From assembly GCA_029882975.1 (NCBI GenBank), contig JAOUJW010000022.1:1-64000 (forward strand): a DNA stretch of 64,000 bases. The letters are read 5' to 3'. The notes beneath the pieces are model-generated. The model ran no database searches. It saw nothing but the letters and a program-made list of their open reading frames with translations, and was not told the DNA's origin. Of this stretch, positions 1 to 64,000 are shown in pieces. Position numbers and translations under genes: made by a program. The stretch comes from Gammaproteobacteria bacterium. GTDB taxonomy: Bacteria > Pseudomonadota > Gammaproteobacteria > SZUA-152. Every line of letters starts with the position of its first letter. Position 1 is the first letter of the stretch.

Positions 1-1
1 C

Positions 2-2131
2 TTCCGATCTATAGGTCGTGATGTGGAAGGTATGCGCAAGGACGGCAGTACATTTCCCTTGGAGTTGGCTGTTAGTGAGATGGTGATCGACGGTGAACGT
101 TTGTTCTCAGGAATTGTTCGGGATATTACTGAACGTAAAAAATCTGAACAGGCATTAATCGAAGCCAGAAATTTTGCCGAAGACTCAGCCAGATCCAAGG
201 CAGATTTCCTGGCTAACATGAGCCATGAAATCCGCACTCCCATGAATGCAATCATCAATCTGTCCTATCTGGCTTTGAAAGGTGAGACGGATAACAAAAC
301 CTACGACTATATTAAAAAAATTCAGAGTGCATCAAAAAACTTATTAGGTATTATTAATGACATTCTGGATTTTTCCAAGATTGAAGCTCGAAGTTTAGTG
401 TTGGAGGCTATCCCCTTTAACTTGCACAGTGTATTAAACGACCTGGCCACGGTTATTGGCTATCGGGCTTTGGAAAACTACATTGAAGTTCTGTTTCATA
501 TTGATACCAAGGTGCCTACTTACTTGTTGGGCGACCCCCTGAGGTTGAGTCAGATATTGACCAATCTAATCTCTAATGCCATCAAGTTTACTCAAAAGGG
601 TGAAGTGGTTCTTACCGTCAGTGTTGCCGGAATAAAAGATGATATCTATTCCATTGAATTCTGTATTAGCGATACCGGCATTGGCATGAATGAAGAACAG
701 CAGGCTAATTTGTTCCAACCGTTTAAGCAGGCCGATGGTTCCATTAGCCGAAAATACGGTGGTACCGGCCTGGGACTTGTCATCAGTCGATACTTAGTGG
801 ATTTAATGCACGGTGAAATTACGGTGGAGAGTCAGCTGGGCAAAGGGAGTATATTCAAATTTACGATACCGATACAACAAGACATACAAACTGAGAAAAA
901 TGCGGAAAAATTAATGGATTTGAGTAATATCCGCGTACTGGTCGTTGACGATAATTCCACTGCCAGACTCATCGCCACTGATACATTGGTGGCGATGGGG
1001 ATTCAAACGGATGCGATCGAGAGCGGAACCAAGGCATTGGAGATTCTGCAGAAAAACGACGCTGCTACCATATATGATGTGGTCTTGCTGGATTGGCGTA
1101 TGCCAGGATTGGACGGTCACGAAACCATGATCAGAATTCGGGAAGACAGCCAAATCAAGATAAAACCTAAGATTATTCTATGTACAGCTTTTGGTATAGA
1201 AGTGGTTCGTGAACAGTCACGCAAACATCAGGCTGATGGCTATTTAGGAAAACCCTACAATAATTCTACCTTGCTCAATGCGATTCTCAACTGTCTGAAA
1301 CATACCTTACAGAGTAAATCAAAACCGGAAAATGCTGGAAAAGCAAACGTAAAGGAGATGAAGAAAATCGTTGGCAAGAGGATTTTGCTGGTTGACGATA
1401 ACGAAATTAATCAGATGATTGCCATAGATCTTCTTGATAGCGTTGGAGTAGAGGTGACCGCCGCCGGTTCAGCCAAAGAGTGTTTCGAGTGTTTGGAACA
1501 GCAGCAATTTGACCTGGTGTTGATGGATATACAGATGCCGGAAATTGACGGCCTGGAAGCAACGCGCATTATCAGGAATGATGCACGTTTTGACTGCATA
1601 CCTATTATAGCCATGACTGCACATGCCATGGAGAGTGATCGGGAAAAAAGTCTGGCGGCAGGTATGAATGGTCATCTGACAAAACCCATAGATCCGGATG
1701 AGCTTTATAAAACCGTCATTCAATGGACAAACAAAAAACCGATGCGTGAGACAGTCGCGGAGAATACTATTGTGCAGGATGAACTACCCGAATCCATAAA
1801 AGGCATTGATCTGAAAGTAGGGCTTGCCCAGGTCCGGGGTAACGGCGCACTTTTTCGTAAACTCTTAATTAAGTTTGTTGAGCAATACGCTGATGCGAGC
1901 GATAAATTTGAAAAGCTTATGGGTAAAAACGCTCAGGAAGATGCTATTCGCTTGGTGCATTCCATCAAAGGAGTGGCGGGTAGTCTGGGTGCGATGGGTC
2001 TTTTTGAAGCGGCGGCCAATCTGGAAACCGAATTGCGCAACGAATCAGTTAACCCTGACAGTAAATTATTCAAGCAAAAACTTCGTGAAGTTATCAAAGG
2101 TATATCTCATGGGCTCACTGAAAGTGCCTGA
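2..2131 (+). CDS. Hybrid sensor histidine kinase (PAS-HisKA-HATPase-REC-REC-HPt), 5' end missing
   Basis: The reading frame is open to the left edge (codons from base 2), so the first visible start, GTG at 23, is internal and the N-terminal sensor part lies outside. Numbering from that GTG: end of a PAS domain with its typical RKDGSTFP turn (4-12), the H-box SHEIRTP with phospho-acceptor His68, the ATPase N-box around [10 protein letters not shown] (181-190), DTGIGM (217-222) and GGTGLGL (246-252). Two receiver domains follow, with Asp357 and Asp502 as likely phosphoacceptors, then a C-terminal HPt domain with His646 in VHSIKG. This is the layout of a BarA/ArcB-like phosphorelay kinase. The input signal and the final response regulator are not visible. 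The next gene starts about 100 bases downstream on the same strand. Confidence 0.93.
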
Positions 2132-2229
2132 CAAGCCTATGTGATTATATCGAAATGACAAAATTGCCGGTATCATATTGGACCATATGATTATAAAATG
2201 TTGGGTTTTAATCGCGAAATAACTGAGTT

Positions 2230-2715
2230 ATGGAAAATAAAGTCAAAGTCCTTTTTGTGTGTATGGGCAATATTTGTCGTTCACCCACCGCAGAAGGAGT
2301 GTTTGCAAAAATGGTGAACGATAATGGTTTGGCGGAAAAAATACAGTTGGATTCAGCCGGTACTCACGCCTATCACGTTGGCGAGCCGCCGGATCGCAGA
2401 GCGCAGCAATGTGCATTGTCCCGAGGCGTAGACTTAAGTCCATTGCGTGCCCGCAAGGCGGTACCTCAGGATTTTGAAATCTTTGATTATGTGCTGGCGA
2501 TGGATGAGGACAACTACTCCCTGCTAAAGCAGATTTGTCCTCCCGGAATGGAGTATAAGCTCAGTCTGTTTCTGGATTACGCGCCTAATCTGGGGATTAG
2601 AGAAGTCCCCGATCCTTACTATGGTGGCACCCAAGGTTTTGAACGAGTGTTGGACATGGTGGAAGAGGCTTCACAGGGTCTGCTGGGAATGATTCGTGAT
2701 AAAAATGGTTGGTGA
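2230..2715 (+). CDS. Low-molecular-weight protein tyrosine phosphatase
   Basis: The 161-residue protein begins with the P-loop VCMGNICRS, that is CX5R with nucleophile Cys11 and Arg17. It carries the general-acid loop DPYYGG with Asp128, as in the low-molecular-weight PTP family (Wzb/Etp/YfkJ-like). These cytoplasmic enzymes remove phosphate from tyrosine; the bacterial members often act on tyrosine kinases of polysaccharide export, but no such kinase or capsule gene is in the window. It may be co-transcribed with the preceding kinase. It converges with the T6SS gene tagH, 124 bases away. Whether it touches T6SS phospho-signalling is unknown and I would not assume it. Confidence 0.93.
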   Translation: MENKVKVLFVCMGNICRSPTAEGVFAKMVNDNGLAEKIQLDSAGTHAYHVGEPPDRRAQQCALSRGVDLSPLRARKAVPQDFEIFDYVLAMDEDNYSLLKQICPPGMEYKLSLFLDYAPNLGIREVPDPYYGGTQGFERVLDMVEEASQGLLGMIRDKNGW

Positions 2716-2735
2716 TAAAACGTTGGCTTAAACAA

Positions 2736-2751
2736 TAAACCCAATGGTTTA
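2736..2751. terminator. Weak hairpin between convergent genes
   Basis: TAAACC and GGTTTA pair around a four-base loop between the converging phosphatase and tagH genes. The stem is short and no clear T-run follows, so it is only a possible weak terminator. Confidence 0.25.
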
Positions 2752-2839
2752 GTTGTCAGTCGCTATCAATGGTATTGTCACATTCCGATTCATCAGTGAG
2801 TAGCTAATTATCTTGGGTTTACAACCCGACGTACAATGA

Positions 2840-4273
2840 TTAGCGACTGTTGCGTCGTGACATCAGAAGTCGTTGAATTTGAGCCTCATAAGCACGGGCA
2901 AACTCTTCGCCAAACATATTTTGAAAATTGTCCTCCACGCTGGAGGCAACTTCACGAAAGTAGTCCTCGTAGGAATCCCAATACTTGGCTTTCTTGGTGC
3001 CGGGTAAGATGCCTCGGCCATGGGCATTATCAAAATGCAATTCCAGATAACGCGGATCAAAGCGTTTTAGCAAAGCCAGAATGGCAGCTTGCGTGCCGGC
3101 CATAACAGCCAGCTGGTGACCCTCTATATCTTCAAAACCTTCTTTTAAAGCTTTGACAGGCGGCAAATAGCTCCCGGTGGTGTTACCAAACATGTTTCGT
3201 ATGGCTTCATCCACATTAACAGAAAATTTTAAGGGATTGTTTTCCGCCGCTTGGATCGTGGTCATGGACATGCGAAATTCGCTTTTAATGTTAGTCCTTG
3301 CACGCAGCACATTAAAAGCCCCATTGACGCATTCTTTGACGACTTCTCCCACGGTATGTAAAAAGGAATTGGCTTTCTCGGGGGGTATATTCAAACCGTT
3401 CACATTCATGCCGTTCAGAACGGCTTGCAAGGCTGCCGGTGCTGCGTATTCTCCAGATACCGGTTTTTGTGCCGGAGGCGGTGCAGGTCGTTTTTTGAGT
3501 ACGGGTTTGCCAGTCGGTTTACCTGCAGGTTTAAGTTCGGGGATTTGCCCGGAACTGGTAAAGCCGGAACGGGTTGCGGCGCCGGATCGTAATGAAGCCG
3601 GAGAGGAGAATCTTAAATTGTCCTCGGAAATTATCGGTTCGGCGACTGCTGCTTGTGATTTATCCGATAGCCAATCATCGGGAATAATATTGGGTGGCGT
3701 AAAATGATTCGCTAAAGGCGAGGAGTTGTCACTTTGCGTTTGTCTAGGTACCGGTTTGGGGGCCGCTTCCGGTAAATAGTCGTCTACCAACTGGAAAGGG
3801 GTATCACTATTGATGGATGGTGGCGGGTTATTGAACAGGTCCAAGGGATCTACGGGCGATGCATGGCTGTTACCGACAAAATTCTGCATAGCGGGAGGGT
3901 TGGAGACAAAGGCATTCCCGCTGCCCATGTGGTCTACCGGCTCAGCGACCATAGCCTCATTGATGCTGATGGAAATAATGTACTCACCGATCTTCAATGT
4001 ATCGCCGTGTTGCAGGGGTGCGCTGTTACCTTTTCCCAATGGTAACTTGGCGTCATTAATATAGACGCCATTGGTGCTGGTATCGGTTATTTGGTAGTGG
4101 CCGTTTTGTTGACTAATCGTGGCATGTTTGCCTGATATGAATCGGCTGGCATCCACCAGTACCCAGTCACAGGTGCGCGTACGGCCTATGGTGCCTCCTT
4201 GCTCAAATGTCTTTGAGATGGATTGGCCCGGTATTGCCGCGGGTTGGTTGGTGATGCTGAATGTAATGCTCAT
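2840..4273 (-). CDS. tagH: T6SS-associated FHA domain protein TagH
   Basis: 477 residues. An N-terminal forkhead-associated domain (about 1-105) shows the expected blocks: GGTIGR, SGKHATI and TSTNGVYIND. It is followed by a long Pro/Ala-rich linker (about 150-275) and a C-terminal helical domain (about 280-470) of the ImpI/VasC type. FHA domains bind phosphothreonine peptides. In the H1-T6SS of Pseudomonas the equivalent Fha1 is phosphorylated by PpkA and promotes assembly. Here it is the last gene of the leftward T6SS operon, about 50 bases after the preceding stop. No PpkA or PppA gene is beside it, so the kinase that would feed it is unidentified. Confidence 0.9.
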   Translation of the reverse strand: MSITFSITNQPAAIPGQSISKTFEQGGTIGRTRTCDWVLVDASRFISGKHATISQQNGHYQITDTSTNGVYINDAKLPLGKGNSAPLQHGDTLKIGEYIISISINEAMVAEPVDHMGSGNAFVSNPPAMQNFVGNSHASPVDPLDLFNNPPPSINSDTPFQLVDDYLPEAAPKPVPRQTQSDNSSPLANHFTPPNIIPDDWLSDKSQAAVAEPIISEDNLRFSSPASLRSGAATRSGFTSSGQIPELKPAGKPTGKPVLKKRPAPPPAQKPVSGEYAAPAALQAVLNGMNVNGLNIPPEKANSFLHTVGEVVKECVNGAFNVLRARTNIKSEFRMSMTTIQAAENNPLKFSVNVDEAIRNMFGNTTGSYLPPVKALKEGFEDIEGHQLAVMAGTQAAILALLKRFDPRYLELHFDNAHGRGILPGTKKAKYWDSYEDYFREVASSVEDNFQNMFGEEFARAYEAQIQRLLMSRRNSR

Positions 4274-4320
4274 CTATTTAGCCTTAGTTTGGGTCGCGCC
4301 TTGAATTACATCTGAGTAAT

Positions 4321-5880
4321 CTATTCCTGGGCATTGTGTAACAAACGCGTAATGAACACGTTTTTGTCCGTTTTGGTTGCGGATATTCGAATTCTACCTT
4401 TTACAGTACGTTTGTCATTGGTGTTTTGGGGCTGTAAAGTGGCTTCAAACAAACCGGAGCCCACAGCAAGCTTGCCACTGGTTTTCCAGGTCAGGCTTTT
4501 AATATTGATGCGCCGGGTTTGAGTACTTCTAAACAGGTCGATATAGTCTTTGCGTATATCATCCAAACTGGCGGTTTCATTGGTGCGTGCTTCCCTGGAA
4601 AACAATCCCATCAAACGTTCGACATCACCATCATCATAGTAAGTGACAAAGCGTGCAATTAATAACTGCAACTCTTCATTATTTGGTGGTTTTGTACCAG
4701 CTTGTCTATTCAGTGCAACCGCTTGTTGATTGAGCTTAGTGGAAAATTTTTGATTAATCAGATACAGACCCTTAATTTTGAAGCCTTTGTTTTCCTTCAA
4801 ATGTACGGTCACGTCCGCAGAAAAAACTTGATCTACATTGGTATTTGTCGGGTTTAGCTGAGCTAAATATTTGCCTTTACCCTGAATGGTACTGCCTTTT
4901 CGAGTCCAGGAGAAATCACTGAATTGAATTTTTCTTGAACGTGTGGTTTGAAATAACTGTTTGTAATCCGCTTCAATCTCGGCCGAAGAGTTGTGGTGGT
5001 TGGTAGCGGCATCCTCAGAAAACAAACCCATGACTTCTTTAAGTCGGCCTTTTTCGTATGCGGTAGATAATTTATTCAATACTCGATTGAGTTGCTTACT
5101 ATCTAAACGCGACGGGTTTGCGTTTGTTTTGGCCGCTTTAGCAACCGATTGTGTTTGAGGAGGCTCATTGACTGTATGCGATATCCCAGAGGTTTCCGGA
5201 ACATTGGATATACTGGCGATTTGCATATAGGACGGGTCTATCGTCGCGATCAGCGAGGTGAGCGGTGACTCTGTGTCCGGTTTACTGTTAACCTGGGCCA
5301 GCCTGTCTTTGATGAGCTGAGCGAAAGCTTTGCCCCATTCCGTATGTAATGCCTGGTATTTCTCCTCTGCGTCCAGCAGTTCCCAGTCCAATATAAACTG
5401 ATTGATTTGTAAATCGTTCCATTCGTTATTTTCAAGAAAACTATCCACCAGGGTTTTGGCTCTGGAGGTAAATTGATTATTGACACTGCTAATGAGATTT
5501 TCCTGAACTTCAGCCAGATTCGCTTCGGGATCGGAGTCGGGTAGAAAACCGATGACTAATCCGGCTGTCAAGGCAATGCTTAAACCGCCATAGATTAACA
5601 GGGGTTTGAAATTGAAGCTCAACGCCGGTTTTTGACTGCCGGCTTGCGACAACGCTTGCAGCGGATCATTCTCGTTGACCGGCATCGCTTCGTCGGTCAA
5701 CGATTCAACCGGAGGTATGTTATGCGATGTGTGTATGGATTCTTCAATATTGGGCGAAGTGGCCCCAGGAACTCCCACAATGACATCGATAATGTGCCGT
5801 CGTTGTTCACGGTACATTTCCAAAGGAATCATGCCATTGGTGTACGATCTGACTAATTTACGTAGTTCCGATTCGCCCAT
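4321..5880 (-). CDS. T6SS-locus membrane protein with two tandem NTF2-like repeats
   Basis: I prefer ATG at 5880 (MGESELRK) because an AAGAG Shine-Dalgarno lies just upstream; this gives 519 residues. The frame extends to 6012, but those extra residues look non-coding. A short cytoplasmic N-terminus (about 1-95) precedes one membrane segment (LLIYGGLSIALTAGLVIGF). A periplasmic stretch of about 400 residues follows. It ends in two related repeats of about 110 residues, each reading GLFS.(E/R)(D)A.TN, then a DY..LF..T..R.I pattern, then W followed by G.G. They resemble NTF2/SnoaL-like folds. The gene lies between tagF and tagH on the same strand. The function is unknown; its position suggests a T6SS accessory or regulator at the inner membrane. 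No catalytic motif is visible. Confidence 0.85.
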   Translation of the reverse strand: MGESELRKLVRSYTNGMIPLEMYREQRRHIIDVIVGVPGATSPNIEESIHTSHNIPPVESLTDEAMPVNENDPLQALSQAGSQKPALSFNFKPLLIYGGLSIALTAGLVIGFLPDSDPEANLAEVQENLISSVNNQFTSRAKTLVDSFLENNEWNDLQINQFILDWELLDAEEKYQALHTEWGKAFAQLIKDRLAQVNSKPDTESPLTSLIATIDPSYMQIASISNVPETSGISHTVNEPPQTQSVAKAAKTNANPSRLDSKQLNRVLNKLSTAYEKGRLKEVMGLFSEDAATNHHNSSAEIEADYKQLFQTTRSRKIQFSDFSWTRKGSTIQGKGKYLAQLNPTNTNVDQVFSADVTVHLKENKGFKIKGLYLINQKFSTKLNQQAVALNRQAGTKPPNNEELQLLIARFVTYYDDGDVERLMGLFSREARTNETASLDDIRKDYIDLFRSTQTRRINIKSLTWKTSGKLAVGSGLFEATLQPQNTNDKRTVKGRIRISATKTDKNVFITRLLHNAQE

Positions 5881-6141
5881 TATTACGTCTCTTATGCTAT
5901 CAATATGCTCAGAAATTGGATTTCCGGGTAGGATTGTGCCTGCTGAGCTACCATAATTATATAAATAACAACACCTTATATTCAAGTGTGGGTAGAAGGA
6001 AAACCTTACCAATTATTCATATTATTGTTTTTATCTAAATCCCTATTGTTGTGCAATCCATACCTACTTATCAAGAGAAAATCCGCCATTTCTATATCTT
6101 TTTAAGTGATTAGTATGCCGTTCCCGATCTGATTTTATTTG
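5881..6141. other. Intergenic gap inside the leftward T6SS operon
   Basis: About 260 bases separate tagF from the tandem-NTF2 gene, the largest gap in this operon. It is AT-rich and could hold a separate promoter. I see no gene or clear hairpin. Confidence 0.4.
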
Positions 6142-6939
6142 TTACAAATTCCAATCTTCAGGGATTATGCCGCCTTGAGCGTTGGATTGTGTCACCACCT
6201 TGGTATTTTCGCTTTCATGCCAACCCCACAACGGCCAGCGACCGTCTAAGAAACCGGAATATCCTTCAACAGGAGGAAGTCCCTGGCTTGTTAGAAAACA
6301 AGGTTTGACTTTAGGTGATCCGGATGTCCACCAAACACTGTAGTGTTTATTAAAGCAAAAAAGGAAATGGTTTAACAAGTTCAAATACGGTCCAATCATT
6401 TCCTGGTTTGTTGCTAAGGCTTGAAAAGTGGATTTGCCACTACTGTGTACGGAAACGGTATTGGTGGTGGCCGTTGAATAAGCGGTTGCGCTTATCGAAA
6501 CAGGTACGTCCAGTTGTTCAACGGCTTTATCGAATGCATCCAGATCGAATGGCTCGTCCAGCGCATTTAAGGCTTGTTGTTCTGCTGCATCGAACCAGTC
6601 ATTCATGTCTTTGGGTAATTGTAAAATATTAAAGCCGTTGGGTATGGGGACTAAAATGGTGAGTGGAAAGTACCGTCCCACTTTGTCTACCGAAGGCATC
6701 AAAACTCCGGCATAGGCCTGATTGCCGCAAATACTGGGGCCCAACACAAAACGCCAAATGGGGCTGGTCAGATAAGTGTCCAACCATTGGTCGGATAGTT
6801 GTTCTTTACTTCTGGCGATGCTTTTTTGCAACCAGGCATCCCAGGGTTCCAGGAATTCTCGAGGTGTGCGACGGTTGAGAAAATCCCCATTACTGGGGAT
6901 TTTTCCATAAAAACCAGGTCCGCTTGTGGCCGTACTCAC
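6142..6939 (-). CDS. tagF: T6SS-associated protein TagF
   Basis: The 265-residue protein opens with the family signature GFYGKIPSNGDFLNRRTP and contains the PWDAWLQ and PIWRFVLGP blocks of TagF/ImpM (TIGR03373). TagF proteins are cytoplasmic negative post-translational regulators of T6SS assembly. In Pseudomonas TagF acts through Fha1, and in Agrobacterium TagF is fused to a PppA phosphatase domain. Here TagF stands alone, three bases downstream of tssM, so the two are almost certainly co-transcribed. The presence of TagF and TagH together suggests that assembly is gated after translation. Confidence 0.93.
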   Translation of the reverse strand: MSTATSGPGFYGKIPSNGDFLNRRTPREFLEPWDAWLQKSIARSKEQLSDQWLDTYLTSPIWRFVLGPSICGNQAYAGVLMPSVDKVGRYFPLTILVPIPNGFNILQLPKDMNDWFDAAEQQALNALDEPFDLDAFDKAVEQLDVPVSISATAYSTATTNTVSVHSSGKSTFQALATNQEMIGPYLNLLNHFLFCFNKHYSVWWTSGSPKVKPCFLTSQGLPPVEGYSGFLDGRWPLWGWHESENTKVVTQSNAQGGIIPEDWNL

Positions 6940-6942
6940 GAT

Positions 6943-9900
6943 CTATAACCTTGTGGGGCAGCTGAAACTTTCCAAAGCGCCCAGTCGAAATGGGTTCACC
7001 ACGCTGTCGGCTCTGAGCTCATATTTGGCTTTGTGGCCGTTGATTTCAAAAGTGACCTTGTATTGGTCGTTGAGCGCGGTTTTGGTTACTTCCGACTGAT
7101 CCAACACACGGAAGAAACCCCAAGGGCCGTCTTTGGTGCGGCTGATATGGCTGCCCGAGCTGGCTTTAAACGACATGCGTACTCGGCTGGGTCCATCCGG
7201 TCCGGGCCATTTCAAATTCTTAAACCGTTGTGGATCATGTTTATACACCAACTGTTGACCGTCAATGTTCAATGAAAATTGCACAATATTTCCGTCCAGA
7301 TAAGTGGGTTTAAGTTTAAAGCTAACAGAAGGTAGAGGGCTGCCATCGGCAAAAAATGTGTTTTTGATGATGTATGCATTTTCCAATGAGTTCAATGCGG
7401 ACCGGGAAAGCCCCAATGTCTGATTTTCAAAAGACCGTAGTGACCAACCTCGGCGAGTGACATTGACGAAGGGGCTTAAATATCGCTTGTAGAAAGTATC
7501 CAAATCGCCATCGGGCCCGAAAAATTTTGAAAAATCCGTAAGCGAAATTTCTTCTGTGCTGGTCTTACGCAAAGGATAACGGTTTTTCAAGCCGCGGTTA
7601 AAGTTGGGTACAATATCCGCTTCCCAAATGTTGTTGATGTGAGCGTGAGCGCTATTGAGTACCACTCGCCAACTGTGATCGGCAATGCTCAGCATCCAGC
7701 TTCGAACCGGCTCCTCTAAGCGGGATGCTTTCAAACGCAAACGCCCAATGGCATCGCCGCTGCCACCGGACATACGTTTTGCAGCCGCTTGCAAAGCCGC
7801 GCTGCCGCGCGAACCCGCGGCGATGTCCAACATAAAGTTGTGGACCTCACCCACTTGCGCCAGTACATCGTTAATGGGTGGCGGTATGCTGCCTTTACTC
7901 TGAACCAGCTTGTTAACGGGTTCAAATGTGTTTTGCACTTTTAAACCGGGGCCTTTTACCAGCTTGGATAAATTGACGCCCTGGACCTTTTTCATCACAC
8001 TGGCAACACGTTTGGCTTTACTGCTAAGAGCAGTAGCAGCACCGGCGGCGGCATTGGCCTCGGGGTTATCCGGTAAGCGGTTCAAAGACGTGTTGGTGTC
8101 CAGAGTCTTTAATATGCCAACGATAGGGGATTGCGGTCCCGACAGCAGTTCCAGATTGTCTATGGCATGATCGATATTTTTAAATTTGGCAATTTGTAAG
8201 TTGTTAATCAAGGCATCCCAGGTTTGAATATAGTCAGCCAGATACAGTTTCTGAACTTGTTTGTTCAATTCAGCCGGGTCCACATCGTGCTGTTCGCGAG
8301 AACCTAATACCCAGTTTTCATCGGTGGTTTCGGTAGCGATTTCCATCCCCTCGGACATATAAACATCGTGAAAACCTTTGTAAGTGAACAGGCTGGGAAT
8401 ATTCTTCACCGTGTCATCTCCATTTTTTAAAGAAAAAGGAGATTGGCCCGGTCCCGACACTATGCCGGCTATGTTAATTGCCAGAGTGTCGTTGGCTGCT
8501 GCTTCTTGTTTTAGGCGGGTGTAGACGCGCTCAGCCAACGGAATGCGGCGCAAAACATTTCGAGTTTTTGCGATCAGGGTAGGGTTGACTTTAATGGGAT
8601 TAAAGCCGTTTTCAAATAAGGCGTTCATATGATCGCCAAGTTGTTGTTGGCGGGTTTTATCGCCGGGATTGCTGTTTTGCCAATCCAGGTTAACCCAAAG
8701 TTTAAAGAATTCGGGGTCCAGATTTTTGGTATCGTACAGCATTAAATAGGCTTTCAGTGCGCCATGTAAATATTCGCTGTTGGCTCCCCGTGTGACGAGT
8801 TGTTCTTCTAATCGATTGGCGAGTCGCGGTAGAAAATCGCTGACCAGTACCCGTCGATAAGCTTCATCCGCTGCGGGTTCCACGGAGGAACGTTTGTTCA
8901 AGCCAAGACTGGATAACCAGGTCAAACCGCTGTTCGCATAGACGGTGCGTGCCTGATTTAACGAGTGTAATTCCGGCAGGATGGCGGCCACATCCCGCGA
9001 CGTTTTGGATTGCTGAGCCATGGCAAGGTAGTTATTCAGGTTTTCCGATACCCGGTTGATGTGAGCAGAATTGGCGCTATAACTGCCGGTCCAGGTTAAG
9101 GTTGCCGCCATTGTGATGATGACGGCACCTGCATAAGCGGCTCGTAACAACCAAGCTCTTTGTTTCTCCAGGCGCTGGTCCGTTCCCGCCACACCGGCTT
9201 CAGGAAAAATGACCTGTTTAAACAAATTGGTAATGAAATAACTGCGACCTTGACCGCTAAAATGCGGCGCTGCCGTGCGGTCAATACCGAATATGCTGGC
9301 CAATGAACCCATAATACGGTCGATTGGCGTACCTTCCTGGGTACCGCTGGTAAAATAGACACCGCGCAACAGGAACGGTGATTCGTAGCGGCTCGGACGA
9401 AAAATTTCCTGCAGAAAAGAATCCGCGGTTTGCTTCAGACTTGCCATTTGGTGAGGAAAGCTGTGAATCATATTGCGTCGTTGCAAATCCCGTTCTTGAT
9501 TCATTCGCGGCAGTACGCGGCTGTTGATACGGGCTATTAGAGTATCAAACTCACCGGAGAAATGTTTTACCACGCCTTCACGGGCAGAAGCCGCATCCAT
9601 CGGAAAGGTGATACCCCATACCTGGCTTCGGTCATCACGTCCCATATCTTCGAAAAATTCGTTAAATCCCGCCACCAAATCCGTTTTGGTGAAAAGGACA
9701 TAGACCGGGAATTTTATTCCCAGCTTTTGGTTTAGTTCTTGAATTCTATGCTTGATGGTAGTGGCGTGATGCAACCGTTCGGATTCGTTTTGTTGCATTA
9801 ACTCAGCCAGGCTGATACCAATCATGACGCCGTTGATGGGGCGGCGTTTGCGGTGCTTTTTCAAAAGTCCGAGGAAACCATCCCAACCGGCACGGTCGGT

Positions 9901-10470
9901 TTCTGCGTGGCTGTCCTGAGTGGTGTAGCGTCCGGCGGTGTCCACCAGTACAGCTTCGTCAGTAAACCAAAAGTCACAATCGCGGGTACCGCCGACACCA
10001 CGTAAGGCCTGATTGCCGAATCGGTCTCCCAAGGGAAACCGCAATCCGGAATTGGCAATAGCCGTGGTTTTTCCTGAACCCGGAGGGCCAATAATAATGT
10101 ACCAGGGTAATTCGTTTAGCTTTTCTTCGCCTTGGCCGCCTTGGTGTTTGGTTTTACGAAGTACGCCCAGCGCTTCGTTAAAGTTTCTTTGCAGCATGGA
10201 AACATCTTCGCTGCCAAAAGCGGAGTCTTCGCCGGCTTCCTGTGTGGATGATTCCAAGCCGGCAATCAGTCCTTCGTTATCCTGTTTGGCTTTAATTTGT
10301 TTGAGCAATTGCACGATTGCCCAGGTCATAATGATAATGACAATCGTTAACAGTCTGGCGGTAACGCTTTTTAGGGGAACATATTCGTTGATGGCCACCA
10401 TAGGGCCGCCAAACCAGATTAATAGGGACAGGGCCAGTAAGCCTGCAATGATAAACGCCCAACGGATCAT
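6943..10470 (-). CDS. tssM: T6SS inner-membrane protein TssM (IcmF/VasK)
   Basis: 1175 residues, the normal size for TssM. Two transmembrane helices lie at the N-terminus (about 5-20 and 38-55), then a cytoplasmic domain with an intact Walker A GPPGSGKT (128-135) and the LVDTAGRY block. A third membrane helix is near residue 450, followed by the large periplasmic domain. TssM spans the inner membrane and the periplasm and binds TssL on one side and the lipoprotein TssJ on the other, forming the membrane complex. The start ATG overlaps the tssL stop by four bases, so translation is coupled. An intact P-loop is not universal in TssM, so this one may bind or hydrolyse nucleotide. Confidence 0.97.
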   Translation of the reverse strand: MIRWAFIIAGLLALSLLIWFGGPMVAINEYVPLKSVTARLLTIVIIIMTWAIVQLLKQIKAKQDNEGLIAGLESSTQEAGEDSAFGSEDVSMLQRNFNEALGVLRKTKHQGGQGEEKLNELPWYIIIGPPGSGKTTAIANSGLRFPLGDRFGNQALRGVGGTRDCDFWFTDEAVLVDTAGRYTTQDSHAETDRAGWDGFLGLLKKHRKRRPINGVMIGISLAELMQQNESERLHHATTIKHRIQELNQKLGIKFPVYVLFTKTDLVAGFNEFFEDMGRDDRSQVWGITFPMDAASAREGVVKHFSGEFDTLIARINSRVLPRMNQERDLQRRNMIHSFPHQMASLKQTADSFLQEIFRPSRYESPFLLRGVYFTSGTQEGTPIDRIMGSLASIFGIDRTAAPHFSGQGRSYFITNLFKQVIFPEAGVAGTDQRLEKQRAWLLRAAYAGAVIITMAATLTWTGSYSANSAHINRVSENLNNYLAMAQQSKTSRDVAAILPELHSLNQARTVYANSGLTWLSSLGLNKRSSVEPAADEAYRRVLVSDFLPRLANRLEEQLVTRGANSEYLHGALKAYLMLYDTKNLDPEFFKLWVNLDWQNSNPGDKTRQQQLGDHMNALFENGFNPIKVNPTLIAKTRNVLRRIPLAERVYTRLKQEAAANDTLAINIAGIVSGPGQSPFSLKNGDDTVKNIPSLFTYKGFHDVYMSEGMEIATETTDENWVLGSREQHDVDPAELNKQVQKLYLADYIQTWDALINNLQIAKFKNIDHAIDNLELLSGPQSPIVGILKTLDTNTSLNRLPDNPEANAAAGAATALSSKAKRVASVMKKVQGVNLSKLVKGPGLKVQNTFEPVNKLVQSKGSIPPPINDVLAQVGEVHNFMLDIAAGSRGSAALQAAAKRMSGGSGDAIGRLRLKASRLEEPVRSWMLSIADHSWRVVLNSAHAHINNIWEADIVPNFNRGLKNRYPLRKTSTEEISLTDFSKFFGPDGDLDTFYKRYLSPFVNVTRRGWSLRSFENQTLGLSRSALNSLENAYIIKNTFFADGSPLPSVSFKLKPTYLDGNIVQFSLNIDGQQLVYKHDPQRFKNLKWPGPDGPSRVRMSFKASSGSHISRTKDGPWGFFRVLDQSEVTKTALNDQYKVTFEINGHKAKYELRADSVVNPFRLGALESFSCPTRL

Positions 10471-11432
10471 GATTCTTCCTTCTTAATTACAACAGCGGTG
10501 GGATTGATGTTTTCCAGCCGATCCACCACAGGAGAAGATGATTGATGCAATATAAAGTTAAAGCCCACATAAATACCAAACATAACAGCACCGGCAATGG
10601 TGGCAACGGCCCAAAAGGGCACTTGTCGCAAGCGATTCATTCGGGTATTTAAGCCACGCCAACGAGGTGACAGTTCCCGCTCATAATCACCCCGGTGGGT
10701 CCGGATAATGCGGTGCAGTTCATCCTTTAACGATTCCAGTTGCGAGCGTCCATGGTCCATAATGCGATAACGGCCTTCAAAGCCGAGCGCTAAGCAAATG
10801 GAATAAAGTTCCAGTAAATCAATGTTGCGGCGTGGATCGGTTTTTATGCGATCGAGAATTTGGAAAAACTTTTCCCCGCCACCGGTTTCCTGGTGAAAGC
10901 TGCTCAACATACTCTGACTGCTCCACAAACTGGTACTACCCCAGGGGGTGTTGAGCACTGCCTCATCAATCGCGGCGCACAAGGCATATCGTGCCGCCAG
11001 AACGGCTTCCGGAGAAACACTGCGATTGCGGGCATTATTCTCAAAACTCTGGATTTCCTGGGCGACCTGACGGTGTAGTCCGCCGACATCATTGTGATGA
11101 GGTGAGCTTTTTAAACGACCCACTAAGGCCAGAAGACGCGCAGCGGCGTCGGTCAGCACATTAGGCCCTGTGGGGTTCTCGGGAAGAGCATAAGATATAG
11201 GTGCTGCCGGTGCATATTGTGGTTGGGCAAATTGGGGTGGTGGTGCATATTGGGGTTGCGCCTGCATCGGAGCTTGTTGCATGGGTGGTTCTGCCGGTGG
11301 CGGCGAGAAAGCCGGGGCCGGTGGGACATAACCCGGTGGTGGCATGTGGCTGGAACGCTGGCCACCGGGATTGGGTTTGACAATGATCGTGCGGTCGGCA
11401 TCATCTCGGTTAAAAGGGTCGTCAGAACTCAT
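10467..11432 (-). CDS. tssL: T6SS inner-membrane protein TssL (DotU/IcmH)
   Basis: The preferred start is ATG at 11432 (MSSDDPFNR), giving 321 residues. A TTG at 11456 would overlap tssK and looks unlikely. The first 85 residues are Pro/Gln-rich and disordered. A DotU helical domain follows (about 90-290), with VLNTPWGS and GFEGRYR blocks typical of the family. A single C-terminal membrane helix ends the protein (VPFWAVATIAGAVMFGIYVG). TssL is tail-anchored and connects the baseplate through TssK to TssM. There is no OmpA-like peptidoglycan-binding extension, so this is the short TssL form and the cell-wall anchor must come from elsewhere. Confidence 0.95.
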   Translation of the reverse strand: MSSDDPFNRDDADRTIIVKPNPGGQRSSHMPPPGYVPPAPAFSPPPAEPPMQQAPMQAQPQYAPPPQFAQPQYAPAAPISYALPENPTGPNVLTDAAARLLALVGRLKSSPHHNDVGGLHRQVAQEIQSFENNARNRSVSPEAVLAARYALCAAIDEAVLNTPWGSTSLWSSQSMLSSFHQETGGGEKFFQILDRIKTDPRRNIDLLELYSICLALGFEGRYRIMDHGRSQLESLKDELHRIIRTHRGDYERELSPRWRGLNTRMNRLRQVPFWAVATIAGAVMFGIYVGFNFILHQSSSPVVDRLENINPTAVVIKKEES

Positions 11433-11437
11433 AGTGT

Positions 11438-12772
11438 CTACTCTTTGATTGCCCAAAATTCAAGTTCAAGTCCGGGAAATTCGCCTCCGATATGGAATGC
11501 AAACCCACCGGTGTTTGACATTTTTTTCCACAAATCACTGGAACGGTTCAGTTCAAAGTAGCTGAAGCCGGAGTGATAGGGGATTTGCCGGGGAGCCACA
11601 GCCATTTGATGCAAAGCGATGCCCGGCAGTTGTAAATTGACCAGCTCACTGATCATCTCAGCCGGTCCTGCTTTTACCTGGGCTGGAAAACGACTGGATA
11701 ATTCTTCTGTAGGAATATTGGCGTGGGCCGCCAAAACAAAGTAGGAATTTTTCAACAGATTGCGATCGGCTATCGTGGCTACATGAATACCGTATTTGTG
11801 AGCTTGGAGATTCAGCGGCACCGCGGTTTGTTCCATGACCATGCTCAGGGATCGACGCAGCTCATTCATTACTGGCGCGAAAGTGTCGGCCAGATTTTCA
11901 TGGTTATAGGTGGGAAACTTTAAGGTTCTGCGATTGGTGCTGCTGAAAGTGGCCAGTTCTCCGGCCATTTGTACAGCGTATTGATAAAAAGTTTCCGGAT
12001 GCAAACCTTCGCTGGTAGCCAAATGGTTCATTAAAGGCTCATAGCGATTAACGCACTGTAACAGCATAAAATCCGCAATCTCGGCACTGCCTCCGCGGCC
12101 GGAGCTGGATACCCGCCCGGCCAGCACGTCACCGCGCTGATGGAACAGACCTTCGAGTTCGCTGAGGAAGTCGTATAGCTTGGGTGCGGCACGACAATCC
12201 AGTACCGGTGGGATATAGTCCAAGTCCATTACGACTTTTTTGTCCGAACGACATTCGACGATTCTGGCTATGCCCAGCGTGGCGTATTGTCCCAAGCCTT
12301 CACCTTCCAACATCAGATTCAGGCGCATGGTGCCCACTTCAATTTCCATCTGTTCGGTCATGCCGGCGTTATTGTCTCGACATTTGTCTACTTTGGGATA
12401 AAACCGTGCCAGACTCTCCTCATTATCCAGGGCTTCCACTTCGGTGGCGTCACGTCTTTTCAAGGGCAGAGTCAGATACACCACTTTATTACGCACATCC
12501 TCGGTGATATCCAGGCTAATGGGTGGTTCGTCATCGTGTGGAATATTAAACGGAGTGCCATCAGGAAGAATACCTCTGAGGCGGCTGATAGCGACTTTCC
12601 CCAGTGCCAGTGCGCCGTCATCAATGACGATTTCCTTGATGCCCCAGCTGTAATTTCGAATCCCGGAACAACGTCCTTGGATGTAGGTTTCGAAATAGCG
12701 GTCGTTTTGTTGAAAGTGCTGTGGTCGCAGGAACAAGCCCTCTGACCAGATTACTTTATTATTCCATGACAT
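11438..12772 (-). CDS. tssK: T6SS baseplate-membrane connector TssK (VasE)
   Basis: 444 residues, as usual for TssK. The N-terminal block WSEGLFLRPQHFQQNDRYFE is diagnostic of the family (TIGR03353). TssK forms trimers that join the TssF/TssG baseplate wedges to the cytoplasmic parts of TssL and TssM; its N-terminal half resembles receptor-binding proteins of siphophages. It lies between tssJ and tssL; only a few bases separate its stop from the tssL ATG. The gene is intact and unremarkable. Confidence 0.97.
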   Translation of the reverse strand: MSWNNKVIWSEGLFLRPQHFQQNDRYFETYIQGRCSGIRNYSWGIKEIVIDDGALALGKVAISRLRGILPDGTPFNIPHDDEPPISLDITEDVRNKVVYLTLPLKRRDATEVEALDNEESLARFYPKVDKCRDNNAGMTEQMEIEVGTMRLNLMLEGEGLGQYATLGIARIVECRSDKKVVMDLDYIPPVLDCRAAPKLYDFLSELEGLFHQRGDVLAGRVSSSGRGGSAEIADFMLLQCVNRYEPLMNHLATSEGLHPETFYQYAVQMAGELATFSSTNRRTLKFPTYNHENLADTFAPVMNELRRSLSMVMEQTAVPLNLQAHKYGIHVATIADRNLLKNSYFVLAAHANIPTEELSSRFPAQVKAGPAEMISELVNLQLPGIALHQMAVAPRQIPYHSGFSYFELNRSSDLWKKMSNTGGFAFHIGGEFPGLELEFWAIKE

Positions 12773-12798
12773 ATTGTTGATACCTGTTTAATGCACAC

Positions 12799-13338
12799 TT
12801 ATTCGTTAGTATTGTAATTACGAGTATCACGTAGACGCTTTTTGGTGTTGGTCACCGACACGCTTAGACTGCCCAAATGGATCATGATGGTGGATTTGGT
12901 GTGCGGCTCCAGTTTAAGAGATCCACGCCAACGTGAGTTATCCAGATCCCGGTAGGCCGCCAATACAGCAAGGTAACGGGCTTCATCTTTGGCGTTGCGT
13001 TCCAGTTTTAATGTTTGTCCGGGTTTAATTTCCAATTCTTGTTTAAAGACGATGAATTTACCCAAAGTTTCAGCTTCGGTGTCGTATAAGGAAAAGAAAT
13101 CGGAATTATCGAAAGCGCTGACTTCATTTAACTCATAAATCCTCAAGACCACCGGGGAAGGGCGTCCTTCTGAATTGGGGTTTAGGTGCGGAGATGCTTC
13201 TATAGATAACGCCAATTCTGTTGGGGCCGGACCAAACAGGCTGGCGCAGCCGGTTAGACTCAGTACAGCTGTTATCAGAATAATCAATGGGATGGTCGCT
13301 CTCACTTTCTTCTGCTCCTCCGTCTTACTTTTAGCCAA
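12799..13338 (-). CDS. tssJ: T6SS outer-membrane lipoprotein TssJ (VasD/Lip)
   Basis: 179 residues with a lipoprotein signal: basic N-terminus, hydrophobic core IPLIILITAVLSLTG and lipobox LTGC (Cys31 would be lipidated). The mature part matches TssJ (PF12790), a small transthyretin-like fold with PVVLRIYELN and FFSLYD blocks. It anchors the membrane complex to the outer membrane by binding the periplasmic end of TssM. It is the first gene of the leftward operon. The promoter must lie in the roughly 800-base divergent region shared with tssA. Confidence 0.94.
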   Translation of the reverse strand: MAKSKTEEQKKVRATIPLIILITAVLSLTGCASLFGPAPTELALSIEASPHLNPNSEGRPSPVVLRIYELNEVSAFDNSDFFSLYDTEAETLGKFIVFKQELEIKPGQTLKLERNAKDEARYLAVLAAYRDLDNSRWRGSLKLEPHTKSTIMIHLGSLSVSVTNTKKRLRDTRNYNTNE

Positions 13339-13781
13339 ATGCTCTTCTTGGTGATTCTTTATATAGTTAACCGTTAAGTTGACTATTTTATTGTTTTCCT
13401 GTTGCCCATGGGTTGCGGGTATTAATTTGAGTACTCTTTTGAGTCGACCCCAGACTGGAATATATCAGTGGTGACAGGGTATTTTACTACAACTAATTCA
13501 AAAGTTTGCGTGTACTTTGGCACTCATTTCACCACCCATGCCAAAATCCTGCCGGTGACTTTGGCGGTACAACGTATAAGTATTACATGGATCGACTTAA
13601 TGAAGCTAGATAGCACCGCGAAACTGTGAAAATGCACACCTGTGGCGTCACTGGAATGGCTTAGACTAAAGAAAAGGTGGCTTCTTTATTATCATTTGGC
13701 ATAACGATGTGAGTGTCATATCACCATTAATGTGGTTAAATATTCATCAGCATGCCTACAGATGCCATAGGACGGGGTTCC

Positions 13782-13793
13782 GTGAAAATTCAC
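13782..13793. promoter_or_regulatory. Inverted repeat GTGAAAATTCAC upstream of tssA
   Basis: Arms GTGAA and TTCAC flank two A bases. It closely resembles the perfect palindrome upstream of vgrG (25552-25565), and both are followed by the same second motif. Candidate binding site of a dimeric regulator. Confidence 0.45.
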
Positions 13794-13842
13794 AGTTGAC
13801 AATAGGTTTTTCGAGGGATCTAATAAAAGACTTAAACAGGTA

Positions 13843-13861
13843 CTGATCAATGTTTGATCAG
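13843..13861. promoter_or_regulatory. Perfect inverted repeat upstream of tssA
   Basis: Eight-base arms CTGATCAA and TTGATCAG surround a three-base spacer. Bases 13847-13863 (TCAATGTTTGATCAGTT) match 16 of 17 bases with 25640-25656 upstream of vgrG. Likely an operator shared by the two transcription units. Confidence 0.5.
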
Positions 13862-14030
13862 TTTGGCTGCTGATTGCTGCTTGCGGACGGTCCCCAGGGA
13901 ATGAGTTTGACCTCGCGACCCTGAAACAAAATAACCCTACGGAACCAGCTGGGAAAGGGGCAAGTAAAGGGAAAAAGGGGCCTGGTCGGACGAAAGGTTG
14001 TACCAACCCTATTAACTCACAGTTAGAATT

Positions 14031-14078
14031 AGTGCGCAGTTAGTTAGTACGCAGTAAGTACCCAGTAAGTACGCAGCA
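14031..14078. repeat. 11-base tandem repeats just upstream of tssA
   Basis: Three contiguous units (AGTACGCAGTA, AGTACCCAGTA, AGTACGCAGCA; 14046-14078) follow a degenerate copy at 14031-14041. The period is about one helical turn and the array ends about 60 bases before the tssA start, so it could be a stacked binding site or part of the untranslated leader. Confidence 0.65.
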
Positions 14079-14138
14079 GCTATAACAACCGCAATAACAG
14101 CAAGAGTGATTTTAGTTCGTTTTTCAAGGGAAACGTAT

Positions 14139-15161
14139 ATGGGCATAGATGTGACAAAATGTTTGGCTGAAATTTCAGTAGACTCCCCCTGCGGTGATGA
14201 TCTGGAATATGACGCGGATTTCCAGGAACTGGAACGTTCGGCGCAGTATAAAGCGGAAAAGCAAATAGGCGATGCAATCGTCGAAGCCCAGGAACCCGAT
14301 TGGTCCTCCGTGGGTAAACAGTCCCAGACATTATTCAGCAGAACAAAAGATTTGCGGGTAGCGATGTTTTTGTTGTCGGCTTCCTTTCGAACCAGTGGGT
14401 ATGGCGGTTTGTTGAATTCCTTAGAGATTATGCACGGCTTATTGGATCAATATTGGGATGATGTGCATCCGAAGCTCGATCCGGAAGATAATAACGATCC
14501 CACTATGCGTATTAACATTATTTCCACATTAGCAGATCACGCCAGCACCTTGGCGCCGCTACAGAAGGTTCCCTTGGTTAGTGTGCAAGGCATCGGAAGT
14601 TACAGCATAAAAGATGTGGACGTTGCCAGTGGAGCCATGCCCCACACAGGCGCTTCTGATCCACCGGATCCGGGGCTGATCGAAGCGGCTTTTATGGAAG
14701 TCAATTTAGACGAGTTAATTGCCAAAGCCGAGCAGGTCAAAAACTGCGTGGACATTGTTAAGGCAATTGAGGAGTTGGTGACGAATAAAGTAGGAGCAGC
14801 CTACGCACCCGATTTGGGAGCATTGGTCAAACTGCTCAATCACGTACATCAGGAACTGGGGCAACGTCTGGCGAATCGCGGAGTGGATGATGCTGTAGAC
14901 GATGGTGAGCCGGGAGAAGAAAGCAGCAATGGCAAAAAAGGTGGTGCAGCAATGAGTGGCGAAATCAAAACCAGTGAAGACGTCATCCGGATGCTGGATA
15001 AAATATGTGATTATTACGCAAAATACGAACCTTCGAGTCCTTTGCCGCTATTATTACAAAGAGCAAAACGGTTGGTGCGTAAAGATTTTATAGAAATTTT
15101 AAGGGATATAGCACCGGATGGGTTAACCCAAGCCGGACGTGTAACCGGTGTTGATACTTAA
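14139..15161 (+). CDS. tssA: T6SS protein TssA (ImpA N-terminal family)
   Basis: I choose ATG at 14139 (MGIDVTK), which has an AAGGG Shine-Dalgarno about eight bases upstream; the longer frame from 14106 starts inside the leader. The result is 340 residues. The N-terminal ImpA_N domain shows SPCGDDLEYD and PDWSSV blocks. The C-terminus is short, ending in SSPLPLLLQRAKRLV, typical of the short TssA class. TssA proteins coordinate priming and polymerisation of the tail tube and sheath. It is the first gene of the rightward operon, about 75 bases before tssB. Confidence 0.93.
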   Translation: MGIDVTKCLAEISVDSPCGDDLEYDADFQELERSAQYKAEKQIGDAIVEAQEPDWSSVGKQSQTLFSRTKDLRVAMFLLSASFRTSGYGGLLNSLEIMHGLLDQYWDDVHPKLDPEDNNDPTMRINIISTLADHASTLAPLQKVPLVSVQGIGSYSIKDVDVASGAMPHTGASDPPDPGLIEAAFMEVNLDELIAKAEQVKNCVDIVKAIEELVTNKVGAAYAPDLGALVKLLNHVHQELGQRLANRGVDDAVDDGEPGEESSNGKKGGAAMSGEIKTSEDVIRMLDKICDYYAKYEPSSPLPLLLQRAKRLVRKDFIEILRDIAPDGLTQAGRVTGVDT

Positions 15162-15236
15162 GCTCCGGACGTTTAACAACTTTAGAATCAGACAATGGTT
15201 TCAGTTTTTAATTTTTCATTTTAAAGGAGGCTTCTC

Positions 15237-15740
15237 GTGGCCAAACCAAGCAGTCAAAAATTTATTGCCCGTAACAGGGCTCCTCGAGTTCAAATCGAAT
15301 ACGATGTGGAACTCTATGGTGCACAGAAGAAAGTCCAGCTTCCGTTTGTAATGGGTGTTATGTCGGATCTTTCCGGTAATCCTGCAGAACCACTTCCCTC
15401 GGTAGAAGATCGTAAAGCCATGGATATTGACGTCGATAATTTTGATGAGCGACTCAAAGCGATGAAGCCTCGTGTGGCTTTCAGTGTTCCCAACACCTTA
15501 ACCGGTGAAGGTAATATGAGCGTTGATATTACCTTCGAAAGCATGGACGACTTTTCCCCTGGTGCCGTCGCCAGAAAAGTAGATGCATTGAGCAAGCTGC
15601 TGGATACCCGTACACAGTTATCCAACTTGGTGACCTATATGGACGGTAAAGCGGGAGCCGAGGATCTTATTGCCAAAGCGCTGGCTGACCCGGAACTTCT
15701 CAAAGCGCTGTCTGCCTCTCCCAATGATGATGCAGAATAA
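15237..15740 (+). CDS. tssB: T6SS contractile sheath small subunit TssB (VipA)
   Basis: 167 residues, starting at GTG 15237 with a very strong Shine-Dalgarno (AAAGGAGG). The sequence shows the conserved TssB blocks SSQKFIARNRAPRVQIEYDV and LPFVMGVMSDLSG. TssB and TssC assemble into the cytoplasmic contractile sheath around the Hcp tube. tssC begins 37 bases downstream. The strong ribosome-binding site fits the high copy number needed for a sheath subunit. Confidence 0.97.
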   Translation: MAKPSSQKFIARNRAPRVQIEYDVELYGAQKKVQLPFVMGVMSDLSGNPAEPLPSVEDRKAMDIDVDNFDERLKAMKPRVAFSVPNTLTGEGNMSVDITFESMDDFSPGAVARKVDALSKLLDTRTQLSNLVTYMDGKAGAEDLIAKALADPELLKALSASPNDDAE

Positions 15741-15777
15741 GTTTTAACGAAATTAATAGAATATTAGGAGCAAGAGA

Positions 15778-17271
15778 ATGGCTGAAGCAGAAACAGAAGC
15801 AGCGGAAAGCGCAGCGGCGGAGAATTTAAGTGTCGACGACTTCTCCGAACTGTTGGGTAAAGAGTTTAAACCCAAGTCCGATCGTGCCAAAGAAGCGGTA
15901 GAGAGCGCAGTTAAAACATTGGCGCAGCAAGCCTTGGAGGAAACCACGGTTATTTCCAATGACGTGATTGCAACCATAAACTCTATCATTGCTGAGATTG
16001 ATCACAAGTTAACGGAACAAGTGAATCTGATTCTTCACAATGAGGAATTCCAGAAATTGGAAGGATCCTGGAGAGGATTGCACTATCTGGTCAATAACAC
16101 CGAATCCGATGAAATGTTGAAAATTAAAGTATTCAACATATCCAAGAAAGAATTGGGTAAGACTTTGAAGAAATTTAAAGGTGCGGCCTGGGATCAAAGC
16201 CCTATCTTCAAGAAATACTATGAAGAAGAATACGGTCAGTTTGGCGGCGAACCCTACGGTTGTATTGTTGGCGACTACTATTTCGATCATGGTCCACAGG
16301 ACGTCGAATTGTTGGGTTCCATTGCTCAGGTGGCAGCAGCGTCTCACGCGCCGTTCATCGCAGGTGCCTCGCCTACAACATTGCAAATGGATTCCTGGCA
16401 GGAAATCAGTAATCCTCGGGACTTGACCAAGATTTTTTCCACTCCGGAATATGCAGGCTGGCGCTCTTTGCGTGAGGCAGATGATTCCAAGTATATCGGT
16501 TTGGCGATGCCGCGCTTTTTATCGCGCTTACCTTACGGTGCTAAAACCGAGCCGGTGGATGAGTTCGACTTTGAAGAGGACACCGAAGGTGCCGATTCCG
16601 GTAAATACACCTGGGCTAATTCAGCCTACGCAATGGCAGTAAACGTCAACCAATCTTTCAAAGAATATGGTTGGTGTTCCCGAATCCGTGGTGTGGAGTC
16701 CGGCGGTGCCGTTTTAGGTTTGCCTACGCATACTTTTCCTACAGATGACGGTGGTGTTGACATGAAATGTCCTACCGAAGTGGCTATTAGCGACCGTCGC
16801 GAAGCGGAATTGGCCAGAAACGGATTTATGCCGTTGATCCACAAAAAGAACTCTGATATCGCCGCATTCATTGGTGCGCAGTCCTTGCAGGCACCGGCCG
16901 AGTACGATGATCCGGATGCTTCTGCCAATGCTGCTCTGGCGGCCCGGTTGCCGTATTTATTCGCCAGTTGCCGATTTGCCCATTATTTAAAATGTATTGT
17001 GCGGGATAAAATCGGTTCCTTTAAGGAAAAAGATGACATGCAACGCTGGTTACAGGATTGGATTAACGCCTATGTTGATGGTGATCCGGTAAATTCCAGT
17101 GAAAACATGAAAGCCAGAAAGCCACTGGCGGGTGCGGAAGTCGTAGTTGAAGAAGTGGAAGGAAATCCCGGATATTACACATCCAAATTCTTTTTACGTC
17201 CCCATTATCAGTTGGAGGGCTTAACCGTTTCCTTGCGTCTGGTGTCTAAATTACCGTCAGCAAAAGGTTAA
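15778..17271 (+). CDS. tssC: T6SS contractile sheath large subunit TssC (VipB)
   Basis: 497 residues, full family length. Conserved blocks include LEGSWRGLHYLV (about 94-105), the acidic loop QFGGEPYGCIVGDYYFDH, and the C-terminal NPGYYTSKFFLRPHYQLEG that binds the sheath core. It forms the contractile sheath with TssB and is disassembled by ClpV after firing. A Shine-Dalgarno (TTAGGAGCAAG) precedes the ATG. The gene is followed by a 136-base gap before hcp. Confidence 0.98.
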   Translation: MAEAETEAAESAAAENLSVDDFSELLGKEFKPKSDRAKEAVESAVKTLAQQALEETTVISNDVIATINSIIAEIDHKLTEQVNLILHNEEFQKLEGSWRGLHYLVNNTESDEMLKIKVFNISKKELGKTLKKFKGAAWDQSPIFKKYYEEEYGQFGGEPYGCIVGDYYFDHGPQDVELLGSIAQVAAASHAPFIAGASPTTLQMDSWQEISNPRDLTKIFSTPEYAGWRSLREADDSKYIGLAMPRFLSRLPYGAKTEPVDEFDFEEDTEGADSGKYTWANSAYAMAVNVNQSFKEYGWCSRIRGVESGGAVLGLPTHTFPTDDGGVDMKCPTEVAISDRREAELARNGFMPLIHKKNSDIAAFIGAQSLQAPAEYDDPDASANAALAARLPYLFASCRFAHYLKCIVRDKIGSFKEKDDMQRWLQDWINAYVDGDPVNSSENMKARKPLAGAEVVVEEVEGNPGYYTSKFFLRPHYQLEGLTVSLRLVSKLPSAKG

Positions 17272-17407
17272 GTGGAAGGAAATGGGTAATATTCACACTT
17301 TGGGTTTTTTTCGTTGTAATCGTGTGTAATTGTAATAAGATATCTCTACGTAAAGCAGTGAATAATACTCAATAAATTTATTAACTACGAACAAAAGGAA
17401 GGCTACG
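17272..17407 (+). promoter_or_regulatory. tssC-hcp intergenic region, probable hcp promoter
   Basis: This AT-rich gap ends in an AAAAGGAAGG Shine-Dalgarno before hcp. It contains AATATTCACA (17288-17297), a half-match to the TGTGAATATTCACA palindrome upstream of vgrG. A separate hcp promoter is plausible because Hcp is usually made in large excess; I cannot place -35/-10 boxes firmly. Confidence 0.4.
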
Positions 17408-17902
17408 ATGGCTGTTGATATGTTTTTAAAATTGGAAGGCACTATCAAAGGTGAATCCAAGGACGAGAAGTACAAAGATGATATTGATATTTTAGCATGG
17501 AGCTGGGGTATGAATCAGTCCGGTTCATTCCACGTCGGTGGCGGCGGTGGTGCCGGTAAGGTAAATATCCAGGACATCTCTATCACCAAATACATTGATG
17601 CTTCTTCTTGTAACTTGATGCAATTCTGTTCCGACGGTACTCACTTCAAAGAAGGCAAACTGGTTGTACGTAAAGCTGGTAAAAAGCCTCTGGAATACGT
17701 TGTTATCAAAATGAAAGACATTCTTGTTACTTCTGTGAGCACTGGCGGCAGCGGTGGTGAAGATCGACTGACAGAAAACGTTACCTTAAACTTTGCACAA
17801 GTTAACGTTGAATACTCTACACAGAAAGAAGACGGTAGTGGCGAACCTTGCAAAGCCTACACATGGAACATCGAATCGAACACGGCGAATACCGATATCT
17901 AA
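17408..17902 (+). CDS. hcp: T6SS tube protein Hcp (TssD)
   Basis: 164 residues of the Hcp1 family: MAVDMFLKLEGTIKGES start, HVGGGGGAGKVNIQD and TKYIDASS blocks, and the final YTWNIESNT beta strand. Hcp forms hexameric rings stacked into the inner tube, and the ring lumen can carry small effectors. No C-terminal toxin extension is present, so this is a structural Hcp. A strong terminator follows 30 bases after the stop, separating its transcript from tagJ and the baseplate genes. Confidence 0.97.
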   Translation: MAVDMFLKLEGTIKGESKDEKYKDDIDILAWSWGMNQSGSFHVGGGGGAGKVNIQDISITKYIDASSCNLMQFCSDGTHFKEGKLVVRKAGKKPLEYVVIKMKDILVTSVSTGGSGGEDRLTENVTLNFAQVNVEYSTQKEDGSGEPCKAYTWNIESNTANTDI

Positions 17903-17932
17903 TCGATTTCCATCATTGATGGTTCGACAAAT

Positions 17933-17958
17933 GGCGCTCAGTTTTCTGAGCGCCTTTT
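17933..17958 (+). terminator. Rho-independent terminator after hcp
   Basis: A nine-pair GC-rich stem (GGCGCTCAG with CTGAGCGCC) closes a TTTT loop and is followed by TTTTGTCGTTT. It probably limits read-through from hcp into tagJ and the baseplate genes. Confidence 0.9.
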
Positions 17959-18093
17959 GTCGTTTGGGGAAAGTGAAATATTTAATAAATAAAAGAGTAT
18001 TATGCAAGAAAAAAAGGGCGCTGTTGCTCAAATAATAGTATTATCATAGGTTCCGGGAACCATATAAACTGAGACTAAGAATTAGGAAGAATA

Positions 18094-18897
18094 ATGACTA
18101 TTGCCGAAGAAAGTCTGCGTAGCGGCGACCTCACCGAAGCGCTGAAACAACTACAGGATCAGGTTAGAAAAGACCCGTCCAATGTTCAGTATCGTATTTT
18201 TCTGTTTCAACTTTTGTGCGTGCTGGGGCAGTGGGACAGAGCGTTAACCCAACTGAATGTGTCCGGCGAGATGGATGCGAGCACTTTGGCGATGGTGCAT
18301 ATGTATCGAGAGGCATTGCAGTGCGAAGCGCTGCGCACGGATATATTTTCCGGTAAACGTACGCCATTGGTTTTTGGGGAGCCGCAACAATGGATTGCTT
18401 TGGTGCTGGAGGCCTTGAAACTTTCCGCCAATGGAAAGCACGCAGAGAGTCAAGCTTTAAGAGAACAGGCTTATGATGTAGCACCCGTGGTTAGCGGCAA
18501 GATCAACGACGAAAGTTTCGAGTGGTTAGCCGACGCAGATTCGCGCATTGGTCCTTTTCTGGAGGCTATCGTCAATGGCAATTATTATTGGATTCCGTTT
18601 CAACGCATTAAAAAAATTAATATCGACGCACCGGAAGATCTGCGTGATATGGTATGGATGCCGGCCTATTTTACATGGGATAACGGTGGTGAGACCGTTG
18701 GATTGATTCCCAGTCGTTATGCAGGATCGGAGGGCAGCGACGATAACGACATACGGTTATGCCGTAAAACACAGTGGGATGAAATGGCAGAGGGGGTTTA
18801 TTATGGAATCGGACAACGATTATTTACCACGGACACTCAAGATGTATCCTTGTTGGATACCAGAACCATTGAATTTGACTTGCCGGAAATCGAATAG
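18094..18897 (+). CDS. tagJ: T6SS accessory protein TagJ (ImpE family)
   Basis: 267 residues matching the ImpE/TagJ family (PF07024). The N-terminal helical, TPR-like half is followed by a C-terminal domain with WIPFQRIKKINI and DLRDMVWMPAYFTW blocks. TagJ binds the N-terminal helix of TssB in Pseudomonas and is thought to modulate sheath handling by ClpV. It occurs only in some T6SS lineages, those using the TssB helix-less ClpV interaction mode. It lies 23 bases before tssE and reads as part of the same transcript. Confidence 0.92.
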   Translation: MTIAEESLRSGDLTEALKQLQDQVRKDPSNVQYRIFLFQLLCVLGQWDRALTQLNVSGEMDASTLAMVHMYREALQCEALRTDIFSGKRTPLVFGEPQQWIALVLEALKLSANGKHAESQALREQAYDVAPVVSGKINDESFEWLADADSRIGPFLEAIVNGNYYWIPFQRIKKINIDAPEDLRDMVWMPAYFTWDNGGETVGLIPSRYAGSEGSDDNDIRLCRKTQWDEMAEGVYYGIGQRLFTTDTQDVSLLDTRTIEFDLPEIE

Positions 18898-18919
18898 CTT
18901 ACAAAGGTAAGGAATCGCT

Positions 18920-19429
18920 ATGGCGGAACTGTCACAAAAAGAACGCTTGCAGCCATCGTTGCTGGATAGGTTGACTGACCGAGATCCGGAACGTAAGGCA
19001 GAATCCCGTACGGAACGGGTGCTGTCCTTGCAACAACTGCGAAAGAGCGTGATTCGCGATATCGGTTGGCTATTGAATACAGACAATTTGTCCTTGGGGC
19101 AGGAGCAAGAAGACTATCCGGAGTTGACTCACTCAGTACTTAACTACGGTATGCCCGACATGTCGGGTACTTCCGTTTCCAACTTGGATAGCGAGGCCCT
19201 GGTGGCCAATATTAAACAGGCCATTATCGATTTTGAACCCAGAATTCTCAAAAACACTATTCGAATCAATTTGGTTGTTGATGACGAAAAAATGAATAAT
19301 AAAGCCGTTTCATTCGAAATTGAGGGCGAGTTGTGGGCTCAACCCACGCCGTTGCGCGTCTATCTGAAAACGGAATTGGACTTGGAAACCGGTAACATAG
19401 ACGTTAGTGATTCGGTTGGGGTGCGCTAA
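18920..19429 (+). CDS. tssE: T6SS baseplate protein TssE (gp25-like)
   Basis: 169 residues with the gp25-like fold (PF04965). The N-terminal LQPSLLDRLTDRDPE block is diagnostic, and the C-terminal half carries IRINLVVDDE and FEIEGELWAQP strands. TssE resembles phage T4 gp25 and helps nucleate the sheath on the baseplate. Its stop codon is immediately followed by the tssF ATG, so the two are translationally coupled. Confidence 0.95.
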   Translation: MAELSQKERLQPSLLDRLTDRDPERKAESRTERVLSLQQLRKSVIRDIGWLLNTDNLSLGQEQEDYPELTHSVLNYGMPDMSGTSVSNLDSEALVANIKQAIIDFEPRILKNTIRINLVVDDEKMNNKAVSFEIEGELWAQPTPLRVYLKTELDLETGNIDVSDSVGVR

Positions 19430-21307
19430 ATGGATCCGCGATTATTACAATATTATAATAGGGAATTGCAGCATATTCGGGAAATGGGGGGTGAATTTGC
19501 GAAAGAATACCCCAAAATAGCCGGGCGCTTGGGTCTGGAAACCTTCGAATGTGCTGATCCCTATGTGGAACGTTTACTTGAAGGGTTTGCTTTTCTGGCA
19601 GCGAGGGTCCAGTTAAAAGTAGATTCGGAATTTCCACAGTTTACCCAGCACATGCTGGAAATGATTTATCCGCAATACTTGTCACCTACTCCTTCCATGG
19701 CGGTAGTACAGTTTAATCCCGATTTAAACGAAAGTGGATTGGCGGAAGGATTTGAGATTCCCCGTAACAGTGTTTTACGGAGTTTGTTGGGCAAAGGTGA
19801 GCAGACGGTTTGCGAATATCGTACGTCCAGTGATATTGCGCTCTGGCCTTTGGAAATCACCAACGCCGAATATTTGACTAACGCCAGTTCATTTGTATCT
19901 TTGGATCAGAAACGTCTTAAAGATGCAAAAGCCGGGGTAAAACTACGCTTGCGGGCAACGGCGGGTCTGACAATAAACAAACTGGCGTTGGAAAAACTGC
20001 CTTTATATTTGCGCGGTAGTGACGAGTTGCCTATGCACCTATATGAGCAGATTCTTGCCAATTCGGTTGCCATAGTCGCCAGGCCGGCAAAGAACCCGGG
20101 TTCCTGGTGTGAGATTATTGATAAACGGTATATTACTCGTACCGGCTTTGAAGACAATGAAGCGGTTTTACCCCAAAGTAATCGATCTTTTCAGGGGTAT
20201 CGCCTGTTACACGAATACTTTACCTTTCCCCAGCGGTTTATGTTTATTGAATTGGGCGGTTTGGGTAAAGCGGTTAAACGCTGCGAGGAAAAAGATCTGG
20301 AGTTGGTCATTTTGTTCGATCGTATTGACCGTTCTCTGGAAGAGTTAGTCAATGCGGGAAATTTCTCCCTACATTGCACGCCGGCTATTAATTTGTTTCC
20401 CAAGCGAGCGGATCGAATCCACTTAAACAACCGCGATCCGGAATTTCATATCGTACCCGATCGAACCCGACCTTTAGACTTCGAAATCTACTCAGTCACC
20501 GAAGCGATTGGGATCGGTACCAGTGCGGACGACGAACAGGAATTCCTGCCGTTCTATGCCGCAACGGATTTAACCATTCATCGTGATGATCAAGCTTATT
20601 ACACCCTCAAGCGGGTGCCGCGTATGCTATCCAGCAAGCAAGTAAGAAAAGGCCCACGTTCCAGCTATATCGGCAGTGAAACGTTTATTTCTTTAGTCGA
20701 TGGAAATAATGCTCCTTACAGGAAAAATCTGCGTCAATTGGCTGTACAGACCATGTGTACCAATCGAGACCTGCCCTTACATATGGCTTTAGGAACGGGC
20801 AAAACAGATTTTACGATGGAGTCCAGCGCGCCGGTTGAGAGCGTGCGTTGTATTGCCGGACCCAGTAAACCCAAAGCGTCACATGCAGAGAAAGCCACAG
20901 CGTGGCGTCTCATCAGTCATTTGTCTCTGAATTATTTGTCCATAGCCGATACCGATGATAAGCAAGGTGCCGCGTCCATGCGGGAGTTGTTGGCCTTGTA
21001 CGGCGATCTGGCTGAATCTCATATTAAAAAGCAAATTGATGGTGTGATTTCAGTTACTGCAAAACCGGTCACTCGCCGGGTGCCCGTACCCGGTCCTATC
21101 ACCTTTGGTCGGGGTATGGAAGTGACGATTACGTTTGATGAAAGCGCTTTTGAAGGTTTGGGGGTGTTTTCATTAGGTGCGGTAATGGAAGAATTTTTTG
21201 CCAAATATGTATCCATTAATTCGTTTACCGAAACGGTGATTCGTACTGCAGAACGGGGGGAGATAATGCGATGGCCAGTAAGAGCCGGTCTGCGTCACAT
21301 CCTTTAG
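19430..21307 (+). CDS. tssF: T6SS baseplate protein TssF (ImpG/VasA)
   Basis: 625 residues, normal for TssF. It begins with the family hallmark LLQYYNRELQHIREMGGEFA and contains the EFPQFTQHMLEMIYPQYL and QFNPD blocks. TssF forms, with TssG and TssE, the wedges of the baseplate on which tube and sheath polymerise. The start ATG abuts the tssE stop and the 3' end overlaps tssG by 37 bases, so tssE, tssF and tssG form a coupled set. Confidence 0.97.
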   Translation: MDPRLLQYYNRELQHIREMGGEFAKEYPKIAGRLGLETFECADPYVERLLEGFAFLAARVQLKVDSEFPQFTQHMLEMIYPQYLSPTPSMAVVQFNPDLNESGLAEGFEIPRNSVLRSLLGKGEQTVCEYRTSSDIALWPLEITNAEYLTNASSFVSLDQKRLKDAKAGVKLRLRATAGLTINKLALEKLPLYLRGSDELPMHLYEQILANSVAIVARPAKNPGSWCEIIDKRYITRTGFEDNEAVLPQSNRSFQGYRLLHEYFTFPQRFMFIELGGLGKAVKRCEEKDLELVILFDRIDRSLEELVNAGNFSLHCTPAINLFPKRADRIHLNNRDPEFHIVPDRTRPLDFEIYSVTEAIGIGTSADDEQEFLPFYAATDLTIHRDDQAYYTLKRVPRMLSSKQVRKGPRSSYIGSETFISLVDGNNAPYRKNLRQLAVQTMCTNRDLPLHMALGTGKTDFTMESSAPVESVRCIAGPSKPKASHAEKATAWRLISHLSLNYLSIADTDDKQGAASMRELLALYGDLAESHIKKQIDGVISVTAKPVTRRVPVPGPITFGRGMEVTITFDESAFEGLGVFSLGAVMEEFFAKYVSINSFTETVIRTAERGEIMRWPVRAGLRHIL

Positions 21308-22335
21308 CTGTTCTACAGTCGCTAAAGGAATCCACCTTGGCATTGCTAAATGCCATCAAAGAAGCGCCCTACAAGTATGGTTTTTTTCAAGCTGTGCGGC
21401 GACTCGAATGTGCCTATAGCGACAAACCACTCATCGGTCAGTCATTAAGGCCGAAAGACGATCCGGTGCGCTTTCAGCAACCACCCTCCTTAGCTTTTGC
21501 TCCCTCCACCCTGTCCCAATTTAGTTTGGGGGAAAAAGGGCGCCCGCCTAAGTTGAGTATCAATTTCTTCGGCTTGTTCGGACCGCAAGGGCCTTTACCG
21601 TTGCATTTAACCGAATACGCCTACGATCGGGCATTGAATTCCAGTGATACCACCTTTGCTGGATTTGCCGATATGTTTCATCATCGCATGATTTCGCTGT
21701 ATTACCGCGCCTGGGCCAATACCCAGCCCACCGTGAGCTATGATCGACCGCAAGCGGATCGATTTTCCGCCTATGTGGGTTCCATTATGGGTTTTGGTTT
21801 GACCAGCCTGCGTAATCGTGAAGAATTACCGGACCGAGTTAAGTTGTTTTACGCCGGCTTGTTGGCGAGTCAAACTCGCAATGCCAGTAATTTGCAGGCT
21901 ATGATCAGCAGTTTTTTTCAAGTAAACGCTCGGATTGAACAGTTTGTGGGGCAGTGGATGGAACTGCCGAAGGAATGCCGCATGTTGTTGGGGATTACCC
22001 GGGAGACCTGCACTTTGGGTGTAAATGCGGCCGTGGGTAACAAAGCCTGGGAAAGTCAGCAAAAGTTTCGCATTGTGTTGGGCCCATTGTCCAAAGAGGA
22101 ATATTTGCGCATGCTACCCGGAGGGGAAAGTATTAAGCGGTTGCAGACTTTGGTAAGAGCCTATGTGGGTGATGAGTTTGATTGGGACATGCAGTTGATT
22201 ATGAAAAAGGAAAGCATGCCCATGTTTCGTTTGGGTATAAATGGGGATTTGGGGTGGACGACTCGTGTATGGAGCAGGACCATAGAAAGGGATGTGGACC
22301 GTTTGATTATTCACCCCGGAAAAATCCGCAAATGA
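21271..22335 (+). CDS. tssG: T6SS baseplate protein TssG (ImpH/VasB)
   Basis: 354 residues. Family blocks YGFFQAVRRLECAY, RPKDDPVRFQQ and NFFGLFGPQGPLPLHLTEYA are all present (PF06996). TssG pairs with two TssF copies in each baseplate wedge. The start at 21271 lies inside the last codons of tssF; the alternative is a slightly later codon, but the MASKSRS start is reasonable. clpV begins 21 bases downstream. Confidence 0.97.
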   Translation: MASKSRSASHPLAVLQSLKESTLALLNAIKEAPYKYGFFQAVRRLECAYSDKPLIGQSLRPKDDPVRFQQPPSLAFAPSTLSQFSLGEKGRPPKLSINFFGLFGPQGPLPLHLTEYAYDRALNSSDTTFAGFADMFHHRMISLYYRAWANTQPTVSYDRPQADRFSAYVGSIMGFGLTSLRNREELPDRVKLFYAGLLASQTRNASNLQAMISSFFQVNARIEQFVGQWMELPKECRMLLGITRETCTLGVNAAVGNKAWESQQKFRIVLGPLSKEEYLRMLPGGESIKRLQTLVRAYVGDEFDWDMQLIMKKESMPMFRLGINGDLGWTTRVWSRTIERDVDRLIIHPGKIRK

Positions 22336-22356
22336 ATTGTTTAGAAGGGTAGAGAT

Positions 22357-25077
22357 ATGGCAGAAATAAATCGTGTCGCGTTGTTTGGTAAGTTAAACAG
22401 CTTGGGGTATAAGGCCATTGAGAGTGCCACCGTATTTTGCAAAATGCGCGGTAATCCCTATGTGGAATTGGTTCACTGGTTCCATCAAATATTGCAATTG
22501 CAGAACTCCGATTTACATCGGATTATTAAGCAGTTCAATATTGATCCGGCCAGAATTGCCAAGGATTTCACTGAATCACTGGATAAACTGCCCCGCGGTT
22601 CTACCTCGATTTCCGATTTGTCTTCCCATGTGGAGGAGGCGGTGGAAAGGGGTTGGGTTTATGCCACATTAATGTTTGGCGAATCCCAGGTGCGTTCCGC
22701 TTATTTAATGGTTGGCATTTTGAAAACTCCCTCTTTGCGTCGCGCCCTGTACTCCATTTCCTCGGAGTTCGAAAAAATCAATGTGGATACCTTGATTGAT
22801 CGATTTGAGGAAGTCGTGAGTGGTTCACCGGAAGAAAGTCTCAGGGCTACAGACGGTTTTCAAGTGGGTGGTGGGGCGGCTCCGGGTGAAGCCAGTGGTG
22901 CTATCGCCCCGGCTCAAATGGGCAAGCAGGAAGCCTTACAGCAGTATACCGTTGACCTTACAGCACAAGCTCGTACCGGAGAGATGGATCCCATTGTGGG
23001 GCGGGACGAAGAAATCCGCCAAGTGGTGGATATATTGATGCGCAGGCGTCAAAACAACCCCATCTTAACCGGCGAAGCCGGTGTCGGTAAAACGGCAGTA
23101 GTGGAAGGTTTTGCACAAAAAATCGTGGCCGGTGACGTGCCGCCGCCTTTGCAGGACGTCACTCTGCGCACTCTGGATATTGGTTTGTTGCAAGCAGGCG
23201 CCAGTATGAAAGGAGAATTTGAAAACCGACTCAAACAGGTGATTGAGGAAGTTCAGTCTTCAGAGAAACCCATAATACTTTTTATCGATGAAGCCCATAC
23301 CTTGATTGGTGCCGGTGGTGCTGCCGGAACCGGTGATGCGGCCAATCTACTCAAACCGGCCTTAGCGCGGGGCACCTTGCGAACCGTTGCAGCGACCACG
23401 TGGGCCGAATACAAAAAGCATATTGAAAAGGATCCGGCACTGACACGGCGTTTTCAAGTAGTTCAAGTGGATGAGCCCAGCGAAGAAAAAGCCATCTTAA
23501 TGATGCGCGGTTTAACCTCCACGCTGGAACGGCACCACAAAGTCCAAATTCTGGATGAAGGCATAGAAGCAGCCGTAGTGCTTTCACACCGTTATATTCC
23601 GGCGCGACAGTTGCCTGACAAGTCGGTGAGTTTGCTGGATACGGCCAGTGCTCGGGTAGCCATCAGCCAATATGCCGTGCCCGCAGAGGTTGATGATTGC
23701 CGCAAGCGTATTTGCGCATTGGAAACAGAGTTGGAAATCATCGCCCGAGAGAATGCCATTGGCGTTGATACCAGCGCCCGCAAAGCCGAAGCAGAAGACA
23801 AGTTACAGCAGGAAAAACAACGGTTGGAAGGACTGGAACATCGCTGGCAAACTGAAAAAGAGCTGGTGGACAATATATTAAACATCCGGGCTCAACTTCG
23901 GGGTGATAACAACAAAGTGGATGGTACGGACAGCGATTTGGAAGCGGCAGCGGATAAACACACCAAGTCCGAACTGAGTGAGGCGGACCGCGCCGGTTTA
24001 AAGGAACAACTGCAGTCCTTAACCCAGCAGTTGCTGGAACTGCAAGGGGAGAGCCCCTTGATTCTACCCAGTGTGGATGAGCAAGCGGTGGCTTCGGTCG
24101 TGGGGGACTGGACCGGAATTCCCGTGGGCAAGATGGTAAAAGACGAAGTCGCCACGGTATTGGGTTTGGCGGATTCAATTAACGAGCGCGTGATCGGCCA
24201 AAAGCACGCCTTGGACATGATTGCCAAACGAGTACAGACTTCGCGTGCTAACTTGGACAACCCCAATAAGCCCATAGGTGTGTTTATGCTTTGCGGACCG
24301 TCCGGAGTGGGTAAAACAGAAACCGCCCTGGCTTTGGCTGAAGCTCTGTATGGCGGCGAACAAAATGTTATCACCATTAATATGAGCGAATTCCAGGAAG
24401 CACATACGGTATCCACTCTCAAAGGTGCACCTCCCGGTTATGTGGGGTACGGAGAAGGCGGAGTCTTAACCGAAGCGGTAAGACGTAAACCCTATAGTGT
24501 GGTGTTATTGGATGAAGTGGAAAAAGCACATTCTGACGTTCACGAAATCTTCTTTCAGGTATTTGATAAAGGCGTGATGGAAGATGGGGAAGGGCGTTTA
24601 ATCGATTTCAAAAACACGCTGATATTGCTAACTTCCAATGTTGGCAGTGAATTGATAATGAATATGTGCAAAGACCCGGAGTTACTTCCGGAACCGGAAG
24701 GAATCGCCAAAGCTCTGCGTGAACCATTGTTGAAAGTATTTCCTGCTGCTTTACTCGGGCGTTTGGTTACCATACCGTATTTTCCATTGAGCGACGCCAT
24801 GGTAGCCAACATTACTCGCCTGCAACTGTCCAGAATCGAATCTCGTATTGCTGAGAACCACAAAGTACCGTTTACTTACGACGAGAATGTGGTGGAGTTA
24901 ATCGGCAAACGCTGTACCGAGCTTGAAAGCGGCGGGCGTATGATCGATGCCATTCTCACCAACACGATGCTACCGGAAATCAGTAAAGCGTTTCTGGGGC
25001 GAATGATGGATGGCAAAACGGTGGAGCGGGTGCATGTGGGTGTAGATGCCAGTGAGTTCAGTTATCAATTTGATTAG
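22357..25077 (+). CDS. clpV: T6SS sheath-recycling AAA+ ATPase ClpV (TssH)
   Basis: 906 residues. An N-terminal Clp-N domain (about 1-160) precedes AAA1 with Walker A GEAGVGKT (239-246) and Walker B ILFIDEAH, a coiled-coil middle region (about 440-580), and AAA2 with Walker A GPSGVGKT and VVLLDEVEKAH. Both ATPase sites look intact. ClpV binds contracted TssB/TssC sheath and threads TssC for disassembly, so the subunits can be reused. It closes the core structural set; the next genes concern the spike. Confidence 0.97.
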   Translation: MAEINRVALFGKLNSLGYKAIESATVFCKMRGNPYVELVHWFHQILQLQNSDLHRIIKQFNIDPARIAKDFTESLDKLPRGSTSISDLSSHVEEAVERGWVYATLMFGESQVRSAYLMVGILKTPSLRRALYSISSEFEKINVDTLIDRFEEVVSGSPEESLRATDGFQVGGGAAPGEASGAIAPAQMGKQEALQQYTVDLTAQARTGEMDPIVGRDEEIRQVVDILMRRRQNNPILTGEAGVGKTAVVEGFAQKIVAGDVPPPLQDVTLRTLDIGLLQAGASMKGEFENRLKQVIEEVQSSEKPIILFIDEAHTLIGAGGAAGTGDAANLLKPALARGTLRTVAATTWAEYKKHIEKDPALTRRFQVVQVDEPSEEKAILMMRGLTSTLERHHKVQILDEGIEAAVVLSHRYIPARQLPDKSVSLLDTASARVAISQYAVPAEVDDCRKRICALETELEIIARENAIGVDTSARKAEAEDKLQQEKQRLEGLEHRWQTEKELVDNILNIRAQLRGDNNKVDGTDSDLEAAADKHTKSELSEADRAGLKEQLQSLTQQLLELQGESPLILPSVDEQAVASVVGDWTGIPVGKMVKDEVATVLGLADSINERVIGQKHALDMIAKRVQTSRANLDNPNKPIGVFMLCGPSGVGKTETALALAEALYGGEQNVITINMSEFQEAHTVSTLKGAPPGYVGYGEGGVLTEAVRRKPYSVVLLDEVEKAHSDVHEIFFQVFDKGVMEDGEGRLIDFKNTLILLTSNVGSELIMNMCKDPELLPEPEGIAKALREPLLKVFPAALLGRLVTIPYFPLSDAMVANITRLQLSRIESRIAENHKVPFTYDENVVELIGKRCTELESGGRMIDAILTNTMLPEISKAFLGRMMDGKTVERVHVGVDASEFSYQFD

Positions 25078-25242
25078 TCATCTACAAAATAGGATAATCT
25101 GATCTATATTTATTGTTAATTAACAATGGCATACAATGGGCTCATCAACGAGACTTTAAGGTTGGATTCGGAGTCGCTTGTGAAAGGAGAGAGAGCTTCT
25201 GTATGTCATTGAATATTAACAAAAATAGGAGCATAAGGCCAC

Positions 25243-25527
25243 ATGCGTCGCGCTAAAATGACTGAAGTCAACTATTACGATTTTCGAGTGCAGTTGCAAA
25301 GAGCAACTGATCGGGGCTGCCGTATCGAAAGGGGTGATGGTGACAAGTGGAAAGAATACATCAGAGATAACGACATAAAGGAAGTGGCTGCGGTTTCTAT
25401 AGGTAATGCACAATTTGAAAAAGTAAAGCCCGTCGTGATTAACTGCAACGGCAGTTGGGACGGGTTTTATGTCTATTCGGAGGATGCCGAAGCTGTACTC
25501 AAATGGCAGCATGAAGCCGACGGTTAA
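25243..25527 (+). CDS. Small conserved-looking hypothetical protein between clpV and vgrG
   Basis: 94 residues, charged and without signal peptide or membrane segment, so probably cytoplasmic. An AGGAG motif sits ten bases before the ATG, supporting translation. The sequence begins MRRAKMTEVNYYDFRVQLQR and has a central DKWKEYIRDNDIKEV segment. I do not recognise the family. It sits between clpV and vgrG on the same strand, a place where adaptors, immunity proteins or regulators are often found, but nothing in the sequence decides between these. Confidence 0.75.
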   Translation: MRRAKMTEVNYYDFRVQLQRATDRGCRIERGDGDKWKEYIRDNDIKEVAAVSIGNAQFEKVKPVVINCNGSWDGFYVYSEDAEAVLKWQHEADG

Positions 25528-25551
25528 GGACGGCTAAGGACAGTTAAGTTA

Positions 25552-25565
25552 TGTGAATATTCACA
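25552..25565. promoter_or_regulatory. Perfect palindrome TGTGAATATTCACA upstream of vgrG
   Basis: A 14-base perfect palindrome lies about 245 bases before vgrG. Similar sequences lie upstream of tssA (13782-13793) and, as a half-site, hcp (17288-17297). Candidate operator for a dimeric regulator common to the T6SS units. Confidence 0.5.
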
Positions 25566-25639
25566 TACACTCTATTTCTCGTTGCTGTATTTCCCATCGA
25601 TAGTAGAATCTATTCCAATAACGCAGTTCGTCGAATTGG

Positions 25640-25656
25640 TCAATATTTGATCAGTT
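25640..25656. promoter_or_regulatory. Motif TCAATATTTGATCAGTT shared with the tssA promoter
   Basis: Sixteen of 17 bases match 13847-13863 upstream of tssA. In both places it follows a GTGAAwATTCACA-type palindrome, by 65 and about 87 bases respectively, and precedes the gene start by 170-290 bases. Confidence 0.5.
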
Positions 25657-25657
25657 G

Positions 25658-25671
25658 GTTCAGGCCTGAAC
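25658..25671. promoter_or_regulatory. Perfect palindrome GTTCAGGCCTGAAC upstream of vgrG
   Basis: A 14-base perfect palindrome directly follows the shared motif. It has no copy in the tssA promoter, so it may be a vgrG-specific operator or chance. Confidence 0.35.
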
Positions 25672-25809
25672 TTAATTGGGTCAAGACTTGAAAGGGTCAC
25701 GCCCAGGTCCGTCACTTGGCACAAGAATAAATCCGGCGGTCCCAGGCGAAATTCAATAATCGAAGATTGAACAGCCCTGTAACTGGTTTTAGGGTGAAGG
25801 AAAGCTAGA

Positions 25810-27624
25810 ATGCCATTAAGAGGATCATTGGGAATTTCCACGCCGTTAGGTGATGATGTCTTACAGCTGTATAGTTTGAATGGAACTGAAACGCTGGGGC
25901 GTTTATTCCAATACGAATTGGAGTTACTCAGTAAGGATGACAACATCGACCTGGACAAGATACTGGCGCAACGCGTCACGATCAAGGTTACACTCCTGGA
26001 TAACAGCACACGCCATATAGACGGTTACGTCTGCGAGTTCAGTCAAACCGGTAACCGAGGCAACTATTCCGCCTACCGAGCAGTGATTCGTCCCTGGCTT
26101 TGGTTTTTAACTCGAACCTCCGATTGTCGCATTTTCCAAGAAATGAAAGTTCCGGATATTATCAAACAGGTGTTCCGTGATTTGGGGTATTCGGATTTTG
26201 AAGACACCCTGAGTGGTAATTATCGCAAATGGGATTACTGTGTTCAGTATCGAGAGTCAGACTACAATTTCATCAGCCGATTGATGGAGCAGGAAGGCAT
26301 CTATTACTACTTCAAACATACGGAAGGCAAACACACGTTGGTACTTTCCGATTCCATCAGCTCACATCAGACTTTTTCGGGCTACGAAGAAATTCCTTAT
26401 TTCCCACCGCAAGAGCGTGCGAATCGGGAACGGGATCATATAGATGGTTGGATGCTGACCCGCGAAGTGCATCCGGGTATAGTGGCTTTAAACGCATATG
26501 ATTTTGAAAAACCAAAAGTGGATTTGGCCGCCAAATCCAGCATCATTCGTTCTCATGATGTGGCAGATTACGAAATCTATGATTATCCCGGTGAGTATAT
26601 AGAACACTCCGATGGTGATAATTATGCGCAGATACGAGTACAGGAATTACAAGCCAAATTTGAGAAATCTACGGCAACGGCGAATGCCAGAGGTGTCGCT
26701 ACCGGAAGTTTGTTTAAGTTAACGCAATTTACCCGAGCAGATCAGAATCGGGAATATTTGATTATCTCCACGCAATATGAAATGCGGGCTGCCGGATTTG
26801 AAAGCGGTGGTTCGGTATCCGAAGAAGACACTTTCCAATGCACCTTCAAAGCGATGGACAGTCACACCCAATTTCGATCACCTCGAATTACCCCTAAGCC
26901 GGTGGTACAGGGACCCCAAACGGCAGTCGTGGTTGGGAAAGCCGGTGAAGAAATTTGGACGGATAAATACGGCCGTGTCAAAGTTCAATTTCACTGGGAC
27001 CGCTATGGAAAATCCGATGAAAACAGCTCTTGCTGGGTTCGGGTGGCTCAAGTGTGGGCGGGCAAGCGTTGGGGCGCTATGCATATTCCACGTATGGGGC
27101 AGGAAGTCATTGTGGATTTTCTCGAAGGCGACCCGGATCGACCGATTATTACCGGTCGCGTGTACAACGCCGACAATATGCCTCCGTATGATTTGCCTGC
27201 CAACAAAACGCAAAGCGGCGTAAAGAGCAGAAGTTCCAAGAGCGGCACCGATGCCAACTTTAATGAAATTCGTTTTGAGGATCTCAAGGGCAAGGAGCAG
27301 CTCTATATCCATGCGGAGAAGGATCAAGACAACATTGTTGAAAACAATGAAACCACAGACGTGGGCAAAGACCGAACCGAAAAAGTCGGCAATAACGAAA
27401 AGATCACAATTGGAAAAAACAAAACTGATGATGTCGGCACAGACTACTCCATCAAGGTAGGCAAAAATACCGTGATAGATTCCGGTGACTCGATTGTATT
27501 TAAAACCGGTAGCGCCAGCATCATTATGAAAAAAGACGGCAAGATACAAATTAAAGGTTCAGATATTCTTATCAAAGCCAGTGGCAATATTAAGCTCAAA
27601 GGCTCCAAAATATCTGAAAATTAG
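25810..27624 (+). CDS. vgrG: T6SS spike protein VgrG (TssI)
   Basis: 604 residues, a structural VgrG without added toxin domain. The gp27-like N-terminal half (about 1-370) has YRESDYNFISRLMEQEGIYYYF. It is followed by the gp5 OB-fold with KYGRVKVQFHWDRYGK and CWVRVAQVWAGKRWGA (about 383-430). A C-terminal beta-helix needle of short repeats (EKVGNNEKITIGKNK type, about 500-604) ends the protein. VgrG trimers cap the Hcp tube and pierce the target. Effectors must therefore bind non-covalently, probably through the adaptors encoded just downstream. Confidence 0.97.
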   Translation: MPLRGSLGISTPLGDDVLQLYSLNGTETLGRLFQYELELLSKDDNIDLDKILAQRVTIKVTLLDNSTRHIDGYVCEFSQTGNRGNYSAYRAVIRPWLWFLTRTSDCRIFQEMKVPDIIKQVFRDLGYSDFEDTLSGNYRKWDYCVQYRESDYNFISRLMEQEGIYYYFKHTEGKHTLVLSDSISSHQTFSGYEEIPYFPPQERANRERDHIDGWMLTREVHPGIVALNAYDFEKPKVDLAAKSSIIRSHDVADYEIYDYPGEYIEHSDGDNYAQIRVQELQAKFEKSTATANARGVATGSLFKLTQFTRADQNREYLIISTQYEMRAAGFESGGSVSEEDTFQCTFKAMDSHTQFRSPRITPKPVVQGPQTAVVVGKAGEEIWTDKYGRVKVQFHWDRYGKSDENSSCWVRVAQVWAGKRWGAMHIPRMGQEVIVDFLEGDPDRPIITGRVYNADNMPPYDLPANKTQSGVKSRSSKSGTDANFNEIRFEDLKGKEQLYIHAEKDQDNIVENNETTDVGKDRTEKVGNNEKITIGKNKTDDVGTDYSIKVGKNTVIDSGDSIVFKTGSASIIMKKDGKIQIKGSDILIKASGNIKLKGSKISEN

Positions 27625-27657
27625 TCTAAGGATCTGGTTTTACTGCGGTAACTAAAA

Positions 27658-28719
27658 GTGACATTTAAAGGTATAGAAAACAGCACACCCTTTAGTACGG
27701 AAATGACACTTTTGTGCGACGACCGGGGGCGTGAAGTGATGGTCGTATATGCCAAAGCCACATTTGATATAACAGATGCGCGCACAATCAAATTGGCACC
27801 CGAGCAGGTGCCGCTGAATATGGCAGGTGAATACCTGGACGAGCCGGGCAAATCCAGCATGACTTGCGCACCCGAATGCAGTTTCATAAAGCTGGGTACG
27901 GATGTAGCGTTATTGGGACATGCCCATGCTCCGGGCGGGCAGGAAGTGTGCGAACTGGAAGTATTTTTCCGGGTTGGGCCGGTCAGCAAACGCGTACATG
28001 TGTTTGGAGATCGCCATTGGCACTATCAGGAACACGACGGCCAAGCTCATTGGGTCATGGGTGAAACTCAAGGGTTTACCAGCATGCCCTTGGTTTATGA
28101 GCGGGCTTTCGGTGGTTTCGATGACTCTGCCGAAGATGAAAAAGATCATGAGGTAAGTGATTACAATCCCATTGGCACCGGGTTAATCGCAAAAAGAACC
28201 GCCTATAAGGATCCTGTGGCGCTGCCAAATCTGGAACACCCGGACTATTTGATCGGCAGCGTAGATGATCGGCCGCCGCCGGCAAATTTCGGTTTTATCG
28301 GACCGGATTGGGAGCCACGACGGCAGTTGGCAGGCAACTATGATGCGGAATGGGAAAAGACCCGCAGTCCTTTGCTACCGTTGGACTTTAATCACTGGTT
28401 TTTTAACGCTGCTCACCCGGACTTGCGTGTTTCCGGTTACTTGCGTGGTAATGAAACGATAGAAGTCATTAATGCATCCGCTTTGGGGGCCTTAAACCTG
28501 GAACTGCCGGGGTATAAACCCATGGTGACCTTGGATTTGTTGGGTCGTCGACGCATGAAGCTGGAGTGTATGATGGACAGCTTGACAGTCAATACAGATA
28601 CCAACAACGTACAGGTGCTATGGCGGGCCGAGTTAGACGTATCGAAACTGCTAAACCATATGGAAACAGTGAAAATTAGTTTGGCGAAACTGAAAACCGA
28701 TAAGAATTTGGCAGCCTGA
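27658..28719 (+). CDS. DUF2169 family T6SS adaptor-like protein
   Basis: 353 residues starting at GTG 27658. The sequence matches DUF2169 proteins (PF09937): STPFSTEMTLLCDDRGREVM at the N-terminus, VFGDRHWH and MPLVYERAFGG in the middle, and FNHWFFNAAHPDL and GNETIEV near the C-terminus. DUF2169 proteins are encoded beside vgrG, PAAR-like and toxin genes and are thought to load effectors onto the spike, as in Proteus, Vibrio and others. It lies 33 bases after vgrG. The client effector is not evident in this cluster. Confidence 0.9.
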   Translation: MTFKGIENSTPFSTEMTLLCDDRGREVMVVYAKATFDITDARTIKLAPEQVPLNMAGEYLDEPGKSSMTCAPECSFIKLGTDVALLGHAHAPGGQEVCELEVFFRVGPVSKRVHVFGDRHWHYQEHDGQAHWVMGETQGFTSMPLVYERAFGGFDDSAEDEKDHEVSDYNPIGTGLIAKRTAYKDPVALPNLEHPDYLIGSVDDRPPPANFGFIGPDWEPRRQLAGNYDAEWEKTRSPLLPLDFNHWFFNAAHPDLRVSGYLRGNETIEVINASALGALNLELPGYKPMVTLDLLGRRRMKLECMMDSLTVNTDTNNVQVLWRAELDVSKLLNHMETVKISLAKLKTDKNLAA

Positions 28720-28730
28720 GGAGAAACAGT

Positions 28731-29162
28731 GTGGGTGTAACCGTTGGGGTAAATTCTCGATCCGTGGTGCATAAAGGTAGTAGCGGGATTACGCCGTGTT
28801 TCCCGGACGTCTGCTTGACCCAATGCGGACCGCCGGTAGTACCCATACCGTACCCCAATATTGCCGTCTCAAAGGATACAGCCAAGGGCAGTAAGACTGT
28901 CAAATGCGATGGTAATCCCATTTGTTTGAAGGATTCCAATTTTAGTAAAAGTACCGGTGATGAACCCGGGTCTCATAAAGGCGTGGCCTCAGGTACGATC
29001 AAACAAAAAGCGGAGTTTGTGACTTGGTCCTTTGATACTTTTGTAGAAGGTAAGAATGTAGAACGGGCGTTTGACCAGATGGTGCACAACAATAAAAATA
29101 CGGCGCCGTTTCCGGTAATACAAATACCCATTATTGTCATAATGCCGGAAATTCAGCCCTGA
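28731..29162 (+). CDS. DUF4150 PAAR-like spike-tip protein
   Basis: 143 residues from GTG 28731, 11 bases after the DUF2169 gene. It shows the DUF4150 signature: VNSRSVVHKGSSGITPCFPDVCLT, followed by IPYPNIAVSKDTAKG and the Cys-containing VKCDGNPICLKDS block. DUF4150 (PF13665) folds as a PAAR-like cone that sharpens VgrG. Many family members carry C-terminal toxin domains; this one stops after about 40 extra residues, so it appears to be a toxin-free tip. Confidence 0.9.
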   Translation: MGVTVGVNSRSVVHKGSSGITPCFPDVCLTQCGPPVVPIPYPNIAVSKDTAKGSKTVKCDGNPICLKDSNFSKSTGDEPGSHKGVASGTIKQKAEFVTWSFDTFVEGKNVERAFDQMVHNNKNTAPFPVIQIPIIVIMPEIQP

Positions 29163-29198
29163 CCGGCGCCAGGAAAAACGTAAGAAAAGGTGAATCCC

Positions 29199-29777
29199 AT
29201 GAAATCACAAGTCAATAAAACCGGTATGCACAAGACCAGCACCAAGACTTTAGAATCAGAACCGCTGATGGAAGTGTTGAACAAGCCTGTACGTTCCAGT
29301 TATCGAGTGCCCATTCATCAAGAGGACAACCAAAGTTTTAACGGTACAGTAATTGGTGAAATCATTGCCTTGGAAGATAGCAACGGTACTGCGGAAGTGT
29401 TTGTGACTTATCCCAACAGCCCCTATCGGTCACCGTTATTGGCTTTGACTACGGTGGACATCAGAAAAAGTGACTTGGGTAAACACGTGGCCTTGTCTTT
29501 TGATCAAGCTGATCCGTCACGGCCGATTATAATGGGGATTATTAAAAACTCCCAACGGGTAAAAGAACTGGAGCTGGATAGTCAGGATCAAGCACTTAGT
29601 GCATCCTTGGATGGTGATGTGGTAGCTTTGAATGCGGATAAAGAAATTGTACTTAAATGCGGTAAATCCAGTATTACTCTCACCAAAGCCGGTAAAATAA
29701 TTATTCGTGGCGAATACATTGTAAGTCGGTCCACGGGTGTTAACAGCATTAAAGGCGGTTCAGTGAAAATAAATTAA
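29199..29777 (+). CDS. DUF6484-like protein with VgrG-type needle C-terminus
   Basis: The preferred start is ATG 29199 (MKSQVNKTG) with AAAAGG about eight bases upstream, giving 192 residues; GTG 29190 is the alternative. Residues 45-115 form an OB-like domain (GEIIALEDSNGTAEVFVTYP ... DPSRPIIMGII) that matches what I know of DUF6484. The C-terminus (SSITLTKAGKIIIRGEYI ... SIKGGSVKI) aligns by eye with the final VgrG needle (ASIIMKKDGKIQIKGSDI). It may cap or decorate the spike. Position in the vgrG block supports a T6SS role; the exact function is unknown. Confidence 0.8.
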   Translation: MKSQVNKTGMHKTSTKTLESEPLMEVLNKPVRSSYRVPIHQEDNQSFNGTVIGEIIALEDSNGTAEVFVTYPNSPYRSPLLALTTVDIRKSDLGKHVALSFDQADPSRPIIMGIIKNSQRVKELELDSQDQALSASLDGDVVALNADKEIVLKCGKSSITLTKAGKIIIRGEYIVSRSTGVNSIKGGSVKIN

Positions 29778-29886
29778 ACAGATATAGCTATTGCTGTGTT
29801 CTGTGTAACGTTATTCACTATAACAATAATAAATACGATTACTATAAAGCCTGTAAACACTTAAAAGACGGAATCGGAATGTTGTA

Positions 29887-31110
29887 ATGTCACAGGAAAT
29901 ATTAAGAAAGCACGCCGAACAATTTGCTGAAGGTTCCTCGTTTCTTTGGCTGTTGCGGGAACTGGCTTTACGTTCACCCAATTACAATATTCACGATCTG
30001 GCTGAGTTAGATGAACGTATCGAAGCCCACCTGGACGGATTGCGCGCGGCAGGTACTATTGCCTGGGAGATTTGCGAAGAAGAGTTGGCTTGGGAAGAGG
30101 CCGGAGAGGTATTTACCGCGGCCGCCGTAGCCTATTCGATTCAAGACGACAAAGCTATCGATCGGGTACTGCAAGTCGCTACTCAATCAGTGGTTTTATC
30201 CAAGGGTATGTCATCGGCATTGGCCTGGATGGGCAAAGAGGCATCCATGCCTTATATCGAATCCATGATTCAGTCCGAAGAGTCCATAATTAAACGTATG
30301 GGAGTGTCGGCCGCTTCCATACAGCGAATTGATTTGGGTGAAAAATTAAATAAACTCATAGAAAACGGTGACCCCATTGTTGCCGGTCGGGCAATCAAAG
30401 CAGTGGGCGAATTGGGGCGAGTGGATCTGCTTGATGCGTGTCTTGCCAATTTGCAACACGAGGATCCCTATCAACGATATTGGGCAGCCTGGTCTTCAAC
30501 CTTATTGGGGGATCGTTCCAAACCGATTGCTGTTTTAAGTAAGTTTGATCAAATGGAACCCTTGCACGCAGAGAGAGCTTGTGAATTGATGGGGCGCAGT
30601 ATGAGCCTGGAAAAAGCGCAGGAATGGTTAAAAGTCTTGGCTGCGGAAGAACAGTATCGACGTTTGGCGGTGATATTTGCCGGTTCCGTAGGCACCCCCG
30701 TTCTGATACCCTGGTTGATCAATATGATGACTATAGAGGAATTAAGTCGCGTAGCCGGTTCTGCGTTTACGGCCATCACCGGTGCAGATATTGTGGATAA
30801 TCAACTGGCGGGTGACGTGCCCGATTTTGTAGCTGCCGAACCCAATGAAGATCCCAAGGACGAAAATGTGGCTATGGATGCGGATGAAGATCTGGCCTGG
30901 CCCGATGTAAACAAAGTCTCTCATTGGTGGGCCGAGCATAAGGGTAATTTCGATATGCATACCCGATATTTGTTTGGCTACCCTATAGAGAATAAAAATC
31001 TCGAAACCGTTCTGGCTGTTGCCAAACAGCCTCAGCGTTGGTCAGCCGCTATGGAATCCGCTTTATCCTCACCTCATCAACCCTTGATAGAAATTCGGAC
31101 TCGTCAATAG
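29887..31110 (+). CDS. TIGR02270-like HEAT-repeat protein
   Basis: 407 residues, cytoplasmic, mostly helical with HEAT-like repeats. Blocks FLWLLRELALRSPNYNIHDLAELDERIEAHLDGLR and the C-terminal WPDVNKVSHWWAEHKGNF match proteins named TIGR02270, which are often encoded with DUF2169, DUF4150 and vgrG. The second block includes a GSAFTAITGADI segment. The family has no defined activity that I know. Its place at the end of the spike block suggests a role in effector loading or immunity. Confidence 0.82.
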   Translation: MSQEILRKHAEQFAEGSSFLWLLRELALRSPNYNIHDLAELDERIEAHLDGLRAAGTIAWEICEEELAWEEAGEVFTAAAVAYSIQDDKAIDRVLQVATQSVVLSKGMSSALAWMGKEASMPYIESMIQSEESIIKRMGVSAASIQRIDLGEKLNKLIENGDPIVAGRAIKAVGELGRVDLLDACLANLQHEDPYQRYWAAWSSTLLGDRSKPIAVLSKFDQMEPLHAERACELMGRSMSLEKAQEWLKVLAAEEQYRRLAVIFAGSVGTPVLIPWLINMMTIEELSRVAGSAFTAITGADIVDNQLAGDVPDFVAAEPNEDPKDENVAMDADEDLAWPDVNKVSHWWAEHKGNFDMHTRYLFGYPIENKNLETVLAVAKQPQRWSAAMESALSSPHQPLIEIRTRQ

Positions 31111-31318
31111 TAGAGCAGTGTTCAGAAACAAGATGGCTGAGAGTTGCTCGGTATTTGTTAGCCGGTATTTCGTGATTTATTCACCTGCTGCTACCCCCGG
31201 AATTTGTTAAGCTGGTGCTAGGCGACCTTGATTATACGCTAAGCGTATTAGTTGTAATGTGTTAATAACGTATTCATATAACCTGTGTTCACATCGACAA
31301 TATTCATATAAACAAAGC

Positions 31319-31337
31319 CACCTCGATTTTCGAGGTG
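31319..31337. terminator. Hairpin upstream of the autotransporter
   Basis: CACCTCG and CGAGGTG pair around ATTTT. On the plus strand it is followed by AAAATAG, not T residues, so it may be a leader structure rather than a terminator of the T6SS transcript. Confidence 0.35.
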
Positions 31338-31396
31338 AAAATAGTGGTATCATTGCTCAGTTAATTTGATAGCAAAATCAAGCTATTTTGGTTTTA

Positions 31397-31405
31397 GGGG
31401 GGGGG
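31397..31405 (+). repeat. Homopolymer of nine G residues at the autotransporter start
   Basis: Nine consecutive G bases lie 4-27 bases ahead of the plausible GTG (31409) and ATG (31424) starts. A TTG at 31388 reads through the tract in frame. Such tracts are prone to slippage and mediate phase variation of surface proteins in some bacteria. Confidence 0.7.
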
Positions 31406-31423
31406 AAGGTGAAGCTATTTTTC

Positions 31424-33001
31424 ATGCGGCATAATTGTCGCTCATATATTGCTCTCGCATTGGTGCTGTTTCTGGTAAGTTTTCAGGCACGTGCTGTTGT
31501 TACCATTCATGTAACGGCAACCACAGGCGTGCCGCTACCCATTAACTTGACAACTACATTAGAGAGTTATATTGCGCCGGATATAACATTAATAACTTTT
31601 CCTGCCGGAGGAATAGTCGCCAAAACCTCGGCAACTACGCTCGAGTACACCCCCAACCCGGGATTTGTGGGTTCGGATTTTTTTGAATACACCGTATTAG
31701 ATAGCAACAATTTACCTGAGGTAGGTGTTGTGAATATCCTGGTGGGTTCTCTCGAAAACGCAGGCTACACAGTATACGACGCTATTGGTCACATGCTTGA
31801 TGATATTTGCAACCAGGACCCTCGACCAAGCAATGCTTGTGCGGAATGGACGGTTATTCAAAATCTCCCCGTGGAAGATCGTCGCGAGGTGTTGGGTAAA
31901 CTGGCCCCGGATCAACTGGCGGCTCAGCTGCAACAGGGCAGTGAGCTGGTGCTGGATCAATTGGAAAGCGTCAGTCGACGTTTAGCGACTTTGCGCAAGG
32001 CTATGAAATACTCCAGTAGTGGCGCATTGACTTTTAAACATTACGACGACGGCATACCCGACGTTTACGGTGAAGGCAGTCCAAAAATCGCCAATTTGGT
32101 CACAAGCCAGAGTGGAGGGGCCGCAAGCGGTGACAGTTTCCTGAGTCGATCACGTATGAGTTGGTACATTGATAATTCCAACCGCGGCGGATCGCAGAAC
32201 CCCACTCTTCGGGAAGAAGGCTTTGATTTTCTCAGCCAAAACTTTAACGGCGGTTTGGATCTGACTTTTGGTTCTGCCGGGGTGGCGGGTATTGCATTTG
32301 GCTACGGTAAATCGGAATTGGATTTATCATTTAATTCCGGGGAGTTGTTGTCTTCCGGGTTCAGTAATTCTCTTTACGGCAGTTTCTATATGACGCCAGG
32401 CAGTTATTTTGATGTTGTAATCAATAACGCTTTTATAAATTTGGAATCCAACCGTAACGCGAATTTTGGTTCCATTGTCGATGTGGCAGTAGGCAAAACC
32501 GATTCCTGGATGACGGCTTTAACTTTAGCGGTAGGTGTAGAAGCCAATTTGGGGCCGCTGACCATGTCCATAGAAAAGACGTTTAATTACGTAAAAACCA
32601 CTATAGCTGCGTATGCGGAGAGCAGCGCTAATTTGAGTAACCCTCTGGTATTTGGGTTTGATGAACACATCAATGAGCAGGCGAAATCCGTTTTAACCTC
32701 CCGATTTTCCTACGCTCAGGGATTCCCCTGGGGTGCCGTTAATCATCAACTGGATTTCTCCTACCACTATTTGTACAAAGGCGATGGCGAGCGTTTTTCA
32801 GGTTATTTGGTGGCGGCACCGGAAGCCGGTAGTTTTGTTTTCTCCAGTGACGCGGAAGACATGAATTATGCTCAAATAGGATACGGCGCCAATTTGCTAT
32901 TTCCCGGCGGAACAATGGTTTACCTTCGCGTGGATACCACCCAACTGCGTAATAACTATCGGGACATTGGCAGCGCCCTGGGATTAAGAATGGAATTCTA
33001 A
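31424..33001 (+). CDS. Autotransporter-type outer-membrane protein
   Basis: ATG 31424 gives 525 residues with a clear signal peptide (SYIALALVLFLVSFQARA); GTG 31409 and TTG 31388 are in-frame alternatives. After the signal there is one cadherin/Ig-like module ending TPNPGFVGSDFFEYTVLD. A helical linker follows (EWTVIQNLPVEDRREVLGKL ... LVLDQLESVSRRLATL). A C-terminal beta-barrel of about 290 residues ends in LRMEF, as expected of type V (AT-A) barrels recognised by BAM. The passenger is very short, so it may act mainly as an adhesin-like surface module. It follows the T6SS block but I see no direct link to it. Confidence 0.8.
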   Translation: MRHNCRSYIALALVLFLVSFQARAVVTIHVTATTGVPLPINLTTTLESYIAPDITLITFPAGGIVAKTSATTLEYTPNPGFVGSDFFEYTVLDSNNLPEVGVVNILVGSLENAGYTVYDAIGHMLDDICNQDPRPSNACAEWTVIQNLPVEDRREVLGKLAPDQLAAQLQQGSELVLDQLESVSRRLATLRKAMKYSSSGALTFKHYDDGIPDVYGEGSPKIANLVTSQSGGAASGDSFLSRSRMSWYIDNSNRGGSQNPTLREEGFDFLSQNFNGGLDLTFGSAGVAGIAFGYGKSELDLSFNSGELLSSGFSNSLYGSFYMTPGSYFDVVINNAFINLESNRNANFGSIVDVAVGKTDSWMTALTLAVGVEANLGPLTMSIEKTFNYVKTTIAAYAESSANLSNPLVFGFDEHINEQAKSVLTSRFSYAQGFPWGAVNHQLDFSYHYLYKGDGERFSGYLVAAPEAGSFVFSSDAEDMNYAQIGYGANLLFPGGTMVYLRVDTTQLRNNYRDIGSALGLRMEF

Positions 33002-33140
33002 AGCCTGGATTTATATCAGTAAAACAAAGACTTGCCTTTACATTGCCGGCAAAGTACTGCCCGGGTTTGCCTGGGTTTATCTTAAGGACCTTGATTCAAG
33101 CACACGCCTGTCTATATCATTGCTTTCTTTTTCAGAGACG

Positions 33141-33161
33141 CTTGGAACCCTGAGTTCCAAG
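33141..33161. other. Hairpin in the cmoA leader
   Basis: Perfect eight-base arms CTTGGAAC and GTTCCAAG around CCTGA, about 30 bases before the cmoA start. No T-run follows. Could be a leader structure or terminator remnant of the upstream gene. Confidence 0.35.
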
Positions 33162-33193
33162 CCCCTTGGTATTGTCATGAATCAAATAGTGTC

Positions 33194-33988
33194 ATGAGTA
33201 AGCAAAAGCAACCGGGCGAGGACAGGGTCTACGCTGCTCCCCGTGATATGATTGTGGATTTTGAGTTTGACGAGCGTGTAGCTCATGTGTTTTCCGATAT
33301 GGTGCGCCGTTCCGTGCCTGCCTACCATACTATTTTAACCATGACCGGTTTGTTGGCAGAACAATACGCTCAAGCGGACAGCTATTGTTACGATCTGGGG
33401 TGTTCTTTAGGAGCCGTTACGCTGGCCATGCGCAGCCGTATTTCCCAAACGGGCGTGATCATTGTCGGCGTGGACAATTCCCAGGCCATGATTCAAAAAT
33501 GTCGGGAGCATATTGCTCGGTATGATCAAGACCAGGCGCAGGAAAATAGAGAAAATACACAGGTTCAGCTACTATGTGCCGATATTGAATCGGTACCCAT
33601 CGACAATGCATCGGTAGTGGTTCTGAATCTAACCTTACAATTTATTCCTCCACAGCGACGATTGCAGATTTTGAAAAAAATCCATACAGGACTGCGTCCC
33701 GGTGGCATCGTGGTGATTACCGAAAAAGTCGTTTTTACGCAAACCGAGGAACAACAGTTCCAAGAGCAAATGCACATCGCCTTCAAGAAAGCCAATGCGT
33801 ATAGCGATTTGGAAATCAGTCAAAAACGACAGGCACTGGAAAACGTATTGGTACCGGAAAGTCTCGACGTGCACCAACAGCGCTTAAAAGACGCCGGTTT
33901 TCATCAAGCCTATGTGTGTTGTCAGTGTTTTAATTTCGCCACGATTGTCGGCATTAAATCCAGCGCCGGTATAAAATCCAGCGTATGA
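33194..33988 (+). CDS. cmoA: Carboxy-S-adenosyl-L-methionine synthase CmoA
   Basis: 264 residues, slightly longer than the E. coli enzyme (247). Blocks EFDERVAHVFSDMVRRSVPAY and the SAM motif CYDLGCSLGAVTLAMR identify CmoA. It converts S-adenosylmethionine and prephenate to carboxy-SAM, the donor used by CmoB to modify U34 of certain tRNAs to cmo5U. Its stop overlaps the cmoB start by four bases. The C-terminal repeat GIKSSAGIKSSV is an unusual small extension. Confidence 0.95.
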   Translation: MSKQKQPGEDRVYAAPRDMIVDFEFDERVAHVFSDMVRRSVPAYHTILTMTGLLAEQYAQADSYCYDLGCSLGAVTLAMRSRISQTGVIIVGVDNSQAMIQKCREHIARYDQDQAQENRENTQVQLLCADIESVPIDNASVVVLNLTLQFIPPQRRLQILKKIHTGLRPGGIVVITEKVVFTQTEEQQFQEQMHIAFKKANAYSDLEISQKRQALENVLVPESLDVHQQRLKDAGFHQAYVCCQCFNFATIVGIKSSAGIKSSV

Positions 33989-34947
33989 TGGATTACGAAA
34001 AATTTTTCACGGCTCTGGGCGAACCGGAGCTGCAATCCTGGGCAGAGTCCGTATTACCTCTGGCAGAACAAAAACTGCAATCTCACGGTGACGTACCGAA
34101 ATGGGCGGATGCCATCCAGCAACTACCGTCGTTATCCCTGGACGAATTAGAGCTAAACAACAGCGTCCGTTTGGGCCCCGCACTGGACAGCACGGATCCT
34201 CGCAAGGAAAGTTTGCAACAGCAATTGATGCACTTACATCCCTGGCGCAAAGGTCCCTTTGATTTATTTGGTGTTCACATAGACACCGAGTGGCGCTCCG
34301 ACTGGAAGTGGGATAGGGTACGACATCATATTGCCGATTTAAAAGGGCGACGGGTATTGGATGTGGGTTGCGGTAACGGCTATCACTGCTGGCGCATGGC
34401 CGGTGCCGGCGCCAAAACCGTCATTGGCATAGATCCCACCCTGGTGTTTGTGATGCAGTATCAGGCCTTACAACACTATATCAACAGCTCCAGTGTGACC
34501 GTATTACCTCTGGGAATTGATGAGGTCCCTAAAGAGCCTTTATTCGATACGGTGTTTTCCATGGGCGTGCTGTACCACCGTCGTTCGCCATTGGATCATT
34601 TACTGGAACTCAAGGCTTTGCTGCGCCCCGGCGGCCAATTGGTATTGGAAACCCTGGTCATCCAAGCGGGTGAGCAGGAGGTCTTAGTCCCTCAAGACCG
34701 ATACGCCCAAATGCGCAATGTATGGTTTATTCCCAGTACACAGTTATTACAAGTCTGGCTGCGCCGCTGCGGCTACAACAATGTACGTTTAGCGGATGTC
34801 AATGTCACCAGCACAGAGGAACAACGCAGTACTGCATGGATGACGTTTCAATCGTTGCAGGATTATTTGCAGCCACAAGATCATACCAAGACCGTGGAAG
34901 GGTATCCGGCACCGGTACGGGCTGTGGTGATTGCGGAGCGGGATTGA
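33985..34947 (+). CDS. cmoB: tRNA U34 carboxymethyltransferase CmoB
   Basis: 320 residues, the usual length. It contains the conserved HPWRKGPFDLFGVHIDTEWRSDWKW region and the SAM-binding motif VLDVGCGNGYHCWRM, with GVLYHRRSPLDHL after it. CmoB transfers the carboxymethyl group from carboxy-SAM to 5-hydroxyuridine at position 34 of tRNA, widening wobble reading. Coupled to cmoA through an ATGA overlap. It is a housekeeping gene and marks the left border of the AT-rich accessory island. Confidence 0.96.
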   Translation: MMDYEKFFTALGEPELQSWAESVLPLAEQKLQSHGDVPKWADAIQQLPSLSLDELELNNSVRLGPALDSTDPRKESLQQQLMHLHPWRKGPFDLFGVHIDTEWRSDWKWDRVRHHIADLKGRRVLDVGCGNGYHCWRMAGAGAKTVIGIDPTLVFVMQYQALQHYINSSSVTVLPLGIDEVPKEPLFDTVFSMGVLYHRRSPLDHLLELKALLRPGGQLVLETLVIQAGEQEVLVPQDRYAQMRNVWFIPSTQLLQVWLRRCGYNNVRLADVNVTSTEEQRSTAWMTFQSLQDYLQPQDHTKTVEGYPAPVRAVVIAERD

Positions 34948-35049
34948 ACTATCAAACGGGGACATCAGATGGGTTCGCCAGTGTTGTGAAGCGAGTGGTT
35001 TGAGCCATTTGCTTAAGCTACGTGCAAGCTGTATAGGGCCATTGTCCAC

Positions 35050-35062
35050 CAATAGCGGACTC
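35050..35062. repeat. Dispersed repeat CAATAGCGGACTC
   Basis: One copy of a short intergenic family, CCARTAGCGGAC. Other copies are at 40439-40455 and 40992-41007. All lie in the AT-rich island between genes. Confidence 0.5.
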
Positions 35063-35151
35063 TTATAGAATAAAGTAATATTCAAATCATCGACGGACTT
35101 ACTACTGCCCCCCTTGCTCTTAAAGCTGAACAAGTAAACATCATACCGCAC
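35063..35151 (-). pseudogene. Possible truncated ORF after the immunity-like gene
   Basis: From GTG 35151, overlapping the preceding stop by 11 bases, about 30 codons read like a protein start (MRYDVYLFSFKSKGG ... DDLNITLF). The frame then runs into the TAGCGGAC repeat. It may be a gene fragment cut off by that repeat, or a chance reading. The frame stays formally open into cmoB, where it is clearly a shadow. Confidence 0.3.
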
Positions 35152-35323
35152 TGATATTTTGTTTTTGAATATTTTCTAATTGCTCAATGATATCCTCTAT
35201 GGCCATTATGTCGTGGTAATCGTCACCCATTTCTTCATCGTCACGGTCTGTTAACTCTTTGAGATGTCTTCTTAATGAAATTAGCACGTAGTTAAGCTGC
35301 TTTGGGCTAAGGTCTATATTCAT
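35141..35323 (-). CDS. Small acidic helical protein, candidate immunity protein or antitoxin
   Basis: 60 residues, strongly acidic in the middle (TDRDDEEMGDDYHD), predicted by eye as two or three amphipathic helices (KQLNYVLISLRRHLKEL and IMAIEDIIEQLENIQKQ). An AGAGAG Shine-Dalgarno precedes the ATG. It starts 18 bases after the repaired end of a broken toxin-like gene on the same strand. In size, acidity and the MNxxLxPxxL start it recalls Tsi2, the immunity protein of Tse2, but the similarity is weak. It is intact while its presumed toxin partner is not, as expected if immunity is retained longer than the toxin. Confidence 0.65.
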   Translation of the reverse strand: MNIDLSPKQLNYVLISLRRHLKELTDRDDEEMGDDYHDIMAIEDIIEQLENIQKQNISAV

Positions 35324-35341
35324 ATTTTCTCTCTGATTTTG

Positions 35342-35900
35342 TTATTTTCCAAATACGTCTGAACTTGCTTTTTCAAAATTAATCAATGCAACAAGTTCCA
35401 GGAATGCCCTGACGGTTTTTTCGCTTTTTACGGTTAAGGTGCAATGTCCCGGTGGCTTCCGTCATAGACAAGTTCCAATCCTGCCGGGATGGATTGACCG
35501 TGTTCTATTTTCCACCAAAATTGTTTCTAACATTGGAGTAGGTGTTTTTGTATGCTTTTTTCGCAGAGCCGGTCATCGGTCCTGGACCAATCCAAACAAA
35601 AGATTTAGGAAACATTTTTTTGATAAACATTGATAAACCTTGGCCGGGTTTTACGGTAAAACTATCCAGGTCTTGCTCCTCGATCCTACCTTCTTGTGTA
35701 TCTACCCCTATATCAAACCATCGTAAATAATCTGCTCCTGGGGCGTTTTTCCCTCCGGAACGAATTGAATCTTCGTTCAATGCTACATCAGTCGACCACA
35801 ATATCGTTCCAGGAACAATGTTTTTCGATTAGATATATGCAAGCACTTCGTCTGTCGAATATATCTCTCTAGAAGCACGATCTGTTGCCGGATCTCCCAT
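35342..35900 (-). pseudogene. Degraded Tse2-like toxin gene (one nonsense codon, two frameshifts)
   Basis: An excellent Shine-Dalgarno (AGGAGGGAAA) precedes ATG 35900 and MGDPATDRASREIYSTDEVL. Codon 24 is TAA (35829-35831), after which the same frame continues (SKNIVPGTILWSTDVALN) for about 100 codons. One base appears lost in an A4 run (35517-35520, T4 on the coding strand), and the next frame gives FWWKIEHGQSIPAGLELVYDG. A second base appears lost in the C3 run 35448-35450, and the third frame gives SHRGHCTLTV and a stop at 35342. The restored protein has about 186 residues. PGQGLSMF, the WW...IPAGLEL segment and the GHCTLTV segment follow in the order seen in Tse2-type ADP-ribosyltransferase-like toxins. 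That family call is from memory and tentative; the lesions are read directly. Confidence 0.6.
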
Positions 35901-36242
35901 TTTCCCTCCTTAGCTTAACGACTAAAAACTAGTTGTTTATTTTCCATGGTTGCTACTGGAAACGATTATTTGAGTTTCTTACTTTATAACAGCTCACAGG
36001 CTATACTTTCAAATTCGAAAACGGAAATTGAGCTTATAGACAGATGGTGTCAGTGGAAAAACTGGAGGCCTGGGAAGGCTGGCTAAAATATATACAGTCG
36101 AGGGTGTCGGTCTCTCGTTACATTTGTAGGTTAATGTTAGCGCAAAAAATCAGGGGCAGATTTATAACAGTGGAAACACAGCGGCAACCAAGAAGTTCAC
36201 ACCCTTTGGTCCGACCCCAACGCTCTCTTATGCGCTACAAAA
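35901..36242. other. Gene-free stretch with possible mobile-element remnant
   Basis: No convincing gene. Near 36146-36165 and 36208-36221 the sequences AAAAAATCAGGGGCAG and TTGGTCCGACCCCAAC occur. On the minus strand they read like the GGGGTCGGACC and CTGCCCCTGATTTTTT phrases that I associate with REP-type elements and Y1 transposase remnants. No transposase is present. Confidence 0.3.
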
Positions 36243-36959
36243 TCATCCATTGTGATTCTGAGGCAATTCATGTCCCGGTCGAGTTATCACTATTTGGGTG
36301 CTAAACAGGCCATTATCGCTCTTTACTTGAATTTGGCCGGAAGATTGTTGCCAACCTAGTCTGGAAGGAAAATCTTGGATGAATTTATCCATAGTTTCTT
36401 TCGATTCATGGTTGAAATTCAAAAAGCATAGTGTGCTGCGACACTCCGTAGAACCGACCGTGGTGCCGGGAAATGTATCGCTGCTCACAATCGATAGAAT
36501 AGCACTGCTCGCCGAATCGCTCCAATTTGGGTCACGATCCTGGTTTTCAAATTCATCTATTAAATTATCGAAACGTTGCTGGATTTGTAATTGTTCTTCT
36601 TCTTGTGTTTGGGTAGGTGCCAGCGCTGTTTTAACCGTGCTTTCTGACTTAGCTGAATAGGATACAAGGTCTTGAGTTTTCGGTAGCGAGTCAATCAGTG
36701 AACGTATTTGCTCTAACGAATGATTTGTTCTGGCTTGCAGTTCCATCATTTGATCGGTCAACTGATCTTGTTTCTCTGCTATCGCTAAGTAGTGTTCATT
36801 GTTACCTCCATTTTCCAACGAATAGCCGGTGTTAGAGGGCGCGGCGTGCTGTGAAGGCACGACGCTTTGTGAATTCTCTTGGGAGAAAAGCACACCTAAT
36901 GTCACCAGTGAGACAACAAAAGCGGCTATCGAAAGGTAAGAAACGAAAGAACGCGACAT
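36243..36959 (-). CDS. Exported or membrane-anchored hypothetical protein
   Basis: 238 residues. One N-terminal membrane segment or signal (SYLSIAAFVVSLVTLGVLFS), then a low-complexity, Gln/Glu-rich coiled-coil-like region (about 55-135), and a compact C-terminal domain with a Cys pair in TECRSTLCFLNF. The C-terminal pattern CR.(S/T)LC occurs in many unnamed periplasmic proteins of Gammaproteobacteria. An AAAGGGAG Shine-Dalgarno supports the start. It follows the next gene upstream by 22 bases, so the two form a small operon of exported proteins. Function unknown. Confidence 0.8.
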   Translation of the reverse strand: MSRSFVSYLSIAAFVVSLVTLGVLFSQENSQSVVPSQHAAPSNTGYSLENGGNNEHYLAIAEKQDQLTDQMMELQARTNHSLEQIRSLIDSLPKTQDLVSYSAKSESTVKTALAPTQTQEEEQLQIQQRFDNLIDEFENQDRDPNWSDSASSAILSIVSSDTFPGTTVGSTECRSTLCFLNFNHESKETMDKFIQDFPSRLGWQQSSGQIQVKSDNGLFSTQIVITRPGHELPQNHNG

Positions 36960-36981
36960 TGGGTGATACTCCCTTTATTGC

Positions 36982-37425
36982 TTAATTGTAGCGATATTGA
37001 ACAATACGGTGTGAATAAGGAACATTGCATTTAATATAAACGCTTCCATTCAATGGGATGCTGAGACCTGAAAAGCCAATATACTTAGTTCCCGTACCAC
37101 TCGTACTTGCGCTTGTAAAGGCATATAGGCTTCCGCTTTGGTACTGGCTGTACGCGGTACAGGAAGTATCAGCGCTTGTGTTATCCACCACCGTCATTGT
37201 TAGATTCAGTGTTTCAGCGGCAAATACTTCCCTTTGGACCGGACAATATACTTCAGTATTAGTGTTGTATGAAACGATCTGACCGCTCCACTTTTGTACA
37301 TTGACCTGATCTTCATTTAACGCTTCACATTCAGATCCCACACTGACACCAGCAGAAGTAGCGTGAGAAGCAAATGCGTAAAGGAAAAAGGAACAAAAAT
37401 ATACTGCTCGGGAAAAAAGAGTCAT
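36982..37425 (-). CDS. Secreted hypothetical protein
   Basis: 147 residues with a signal peptide (AVYFCSFFLYAFASHATS) and an AAGGAG Shine-Dalgarno before the ATG. The mature part is Ser/Thr/Tyr-rich and beta-like, with four to five cysteines (SECEAL, VYCPVQ, TSCTAY, YIKCNVP) that could form disulfides. I do not recognise the family. It is the first gene of a two-gene unit with the following exported protein. Confidence 0.8.
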   Translation of the reverse strand: MTLFSRAVYFCSFFLYAFASHATSAGVSVGSECEALNEDQVNVQKWSGQIVSYNTNTEVYCPVQREVFAAETLNLTMTVVDNTSADTSCTAYSQYQSGSLYAFTSASTSGTGTKYIGFSGLSIPLNGSVYIKCNVPYSHRIVQYRYN

Positions 37426-37859
37426 TGATTATCTCCTTATAGAATGTAAATAACCACAATCATTGCGTCACTATGAAATAGTATAGTAATTATACGGTTT
37501 TAGAACTGTTGTTTTCGACAGGGTGTGTCTCTGATCGGAGACAAACAGAAATAATGAGACAGAAAAACCGAGGATGTTGAGTATTTCACAAACCTATGTA
37601 CAGGTTGCGTGACCTCTGATATTTAGTCCACTCTATCATATCACTGGAGGTCCTTTTGGGACTCGTTATCCAGGGGTAACGGGTACGAGGCTGAAAACAA
37701 CGATGCGTAGGGTCTGTTGTCGGCCAAAAGCCAATTTCATATGTTTAAATAGTTAATTATTATGCGGTAGTTTCGCATAGTAAGTAAGTATCTAAATAGA
37801 TGCTATGCTATTCAAATACCAACTCACCCTACGTCGTTATTCACTATAAAGGTGCTAAC
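37426..37859. promoter_or_regulatory. Divergent intergenic region before the TPR gene
   Basis: About 430 AT-rich bases without a gene, serving divergent transcription. It contains an inverted repeat TGTCTC/GAGACA (37526-37543) and a GGGACTCGTTATCC/GGGGTAACGGGTACG pair near 37657-37690. I cannot identify promoter boxes with confidence. Confidence 0.4.
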
Positions 37860-39569
37860 ATGCTGCGCACATTATTTAAAAAACACGCCATTTCAAAAAC
37901 AATTTCCGTGCTTCTTATTTTCATTACAGTAGCGTTAATAATTACTAGTGACAACGATAAACATGCGACAACAGAAGAAGCCGATAATTTGGCAAAGAGG
38001 GCTAACAAAGCTTTTGAGTCCGGTAACTACAAACTGGCTGCTTCATATTTTGAGGCAGCACTAGTTAAATATTTGCAGAATGACGCTGACCACTCGCAAA
38101 TAGCTAATCTGCGAAACAACCTTGGAGTGGTGTGGAAAGAGCTCGGTGATTACGAAAAATCGCTGGATCATTTTCAAGCAGCTATTGAAGTATATTCAGA
38201 AATAGTCGGCAATAACCCTATTAACTCAAATACTCTGCAGCTAAATATGGCAAACTCTTTCTTGAACATAAGCAGTATATGGTTAGATCGCAAAGAGCCA
38301 GATAAAGCCCTCTCTTTTATTGAAGCAAGCGAAGAGAAATACAAGGAATCCACAACAAGTAAACCAAAGCATACTGCTGCTGTTTTGGGCAATTTAGCAC
38401 TTTATTGGACTATAAAAAACAATCACGGTAAGGCCATAGAATTACTCAAGCAAGCAGAATCTATCTTACTGGCCGATGGTAACAACAATCTACCACTGGT
38501 TGCCAAAACAAGAGTTAATTTGGGAAACAGTATGTATGAATTAGGTGACTACGATAATTCGATAAAGTACATAGAAATGGCGGTACAAAACACTGAATCC
38601 ATTTACGGTATGGACCATCCATCACTTGCGCTCATGTGGACAACAATTGGTAATGCATGGAACATGAAGGGGAATTATGATTTAGCCCTGGATTATTTGA
38701 CTAAGGCTCTGAAGAGTGATTTGAAGAACTACGGAGAAGAACACCCTAATGTGGCAATAGATTGGAACAATTTGGCGAATATTCTTATAACTATGGAAGA
38801 CTTTGATCGCGCTATAGAATATGGAGAAAAAGCACGAACCCTATTGGTAAAAAGTTTTGGAAAAAAATACGCTGGTCTTAGTATGGTATACGGTAGTATT
38901 GGTACGGCGTATACAAAAAAAGGGGACTATTCGAGTGGTGAGTCCTATTATAAAAAAGCGCTATCGCTCGATACACAATTGTACGGTGAAAATCATCCTC
39001 TTGTCGCTAACGATATGTTAAATATGAGCGTAATTTTTCAATATCAAGGGTTATATGAAAAAAGCATTGATTATTTAAACCGAGTAGAAACCATCACGAT
39101 CAAAAATCTTGGTGAAAAACATCCTAATTTAGTTGCAGTTTACACTAATCTGGGAGTCAGCTGGGATTCTATGGGCGAGTTGGAGAAAGCATTTTCGTAC
39201 TATGAAAAAGCATTGCAAATTAATATAGAAGCCTTTGGAGAAAAACATCCTGACGTGGCTATGTTAAATGGAAATATAGCAATTTTGTTAGCCAAACAGG
39301 GGGACTACACAAGATCCATTCAACGATTTGATTATGCATTGAAAGCTAGCATTAGAACCTATGGTGAAATTACCCTGGTTGTATCTGAACTACAGGAAAA
39401 CTATGCAGTGGCTTTATATGGCGCAGGGAATCGCACAAAAGCGAAAAATCTTTTTACAAAATCTTTTGAAACGAGAGAAAAGTTGCTTGGATCAGATCAT
39501 CCAATTACGCTACACTCAAAAAATCGGTTATCGGAAATATCTCGCATTATTACCCATTCTATGGACTGA
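37860..39569 (+). CDS. Kinesin-light-chain-like TPR protein with N-terminal membrane anchor
   Basis: The preferred start is ATG 37860 (MLRTLFKKH) with AAAGG eight bases upstream, giving 569 residues; ATG 37800 is the alternative. An N-terminal hydrophobic segment (ISVLLIFITVALII) is a signal anchor. The rest is at least ten TPR units of about 42 residues. Many carry the (Y/F)G..HP..(V/L)A motif of kinesin-light-chain repeats, for example YGEEHPNVA, YGENHPLVA and FGEKHPDVA. Such arrays are protein-interaction scaffolds, often fused to caspase or NACHT domains; here it stands alone. Codon use is AT-rich, like the rest of the island, suggesting acquisition. Confidence 0.85.
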   Translation: MLRTLFKKHAISKTISVLLIFITVALIITSDNDKHATTEEADNLAKRANKAFESGNYKLAASYFEAALVKYLQNDADHSQIANLRNNLGVVWKELGDYEKSLDHFQAAIEVYSEIVGNNPINSNTLQLNMANSFLNISSIWLDRKEPDKALSFIEASEEKYKESTTSKPKHTAAVLGNLALYWTIKNNHGKAIELLKQAESILLADGNNNLPLVAKTRVNLGNSMYELGDYDNSIKYIEMAVQNTESIYGMDHPSLALMWTTIGNAWNMKGNYDLALDYLTKALKSDLKNYGEEHPNVAIDWNNLANILITMEDFDRAIEYGEKARTLLVKSFGKKYAGLSMVYGSIGTAYTKKGDYSSGESYYKKALSLDTQLYGENHPLVANDMLNMSVIFQYQGLYEKSIDYLNRVETITIKNLGEKHPNLVAVYTNLGVSWDSMGELEKAFSYYEKALQINIEAFGEKHPDVAMLNGNIAILLAKQGDYTRSIQRFDYALKASIRTYGEITLVVSELQENYAVALYGAGNRTKAKNLFTKSFETREKLLGSDHPITLHSKNRLSEISRIITHSMD

Positions 39570-39868
39570 AAAGTCTGAAATCCTAAAGAGAAATTACCCG
39601 GCAAAGGGTTTAATTGCAGGGCAAACTAACAGAGATTACACTGCTTAACCAATAATGAGGAATATAGTTGGCAACGCGTTTTATGAAAGCTGAGAAAACA
39701 GCTGTCATCGACCATAACCAGACTCTCAGGCAAAAGAGCGAGAATTGACACTTACACCGAAAGCGGACCGCCGTTTTTTTTCAAAACAACATTACTAGTC
39801 TTGACTCGCACAATATACGAGTTTGATATTTAGTAAAACAACTACTCACGGCTAATCAATCAATTCAA
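39570..39868. other. Convergent intergenic region with dispersed repeats
   Basis: About 300 bases between converging genes. It contains CGACCATAACCAGACTCTC (39709-39727), nearly identical to 41761-41779, and CCGAAAGCGGACCGC (39757-39771) followed by eight T residues. Confidence 0.45.
39709..39727. repeat. Dispersed repeat CGACCATAACCAGACTCTC
   Basis: Matches 17 of 19 bases with 41761-41779. Both copies are intergenic in the AT-rich island and share the trailing (A/G)GAC with the TAGCGGAC family. Confidence 0.5.
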
Positions 39869-40357
39869 TCACTTAGCAATATTGAACTGCTGTTGATATT
39901 TTCGTGTTTCCTCGGGCCAACGGCTTTTAATAAAGCTTAATACTGCCCAAATATCACTATCGCTTAAAGTGTCCTTCCAGGCAGGCATATCACTTTTATA
40001 ACCTTCTGGAGCATTTGGCGGTATCAAACCGAACTTAGTAATTTCAAATAAAACAATATCGGAATGATGCCAGGTGTGGCCTGTTTCATCGTGTGGAGGT
40101 GCGGGAAGTTTTCCATTGGGTTTTCGAACACGCCAATTTGGTTGACCTTCCAAATTTTTACCGTGACACAATGAACAAAAACGCATATAAGCCTTTAGGC
40201 CACGCTGAACTTGTTCATGATTGTTTGGATCCGACAAGCCATTTAGTTTCTCAGCAAACGCGGTGTTTGAAATAAGACTAGCAGTAATAAATAGCACAGT
40301 CGGTAACAGTCGTTTAGTGAAATGCTTGCGGCTTGCCACCGTTATTTTGAATAACAT
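39869..40357 (-). CDS. Exported monohaem cytochrome c
   Basis: 162 residues. A signal peptide (LLPTVLFITASLISNTAFA) is followed by one CXXCH haem site in RFCSLCHGKNLEG and a likely axial Met in KSDMPAWKDTLSD. The C-terminal helix IWAVLSFIKSRWPEE is typical of class I cytochromes. It is periplasmic and carries electrons; the partner is not encoded nearby. An AGGAA motif precedes the ATG. It is flanked by island hypotheticals, so it may have come with them. I cannot assign a pathway. Confidence 0.9.
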   Translation of the reverse strand: MLFKITVASRKHFTKRLLPTVLFITASLISNTAFAEKLNGLSDPNNHEQVQRGLKAYMRFCSLCHGKNLEGQPNWRVRKPNGKLPAPPHDETGHTWHHSDIVLFEITKFGLIPPNAPEGYKSDMPAWKDTLSDSDIWAVLSFIKSRWPEETRKYQQQFNIAK

Positions 40358-40438
40358 GTATTATTCCTATATATTCTATACCTGTTTCCGATCTAAAGGA
40401 TAGCATGAATATTTTGCAATCGTCATGCCGACGACAAC

Positions 40439-40455
40439 GGCCAATAGCGGACATT
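40439..40455. repeat. Dispersed repeat GGCCAATAGCGGACATT
   Basis: Second copy of the GGCCARTAGCGGAC family. It lies just downstream (on the minus strand) of the broken macrodomain gene; another copy (40992) lies just upstream, so the gene is bracketed by two copies. Confidence 0.5.
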
Positions 40456-40514
40456 TCACTAAAACTATAGCTGCCTTATCTGGAGTGGTACCAATTGAGT
40501 CGGATAAGGTATGA

Positions 40515-40971
40515 TTACGGTTTGAACCTCACCAATGTATGGTTTTCGCCATCTAATTCTTTATTAATGATATCCTTTATAACTTCCCAGTCGCCACCTG
40601 CGAGGCCTGCCCCAATGAGCGGATAACCAATTATTTTACCTGAAAAATTTTCTTTTACTTTTTTCATAACTTTTCTAATCGCATCATAGTCCGCTTTTAC
40701 TCCAACACCACGCCAATGAAACTGAGTATACGCATTCACGATGGTAAATTCTGCTCCGGTCCCTTTTACTGTGGCATGTGAATAGTCACCCAATTTTTCC
40801 CTAGATCCCTTTTCGGTTTTTACAGTCAGCTGCATAGGCTTCAGGATAGTTGTTCTTAATTGTCAAAGCGATCCCTTTACCCATTTGGCATTGGCAATTG
40901 CAGACGTGGACTATTACATCAAATTCACCCTCAGCAGCTAATTCTAGTAAATCACCTTCCATTTCGTTCAT
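40515..40971 (-). pseudogene. Macrodomain (ADP-ribose-binding) gene with one-base frameshift
   Basis: From ATG 40971 the minus strand reads MNEMEGDLLELAAEGEFDVI, then VHVCNCQCQMGKGIALTIKN and YPEAYAADCK, the classic N-terminal half of a macrodomain (NCQCQMGKGIA). The frame then breaks in a five-A run (T5 at 40817-40821 on the plus strand). The neighbouring frame continues TEKGSREKLGDYSHATV to IIGYPLIGAGLAGGDWEVI and a stop at 40515. Removing one A restores about 151 residues, the size of a complete stand-alone macrodomain of the Poa1p/ADP-ribose-1''-phosphatase type. An ORF beginning at 40835 alone would lack the ligand-binding N-terminus. The shift may be a true mutation or a sequencing error. 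Confidence 0.85.
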
Positions 40972-40991
40972 ATAATTCTACCTACACATTC

Positions 40992-41007
40992 GGCCAGTAG
41001 CGGACTC
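40992..41007. repeat. Dispersed repeat GGCCAGTAGCGGACTC
   Basis: Third copy of the GGCCARTAGCGGAC family, immediately upstream of the macrodomain gene on its coding strand. Confidence 0.5.
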
Positions 41008-41033
41008 CAATTGAGAGTGCTTTGTTGCTTACC

Positions 41034-41690
41034 TCAAAGCCCTGGTGTAGAGGTGGAGGAAGAATCAAACATGTAATTAATCGGTGATTCTCCACCACCC
41101 AATTCATATACAACTGTATTATTGGTAAATCCACGATGACATGCACTATTTTTCGGTGCTATCCCAACTTTCTGCGCTGTCTCTTCGTGTATACTAATTG
41201 TGACAGTATAGTCGTAACACCCATCATCATATGTTGCGATTATTTGGCTATCGCTATAATCCTGTATTTCCCAAATGTTAACTCGTGCATCCAACAATGG
41301 TGGTGCTTTTGAATATTTAATTTCATCTGTATTCACAGACGCAATCGCTTCATAACATTTATTAGACGACCGCATGCATCTTATTTGTACGCTATTAATC
41401 GAATATTTTATGGATCGTAATTGTCGATTCCACCGGGGAAACCCTTCCAATGGGTTGTTGCCCAAATCAGCTCGTAATTTTATCGCATCAATATTTTTCA
41501 GAATCCAAGTCCCTTCTATTTCCTCTATCTCACGTAGGGGTGGTTTTTTTAGAAAACTCAAAAATTTTGGATGCGGTCTAAGGCTTGAAATACTACCGTT
41601 ACCTCCCGCATCAGCAGGTATGGTAATAACGAATAAGGCAACCAAAAACATGGCATATGACGTTAGTTTTAGATACCGCGCGTTTTTCAA
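41034..41690 (-). CDS. Exported hypothetical protein
   Basis: 218 residues from TTG 41690, with a strong GGAGGAAG Shine-Dalgarno six bases upstream, which justifies the rare start. The N-terminus is a signal peptide (YAMFLVALFVITIPADA). The mature region contains four cysteines (IRCMRSSNKCYEA and DDGCYDYTV, NSACHRG), suggesting two disulfides in the periplasm or outside. EEIEGTWILKN resembles the start of lipocalin-like or META-like beta barrels, but the similarity is weak. Function unknown; AT-rich like its neighbours. Confidence 0.8.
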   Translation of the reverse strand: MKNARYLKLTSYAMFLVALFVITIPADAGGNGSISSLRPHPKFLSFLKKPPLREIEEIEGTWILKNIDAIKLRADLGNNPLEGFPRWNRQLRSIKYSINSVQIRCMRSSNKCYEAIASVNTDEIKYSKAPPLLDARVNIWEIQDYSDSQIIATYDDGCYDYTVTISIHEETAQKVGIAPKNSACHRGFTNNTVVYELGGGESPINYMFDSSSTSTPGL

Positions 41691-41760
41691 TATATTCTTC
41701 CTCCGCCCGAAATTCCGGTCTACAAAAAATAGCTAGTAAGTCTAGATATACTTATGCGTT

Positions 41761-41779
41761 CGACCATAACCGGACACTC
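41761..41779. repeat. Dispersed repeat CGACCATAACCGGACACTC
   Basis: Second copy of the element at 39709-39727, in the gap between two leftward hypothetical genes. Confidence 0.5.
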
Positions 41780-41795
41780 ACAAAAACGTAGATAT

Positions 41796-42773
41796 CTAGA
41801 GTTCCCGAATTGCGTCAGCCCCAAAAAGCTGAAATTGCCTTAGGTGCTCTTCTCTAATAGATTCGTAGTTAAATTTATCATCAAGAAGCTCAACAATTGC
41901 ATTAGCCCAGTTACGATGCTTCGCCATTTCTGGATGACCATTCAGCCAAAGGTTTTGTTTGTATTCCGCATCAATATAAAAAAGTGAGTTGCCAAATTTG
42001 TCCCCTTCAGATTTATTTGTCCTATCAGTAGCTGGGGTGATACCAAACAACTTCGAATATTCACCTATACCGATACTGGATTGCGACTCCGACACTCTGA
42101 TATGCAAAGTTACATAATTTGTGTCAAAGAGAATCGATAAAGTATTGCTACCTTCTTCTGATTCAACAGATATGGCAACATCAGGTGGGAAAGTTGCTTC
42201 GCCGCCGAACGGCTTAGGTATGTCTTCATATAGTCCCTTTTTTACAAAATAATTATCCGGAATTGAATCGTAAATTTCCTTTATTTTAATAACTTTACCT
42301 TTTTTCTCCTCTATTCTCTGCCAGCGTAGTGTGACTCCATTTGGAGCACGAGTTTTTTTTGCAATTACATTCCAGCTTTTATGAAATCTTTCGAAGATTG
42401 ATTTAATTACTATATACTGAATCGCATCAAAATACTTATTACTCCCAAAATTGATGTCGATGATTTCTTTGCTTTTCTTCGGAAGGTCGTTAGGGTCGAT
42501 ATTTTGTGTGCAGACGTTAAGGTCAAATGAATAGGGAAGTCTAAGATTTAATGGCCTATAGCTCGGTAACCCGTAAAATACTGCCACGGGTATAGATTTC
42601 GACCAAGATTCTTGTTTGTTTGAAATTGACTCTTTAGTGATAAAGCCCAGTGTGCCTATCAGCATTGCCGTAGCAAAAGTTAAAACTACACGATCAGAAT
42701 CTCTGTTGAACAAAGTGTACGTGAAGACACCACAAACAAGGATAACTGATAGAATAATAAGAAATATTTTCAT
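41796..42773 (-). CDS. Membrane-anchored hypothetical protein
   Basis: 325 residues. Two N-terminal transmembrane helices (IFLIILSVILVCGVFTYTLF and VVLTFATAMLIGTLGFI) precede a soluble domain of about 260 residues with WSKSIPVAVFYGLPSY and a C-terminal HRNWANAIVELLDDKF segment. An AAGGAAC Shine-Dalgarno supports ATG 42773. The short loop between the helices suggests the large domain faces the cytoplasm or periplasm depending on topology. No family recognised. It is the rightmost gene of the AT-rich island. Confidence 0.8.
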   Translation of the reverse strand: MKIFLIILSVILVCGVFTYTLFNRDSDRVVLTFATAMLIGTLGFITKESISNKQESWSKSIPVAVFYGLPSYRPLNLRLPYSFDLNVCTQNIDPNDLPKKSKEIIDINFGSNKYFDAIQYIVIKSIFERFHKSWNVIAKKTRAPNGVTLRWQRIEEKKGKVIKIKEIYDSIPDNYFVKKGLYEDIPKPFGGEATFPPDVAISVESEEGSNTLSILFDTNYVTLHIRVSESQSSIGIGEYSKLFGITPATDRTNKSEGDKFGNSLFYIDAEYKQNLWLNGHPEMAKHRNWANAIVELLDDKFNYESIREEHLRQFQLFGADAIREL

Positions 42774-43576
42774 CTAATTTGTTCCTTGTTTGCTAATGGA
42801 TTACTACAACCTGACTGTCTGCAATGGTTCGAAGTTTCCAACCTCAACACCAATTCCTGAGTGTCGGCTTTAGGCACAGGCTGTGTAAAAACACTTTTCA
42901 CACAGCCTGGGCACATACGAGCAAGACAACCCACCCGTCACAGGCCAAACCTAAAAATTAAAACAAAAGACGTGTTATTTAGATACGAAAGACACGCCGA
43001 AACTTGATTGCTATTTGTGCCCGTATTGACAATACAGAGCACTTGACTGCGTCGGCTGAAATGAAATGTTTCTAATTATTTTTATATGAAGATTGTTGAA
43101 TACTATTTTACTTTCTTAAATGAGTAAAGCAAAAAGAGAGGAGGCGGGTGGTGGTTACTGTGCCGTTAAAAACCAAAATAGATCGACCCGGATGTTGAGA
43201 TAACCGCAACTTAGAAAGTAGACTAATCCGCTTCTATGTCGATGTGTGGGCAGGGGATCTGGCAGGAGGCACCGCGCGGTAGCCGGGACAAGCTATGTCC
43301 GAGTAGCTTTTGAGAATCCGGTGTTTTTGTTCTAGACCGGCTTGCATTGGGGTGGTTGGGCGACGACAGTGCCACACTGTATTTGTACTATTCTTAACCA
43401 CGCAGCGCCAGAATATTGACAGATTTCGTCCAATTTCATCAGTTTTTACCACAAAGTTGCCACAATCGTTGCATAGACTTTCCTAAGAGAAATTGAAAGA
43501 GAAATAAAAAGAGAAATTAAGCGTTAAACTAAAACAGCGACGCCCCCTGCGTAATCCTGCTAAAAAGGAAAAGAGT
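42774..43576. other. 800-base gene-poor region at the right border of the island
   Basis: No convincing gene; the small reading frames here look like chance. It contains the long inverted repeat listed at 42878-42908, a TTGACA hexamer near 43416 that could be a -35 box for the downstream gene, and a Shine-Dalgarno AAGGAAAAGAG before the next ATG. Confidence 0.5.
42878..42908. repeat. Long inverted repeat (possible MITE or terminator)
   Basis: Nine-base arms AGGCTGTGT and ACACAGCCT enclose a 13-base loop; the pairing extends outwards with one mismatch. The arms resemble the ends of some IS5-group elements (AGGCTGTGTGAAAA). It may be a small non-autonomous element or a terminator. Confidence 0.5.
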
Positions 43577-46500
43577 ATGAGTTTTGACGATCCCGGCAAC
43601 GAATCCGGTAAAGAACAACCCGGCAGTCCGGCTGCCAAACCCGGTAAAACCAACTATTTGATGTTGATTCCCATTGTTGGGCTTTTGGCTGCTTTGTTTG
43701 CCTTGGTGAGCTACTTGGGGCCTGACACAAGTACCCAGTCGGTGACCCAAGACCCGGTGTGGAGCGAATACGTCAGTGCTCGCAGCAGCAGTCAAATTTC
43801 CGTAAAAGACCCCATTCGCATTCGTTTTGTTCATGATGTGGTCGCCGCAGATAAACTCAACACCCCGGTCAAAGAACGAATTCGAATTGAGCCGGGCATA
43901 GTGTTCAAAGCGCGCTTTATCAATCCGCGCGAAATAGAGATAAAACCCAATGCGGCTCTGCCGTCGGGGAAACGATTTACCGTAACGGTCAATACCGACG
44001 GTTTGGATAGTATTCCCAAGCAATTAAAAGAATACACTTTTGCCGTTTCCACCATCAGCCAAAACTATGAAATCCACATTGATGGTTTAAAAGCTCAATC
44101 GGGTAAAAAGAATCATTTGGTGGTCAGCGGGCGTTTGAGTACGGCGGATATTGTCTCGGATTCGGCTGTGGAGAAAATGCTGCAGGCCCGTTTTAATCAG
44201 CAAGCCTTAGCGATTACCTGGGTTCACAACGAAGACCAGAAACATCACGAATTTACCTTAGAAGCCGTTGAGCGTGCCAAGGAACCCGCTGAAATAAAAC
44301 TGCAATGGGAAGGAGGCCCCATTGGCGTTGCCACCTCGGGTTCGCGCAATATCAGTGTTCCGGCTTTGGGGGTGTTTAAAGTGACCTTTGCCAAGGTGGT
44401 GTACGGCAGCAGTCAAAAAATTGAGGTGCGGTTTTCGGACAGTTTGAATCCCAGGCAAAATGTTAAAGACCACATTCGCTTGGAGGGGCCGTTTACCACC
44501 CAAGTACAGGCTAATGTTCTCACGCTATATCCAGGGAATACCCTTATGGGGGCTGTGGCACTGGAAGTGGGGGACGCTATCCAAAACGAACACGGTGACA
44601 AGCTGGGCAGTGTGTTTCGTACCAGTCTTAACTTTACCAGCCAAAAACCGCAGGTAAAGTTTTCCGGTCGTGGTGTGATTTTGCCGGAAAACAAGTTTTT
44701 GGCCATTCCGTTTGAAGCCATGAACGTGCATTCGGTTCAGGTTACGGCGTTTCGTATCTATGAGCAAAACATCGGCCAGTTCTTGCAGTCCAATCAGTTG
44801 GATGGCAATAGCGAGTTGGAGCGGGTCGGTCGCTTTATCTGGCGCAAGACCATTAAGCTCACCGATGCCAAACCGGAAAGTTGGAACCGTTATTCTCTGG
44901 ATGCTACGGATTTATTGAAAAAACATCCGGGTGGTTTATTCCGTTTGACCTTATCCATCAATCGCGGTAATTCGCTTTACAGTTGTCCCGAGGAAGACAG
45001 CAATCAGGTAGTGCGTAAAGAAGCGGATTTTACCAACTACGAGGACTTAAATGTTGCAGAGTCCAGCAATTGGGAATTTGCCGAAACCTATTTTGGCCAG
45101 AATACCCAAAACGATTGGCGCGACCGACACAATCCCTGTAAAGATGCCTATTACCAATTAGCCAACAATGTGAGTGCGACTCGCAATTTTATGGCATCCA
45201 ATATTGGTATCATCGCCAAGCGGGATAAATCCGGCGTTATGCACCTGACGACTACGGATTTACGTACAGCAAAACCCCTGTCCGGCGTTAATATCGAACT
45301 GTATAACTTCCAAAATAACAAGATCCGTTCGCAACGCAGCGATGACAATGGTTTTGCTATCGTTAAAGATAATAAAACAAACAGCGCTACGCCTTTTTAC
45401 GCCAAAGCCCTAAAAGGCGATCAAGTGGGTTATCTCAAATTAAGCAGCGGGTCGGCTTTACCCGTGAGTCATTTTGATGTGGGTGGTCACAAACTGCAAC
45501 AAGGCGTTAAGGGTTTTATCTATGGGGAGCGCGGTGTGTGGCGTCCGGGGGACGAGGTCCATCTCACTTTCGTGCTGGAAGACAAACAAAAACTCTTGCC
45601 GGAAAAGCATCCGGTATCCCTGAGTCTTATTAACCCCAAGGGCCAATTGGTAAAGCAATTGAATAATGCTTCGCCAGTCGGCAAGTTTTATCGCTTTAGT
45701 TTTACAACCGACACGCAGGCACCTACGGGCAATTGGACAGCCCAAGCCAAATTGGGCGGTCGCATATTTACCAAGAAACTGAAAATTGAAACGGTGGTTC
45801 CTAATCGTTTGAAAATGGAGCTGCAAATGCCTTCCGAAACCTTGGTGGGCAATGACGGGGCCATCGAAGGGAAGCTATTTGCGCAATGGCTGCACGGTGC
45901 CACGGCCGCCGGACTCAAAGCGGACATAGAGGTTCGGTTTGCGCCCACCACCACTCGATTCGGACGATTTCAAGACTTCAATTTTGACGATCCGGTACGC
46001 GAGTTCAATGAAGGCACATTGAGCTTTTTGGAAGGGGTGTTGGATCAAGAAGGCTATTTAAATTTTAACAAAGAACTCAAAACCCGCAGTGATGCGCCGG
46101 GAATGTTGAATGCCTATTTTAACACCCGCGTATTTGAAGAGAGCGGGGCTTTTAGTACCAGTTCCAGTCGTTTTACGTATCATCCCTTTAATCAGTACGT
46201 GGGTGTCAAACTGCCCAAAGGAGATCCCAGCCGCGGCATGCTGTTAACGGATGTGGATCATGCGGTGGAAATCGCCACCCTGGATGCCAAAGGCAACCCT
46301 GTGGCGGTAAAAGATGTGGAAGTCTCTTTGTACAAAATCCATTGGCGCTGGTGGTGGGAAAAAGGTGCAGATTCTCTGGCCCAATATGCCAGCGCCAGTC
46401 AACATCAACGTCTGCAACAGGGCAGTATCAGCACCGATAAAGACGGTAAAGGTCAGTGGACTCTGAACATCAAATACCCGGACTGGGGCCGTTACCTGGT

Positions 46501-49276
46501 GCGAGCCTGTAACAAGGACGACAGCGCTGGTACCAGCAATCGTTCCGCTGATCGTTCCAAGGCCGGCGGCAAACACTGCACCGGTAAAATCGTCTATATC
46601 GACTGGCCGGGATGGGCCGGGCGCGCCCAGGAACAATCCGGTCCCGGTGCCAGTGTGCTCAATCTGTCGGTAGAGAAGCAACAATACCAGGTAGGGGAAA
46701 CCGCCGTAATTAACTTGCCGCCGGCGACGCAAGGGCGAGCCTTATTGAGTCTGGAAACGGGAAGCCATATTTTGCAACAGCGTTGGTTGCAATTGTCTAA
46801 AGACAAAAATCGTTTTGAAGTACCGGTGACCGCCGCGATGGCGCCCAATGTCTATGTGAGTGTTACTTTGATTCAGCCGCACCAGGACAAAAACAACGAC
46901 CGGCCCATACGCCTTTATGGTGTTGTGCCGATCCAAGTGAATGATCCGCAGACTCGCTTAGAGCCACAACTACAAGCCGCCGATGAATGGGCGCCCCATG
47001 CCCAGGTGGATGTGTCTGTCTCAGAAGCCAAAGGTCGACCCATGACTTACACTCTGGCCATGGTGGATGAGGGCTTGTTGGGTTTAACCGCGTTTAAAAC
47101 GCCCGATTTACACCAACATTTTTATAAAAAAGAAGCCTTGGGAATTACCACTTGGGATTTGTATGACCAGGTCTTAAACGCCTATGGCGGTGATTTGGAA
47201 CGATTGCTGGCCCTGGGCGGCGGTGAGGACGGTGCTGATAAAGAGGCCAAAGAAAAACGTCGTTTCCCACCGGTGGTGCAGTTTTTTGGTCCCTTTCAGC
47301 TTAAGGCCAAAGAAAGTGCCAATCATGCCATCAAATTGCCGGGATACATTGGTGCGGTGCGATTGATGGTGGTCGCGGCCCATGACAGCAGCTACGGTTT
47401 GGTGGATAAATCCGTATATGTACGCCAACCGGTCATGGTATTGCCCACGGCGCCACGGGTGATTGGTGCTGAAGAGGACTTTACCTTACCGGTTTCTGTG
47501 TTTGTCAGTGATCCTGAGGTAAAACAAGTGCAAGTGCAGATCAAAACCGACGACTATTTTTCCGTGAACGGTGAGGACAAGATTTCTTTGTCCTTCAACA
47601 AAACCGGTGATCAAATCGGGTTTCTGCGGTTACACGCCGGTGCCAAGATCGGTAAGGGAAAAATCAGCGTGTTGGCTCAAAGTGGCAAACACAAAGCGGA
47701 AGCGCAGATCCATCTCAGCGTCAGAGCGCCCAACCCACCCACCACCCAGCATGTACATAAGGAATTAAAACCCGGTGAAAGTTGGACTCATAAAGTGGTG
47801 CCTTTTGGTTTGGAAAACACCAATGAAATATCCATGGACGTGTCCTCACTGCCGTCCATGAATCTGGACAGTCGCTTAAAGTATTTGCTGCGCTACCCTT
47901 TCGGGTGCCTGGAGCAAACCACGTCCTCCGTGTTTCCGCAATTGTATTTAAAAGACATTGTGCGCCTGGATGAGCAGGAAAAACATAGAGTGGACAACCA
48001 TATTCATGTGGCGATCGACAAGATTCAACGGTTTCAACACGCAGACGGCAGTTTTTATTACTGGCCGGGAGGCGGGCGTTACAGTTCCTGGTCCAACAGC
48101 TATGCCGGACATTTTCTGGTAGAAGCGGAAAAACGCGGCTACTTTATGCCCGGAGACATGTTGGAAAAATGGTACGCGAATCAGGCCCAACGTGCCGCGG
48201 GCTGGACCAGCGGTGATGATCAATCGGCTTTGGATCAAGCGTATCGTTTGTATACCCTGGCATTGGCCAATCGCGCTGAATTGGGCGCTATGAATCGGTT
48301 GCGGGAACACAGCGGTTTAAATGATACTTCTCGCTGGTATCTGGGTGCGGCGTATATGCTGTCCGGACAACCGCAAGCGGCAGAGGAACTCATTAACCGC
48401 TTGGGTTTGGAGTTCAGCGACTATTCCTACCCCAATCACAGTTTTGGTTCCGCCATGCGAGACAAAGCCGTGGCCTTGAATACCTTGGTGTTGATGCAGC
48501 GGGATGAAGCGGCGTTACAACTGATTCGGGAAATATCCAAATCCCTGGCCTCGGATCATTGGTATAGCACCCAATCTGTCGCTTATGCTTTGTCATCCAT
48601 TGGTCGCTACGTTGGTGCTAATGCTGATGCCAGTTCTGGTGCCAATGCCGATTCCAAGGTTTTGAGTTTGACCCAGCGTTGGGGCGATCAAGAACAAAGC
48701 CTGCAATGGAATAAGCCCGTGCTTAAACACGCTTTGGATAATGTCGCCACCGCCGGTACGGAACTGAGCTTAAGCAATCCCAATCAACGCCCCTTGTTTG
48801 TGACGCTGAACATGAGCGGGATTCCCAAAGCCGGATCGGAACAGGCCTATGAGCGCAGTTTGGCTTTGCAGGTAAAATACACCGATGCTAACGGCGATGC
48901 TCTGAGCGTAGAGCAACTGAAACAGGGAACAGATGCGCGCATAGAAGTGCGGGTCACCAATACCGCCGGCCATAAGCTGGATAATCTGGCCTTGTCACAT
49001 ATTCTGCCGGCCGGTTGGGAGATTAAAAACGAACGCATGTCCGCCGGCGAAGACGACGCGGTGCTGCTCAATAGCGCGATGGATTATCGCGATATTCGTG
49101 ATGATCGCGTCTATACCTTTTTCAACCTGGAAAACAATGAAGAAAAGGTATTCACCATTGTGTTTAATGCGGCTTATGCGGGTAAATACTATCTACCGGG
49201 CATATTGGTGGAAGACATGTACGACGCCAAGAAACAAGCCCGCAGCAAGGGGCAGTGGGTGGAAGTGGTTCGCTAA
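43577..49276 (+). CDS. Bacterial alpha-2-macroglobulin with thioester
   Basis: 1899 residues, longer than E. coli YfhM (1653). After a short cytoplasmic tail there is one membrane segment (YLMLIPIVGLLAALFALVSYL); there is no lipobox, unlike YfhM. The large periplasmic part has MG-type beta modules and an MG7-like segment YGERGVWRPGDEVHLTFVL. The thioester loop CLEQ is intact (Cys1444 in YPFGCLEQTTSS), followed by an alpha-alpha barrel (YWPGGGRYSSW). These proteins are thought to trap foreign proteases in the periplasm through covalent thioester bonds. The next gene is pbpC, the usual partner that repairs the cell wall. Confidence 0.95.
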   Translation: MSFDDPGNESGKEQPGSPAAKPGKTNYLMLIPIVGLLAALFALVSYLGPDTSTQSVTQDPVWSEYVSARSSSQISVKDPIRIRFVHDVVAADKLNTPVKERIRIEPGIVFKARFINPREIEIKPNAALPSGKRFTVTVNTDGLDSIPKQLKEYTFAVSTISQNYEIHIDGLKAQSGKKNHLVVSGRLSTADIVSDSAVEKMLQARFNQQALAITWVHNEDQKHHEFTLEAVERAKEPAEIKLQWEGGPIGVATSGSRNISVPALGVFKVTFAKVVYGSSQKIEVRFSDSLNPRQNVKDHIRLEGPFTTQVQANVLTLYPGNTLMGAVALEVGDAIQNEHGDKLGSVFRTSLNFTSQKPQVKFSGRGVILPENKFLAIPFEAMNVHSVQVTAFRIYEQNIGQFLQSNQLDGNSELERVGRFIWRKTIKLTDAKPESWNRYSLDATDLLKKHPGGLFRLTLSINRGNSLYSCPEEDSNQVVRKEADFTNYEDLNVAESSNWEFAETYFGQNTQNDWRDRHNPCKDAYYQLANNVSATRNFMASNIGIIAKRDKSGVMHLTTTDLRTAKPLSGVNIELYNFQNNKIRSQRSDDNGFAIVKDNKTNSATPFYAKALKGDQVGYLKLSSGSALPVSHFDVGGHKLQQGVKGFIYGERGVWRPGDEVHLTFVLEDKQKLLPEKHPVSLSLINPKGQLVKQLNNASPVGKFYRFSFTTDTQAPTGNWTAQAKLGGRIFTKKLKIETVVPNRLKMELQMPSETLVGNDGAIEGKLFAQWLHGATAAGLKADIEVRFAPTTTRFGRFQDFNFDDPVREFNEGTLSFLEGVLDQEGYLNFNKELKTRSDAPGMLNAYFNTRVFEESGAFSTSSSRFTYHPFNQYVGVKLPKGDPSRGMLLTDVDHAVEIATLDAKGNPVAVKDVEVSLYKIHWRWWWEKGADSLAQYASASQHQRLQQGSISTDKDGKGQWTLNIKYPDWGRYLVRACNKDDSAGTSNRSADRSKAGGKHCTGKIVYIDWPGWAGRAQEQSGPGASVLNLSVEKQQYQVGETAVINLPPATQGRALLSLETGSHILQQRWLQLSKDKNRFEVPVTAAMAPNVYVSVTLIQPHQDKNNDRPIRLYGVVPIQVNDPQTRLEPQLQAADEWAPHAQVDVSVSEAKGRPMTYTLAMVDEGLLGLTAFKTPDLHQHFYKKEALGITTWDLYDQVLNAYGGDLERLLALGGGEDGADKEAKEKRRFPPVVQFFGPFQLKAKESANHAIKLPGYIGAVRLMVVAAHDSSYGLVDKSVYVRQPVMVLPTAPRVIGAEEDFTLPVSVFVSDPEVKQVQVQIKTDDYFSVNGEDKISLSFNKTGDQIGFLRLHAGAKIGKGKISVLAQSGKHKAEAQIHLSVRAPNPPTTQHVHKELKPGESWTHKVVPFGLENTNEISMDVSSLPSMNLDSRLKYLLRYPFGCLEQTTSSVFPQLYLKDIVRLDEQEKHRVDNHIHVAIDKIQRFQHADGSFYYWPGGGRYSSWSNSYAGHFLVEAEKRGYFMPGDMLEKWYANQAQRAAGWTSGDDQSALDQAYRLYTLALANRAELGAMNRLREHSGLNDTSRWYLGAAYMLSGQPQAAEELINRLGLEFSDYSYPNHSFGSAMRDKAVALNTLVLMQRDEAALQLIREISKSLASDHWYSTQSVAYALSSIGRYVGANADASSGANADSKVLSLTQRWGDQEQSLQWNKPVLKHALDNVATAGTELSLSNPNQRPLFVTLNMSGIPKAGSEQAYERSLALQVKYTDANGDALSVEQLKQGTDARIEVRVTNTAGHKLDNLALSHILPAGWEIKNERMSAGEDDAVLLNSAMDYRDIRDDRVYTFFNLENNEEKVFTIVFNAAYAGKYYLPGILVEDMYDAKKQARSKGQWVEVVR

Positions 49277-49314
49277 GCAAAAGCGCAAGAGCCAAAAGAG
49301 TATAAGAGTAAGCC

Positions 49315-51720
49315 ATGGTGCTGAAACTACCTAAAGTACGCATAGCGACAGCGGTATTGACACTGCCTGCCTTGGCAGCAATCGCGCTGTTGTCGTGCGT
49401 GCTTGCTTACGGGTTCAGCTTGCGTATGAGTTTACCGCCGGGTCTGTTTAACGACCCGGTTTCTCCCGTGCTCTTGAGCCGCGAAGGTAAACTGCTGGGG
49501 GCTTCCATCGCTGCAGATCAGCAATGGCGTTTTCCGGCTACGGAACGGGTGCCGCAAAAGTTTAAGACTGCGTTGTTAACTTTTGAAGACAAACGTTTTG
49601 ACTCCCACTGGGGAGTGGATCTGTTGGCCTTGGGTAGGGCTATGCGTCAAAACATCAACAAGGGCAGGGTAGTCAGTGGTGCCAGTACCTTAACCATGCA
49701 AGTGATTCGGTTGGCGCGTAAGAACCCGCGTCGAACTCTGCTGGAAAAAATCAAGGAAATGCTGCTGGCCTCGCGGTTGGAGTGGTCATACGATAAAGAT
49801 GAGATATTGGCCCTGTATGCGGCGAACGCGCCCTTCGGGGGTAATATTGTGGGATTGGAAGCGGCGGCCTGGCGTTATTTCGGTCGCAGTGCGCAACAAC
49901 TGAGTTGGGCAGAAAGTGCCATGTTAGCGGTTTTACCGAACAACCCCGCCAGCATGCATCCCGGTCGTAATCGCAATGAACTAACCCAAAAACGCAACCG
50001 TTTATTACAGCGACTGCAGGAAAATGGCGTTTTGGACGCAATGCAATTGCAGTTGGCACAGGCGGAACCCCTGGTACAAAAACCCCGGCCTTTGCCACGT
50101 TTGGCACCGCATCTATTGGCCACCTTAAAAACCCGTTATCCCAACACATCGCAGTTTCGAACAACCGTCAATTATGCGCGTCAAAACCGCTTGAACGACT
50201 TGGTTGCCAATCATGCTTTATGGTTGGCGCCGCAGGGCATTCACAACGCGGCCGTACTGGTTTTGGATAACCGCTCCTTTGAAGTGGTGGCTTATGCCGG
50301 TAACAGTCCCGCCAGCGGAAAACACAAAGGTCATGCGGTGGACTTAATCCATCGTCCTCGCAGCACCGGTAGTATTCTAAAACCGCTGTTGTTTGCCGGC
50401 ATGCTGCAAAGCGGTGAAATCGTATCCACATCCTTAGTTCCCGATGTGCCGGCTCGTTTTAATGGCTATCGCCCGGAGAACTATGATCGCAGTTATCGCG
50501 GTGCGGTGCCTGCCAAAGAAGCGCTGGCGCGCTCCCTAAATATTCCCGCCGTGTTAATGTTGCAACGTCACGGTATCGGTAAGTTTTATGATTTTTTACA
50601 ACGCATGGGCATGAGTACTTTGTTTCGCTCGCCGGACGGTTATGGGCTTACCCTTATACTGGGTGGTGCCGAGGGGTCTTTATGGGAACTGACCCAGATG
50701 TACGCCAATATGGCTTATATAGCCCGACAAGACCAACGCCACTACGATCGCAACTATTTGCAAGCAAAAGTATTACAGAGTCAAAACACACAGGGTCAAT
50801 ATCCTTGGGAAATTCAAGCCGGTGCCGCCTGGCTGACCCTGCAGGCTCTTAACGATGTGAACCGACCCGGTGAGGAAAACAATTGGCGCAGTTTTTCCAG
50901 TTCGCAAAAAATTGCCTGGAAAACCGGAACCAGCTACGGTTTACGCGACGCCTGGGCCATCGGCAGTAACCAACGCTACACCGTTGGGGTTTGGGTGGGT
51001 AATGCGGACGGGGAAGGCAAGGCCGGGTTGACCGGGTTAAGCGCTGCAGCACCTTTATTATTTGATGTGTTTAACAGCCTGCCGCAAACGCCCTGGTTTA
51101 GCAAACCCGAGGCTTTGCTTAAGCAAGTGAGCGTGTGTAAAAAAGACGGCTTATTGTCCAATGGGCATTGCCAGACAGAAGCCCAATGGGCACCGGTGGA
51201 GGCACCGTTTCAACAAGTGAGCCGTCGCTTTAAGCGAGTGCACTTGGATACTCAGGGTCAATGGCAGGTTCACAGTCGTTGTGAAAGCACCGCCAACATG
51301 CAACATCGTAACTGGTTTGTATTACCCCCGGTGCAGGCCTTTTACTATAAACATCATCATCTGGATTACAAACCGTTGCCGGATTTTCGGGCCGACTGTC
51401 GCCAGGTAAGTGCGGGATTCAATACTTTTGAAATTCTATCCCCGCAAGTCGGAGCCCAAATCTACATTCCCGTGGATTTGGGTGAACGCCGGGAAAAAAC
51501 TCTGCTGGAAGCCAAGCACAAAGACTCCGAAGCCACCTTGTATTGGCATCTCAACGAAGAATACCTGGGAGAAACCCAAGTGTTTCACCAGATGGCCGTA
51601 GATCTAACACCGGGTAAATACCGACTGACTATTGTGGATCAGAATGGGGCGGAGCAACACCGCCGGTTTGAAATACTGGGATTAACACGGGTGGCTGAGT
51701 CAAACGTGATGTTGCCATAG
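49315..51720 (+). CDS. pbpC: Penicillin-binding protein 1C
   Basis: 801 residues, bifunctional class A PBP of the 1C type. An N-terminal membrane anchor (VLTLPALAAIALLSCVLAYGF) precedes the glycosyltransferase domain with FEDKRFDSHWGVD and ASTLTMQV. The transpeptidase domain follows, with SILK (catalytic Ser in STGSILKP) and KTGT in WKTGTSYGLRDAW. The C-terminal domain (about 700-800) is the BiPBP_C module, found only in PBP1C. The gene starts 38 bases after the alpha-2-macroglobulin stop, and the two are a well-known functional pair. A terminator-like hairpin lies downstream. Confidence 0.96.
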   Translation: MVLKLPKVRIATAVLTLPALAAIALLSCVLAYGFSLRMSLPPGLFNDPVSPVLLSREGKLLGASIAADQQWRFPATERVPQKFKTALLTFEDKRFDSHWGVDLLALGRAMRQNINKGRVVSGASTLTMQVIRLARKNPRRTLLEKIKEMLLASRLEWSYDKDEILALYAANAPFGGNIVGLEAAAWRYFGRSAQQLSWAESAMLAVLPNNPASMHPGRNRNELTQKRNRLLQRLQENGVLDAMQLQLAQAEPLVQKPRPLPRLAPHLLATLKTRYPNTSQFRTTVNYARQNRLNDLVANHALWLAPQGIHNAAVLVLDNRSFEVVAYAGNSPASGKHKGHAVDLIHRPRSTGSILKPLLFAGMLQSGEIVSTSLVPDVPARFNGYRPENYDRSYRGAVPAKEALARSLNIPAVLMLQRHGIGKFYDFLQRMGMSTLFRSPDGYGLTLILGGAEGSLWELTQMYANMAYIARQDQRHYDRNYLQAKVLQSQNTQGQYPWEIQAGAAWLTLQALNDVNRPGEENNWRSFSSSQKIAWKTGTSYGLRDAWAIGSNQRYTVGVWVGNADGEGKAGLTGLSAAAPLLFDVFNSLPQTPWFSKPEALLKQVSVCKKDGLLSNGHCQTEAQWAPVEAPFQQVSRRFKRVHLDTQGQWQVHSRCESTANMQHRNWFVLPPVQAFYYKHHHLDYKPLPDFRADCRQVSAGFNTFEILSPQVGAQIYIPVDLGERREKTLLEAKHKDSEATLYWHLNEEYLGETQVFHQMAVDLTPGKYRLTIVDQNGAEQHRRFEILGLTRVAESNVMLP

Positions 51721-51737
51721 TCTTGTTGAAAACAGAA

Positions 51738-51760
51738 ACCCCCAGGCATTGGTCGGGGGT
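51738..51760. terminator. Terminator-like hairpin after pbpC
   Basis: ACCCCC pairs with GGGGGT around an 11-base loop. On the plus strand it is followed by CTAATAGATTTT; on the minus strand by TTTCTGTTTT. It could terminate in both directions between the converging units. Confidence 0.6.
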
Positions 51761-51790
51761 CTAATAGATTTTCAATTGCGTGTAATAGAT

Positions 51791-52036
51791 CTATTCACTG
51801 AGCATGATTCTTCCGCCGATGGAACCGATCAAGAACTGTTCCCCAAGTCGTTGTAAAGCTCGACCATGGATCAACCGGGTATTTAGGTCCAGCCCGTAGA
51901 TTCCGTATTCAAAAGAAAGCAAGCGACCCTTGTCATCGGCTGCGTAGGCCACGCCTTGATCCACGACAACGTCAGGGTAACAAACATTTACCCGGTCCAT
52001 TCCATAGTATTCATGTCCATGAATGTTGTTTTTCAT
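51791..52036 (-). CDS. Small hypothetical ORF, possible beta-propeller repeat fragment
   Basis: 81 residues. The composition is protein-like, and the segment DVVVDQGVAYAADDKGRLLSF resembles one blade of a PQQ-type beta-propeller (BamB-like). There is no signal peptide and no clear Shine-Dalgarno, and an in-frame TAA directly precedes the ATG. It may be a decayed remnant of a longer propeller gene rather than a working gene. Confidence 0.35.
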   Translation of the reverse strand: MKNNIHGHEYYGMDRVNVCYPDVVVDQGVAYAADDKGRLLSFEYGIYGLDLNTRLIHGRALQRLGEQFLIGSIGGRIMLSE

Positions 52037-52288
52037 TTACGCCACACCGATTATCCGCCGGACGATCCGTTCAAAGAAGATTGCCTAAAAAAAGATAAAT
52101 AAACAATATATGGATGGGAGAAAAGAGGCTGATTCACCCAACATTCAGGTGGCATTGTTCGCTCCATCTACTGCGGGTATTAGGAAAACAGGTTGGGGAA
52201 AAGCACTAGCAGAGAAAAAGCGTTTCCGCCCGCTGTAACAGCGGGCGGAACTCAGGTCGCCGCGAGTGGGCGGAACACTAGGTAGAGA
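52037..52288. other. Intergenic region upstream of the small ORF
   Basis: AT-rich on the left and GC-rich on the right. It contains the strong hairpin at 52224-52250 and a partial second copy of GGGCGGAAC (52269-52277). No gene seen apart from a 29-codon plus-strand reading that I do not trust. Confidence 0.45.
52224..52250 (-). terminator. Strong terminator of the OmpA-like gene
   Basis: A perfect 12-pair stem (TTCCGCCCGCTG with CAGCGGGCGGAA) has a three-base loop. On the minus strand it is followed by ACGCTTTTTCTC. It lies about 40 bases after the stop of the OmpA-like gene. Confidence 0.85.
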
Positions 52289-53026
52289 CTAATAGGAGCT
52301 GACAACTAAATCGGACGGTACTGTTGCTTCTTCGTATTTAAATTCCACCCGACGGTTTTCTTTCCAATTATTTTCCTCGTGCAATGGAAAGGATTCGCCA
52401 TAATTGTTTACGGTAATCAAATCGCTGCTGACACCGTATTGCAACAGAATGTTGACAACTTTCTCAGCGCGTTTTTCGCTGAGCTTGTAATTATAAGCGG
52501 CAGATCCTTGGGCATCGGAGTGAGCCTCCAGAACCAAGTGTAAGCCGGGGTTGTTCATCAGATAAGTGGCGTGTTGCTGTAATATTTCCAGATCATCAGC
52601 GGATATTTCGGTTTGATTGGCGTCAAAATGAAATCGAGATTTTTCCGGTGTCTCCGTTAAGATCCGTTCCGGCTGTGACAGCTTGACTTCCATTAAGCCG
52701 GATTCCTCTGCTGTTTCTGAGCTAATGTCTGCGATGGTTTCCTCGGCGCTAACAATGGTATCGCTGACAATGGTATCGCTGACAATGGCATCGTTGATAA
52801 TGGTTTCCTCGACCTGGGGGATGGCAACCGTGTCTGAGAAATCATTAACGGTGGAGGTTTCGGTGCTCACCAGGTCTTCATGTTGGGTAGTTTCAACAGC
52901 AGTGATGTTTTCCGATTTCATGGAAAGTGAGGTCTTGGAACCATTTCCGGCACACCCAATGGCCAGCACTAAGGGTAGAACGGTAAAAGCGCTTGCTTTC
53001 AAAATGCTTGAAGGTTTAAGTTTCAT
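52289..53026 (-). CDS. OmpA-family peptidoglycan-associated lipoprotein
   Basis: 245 residues. A signal peptide with lipobox AIGC suggests lipidation (Cys25). A Ser/Thr/Glu-rich spacer follows (about 30-120), then a C-terminal OmpA domain (about 130-235) with FHFDANQTEIS, LVLEAHSDAQGS, LSEKRAEKVVNIL and NRRVEF. The key Asp and Arg residues that bind diaminopimelate appear present. It would tether the outer membrane to the cell wall, like Pal-type proteins. Within the spacer the DNA has four 15-base tandem repeats (52752-52811), giving repeated (S/N)DTIV units. Confidence 0.92.
   Translation of the reverse strand: MKLKPSSILKASAFTVLPLVLAIGCAGNGSKTSLSMKSENITAVETTQHEDLVSTETSTVNDFSDTVAIPQVEETIINDAIVSDTIVSDTIVSAEETIADISSETAEESGLMEVKLSQPERILTETPEKSRFHFDANQTEISADDLEILQQHATYLMNNPGLHLVLEAHSDAQGSAAYNYKLSEKRAEKVVNILLQYGVSSDLITVNNYGESFPLHEENNWKENRRVEFKYEEATVPSDLVVSSY
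52752..52811. repeat. 15-base in-frame tandem repeats in the OmpA-like gene
   Basis: Four units: two identical ACAATGGTATCGCTG copies, then ACAATGGCATCGTTG and ATAATGGTTTCCTCG. Because the unit is five codons, copy-number change would alter spacer length without breaking the frame. Confidence 0.8.
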
Positions 53027-53212
53027 GATGGTGTCTCCTGTTTTACTGTGAATAGAAAGAGCGGTTGCTTAACAGTAATTAAACACAGGAAATATAGAGA
53101 CACACGAAATCGTTAGTGACAATAGGGCGATAGATTGTGACAAAATATGACAGAACGGCTTTTTAGCCTCCATTTGGAGGCGTGCTCTCAAAGGGGGAAT
53201 GGAAACCGTTGT

Positions 53213-54259
53213 TCAGCGGCTGCTGGCGAGTTTGGCTTTTACTTTTTCAATGGACGCACTGCGGTGTTTGCTTTTGACAAAATTATGCGACATTTCATAA
53301 TAGAATAACGCCTCAGTGAGATTGCCCAGTTTTTCATAGGCCAGCCCCATATTGTACGCAGCGTTACCTTTGTTCACCGAGCCCGATCGATCACTATTGA
53401 GAACATTGCGGCAGGCGTCCACCGCTTTAACAAACTGTCCTTGTGTGAGAAGTGCCATTCCCAAATTGGTCCAGGCTTTCCAGTTCTTGGGATTTTCTTT
53501 GGTGGCTTTCTTAAACGAGTTTACGGCTTTTCGGTATTGTTTGCGTTTATATTGCTTAAGTCCTTGCTCATACAAGTCCTGTGATTTGCCCGTGTTGTAG
53601 GAATTGAGCAGCTCCAGACGATAGCCGGAACTGGACTTTACTAGGCGCATTCTCGCCAACAAATCGCCACCGCTTGGTTGGCGTATATTATCGTCTTGGT
53701 TGAAAACCTTGGCTTTAAAAATGATGCCATCGGAGTCGTAGGAAATACCGCCACCGTTGGACATGACCCGTTGACCGTCTTGCAAACGTGAATTGACCCA
53801 AACCTTGACTTCGCTTTCATCAATGCGCACTACCATACCGGCATCTGAAACGACGTAAGCTTCTTGGTAGGAGTGGCCGGCATTACCACCATCCGCGTAA
53901 TCATAGATCAGAACCGTGTCATCACGTATGGCAACGAGATTGAGGAATACATAGTGGGCCGGTCCGACATAGCCGTGTTCCCACAGTTTTTGGTATGAAT
54001 TATTAACTTTACGGTACAAAGCGGCGTTCACGTAAGCCCGTTCGCACTCTCCCCGGGTTTTGTCACCCATGACAATTTTGTATCCATACAAAGCTTTATC
54101 TTCGGGTCCAATGGCTGCAAAGTCCTGTTCCACAATGCATTGGTTTTTCGCTAGGGTAGAGTCCGTTAAAAGAATCTGTGGTTTTTGCAGTGAAGTTTGA
54201 GCAAATGCACTGGTATTGAGCAAGCCCGATAGAACTAAAAATAGTAAAGGTTTGTTCAT
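53213..54259 (-). CDS. Exported TPR-domain protein
   Basis: I prefer ATG 54259 (MNKPLLFLVLSGLLNTSAFA), which starts directly with a signal peptide, giving 348 residues; a GTG at 54277 is the alternative. The middle (about 30-230) is a beta-rich domain with four cysteines and an EAYVVSDAG block that I do not recognise. The C-terminal third holds three TPR units (YEQGLKQYKRKQYRKAVNSF, WKAWTNLGMALLTQGQF, AYNMGLAYEKLGNLTEAL). Probably periplasmic and involved in protein assembly or interaction. It stands as a single leftward gene. Confidence 0.83.
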   Translation of the reverse strand: MNKPLLFLVLSGLLNTSAFAQTSLQKPQILLTDSTLAKNQCIVEQDFAAIGPEDKALYGYKIVMGDKTRGECERAYVNAALYRKVNNSYQKLWEHGYVGPAHYVFLNLVAIRDDTVLIYDYADGGNAGHSYQEAYVVSDAGMVVRIDESEVKVWVNSRLQDGQRVMSNGGGISYDSDGIIFKAKVFNQDDNIRQPSGGDLLARMRLVKSSSGYRLELLNSYNTGKSQDLYEQGLKQYKRKQYRKAVNSFKKATKENPKNWKAWTNLGMALLTQGQFVKAVDACRNVLNSDRSGSVNKGNAAYNMGLAYEKLGNLTEALFYYEMSHNFVKSKHRSASIEKVKAKLASSR

Positions 54260-54453
54260 GATCGACCGGTTTGGCACTCAAAATTAAGAATTACTAACCA
54301 CTATCGGCACAGCTATGGAAGTATTGAGGGTTTATCGTTAGTCCGTATGATGAGGGTTTGAATGATCTATTACAGTTATATCCAGCTGTGAGAAATAAAT
54401 GTAAGTCTATGTTATATATAGAAAATATAATTTGGCTCTAATTGAAAAAAGAT

Positions 54454-54480
54454 GCAACCTTTTTCACGGATTTTTCGTTC
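54454..54480 (+). promoter_or_regulatory. Candidate ECF-type promoter
   Basis: GCAACCTTTTT (54454-54464) followed, with a spacer of about 16 bases from the AACC core, by CGTTC (54476-54480) matches the general ECF pattern (AAC in the -35, CGT in the -10). It lies 30 bases before the beta-propeller gene, in the cluster that encodes an ECF sigma factor, suggesting autoregulation. Confidence 0.5.
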
Positions 54481-54511
54481 TTATTGATATACTGATTCAA
54501 GGGGACCGGAC

Positions 54512-56830
54512 ATGGGAATATTGGGGGGCACAATGATACCTAGAGCAAAAACCAGGCAAACCAGAGCTAAAACCATTCGTAACAGTATCACGGCTTGTAT
54601 TGTGGCCGGCACAGCATTGCTGCTGTTGTCCTGTGACGATTCTAAAACAAGTACAAAAAACCCGACGAAATTGCCAATGTCCATATTGGCTCTTCAGCAA
54701 CCTGAAAATTGTGATTCGCTCAAATCCTATGTTTCTCGTTCCATTTTAAAACGCAATACCACTATCTATCGACATTTATCTTACTGTTACGACATGATCG
54801 CGAACCCGATGATTGGGGCTCCTGAAGCTTCTCCCGTTACTGGAGGAACTGCAGGAGGAACCTTAGCGGATCGGGCACCTGACGGTGTTTCCGATACCAA
54901 TAACCAGGAGGTTGGCGTTAACGAAAGTGATATAGTAAAAGCAGACGCTAACGGTTTTATGTATATGTTAACCGGGAGACACTTGGTGGTGGCTAAAGGA
55001 TTTCCGCCGACTGAGTTGAGCACTTTAAAAGAAGTAGACCTGGGTTTACATGGTACCCATTTATTCCTGGATAAGGCCAACCAACGAGCGATCGTTTTAG
55101 GGATGAATGATCAGCCATTTTATATCGGAACCCCATCTCCGTCGGATGGCATTGCCATTCGTCAACCCATGGTACCGGATGAGACTGCAATTCTGTTTTT
55201 CGATGTCAGTACACCGGAAAACCCAACATTGATCGAACACATTAATGTTGCTGCCTATCTGCAAACCGGGAGACGCATTGACGAAAGGCTACATTTGGTC
55301 TTGCGAGAATACATCAGTCCACAAGCTCTTTATAACGACCCCGGTTTCTGGACGCTACGGCAAGCCTTTTGGGATAACGTCAGACAATTGCAATGCAGTG
55401 ATCCCAATTTAACGGTGGCGGAAATAGAAGCGAATGAAAAGGTAGTTCAAGCCAAAATGGATTTGGCTGCCCATATTGATACTCTGGTGGCAGATATGAG
55501 CGACGCGGAGTTAGTTCCCAAAGCGACCCGAGTGAGTGCGGCAGGTATCACCGAAGAAATCCCATTCTTGTCCTGTCCTGATATTCAACACCCTGGTGTG
55601 GAGTCTAACCTGGGTTTACAAATAGTAGCCAGTGTCAATACCGATGGCAGCAATTTAGGGGCCACAGCCATCGTAAACAGTTCCTGGCAAGCTTATGCCA
55701 GCAGCGACCATTTGTATCTGGCTGCCAGCAGTCGTAACTGGTGGTGGCCGATGGAAGGCAATGACACTAAGTCACAAACGGCTATCTACAAGTTTCGTAT
55801 ATCGCCCGATCAAAAACCCCAATTCAGCGCAATGGGTACGGTGCCGGGTGTGACCCTGAACCAATTTAGTTTCAGTGAGCACAACGGCTATTTGAGAGTT
55901 GCAACAACTGAGGATGATTGGATACAACAAGACGGTGTATGGCAACGAGTGCAACAAAATGACGTGTTTGTATTGTCGCAAGCCAACACCGGTACGGCTG
56001 GAACGATGACCATACACGGTGAGTTGCGAGGATTGGCTCCGGGCGAGACCATTCATAGTTCCCGATTTATCGGCGACAAAGGCTACATAGTGACTTTCCG
56101 AAATATTGATCCCTTGTTTAGCCTGGACTTAAGTGATCCGGCTAATCCGCAAAAAAGAGGTGAGCTGCATATTCCCGGTGTGAGTACTTACATCCATCCC
56201 TACGACGAAAATCATTTAATTACCGCGGGGCGAGGTCAAGAAGGTACTCGACTCACGGGAATGCAATTGCAATTGTTTGATGTTTCCGATATGGACAATC
56301 CTGCCTTGTTGCATAGATATACTCCCGGATCAAATACCAATTGGGTATGGAGCGAAGCCCAATATAACCACTTGGCTTTCAACTTCTACAAACCTCGGGA
56401 TTTATTGGCAATACCGGTGTCTTATTCGGATTCGCAATTGGTTTTTAATGGAATAATGGCATTTAACGTATCACCACAAAACGGATTTACCCTATTGGGT
56501 CAAGTGGATCACGCGGACCTTGTTAGAGAATATTACTGTGGTCCTGACGTGAATTTGTTACCCGGCTATAGCATCTATTGCAACGACAACAGATACTATT
56601 ATTGGGGGCCCGCACGCCGGTCTGTGATTATGACCAGCGGCGCCGAAACCTTCTTATACAGTATATCCGATGTCGGTGTGAAAGCTTCAGAAGTGAGCGA
56701 GCTGTCCACTGTTCTTGGGCGAATACTGTTTCCGCTTCAAGCCTACCCATTTTATTATCTGGGTAATGTGGGCGGATCTCCCAGTGTTCCAACTGATGGT
56801 GCGGTTGGTGGGATCGTGCCAATAATGTAG
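54512..56830 (+). CDS. Beta-propeller domain lipoprotein (Beta_propel family)
   Basis: 772 residues. Two ATG codons (54512 and 54533) both have purine-rich sites; I keep the first. The signal ends in LLLLSC, a lipobox (about Cys39 from the first ATG). The mature protein matches the family of secreted C-terminal beta-propellers (PF09826): GVNESDIVKADANGFMYML, RFIGDKGYIVTFRN(I)DPLFSLDLSDP and the SYSDSQLVFNGIMAF blocks. Archaeal and bacterial members are surface proteins of unknown ligand. It is followed by an ECF sigma gene 68 bases downstream, so it may be the target or the sensor of that system. Confidence 0.88.
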   Translation: MGILGGTMIPRAKTRQTRAKTIRNSITACIVAGTALLLLSCDDSKTSTKNPTKLPMSILALQQPENCDSLKSYVSRSILKRNTTIYRHLSYCYDMIANPMIGAPEASPVTGGTAGGTLADRAPDGVSDTNNQEVGVNESDIVKADANGFMYMLTGRHLVVAKGFPPTELSTLKEVDLGLHGTHLFLDKANQRAIVLGMNDQPFYIGTPSPSDGIAIRQPMVPDETAILFFDVSTPENPTLIEHINVAAYLQTGRRIDERLHLVLREYISPQALYNDPGFWTLRQAFWDNVRQLQCSDPNLTVAEIEANEKVVQAKMDLAAHIDTLVADMSDAELVPKATRVSAAGITEEIPFLSCPDIQHPGVESNLGLQIVASVNTDGSNLGATAIVNSSWQAYASSDHLYLAASSRNWWWPMEGNDTKSQTAIYKFRISPDQKPQFSAMGTVPGVTLNQFSFSEHNGYLRVATTEDDWIQQDGVWQRVQQNDVFVLSQANTGTAGTMTIHGELRGLAPGETIHSSRFIGDKGYIVTFRNIDPLFSLDLSDPANPQKRGELHIPGVSTYIHPYDENHLITAGRGQEGTRLTGMQLQLFDVSDMDNPALLHRYTPGSNTNWVWSEAQYNHLAFNFYKPRDLLAIPVSYSDSQLVFNGIMAFNVSPQNGFTLLGQVDHADLVREYYCGPDVNLLPGYSIYCNDNRYYYWGPARRSVIMTSGAETFLYSISDVGVKASEVSELSTVLGRILFPLQAYPFYYLGNVGGSPSVPTDGAVGGIVPIM

Positions 56831-56898
56831 CCTGACGATTTTCCCGTCCGGTGGGGAATGGTGCCGAGCGGGTTTGAATGAAAAGATAAAAGAATAAT

Positions 56899-57471
56899 AT
56901 GGCATTAACGTTTGAACAACTGGTTGAGACATACATCAACGATATGTACTCATTGGCCTTGCGGTTAACCGGTTCCAAGGAAGGCGCCGAGGACCTGGTG
57001 CAGGATGTGTTCGTGAATTTGAACATGAAGAAAATGACATTCGGTCATGTGGAAAATCCGAGAGCCTGGCTGGCGCGAATACTGTACCGAACCTTTGTGG
57101 ACCAGTGGCGCAAAGATCAGCGTTCACCGGTGACATTGATCAGCTATACGGAACAGGAAAAAACGGAGTATTGGGTAGATTCCATTGCTTGTGACGATAT
57201 TGGCCCGGAGGATGCTCTTCAGGCGGATCAGGAACAAAAGAAAGTGACCATGGCATTAAGTTTTTTGAGTAAGGAACAAAGGAACATTTTAGTGTTGCAC
57301 GATATGGAAGGCTACACGTTTGCAGAAATTGAAAAAATAACCGGCATTTCTATCGGTACATTGAAGTCTCGGTTGCACCGAGGCAGGGACAAGTTACTGG
57401 GTAAATTGAAAGGTGTAGTGGTTCATAGAGGTAAAAATCTTCGCAAGGAAACCAGTGGCAATGAAAATTAA
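56899..57471 (+). CDS. ECF-type RNA polymerase sigma factor
   Basis: 190 residues. Region 2 (about 1-80) shows the typical DMYSLALRLTGSKEGAEDLVQDVFVNL and PRAWLARILYRTFVDQWRK. Region 4 (about 125-180) has LSKEQRNILVLHDMEGYTFAEI and the helix-turn-helix GTLKSRLHRGRDKL. There is no region 3, so this is an extracytoplasmic-function sigma. The next gene is its likely zinc-finger anti-sigma factor, 24 bases downstream. It probably drives the promoter upstream of the beta-propeller gene. Confidence 0.94.
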   Translation: MALTFEQLVETYINDMYSLALRLTGSKEGAEDLVQDVFVNLNMKKMTFGHVENPRAWLARILYRTFVDQWRKDQRSPVTLISYTEQEKTEYWVDSIACDDIGPEDALQADQEQKKVTMALSFLSKEQRNILVLHDMEGYTFAEIEKITGISIGTLKSRLHRGRDKLLGKLKGVVVHRGKNLRKETSGNEN

Positions 57472-57495
57472 CGGCAGGAAAGTCAAGGGGGACGC

Positions 57496-58119
57496 ATGAT
57501 GCAATGCGTGGACGCAATCGCTTTGCTTGATGATCATATTGATAGTCAATTGTCAGCGAATCAAACCACTTTGCTTAATTTCCATTTGAGTACCTGTACT
57601 CGCTGTCGTCAGGAACTGTTTCAAAGAGAAATGTTAGTGCAGCGACTCAGCGAAATGGCGTCGGTTGCCGCACCGCAACATTTGAAGGATCGCATTATAC
57701 GTCAGCGCCTGCAGAACCACCGCCAGAATGCGCGTTGGTTCTTTGGTGGTGTGGGCCTGGCGGCAACAATTATGCTGGCCGTGGTGAGTGTTTGGTTGTT
57801 GCAGCACACATTGGTTGATGCTCCTGTAGTAGTGGCAAAACAGGAAGCGAAGAATAACAATGATTTACATTTGTTGCTGCATTCAGCGCAAGGTTTGGAA
57901 GGGGTTCGGTTTTCCATTTTGGTACCAGAGTCGGTTCAACTCAAAGGCTATCCGGCGGGTACTAAAATCGCCTGGGTGGGTAAACTCAGGAAAGGTGAAA
58001 ATATTCTGACTTTACCTTTGGTATCCAAGGCGCAAAAACCTCAGGTGGTCGTGTTGAAAATTGAGCATCGGGATGCGAAAAAGGAGTACCATATTCAGTT
58101 GGCAGCCAGGACAACCTGA
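57496..58119 (+). CDS. Zinc-finger anti-sigma factor
   Basis: 207 residues. The N-terminal ZAS-type domain (about 1-75) includes the HX3CX2C motif in FHLSTCTRCRQEL, which binds zinc and clamps ECF sigma factors. One membrane helix follows (AATIMLAVVSVWLLQ, about 90-105), and a periplasmic domain of about 100 residues (SVQLKGYPAGTKIAWVGKL) would sense the signal. Its gene directly follows the sigma gene, the classic arrangement. Release of sigma may need regulated proteolysis; no dedicated protease is nearby. Confidence 0.9.
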   Translation: MMQCVDAIALLDDHIDSQLSANQTTLLNFHLSTCTRCRQELFQREMLVQRLSEMASVAAPQHLKDRIIRQRLQNHRQNARWFFGGVGLAATIMLAVVSVWLLQHTLVDAPVVVAKQEAKNNNDLHLLLHSAQGLEGVRFSILVPESVQLKGYPAGTKIAWVGKLRKGENILTLPLVSKAQKPQVVVLKIEHRDAKKEYHIQLAARTT

Positions 58120-58242
58120 GGCTTTGTTGAGGTCTGGTCAAGATCTTGTAAAGTTCTGTTAAGGTCTTGGCAAAAGCATGTTTAGCGGGCTTACTGGATT
58201 TGATAGGATTTGCAGATAGATGAAGACAGTTAGAATGAGTTA
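58120..58242. other. Short intergenic region with repeated AAGRTCTTG
   Basis: About 120 bases with two AAG(A/G)TCTTG copies (near 58140 and 58162). No terminator seen, so the transcript may continue. Confidence 0.35.
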
Positions 58243-58536
58243 ATGAAGATGGTAAATCAAAATAGAAGATACACCGAGTGGCTTAAGGCAGCGACCCTGA
58301 TAGCCCTGTTATGCAGTGGCCAACTGTTAGCTGCGGATTTGGACGACGTCACCATGCGGGTTATCGGATTGGAGGAAATTCCCGGTGACTCATTTAAAAT
58401 CGAAATACCCCATTCGGCCATTGATGAAATGGCCACCATCAGTGAATTGAAAGGCGCTGTACCCGGAAGGCAAATAGAGGATGCTCTTATAACTTCACCC
58501 ATAACAGGGGGTACCGTTCCACCACCGCAAGAATAG
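58243..58536 (+). CDS. Small exported hypothetical protein
   Basis: 97 residues with a signal peptide (WLKAATLIALLCSGQLLAAD). The mature part is acidic, about 70 residues, with VTMRVIGLEEIPGDSFKIEI and a Pro-rich C-terminus. ATG 58249 is an alternative start and there is no strong Shine-Dalgarno. Family not recognised. Its place between the anti-sigma gene and the TPR/barrel gene suggests membership of the same stress or surface regulon. Confidence 0.7.
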   Translation: MKMVNQNRRYTEWLKAATLIALLCSGQLLAADLDDVTMRVIGLEEIPGDSFKIEIPHSAIDEMATISELKGAVPGRQIEDALITSPITGGTVPPPQE

Positions 58537-58578
58537 CTAGTTGAGAATCACGAAAATAATAAATGTACTGCAATAGAA

Positions 58579-59874
58579 GTGGACTGTCCTCTGAGAATTA
58601 AACGCATATCCCAACTGTTTTTTATCATTAGCATACACTTTTGCGGTATGCCCGGCCTATTGTACGCTCAAGATCGTTCTACAGTATATCCCAAATACAG
58701 TTCTGCGGCAGAAGAGGTCTTTAGTCAAGGATTGGAATTCTTTAAGGTAAAGGACTATAGCTCTGCAAAAACAGCATTTGAGAAAGCACGCGATATGGGG
58801 TTGAATAACTCAAGGCTGTTTTACAACCTCGGTGTTACCCACTACAAACTGGAAAATTATCAACAGGCCTATGATGCGTTCCAGCTTGCCTTGAATCTGG
58901 AAGAGATGCGTTTCCTGGCACACTATAATAGCGCCTTGAGTGCGGAAAAACTGCAGCAAACAAAATCAGCTTTGGATCAATTGGTTTTGGCAAAAAATTA
59001 TGCCCATAGCGTGAGTCAAAAAGAACTATTGCGCCGTTTGCAAAATCGTTTGGGTATATCGGAAACCTTTTCGTTGTCACATATGAGTATATTCTCCTAT
59101 GGATACAGCGATAATGTGGCTTTTGCCAACGAAGACGTGGTGGCGAGCAGCGAATCCAAAGATCACTACTTTTCCTTGTCAGGAAGTGTCGGTTTACAGT
59201 CACGGTGGGGGTTAGGGGCCAATTTTCGTTATTTATTGCATCGCTATAGAGATATGGAGGCATATGATTATGACGATGGCAGCGCCGAACTAGCTTATTC
59301 GGGGCAAACCAAATCATTTCAATACCATAGTTCTTTGGATCTGAAGCGGGACTACCTGGGAGGTGATACTTTTACCGACCGTTACAGCGTAAGAGCCGGT
59401 GCGACCACTATTGTTTCAAGTACATCAGCGGGATTAAGCATGAGCTACGTTAAGGTTAAGCCCTTACAGACTAACTATTCATATTTAAAAGGCAATTCAC
59501 AAAAGCTCAATTTGTTTATGCACTACAATCAAAATTGGCGCGCCGCTTATGAGGTCGAGGAAAACGAACGACTTAACAGTACTACAGTAAACGCATCACC
59601 CACGCGCAACAAGTTGTTGTTGTCCTTTCATCCAACCATAGGTAAAAAAAGCCGATTAAAGTTGGAGTTCAGCGCCAGAGAAAGCGAATTTTCCTCTATA
59701 GACAGTCTGTCCGCCAGGAGTGACCGTCAGCGTAAAGCCAGTGCAGAGTTTGTCTATGCTGTCAGTCCGCGATCATCACTGATTGTGGTTTGTGCCCGCT
59801 TGGTCAATGAGTCTACCGATCCCTTTTTCAACTTCGATACAACCCATATATCTTTGGGTTTGGTTGTGCGTTGA
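58579..59874 (+). CDS. Outer-membrane TPR/beta-barrel protein
   Basis: 431 residues from GTG 58579. A signal peptide (ISQLFFIISIHFCGMPGLLYA) leads to about three TPR units (FSQGLEFFKVKDYSSAKTAF, LFYNLGVTHYKLENYQQAYD, LAHYNSALSAEKLQQTKSAL). A region of about 270 residues rich in alternating aromatic/polar strands follows (SMSIFSYGYSDNVAF ... THISLGLVVR) and looks like an outer-membrane barrel. The periplasmic TPR plus barrel layout recalls surface-lipoprotein assembly modifiers and poly-glucosamine exporters, but the match is only architectural. It ends the ECF cluster. Confidence 0.8.
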   Translation: MDCPLRIKRISQLFFIISIHFCGMPGLLYAQDRSTVYPKYSSAAEEVFSQGLEFFKVKDYSSAKTAFEKARDMGLNNSRLFYNLGVTHYKLENYQQAYDAFQLALNLEEMRFLAHYNSALSAEKLQQTKSALDQLVLAKNYAHSVSQKELLRRLQNRLGISETFSLSHMSIFSYGYSDNVAFANEDVVASSESKDHYFSLSGSVGLQSRWGLGANFRYLLHRYRDMEAYDYDDGSAELAYSGQTKSFQYHSSLDLKRDYLGGDTFTDRYSVRAGATTIVSSTSAGLSMSYVKVKPLQTNYSYLKGNSQKLNLFMHYNQNWRAAYEVEENERLNSTTVNASPTRNKLLLSFHPTIGKKSRLKLEFSARESEFSSIDSLSARSDRQRKASAEFVYAVSPRSSLIVVCARLVNESTDPFFNFDTTHISLGLVVR

Positions 59875-59888
59875 TTGGCGTTTGGCGG

Positions 59889-60698
59889 CTAAGATTTCTT
59901 GGCTGTCACCAGTAAATACTGATGCGGCATAAGCAAACGACCTTCCTTGATAAAATCCCGAGCAAACTGCGCCATCTCATCCCGAATTTCTCCTCTTTGG
60001 TCATCGGGCAGGGCGTCATATTGGACTTTGAGAATCTCTGAAGCTTCGACTGTATCCCAATAGGCGTCAAAGGATTCGAAATTATAGTTAAACTCCCTTT
60101 TCTCAATGGTGAAATCCTTGAATCCCGCTTCCACCAAAAGATTTTCCATGGCGCCGGGTACTCCCAGTGAAGTGACCTTATCCAGTGGGGGATGAAATTC
60201 GGTGGCAATGCGATTCTTGAAAACGGAGTAAATCCAATACATGGTCAGCATGGTTTCGGGAGTACTCCATACGGTTAGAGCAGCAGTGCCCTGTGGTTTT
60301 AGCACTCGATGTATTTCTCGCAATCCTTGCAGCGGGTCTTGAAATAACATAACGCCAAAACGACATAAGACGCGATCAAAAGATTCATTTTCGAATGTGA
60401 GTGCTTCAGCGGGCATAGTTTGAAAACTAATGTTTTTCAAACCCTCTTTTTCTACTTTACCCTGAGCCACTCCGACCATGCCGGCTGCCGAATCGGTTCC
60501 TGTAATGGTAACGCTTCCGGCGGTTTGCCGGGCCAGGGTGAGCGCCGGTTCGCCGGTTCCGGAGGCGACATCCAATATATTATCCCCCGGCTGGGCATCC
60601 AACTGCGCCAACACGGCATTACCCACTGGTTCGATGTGAGGTATCCACAAATCGAATTTTTCAGCCATTAAATGCCAGTCTATTTGTGCCGTGCTCAT
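59889..60698 (-). CDS. Class I SAM-dependent methyltransferase (UbiE-like)
   Basis: 269 residues. Motif I reads NILDVASGTGEPALTLARQT and the post-motif region has FDRVLCRFGVMLFQDPLQGL, LKPQGTAALTVW and a C-terminal helical part. This fits Methyltransf_11/UbiE-like enzymes that act on small molecules. The substrate cannot be told from sequence. It is transcribed towards the ECF cluster, ending 14 bases from the end of the barrel gene. No pathway partners nearby. Confidence 0.88.
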   Translation of the reverse strand: MSTAQIDWHLMAEKFDLWIPHIEPVGNAVLAQLDAQPGDNILDVASGTGEPALTLARQTAGSVTITGTDSAAGMVGVAQGKVEKEGLKNISFQTMPAEALTFENESFDRVLCRFGVMLFQDPLQGLREIHRVLKPQGTAALTVWSTPETMLTMYWIYSVFKNRIATEFHPPLDKVTSLGVPGAMENLLVEAGFKDFTIEKREFNYNFESFDAYWDTVEASEILKVQYDALPDDQRGEIRDEMAQFARDFIKEGRLLMPHQYLLVTAKKS

Positions 60699-60930
60699 GT
60701 TTTGGATACCTCGGTTAAGAAAACAGGCGAATTATACAGAGTTTTAAACTTGTCATGTAAAGTGCAGGTGTCGTAGCTCAGAGTATAGTCTATAAATAAC
60801 ATTAATAAAATTAATTAAGTCATTGTAATCGAGATTGAAAACATGCTGATTATGGCGGTCGGATATTTTTAAAGCTTGAGTGTTTATTGTCGATATAGCT
60901 GGAGGGTTTAAGGAATAAAATCGATTAATC
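60699..60930. promoter_or_regulatory. Divergent promoter region
   Basis: About 230 AT-rich bases between the divergent methyltransferase and kinase genes, presumably carrying both promoters. No specific boxes can be named. Confidence 0.4.
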
Positions 60931-62421
60931 ATGTCTGTGACCACAATATTTCAGACTTCCACCAAAATAATAGAGTCGGGTAAAGAGGCATTACGTCATG
61001 CTCCGCTCATGGTGCAAAAACCACAAGTGGCTTTACTGTGGTTGAAAACGGCTCGGTCCGCACAAATTTCACTGCTGGCCATAATGCTCATCATGCCTGC
61101 TTTGGTTCCTAATATAATTACAAGCGCGTGGAATACGGTGTCGCCCCCAGAGCAACCTCGAGGCGCAATTTCGCGTATTTCCAATTTCTTTGATCGTATG
61201 CAGGGTAGCAGTACCACAGCAGAGCATCAATCTGACGAACGCAAGGCCACTGTGCAGACCATTTTGTGGTCAGGTTCTGCTTTATTAGTCATTGCATTGC
61301 TTTGCTTGCATATTCCTAATGCGGTTCAAGCTGCCACAGGTATTGCTGCAGAAAAAGAGCGGGAGGCGGATGAGCGGTTGGGACGACAATCTAAAGAAAG
61401 TGTGTTGTTGTACCAAAGTGCTTTGGAGTTTTGCACTTTGCCAGAACAAATACAGCGCTTACAAGGTAAATTACTGGCATTGAAATCGGAAAGTGCTGAG
61501 ACCACAGGACTCCTAACTTCTGAAACTAAAGTAAACGGCGTTTCGGAGCAACAGTTGCAAAACACGGCATACGTAAGCCCGGAGACAGAGCCACATAGCG
61601 ACAGTTCGAGCCTGTCTACCCGTTATCGGGTCAATAAGCTTCTAGGAAAAGGCGCAATGGGGTATGTGTACTTAGCTTATGACACAGTGTTGGATCGTAA
61701 TGTCGCGATAAAGCAATTATCTCCGCAATTGTGTGATGACGAACAATTCATTGGTCGGTTTAAGCAGGAAGCCAAAGCTTTGGCAAAATTGAGTCATCCA
61801 AATATCGTTCAGGTATATGACTTGGTGGAGGATGCGGAAAATACTTGGATAGTAATGGAATTTGTTGAAGGTGACGAGTTGGCCAAACGGTTTACTCCGG
61901 GTAAACCATTGGAATTTAAATTTGCATTGGATGTCGCCAAACAAATCAGTCAGGCTTTGGAGTATGCGCACAGCCAAGGTGTTGTACACCGCGATTTTAA
62001 ACCGGAGAATGTAATGCTTACACCGGAAAACAAAGTCAAGATTATGGATTTTGGATTGGCGCGCTATACCCATTCATCCGGCCTAACCCAGGTAGGTACA
62101 ATCATGGGGTCGCCTGCATATATGAGTCCGGAGCAGGCTTCCGGAAAAGAAGTGGATTATCGCACGGATATTTATGCTTTTGGTGTTACGATGTATGTTA
62201 TGTTCAGCGGTGTTATGCCATTTTATGGTGATATGCAAAGTGTCATTGCGCAACATCTTACCGCCGAGCCGCTTCCTCCCAAAAAACACAACAAACTATT
62301 ACCTAAAGCGGTGGAACGAGTCATATTAAATATGCTGGAAAAGACGCCGGAAAACCGTCCTGGATCTATGCAAGAGATTTACAAAAGTCTATTGTCCGTG
62401 GCAACAAAAAAATCCGCCTGA
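60931..62421 (+). CDS. Membrane-anchored Ser/Thr protein kinase
   Basis: 496 residues. Two N-terminal membrane helices (about 46-64 and 111-128) flank a loop of about 45 residues. A helical linker follows (about 140-210), then a Hanks-type kinase domain (about 231-490): GKGAMGYVYLAYD, Lys261 in VAIKQL, HRDFKPEN with Asp355, DFGLAR (373-378) and GSPAYMSPEQ. All catalytic residues are present. The kinase lies C-terminal to the membrane segments, the reverse of most bacterial receptor kinases. It could be the missing threonine kinase for TagH, but it is 60 kb away from it and nothing links them directly. Confidence 0.93.
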   Translation: MSVTTIFQTSTKIIESGKEALRHAPLMVQKPQVALLWLKTARSAQISLLAIMLIMPALVPNIITSAWNTVSPPEQPRGAISRISNFFDRMQGSSTTAEHQSDERKATVQTILWSGSALLVIALLCLHIPNAVQAATGIAAEKEREADERLGRQSKESVLLYQSALEFCTLPEQIQRLQGKLLALKSESAETTGLLTSETKVNGVSEQQLQNTAYVSPETEPHSDSSSLSTRYRVNKLLGKGAMGYVYLAYDTVLDRNVAIKQLSPQLCDDEQFIGRFKQEAKALAKLSHPNIVQVYDLVEDAENTWIVMEFVEGDELAKRFTPGKPLEFKFALDVAKQISQALEYAHSQGVVHRDFKPENVMLTPENKVKIMDFGLARYTHSSGLTQVGTIMGSPAYMSPEQASGKEVDYRTDIYAFGVTMYVMFSGVMPFYGDMQSVIAQHLTAEPLPPKKHNKLLPKAVERVILNMLEKTPENRPGSMQEIYKSLLSVATKKSA

Positions 62422-62728
62422 ATACCTACCATTTGAACGTCTTTTCGCTGTGGTTGGCCGAAAGAGGATGTGCCTAAGCCGGTACATTTGCGTCCACTTT
62501 GTAAAAATGGGGAAAAATACCGAGAAAATTGCCATATTTTGTCTTTCAACAGCACATCGGCTGGCAATTCCCTGTTGAAAAAACTACAATTAGCCGTCTT
62601 TAGTCACGTGACTCTAATTATTACACGCTTTTCGCCTACGTGATTGCCAAGCGAAGGGTAAGCAACACGATCCGTGTGGAATACCCATCGCGTCTAAACA
62701 ATAGCGTTCAATCATTGCGCTATTACGC

Positions 62729-62776
62729 TAAACGTACCACTAAACGCACCACTAAACGCACCACTAAACGTACCAC
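62729..62776. repeat. Four tandem 12-base repeats
   Basis: Units TAAACGTACCAC, TAAACGCACCAC, TAAACGCACCAC and TAAACGTACCAC, followed by a partial AGTACCACTAAAAC. The repeat is non-coding. Confidence 0.8.
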
Positions 62777-62869
62777 AAAAAAGTACCACTAAAACCGGCA
62801 AAACATACCGGTAACAGAAACAGTAGTGGATCGCAACACCGAGTGACTCTTACTGCCGTGTGCCGGAGT

Positions 62870-62885
62870 TGATTCCATGGAATCA
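62870..62885. promoter_or_regulatory. Perfect palindrome TGATTCCATGGAATCA
   Basis: A 16-base perfect palindrome about 85 bases before the radical SAM gene. Possible operator; no second copy seen. Confidence 0.4.
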
Positions 62886-62969
62886 CTCAAAGGTTTTGCA
62901 CACCTTAAAGAAACTCTGCAGTGACTGTCTCAAAGCCTTGAGATAACAAATTAACTGAAATAGAGAGAC

Positions 62970-64000
62970 ATGAGCAAAATATTACAATTTTATAGAAAAC
63001 GAGAACAATATCAGGATTTATTTAATGAAACTCAATCTTTTAAGGTTTTTACGGAACGTCAGTTGGGACAAATCTCTCAATTGCAGCGCCTGTCCGAAAA
63101 ACAAAGATTTGACATGAAAGTGGTGGCCAATGTACTACCGTTTCGAGTAAATCAGTATGTTATTGACGAATTGATCAATTGGGCCAATATTCCTCACGAT
63201 CCCCTATTTCAACTAACTTTTCCTCAGCCCGGTATGCTGGAACCGCATGATTTTGACCGCATGGCACAAGCGCTGCGTGCTAATGCCGGCAAGGAGAAAA
63301 TTAACGGCTTAGCCAAGGACATTCGTGCCAAATTGAATCCTCATCCCGGAGGACAACAAAATCTGAATGTTCCCATCATCAATAATCAACCCATCGCGGG
63401 AATGCAACATAAATACCGCGAAACCGTTTTGTTCTTTCCCAGCCAGGGACAAACCTGCCACAGCTATTGCAGCTTTTGCTTTCGCTGGGCACAGTTCGTG
63501 GGTGATAAAGAATTGCGCTTTGCCAGTAACGAAACTTCGCGTCTGCATCAATACTTGCGTGTGAACAAAGAAGTGAGTGATCTGTTGATTACGGGTGGTG
63601 ATCCCATGGTTATGAAGACCTCCCATTTACAGGACTACCTATTACCCTTATTAGAAAAAGATTTTGAACATATTCAAAATATACGCATCGGTACCAAAGC
63701 CATTTCGTTTTGGCCGCATCGATTTGTGTCTGACAACGATGCGGACGAACTTTTGGATGTGTTCCGAAGATTGGTGGCAGCCGGTAAACACGTGGCTATC
63801 ATGACTCACTTTAATCACTGGCGGGAAATGGAAACGCCCATGGCCATAGAAGCGATTCGACGACTGCGTGCCACCGGTGCCGTACTTCGCAGTCAATCGC
63901 CGCTCATTAAGCACATCAACGATGATGCGGAGGTTTGGGCAAAAATGTGGCAAATGCAAACACGCTTGGGCATCATTCCGTACTATATGTTTGTGGAAAG
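62970..64000 (+). CDS. KamA-family radical SAM protein (lysine 2,3-aminomutase-like), 3' end missing
   Basis: ATG 62970 with a GAGAG site opens a frame that runs off the window, giving at least 343 residues. The radical SAM cluster motif is present as CHSYCSFCF (CX3CX2C), followed by LLITGGDPMV, the SAM-binding GGDP block, and the KHVAIMTHFNH segment typical of the KamA/EpmB family. Members move amino groups by 1,2-shift on lysine or related substrates; EpmB acts in EF-P modification. The sequence is longer at the N-terminus than EpmB, so a KamA-like protein of other substrate is possible. The rest lies beyond 64000. Confidence 0.88.
   Translation, partial: MSKILQFYRKREQYQDLFNETQSFKVFTERQLGQISQLQRLSEKQRFDMKVVANVLPFRVNQYVIDELINWANIPHDPLFQLTFPQPGMLEPHDFDRMAQALRANAGKEKINGLAKDIRAKLNPHPGGQQNLNVPIINNQPIAGMQHKYRETVLFFPSQGQTCHSYCSFCFRWAQFVGDKELRFASNETSRLHQYLRVNKEVSDLLITGGDPMVMKTSHLQDYLLPLLEKDFEHIQNIRIGTKAISFWPHRFVSDNDADELLDVFRRLVAAGKHVAIMTHFNHWREMETPMAIEAIRRLRATGAVLRSQSPLIKHINDDAEVWAKMWQMQTRLGIIPYYMFVE

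What the first reader, a model, noticed from the sequence alone, without database searches (positions are those of the whole stretch)
35141..35900. Decayed Tse2-like toxin with an adjacent intact immunity-like gene
Seen: a strong Shine-Dalgarno and ATG at 35900 (minus strand) open a gene with a TAA at codon 24. Two one-base deletions, in the runs at 35517-35520 and 35448-35450, are each restored by one added base. The restored product has about 186 residues and ends 18 bases before a 60-residue acidic helical ORF. Known: Tse2 is a T6SS toxin with an ADP-ribosyltransferase-like fold and Tsi2 is a small acidic helical immunity protein. Inference: PGQGLSMF, then WWKIEHGQSIPAGLEL, then GHCTLTV follow the Tse2-family order. 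So this could be a T6SS effector/immunity pair about 4 kb from a complete T6SS, with the toxin dead and immunity kept.
Basis: partly seen in the sequence, partly recalled or inferred. Interest (0 to 1): 0.75.

Follow-up and report, generated by a model that had tools for sequence, protein, structure and literature searches.

The report
Dead Tse2-like toxin, immunity gene kept
Next to a complete bacterial injection apparatus (type VI secretion) lies the broken remains of a Tse2-family toxin gene followed by a still-open small gene that looks like its protective partner, a real but ordinary case of 'weapon lost, shield kept'.

Summary
On the minus strand a Shine-Dalgarno and ATG at 35900 open a frame that stops at codon 24. 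Reading then continues with two frame changes up to 18 bases before an intact 60-codon ORF (35323-35141). The central piece matches a profile of ten Tse2 homologues from the same bacterial family at 20.3 bits, the only real hit in the six-frame window; its one Pfam match is Tse2 (PF18648), at the right place. The flanking pieces are weak but fall in order on the same profile. The same genome holds a second, intact Tse2 gene with an overlapping 59-codon ORF. In 13 of 13 Tse2-like loci of this genome and its relatives a small ORF sits directly downstream. The 60-residue ORF is predicted to be a two-helix hairpin whose first PDB matches are Tsi2, though the E-values are not significant. All 13 core T6SS genes lie in the window, 4 kb away. 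Best reading: a pseudogenised Tse2 effector with a retained, Tsi2-like, probably orphan immunity gene. It is a new member of a known kind. Retention by selection is not shown.

The parts
35832..35900 (-). 5' end of the broken Tse2-like toxin gene: 23 codons from ATG, closed by TAA (35831-35829)
   Evidence: strong Shine-Dalgarno AAGGAGGG just upstream
35508..35828 (-). second piece of the toxin gene, 107 codons, holding the GQGLSMF motif; weak match to Tse2 profile positions 48-78
   Evidence: 2.4% of shuffles reach the score, 0.7% at the same place
35437..35526 (-). third piece (other frame), WWKIEHGQSIPAGLELVYD; match to Tse2 profile positions 76-98, and PF18648 positions 83-108
   Evidence: 20.3 bits; PF18648 E 0.023, the only Pfam match
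35345..35461 (-). fourth piece (third frame), GHCTLTV..., weak match to Tse2 profile positions 105-125; ends in TAA 35344-35342
35141..35323 (-). intact 60-codon ORF, acidic (net charge -8), predicted antiparallel two-helix hairpin: Tsi2-like immunity gene
2843..31110 (.). complete type VI secretion gene cluster (TssA-TssM incl. Hcp and VgrG, Fha, TagF, TagJ/ImpE, DUF2169, DUF6484, HEAT protein)

Best explanation
The locus is a former effector-immunity operon of the neighbouring T6SS. Its first gene encoded a Tse2-family cytoplasmic toxin and is now a pseudogene with one stop and two frame changes. Its second gene, 60 codons, is intact and encodes a Tsi2-like helical hairpin. Intact, the pair would work like Tse2/Tsi2: the toxin is exported by the T6SS into neighbouring bacteria, and the immunity protein binds it through an acidic face and protects the producer. 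As it stands the cell can no longer fire this toxin. If the small gene is expressed, it can still neutralise the same toxin arriving from kin or neighbours, that is, orphan immunity. Shown: sequence state of both genes, family of the toxin remnant, T6SS nearby, consistent gene order in relatives. Inferred: export by this T6SS, binding and protection, selection for keeping the immunity gene.
For: Unmended pieces match a Tse2 profile in order, the central one at 20.3 bits. PF18648 is the only Pfam hit of the central piece and falls at the right profile place. An intact PF18648 gene (29.5 bits, above cut-off) with an overlapping 59-aa ORF lies on another contig of the same genome. In all 13 Tse2-like loci of 6 genomes a small ORF follows directly. 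One relative's pair sits inside a T6SS cluster between two tssC genes. The family profile hits the solved Tse2 chain 5ako_C at 4e-13. The 60-aa ORF model is a two-helix hairpin (pLDDT 85.6; helices 7-27 and 34-59), and the first four Foldseek hits are all Tsi2. Published Tsi2 has helices 4-26 and 30-62 and is strongly acidic (PMC3325213). The window holds all 13 core T6SS genes.
Against: No sequence search links the 60-aa ORF to Tsi2, and the Foldseek E-values are about 1, as for any helical hairpin; ribosomal protein chains score alike. Its similarity to the other small ORFs is weak (10.7 bits, 5 of 2000 shuffles as high). No intact copy of this exact pair was found in any collection searched, so neither selection nor an ancestral state can be measured. 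The lesions rest on one assembly.
Confidence: 0.82

Rival explanations
1. The whole operon is decaying after loss of use; the 60-codon ORF is open only because it is short and has not yet been hit. No protective function remains.
For: Three lesions in about 560 bp predict about one in 183 bp, so none is unremarkable for one locus (inference from lengths). No close homologue exists to measure selection. The same-genus genome has no trace of the pair next to cmoB.
Against: The ORF keeps host-like codon usage and a foldable hairpin. The four other broken or truncated toxin copies in the family also keep an open downstream ORF.
Confidence: 0.3
2. The lesions are sequencing or assembly errors and the pair is intact and active.
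For: Two of the three are one-base changes in or near short runs; a single draft assembly of 59 contigs.
Against: Three errors within 560 bp while some 28 kb of T6SS genes read open at full length; one lesion is an in-frame stop without a frame change.
Confidence: 0.1
3. The pieces are chance ORFs and the Tse2 resemblance is coincidental.
For: The flanking pieces alone are not significant (1.0-1.6 bits) and PF18648 itself does not find the largest piece.
Against: Central piece unique in the window at 20.3 bits; order along the profile; Shine-Dalgarno; operon geometry like that of 13 other loci.
Confidence: 0.03

Closest known systems
Tse2-Tsi2 effector-immunity pair of Pseudomonas aeruginosa (H1-T6SS; PDB 5ako, 3rq9)
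   Same: Toxin family (profile of relatives hits 5ako_C at 4e-13), small acidic two-helix partner immediately downstream, a T6SS with Fha, TagF and TagJ in the genome
   Different: Toxin is a pseudogene here; immunity ORF is 60 residues and not recognisable as Tsi2 by sequence; the pair lies 4 kb from the T6SS cluster
Intact Tse2-like pair of the same genome (contig C8, L001)
   Same: Same motif order, same downstream small acidic ORF, with a 4-base overlap
   Different: Intact; a different and distant allele; not beside the window's T6SS
Orphan T6SS immunity genes (e.g. Vibrio cholerae arrays, PMC5361080)
   Same: Immunity gene kept where the matching effector has been lost
   Different: Here the effector remains in place as a pseudogene rather than being displaced by another module; no array

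Membership tests
Tse2 toxin family (PF18648) | Sequence match to the family model | tested here: met
   Central piece alone: PF18648 E 0.023 (15.7 bits, below the 26.6-bit cut-off, as expected for 30 aa), only Pfam hit, right place; clade-specific profile 20.3 bits. The largest piece alone gives no Pfam hit.
Tse2 toxin family (PF18648) | Intact ADP-ribosyltransferase-like toxin domain in one reading frame | tested here: not met
   Stop at codon 24 and two frame changes: a pseudogene of the family, not a working member
Tse2 toxin family (PF18648) | Immunity gene directly downstream | tested here: met
   60-codon ORF 18 bases downstream, same strand; same geometry in 13 of 13 other loci
Tsi2 immunity family | Antiparallel two-helix hairpin, strongly acidic | tested here: met
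   Model helices 7-27 and 34-59, pLDDT 85.6, net charge -8; top Foldseek hits are Tsi2, E not significant
Tsi2 immunity family | Detectable sequence homology to Tsi2 | tested here: not met
   No Pfam, NCBIfam or PDB sequence match. Filed only as Tsi2-like.
Tsi2 immunity family | Binds the toxin and protects | not testable with these tools
   Needs a co-expression or binding assay
T6SS effector | A T6SS in the genome that exports it | tested here: inconclusive
   All 13 core genes present in the window; export by it not testable here
Orphan T6SS immunity gene | Intact immunity gene without a functional cognate effector | tested here: met
   that the ORF is an immunity gene is itself inferred, and expression and selection are not tested

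The most novel reading that the evidence does not exclude
This bacterial lineage repeatedly acquires Tse2-like pairs, then inactivates the toxin and keeps the partner as a stock of immunity against kin. Five of 14 Tse2-like loci seen (window, L003, L006, L011, L013) have a broken or 5'-truncated toxin, each with an open downstream ORF.
Probability: 0.25. Interest if true: 0.45.

Novelty: new member of a known kind. Interest (0 to 1): 0.3.

Why it matters
It adds a clean example of effector decay in place with the immunity gene left standing, from a poorly sampled gammaproteobacterial family. It shows that Tse2-type pairs with very diverse partners are common there: 13 further loci in 6 of 24 genomes, six of them in one genome. 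That set could be used to test whether orphan immunity is kept by selection and how Tse2 partners diverge while keeping a helical fold.

Tried and rejected
Direct PF18648 search of the own genome did not find the window locus; the largest piece alone matches nothing in Pfam or the PDB. The 60-aa ORF alone has no relative in viral contigs, plasmids or the family's genomes beyond coiled-coil-like noise. The 107-aa piece has no close relative in the GTDB genome contigs, the family, a class sample or plasmids. A pattern search with the Tse2 alignment was impossible because no stretch is conserved enough. CmoB relatives gave no clear name for the host (top matches 51-60% in many gammaproteobacteria). 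A codon-usage scan supports the immunity ORF but is too weak to follow the toxin frame changes.

Full report
Observation. On the minus strand a strong Shine-Dalgarno precedes an ATG at 35900. The frame stops at codon 24, is open again for 107 codons (35828-35508), and continues in a second frame (35526-35437) and a third (35461-35345). The third frame's stop lies 18 bases before the ATG of an intact 60-codon ORF (35323-35141).

Handling. All comparisons used the separate pieces as they stand.

Toxin family. Searching the window's own genome with PF18648 found an intact gene above the curated cut-off on another contig (C8, L001), overlapped by a 59-codon acidic ORF. The taxonomic family (24 genomes, the same set as the order) holds 12 PF18648 matches in 6 genomes, and a clade profile finds one more. 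A profile of ten of these, built without the window, hits the solved P. aeruginosa Tse2 chain at E 4e-13.

Match of the pieces. The same profile hits the window's central piece at 20.3 bits over positions 76-98; the next best of 2849 six-frame pieces in the window has 4.7 bits. The piece before it aligns to positions 48-78 and the piece after it to 105-125, that is, in order. Each is weak alone, but only 0.7% and 0.07% of shuffles do as well at the same place. PF18648 is also the only Pfam family that the central piece touches, at positions 83-108. The remnant is therefore best read as a Tse2-family pseudogene.

Partner gene. In all 13 Tse2-like loci outside this one the next gene on the same strand is a small ORF, overlapping or within about 30 bases. 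The ten partners scored are all net negative. They are very diverse. The window's ORF scores 10.7 bits against a profile of those ten; 5 of 2000 shuffles do as well. No sequence search reaches Tsi2.

Partner fold. A single-sequence AlphaFold2 model is a confident two-helix hairpin with helices 7-27 and 34-59 (mean pLDDT 85.6). Of 350,542 PDB chains the first four Foldseek hits are Tsi2 structures, but E-values are near 1 and ribosomal hairpins follow closely. Published Tsi2 is a strongly acidic antiparallel hairpin with helices 4-26 and 30-62, whose acidic patch binds Tse2 (PMC3325213). I therefore call the ORF Tsi2-like, not a proven Tsi2.

Context. The window carries all 13 core T6SS genes plus Fha, TagF and TagJ/ImpE, between 2843 and 31110; the pair starts 4 kb further on, convergent with cmoB. 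In the same-genus genome G001 another gene follows cmoB and no remnant is there. The pair is AT-richer than its surroundings (GC 0.42 and 0.37 against 0.46 for the window). Acquisition and later decay fit both facts; loss in G001 is not excluded. In one relative (G010) an intact pair sits inside a T6SS cluster between two tssC genes, which ties the family to T6SS in this clade.

Is immunity kept by selection? The ORF has host-like codon usage, and four other broken or truncated toxin copies in the clade (L003, L006, L011, L013) also have an open downstream ORF. But the ORF is short, no close relative exists for a dN/dS test, and the relatives are mostly fragmented draft assemblies. This step remains inference.

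Verdict. Orphan immunity beside lost T6SS effectors is known, for example in Vibrio cholerae (PMC5361080). This is a new member of that kind.

Noticed in passing
L001:1292-1884 (G000 contig C8:173910-176977): Second, intact Tse2-family gene with overlapping 59-codon acidic ORF in the same genome, away from the window's T6SS
   Followed up: yes
L125:5676-10182 (G010:C170): Intact Tse2-like pair lying between two different tssC genes of a T6SS cluster in a relative
   Followed up: partly
L009, L011, L006, L013, L012, L039 (all G019): One genome carries six Tse2-like loci, three of them broken or truncated
   Followed up: partly
window 4321-6012: 563-codon ORF inside the T6SS cluster between Fha and TagF without a Pfam match
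   Followed up: no
window 43577-49276: Bacterial alpha-2-macroglobulin gene (1899 aa)
   Followed up: no
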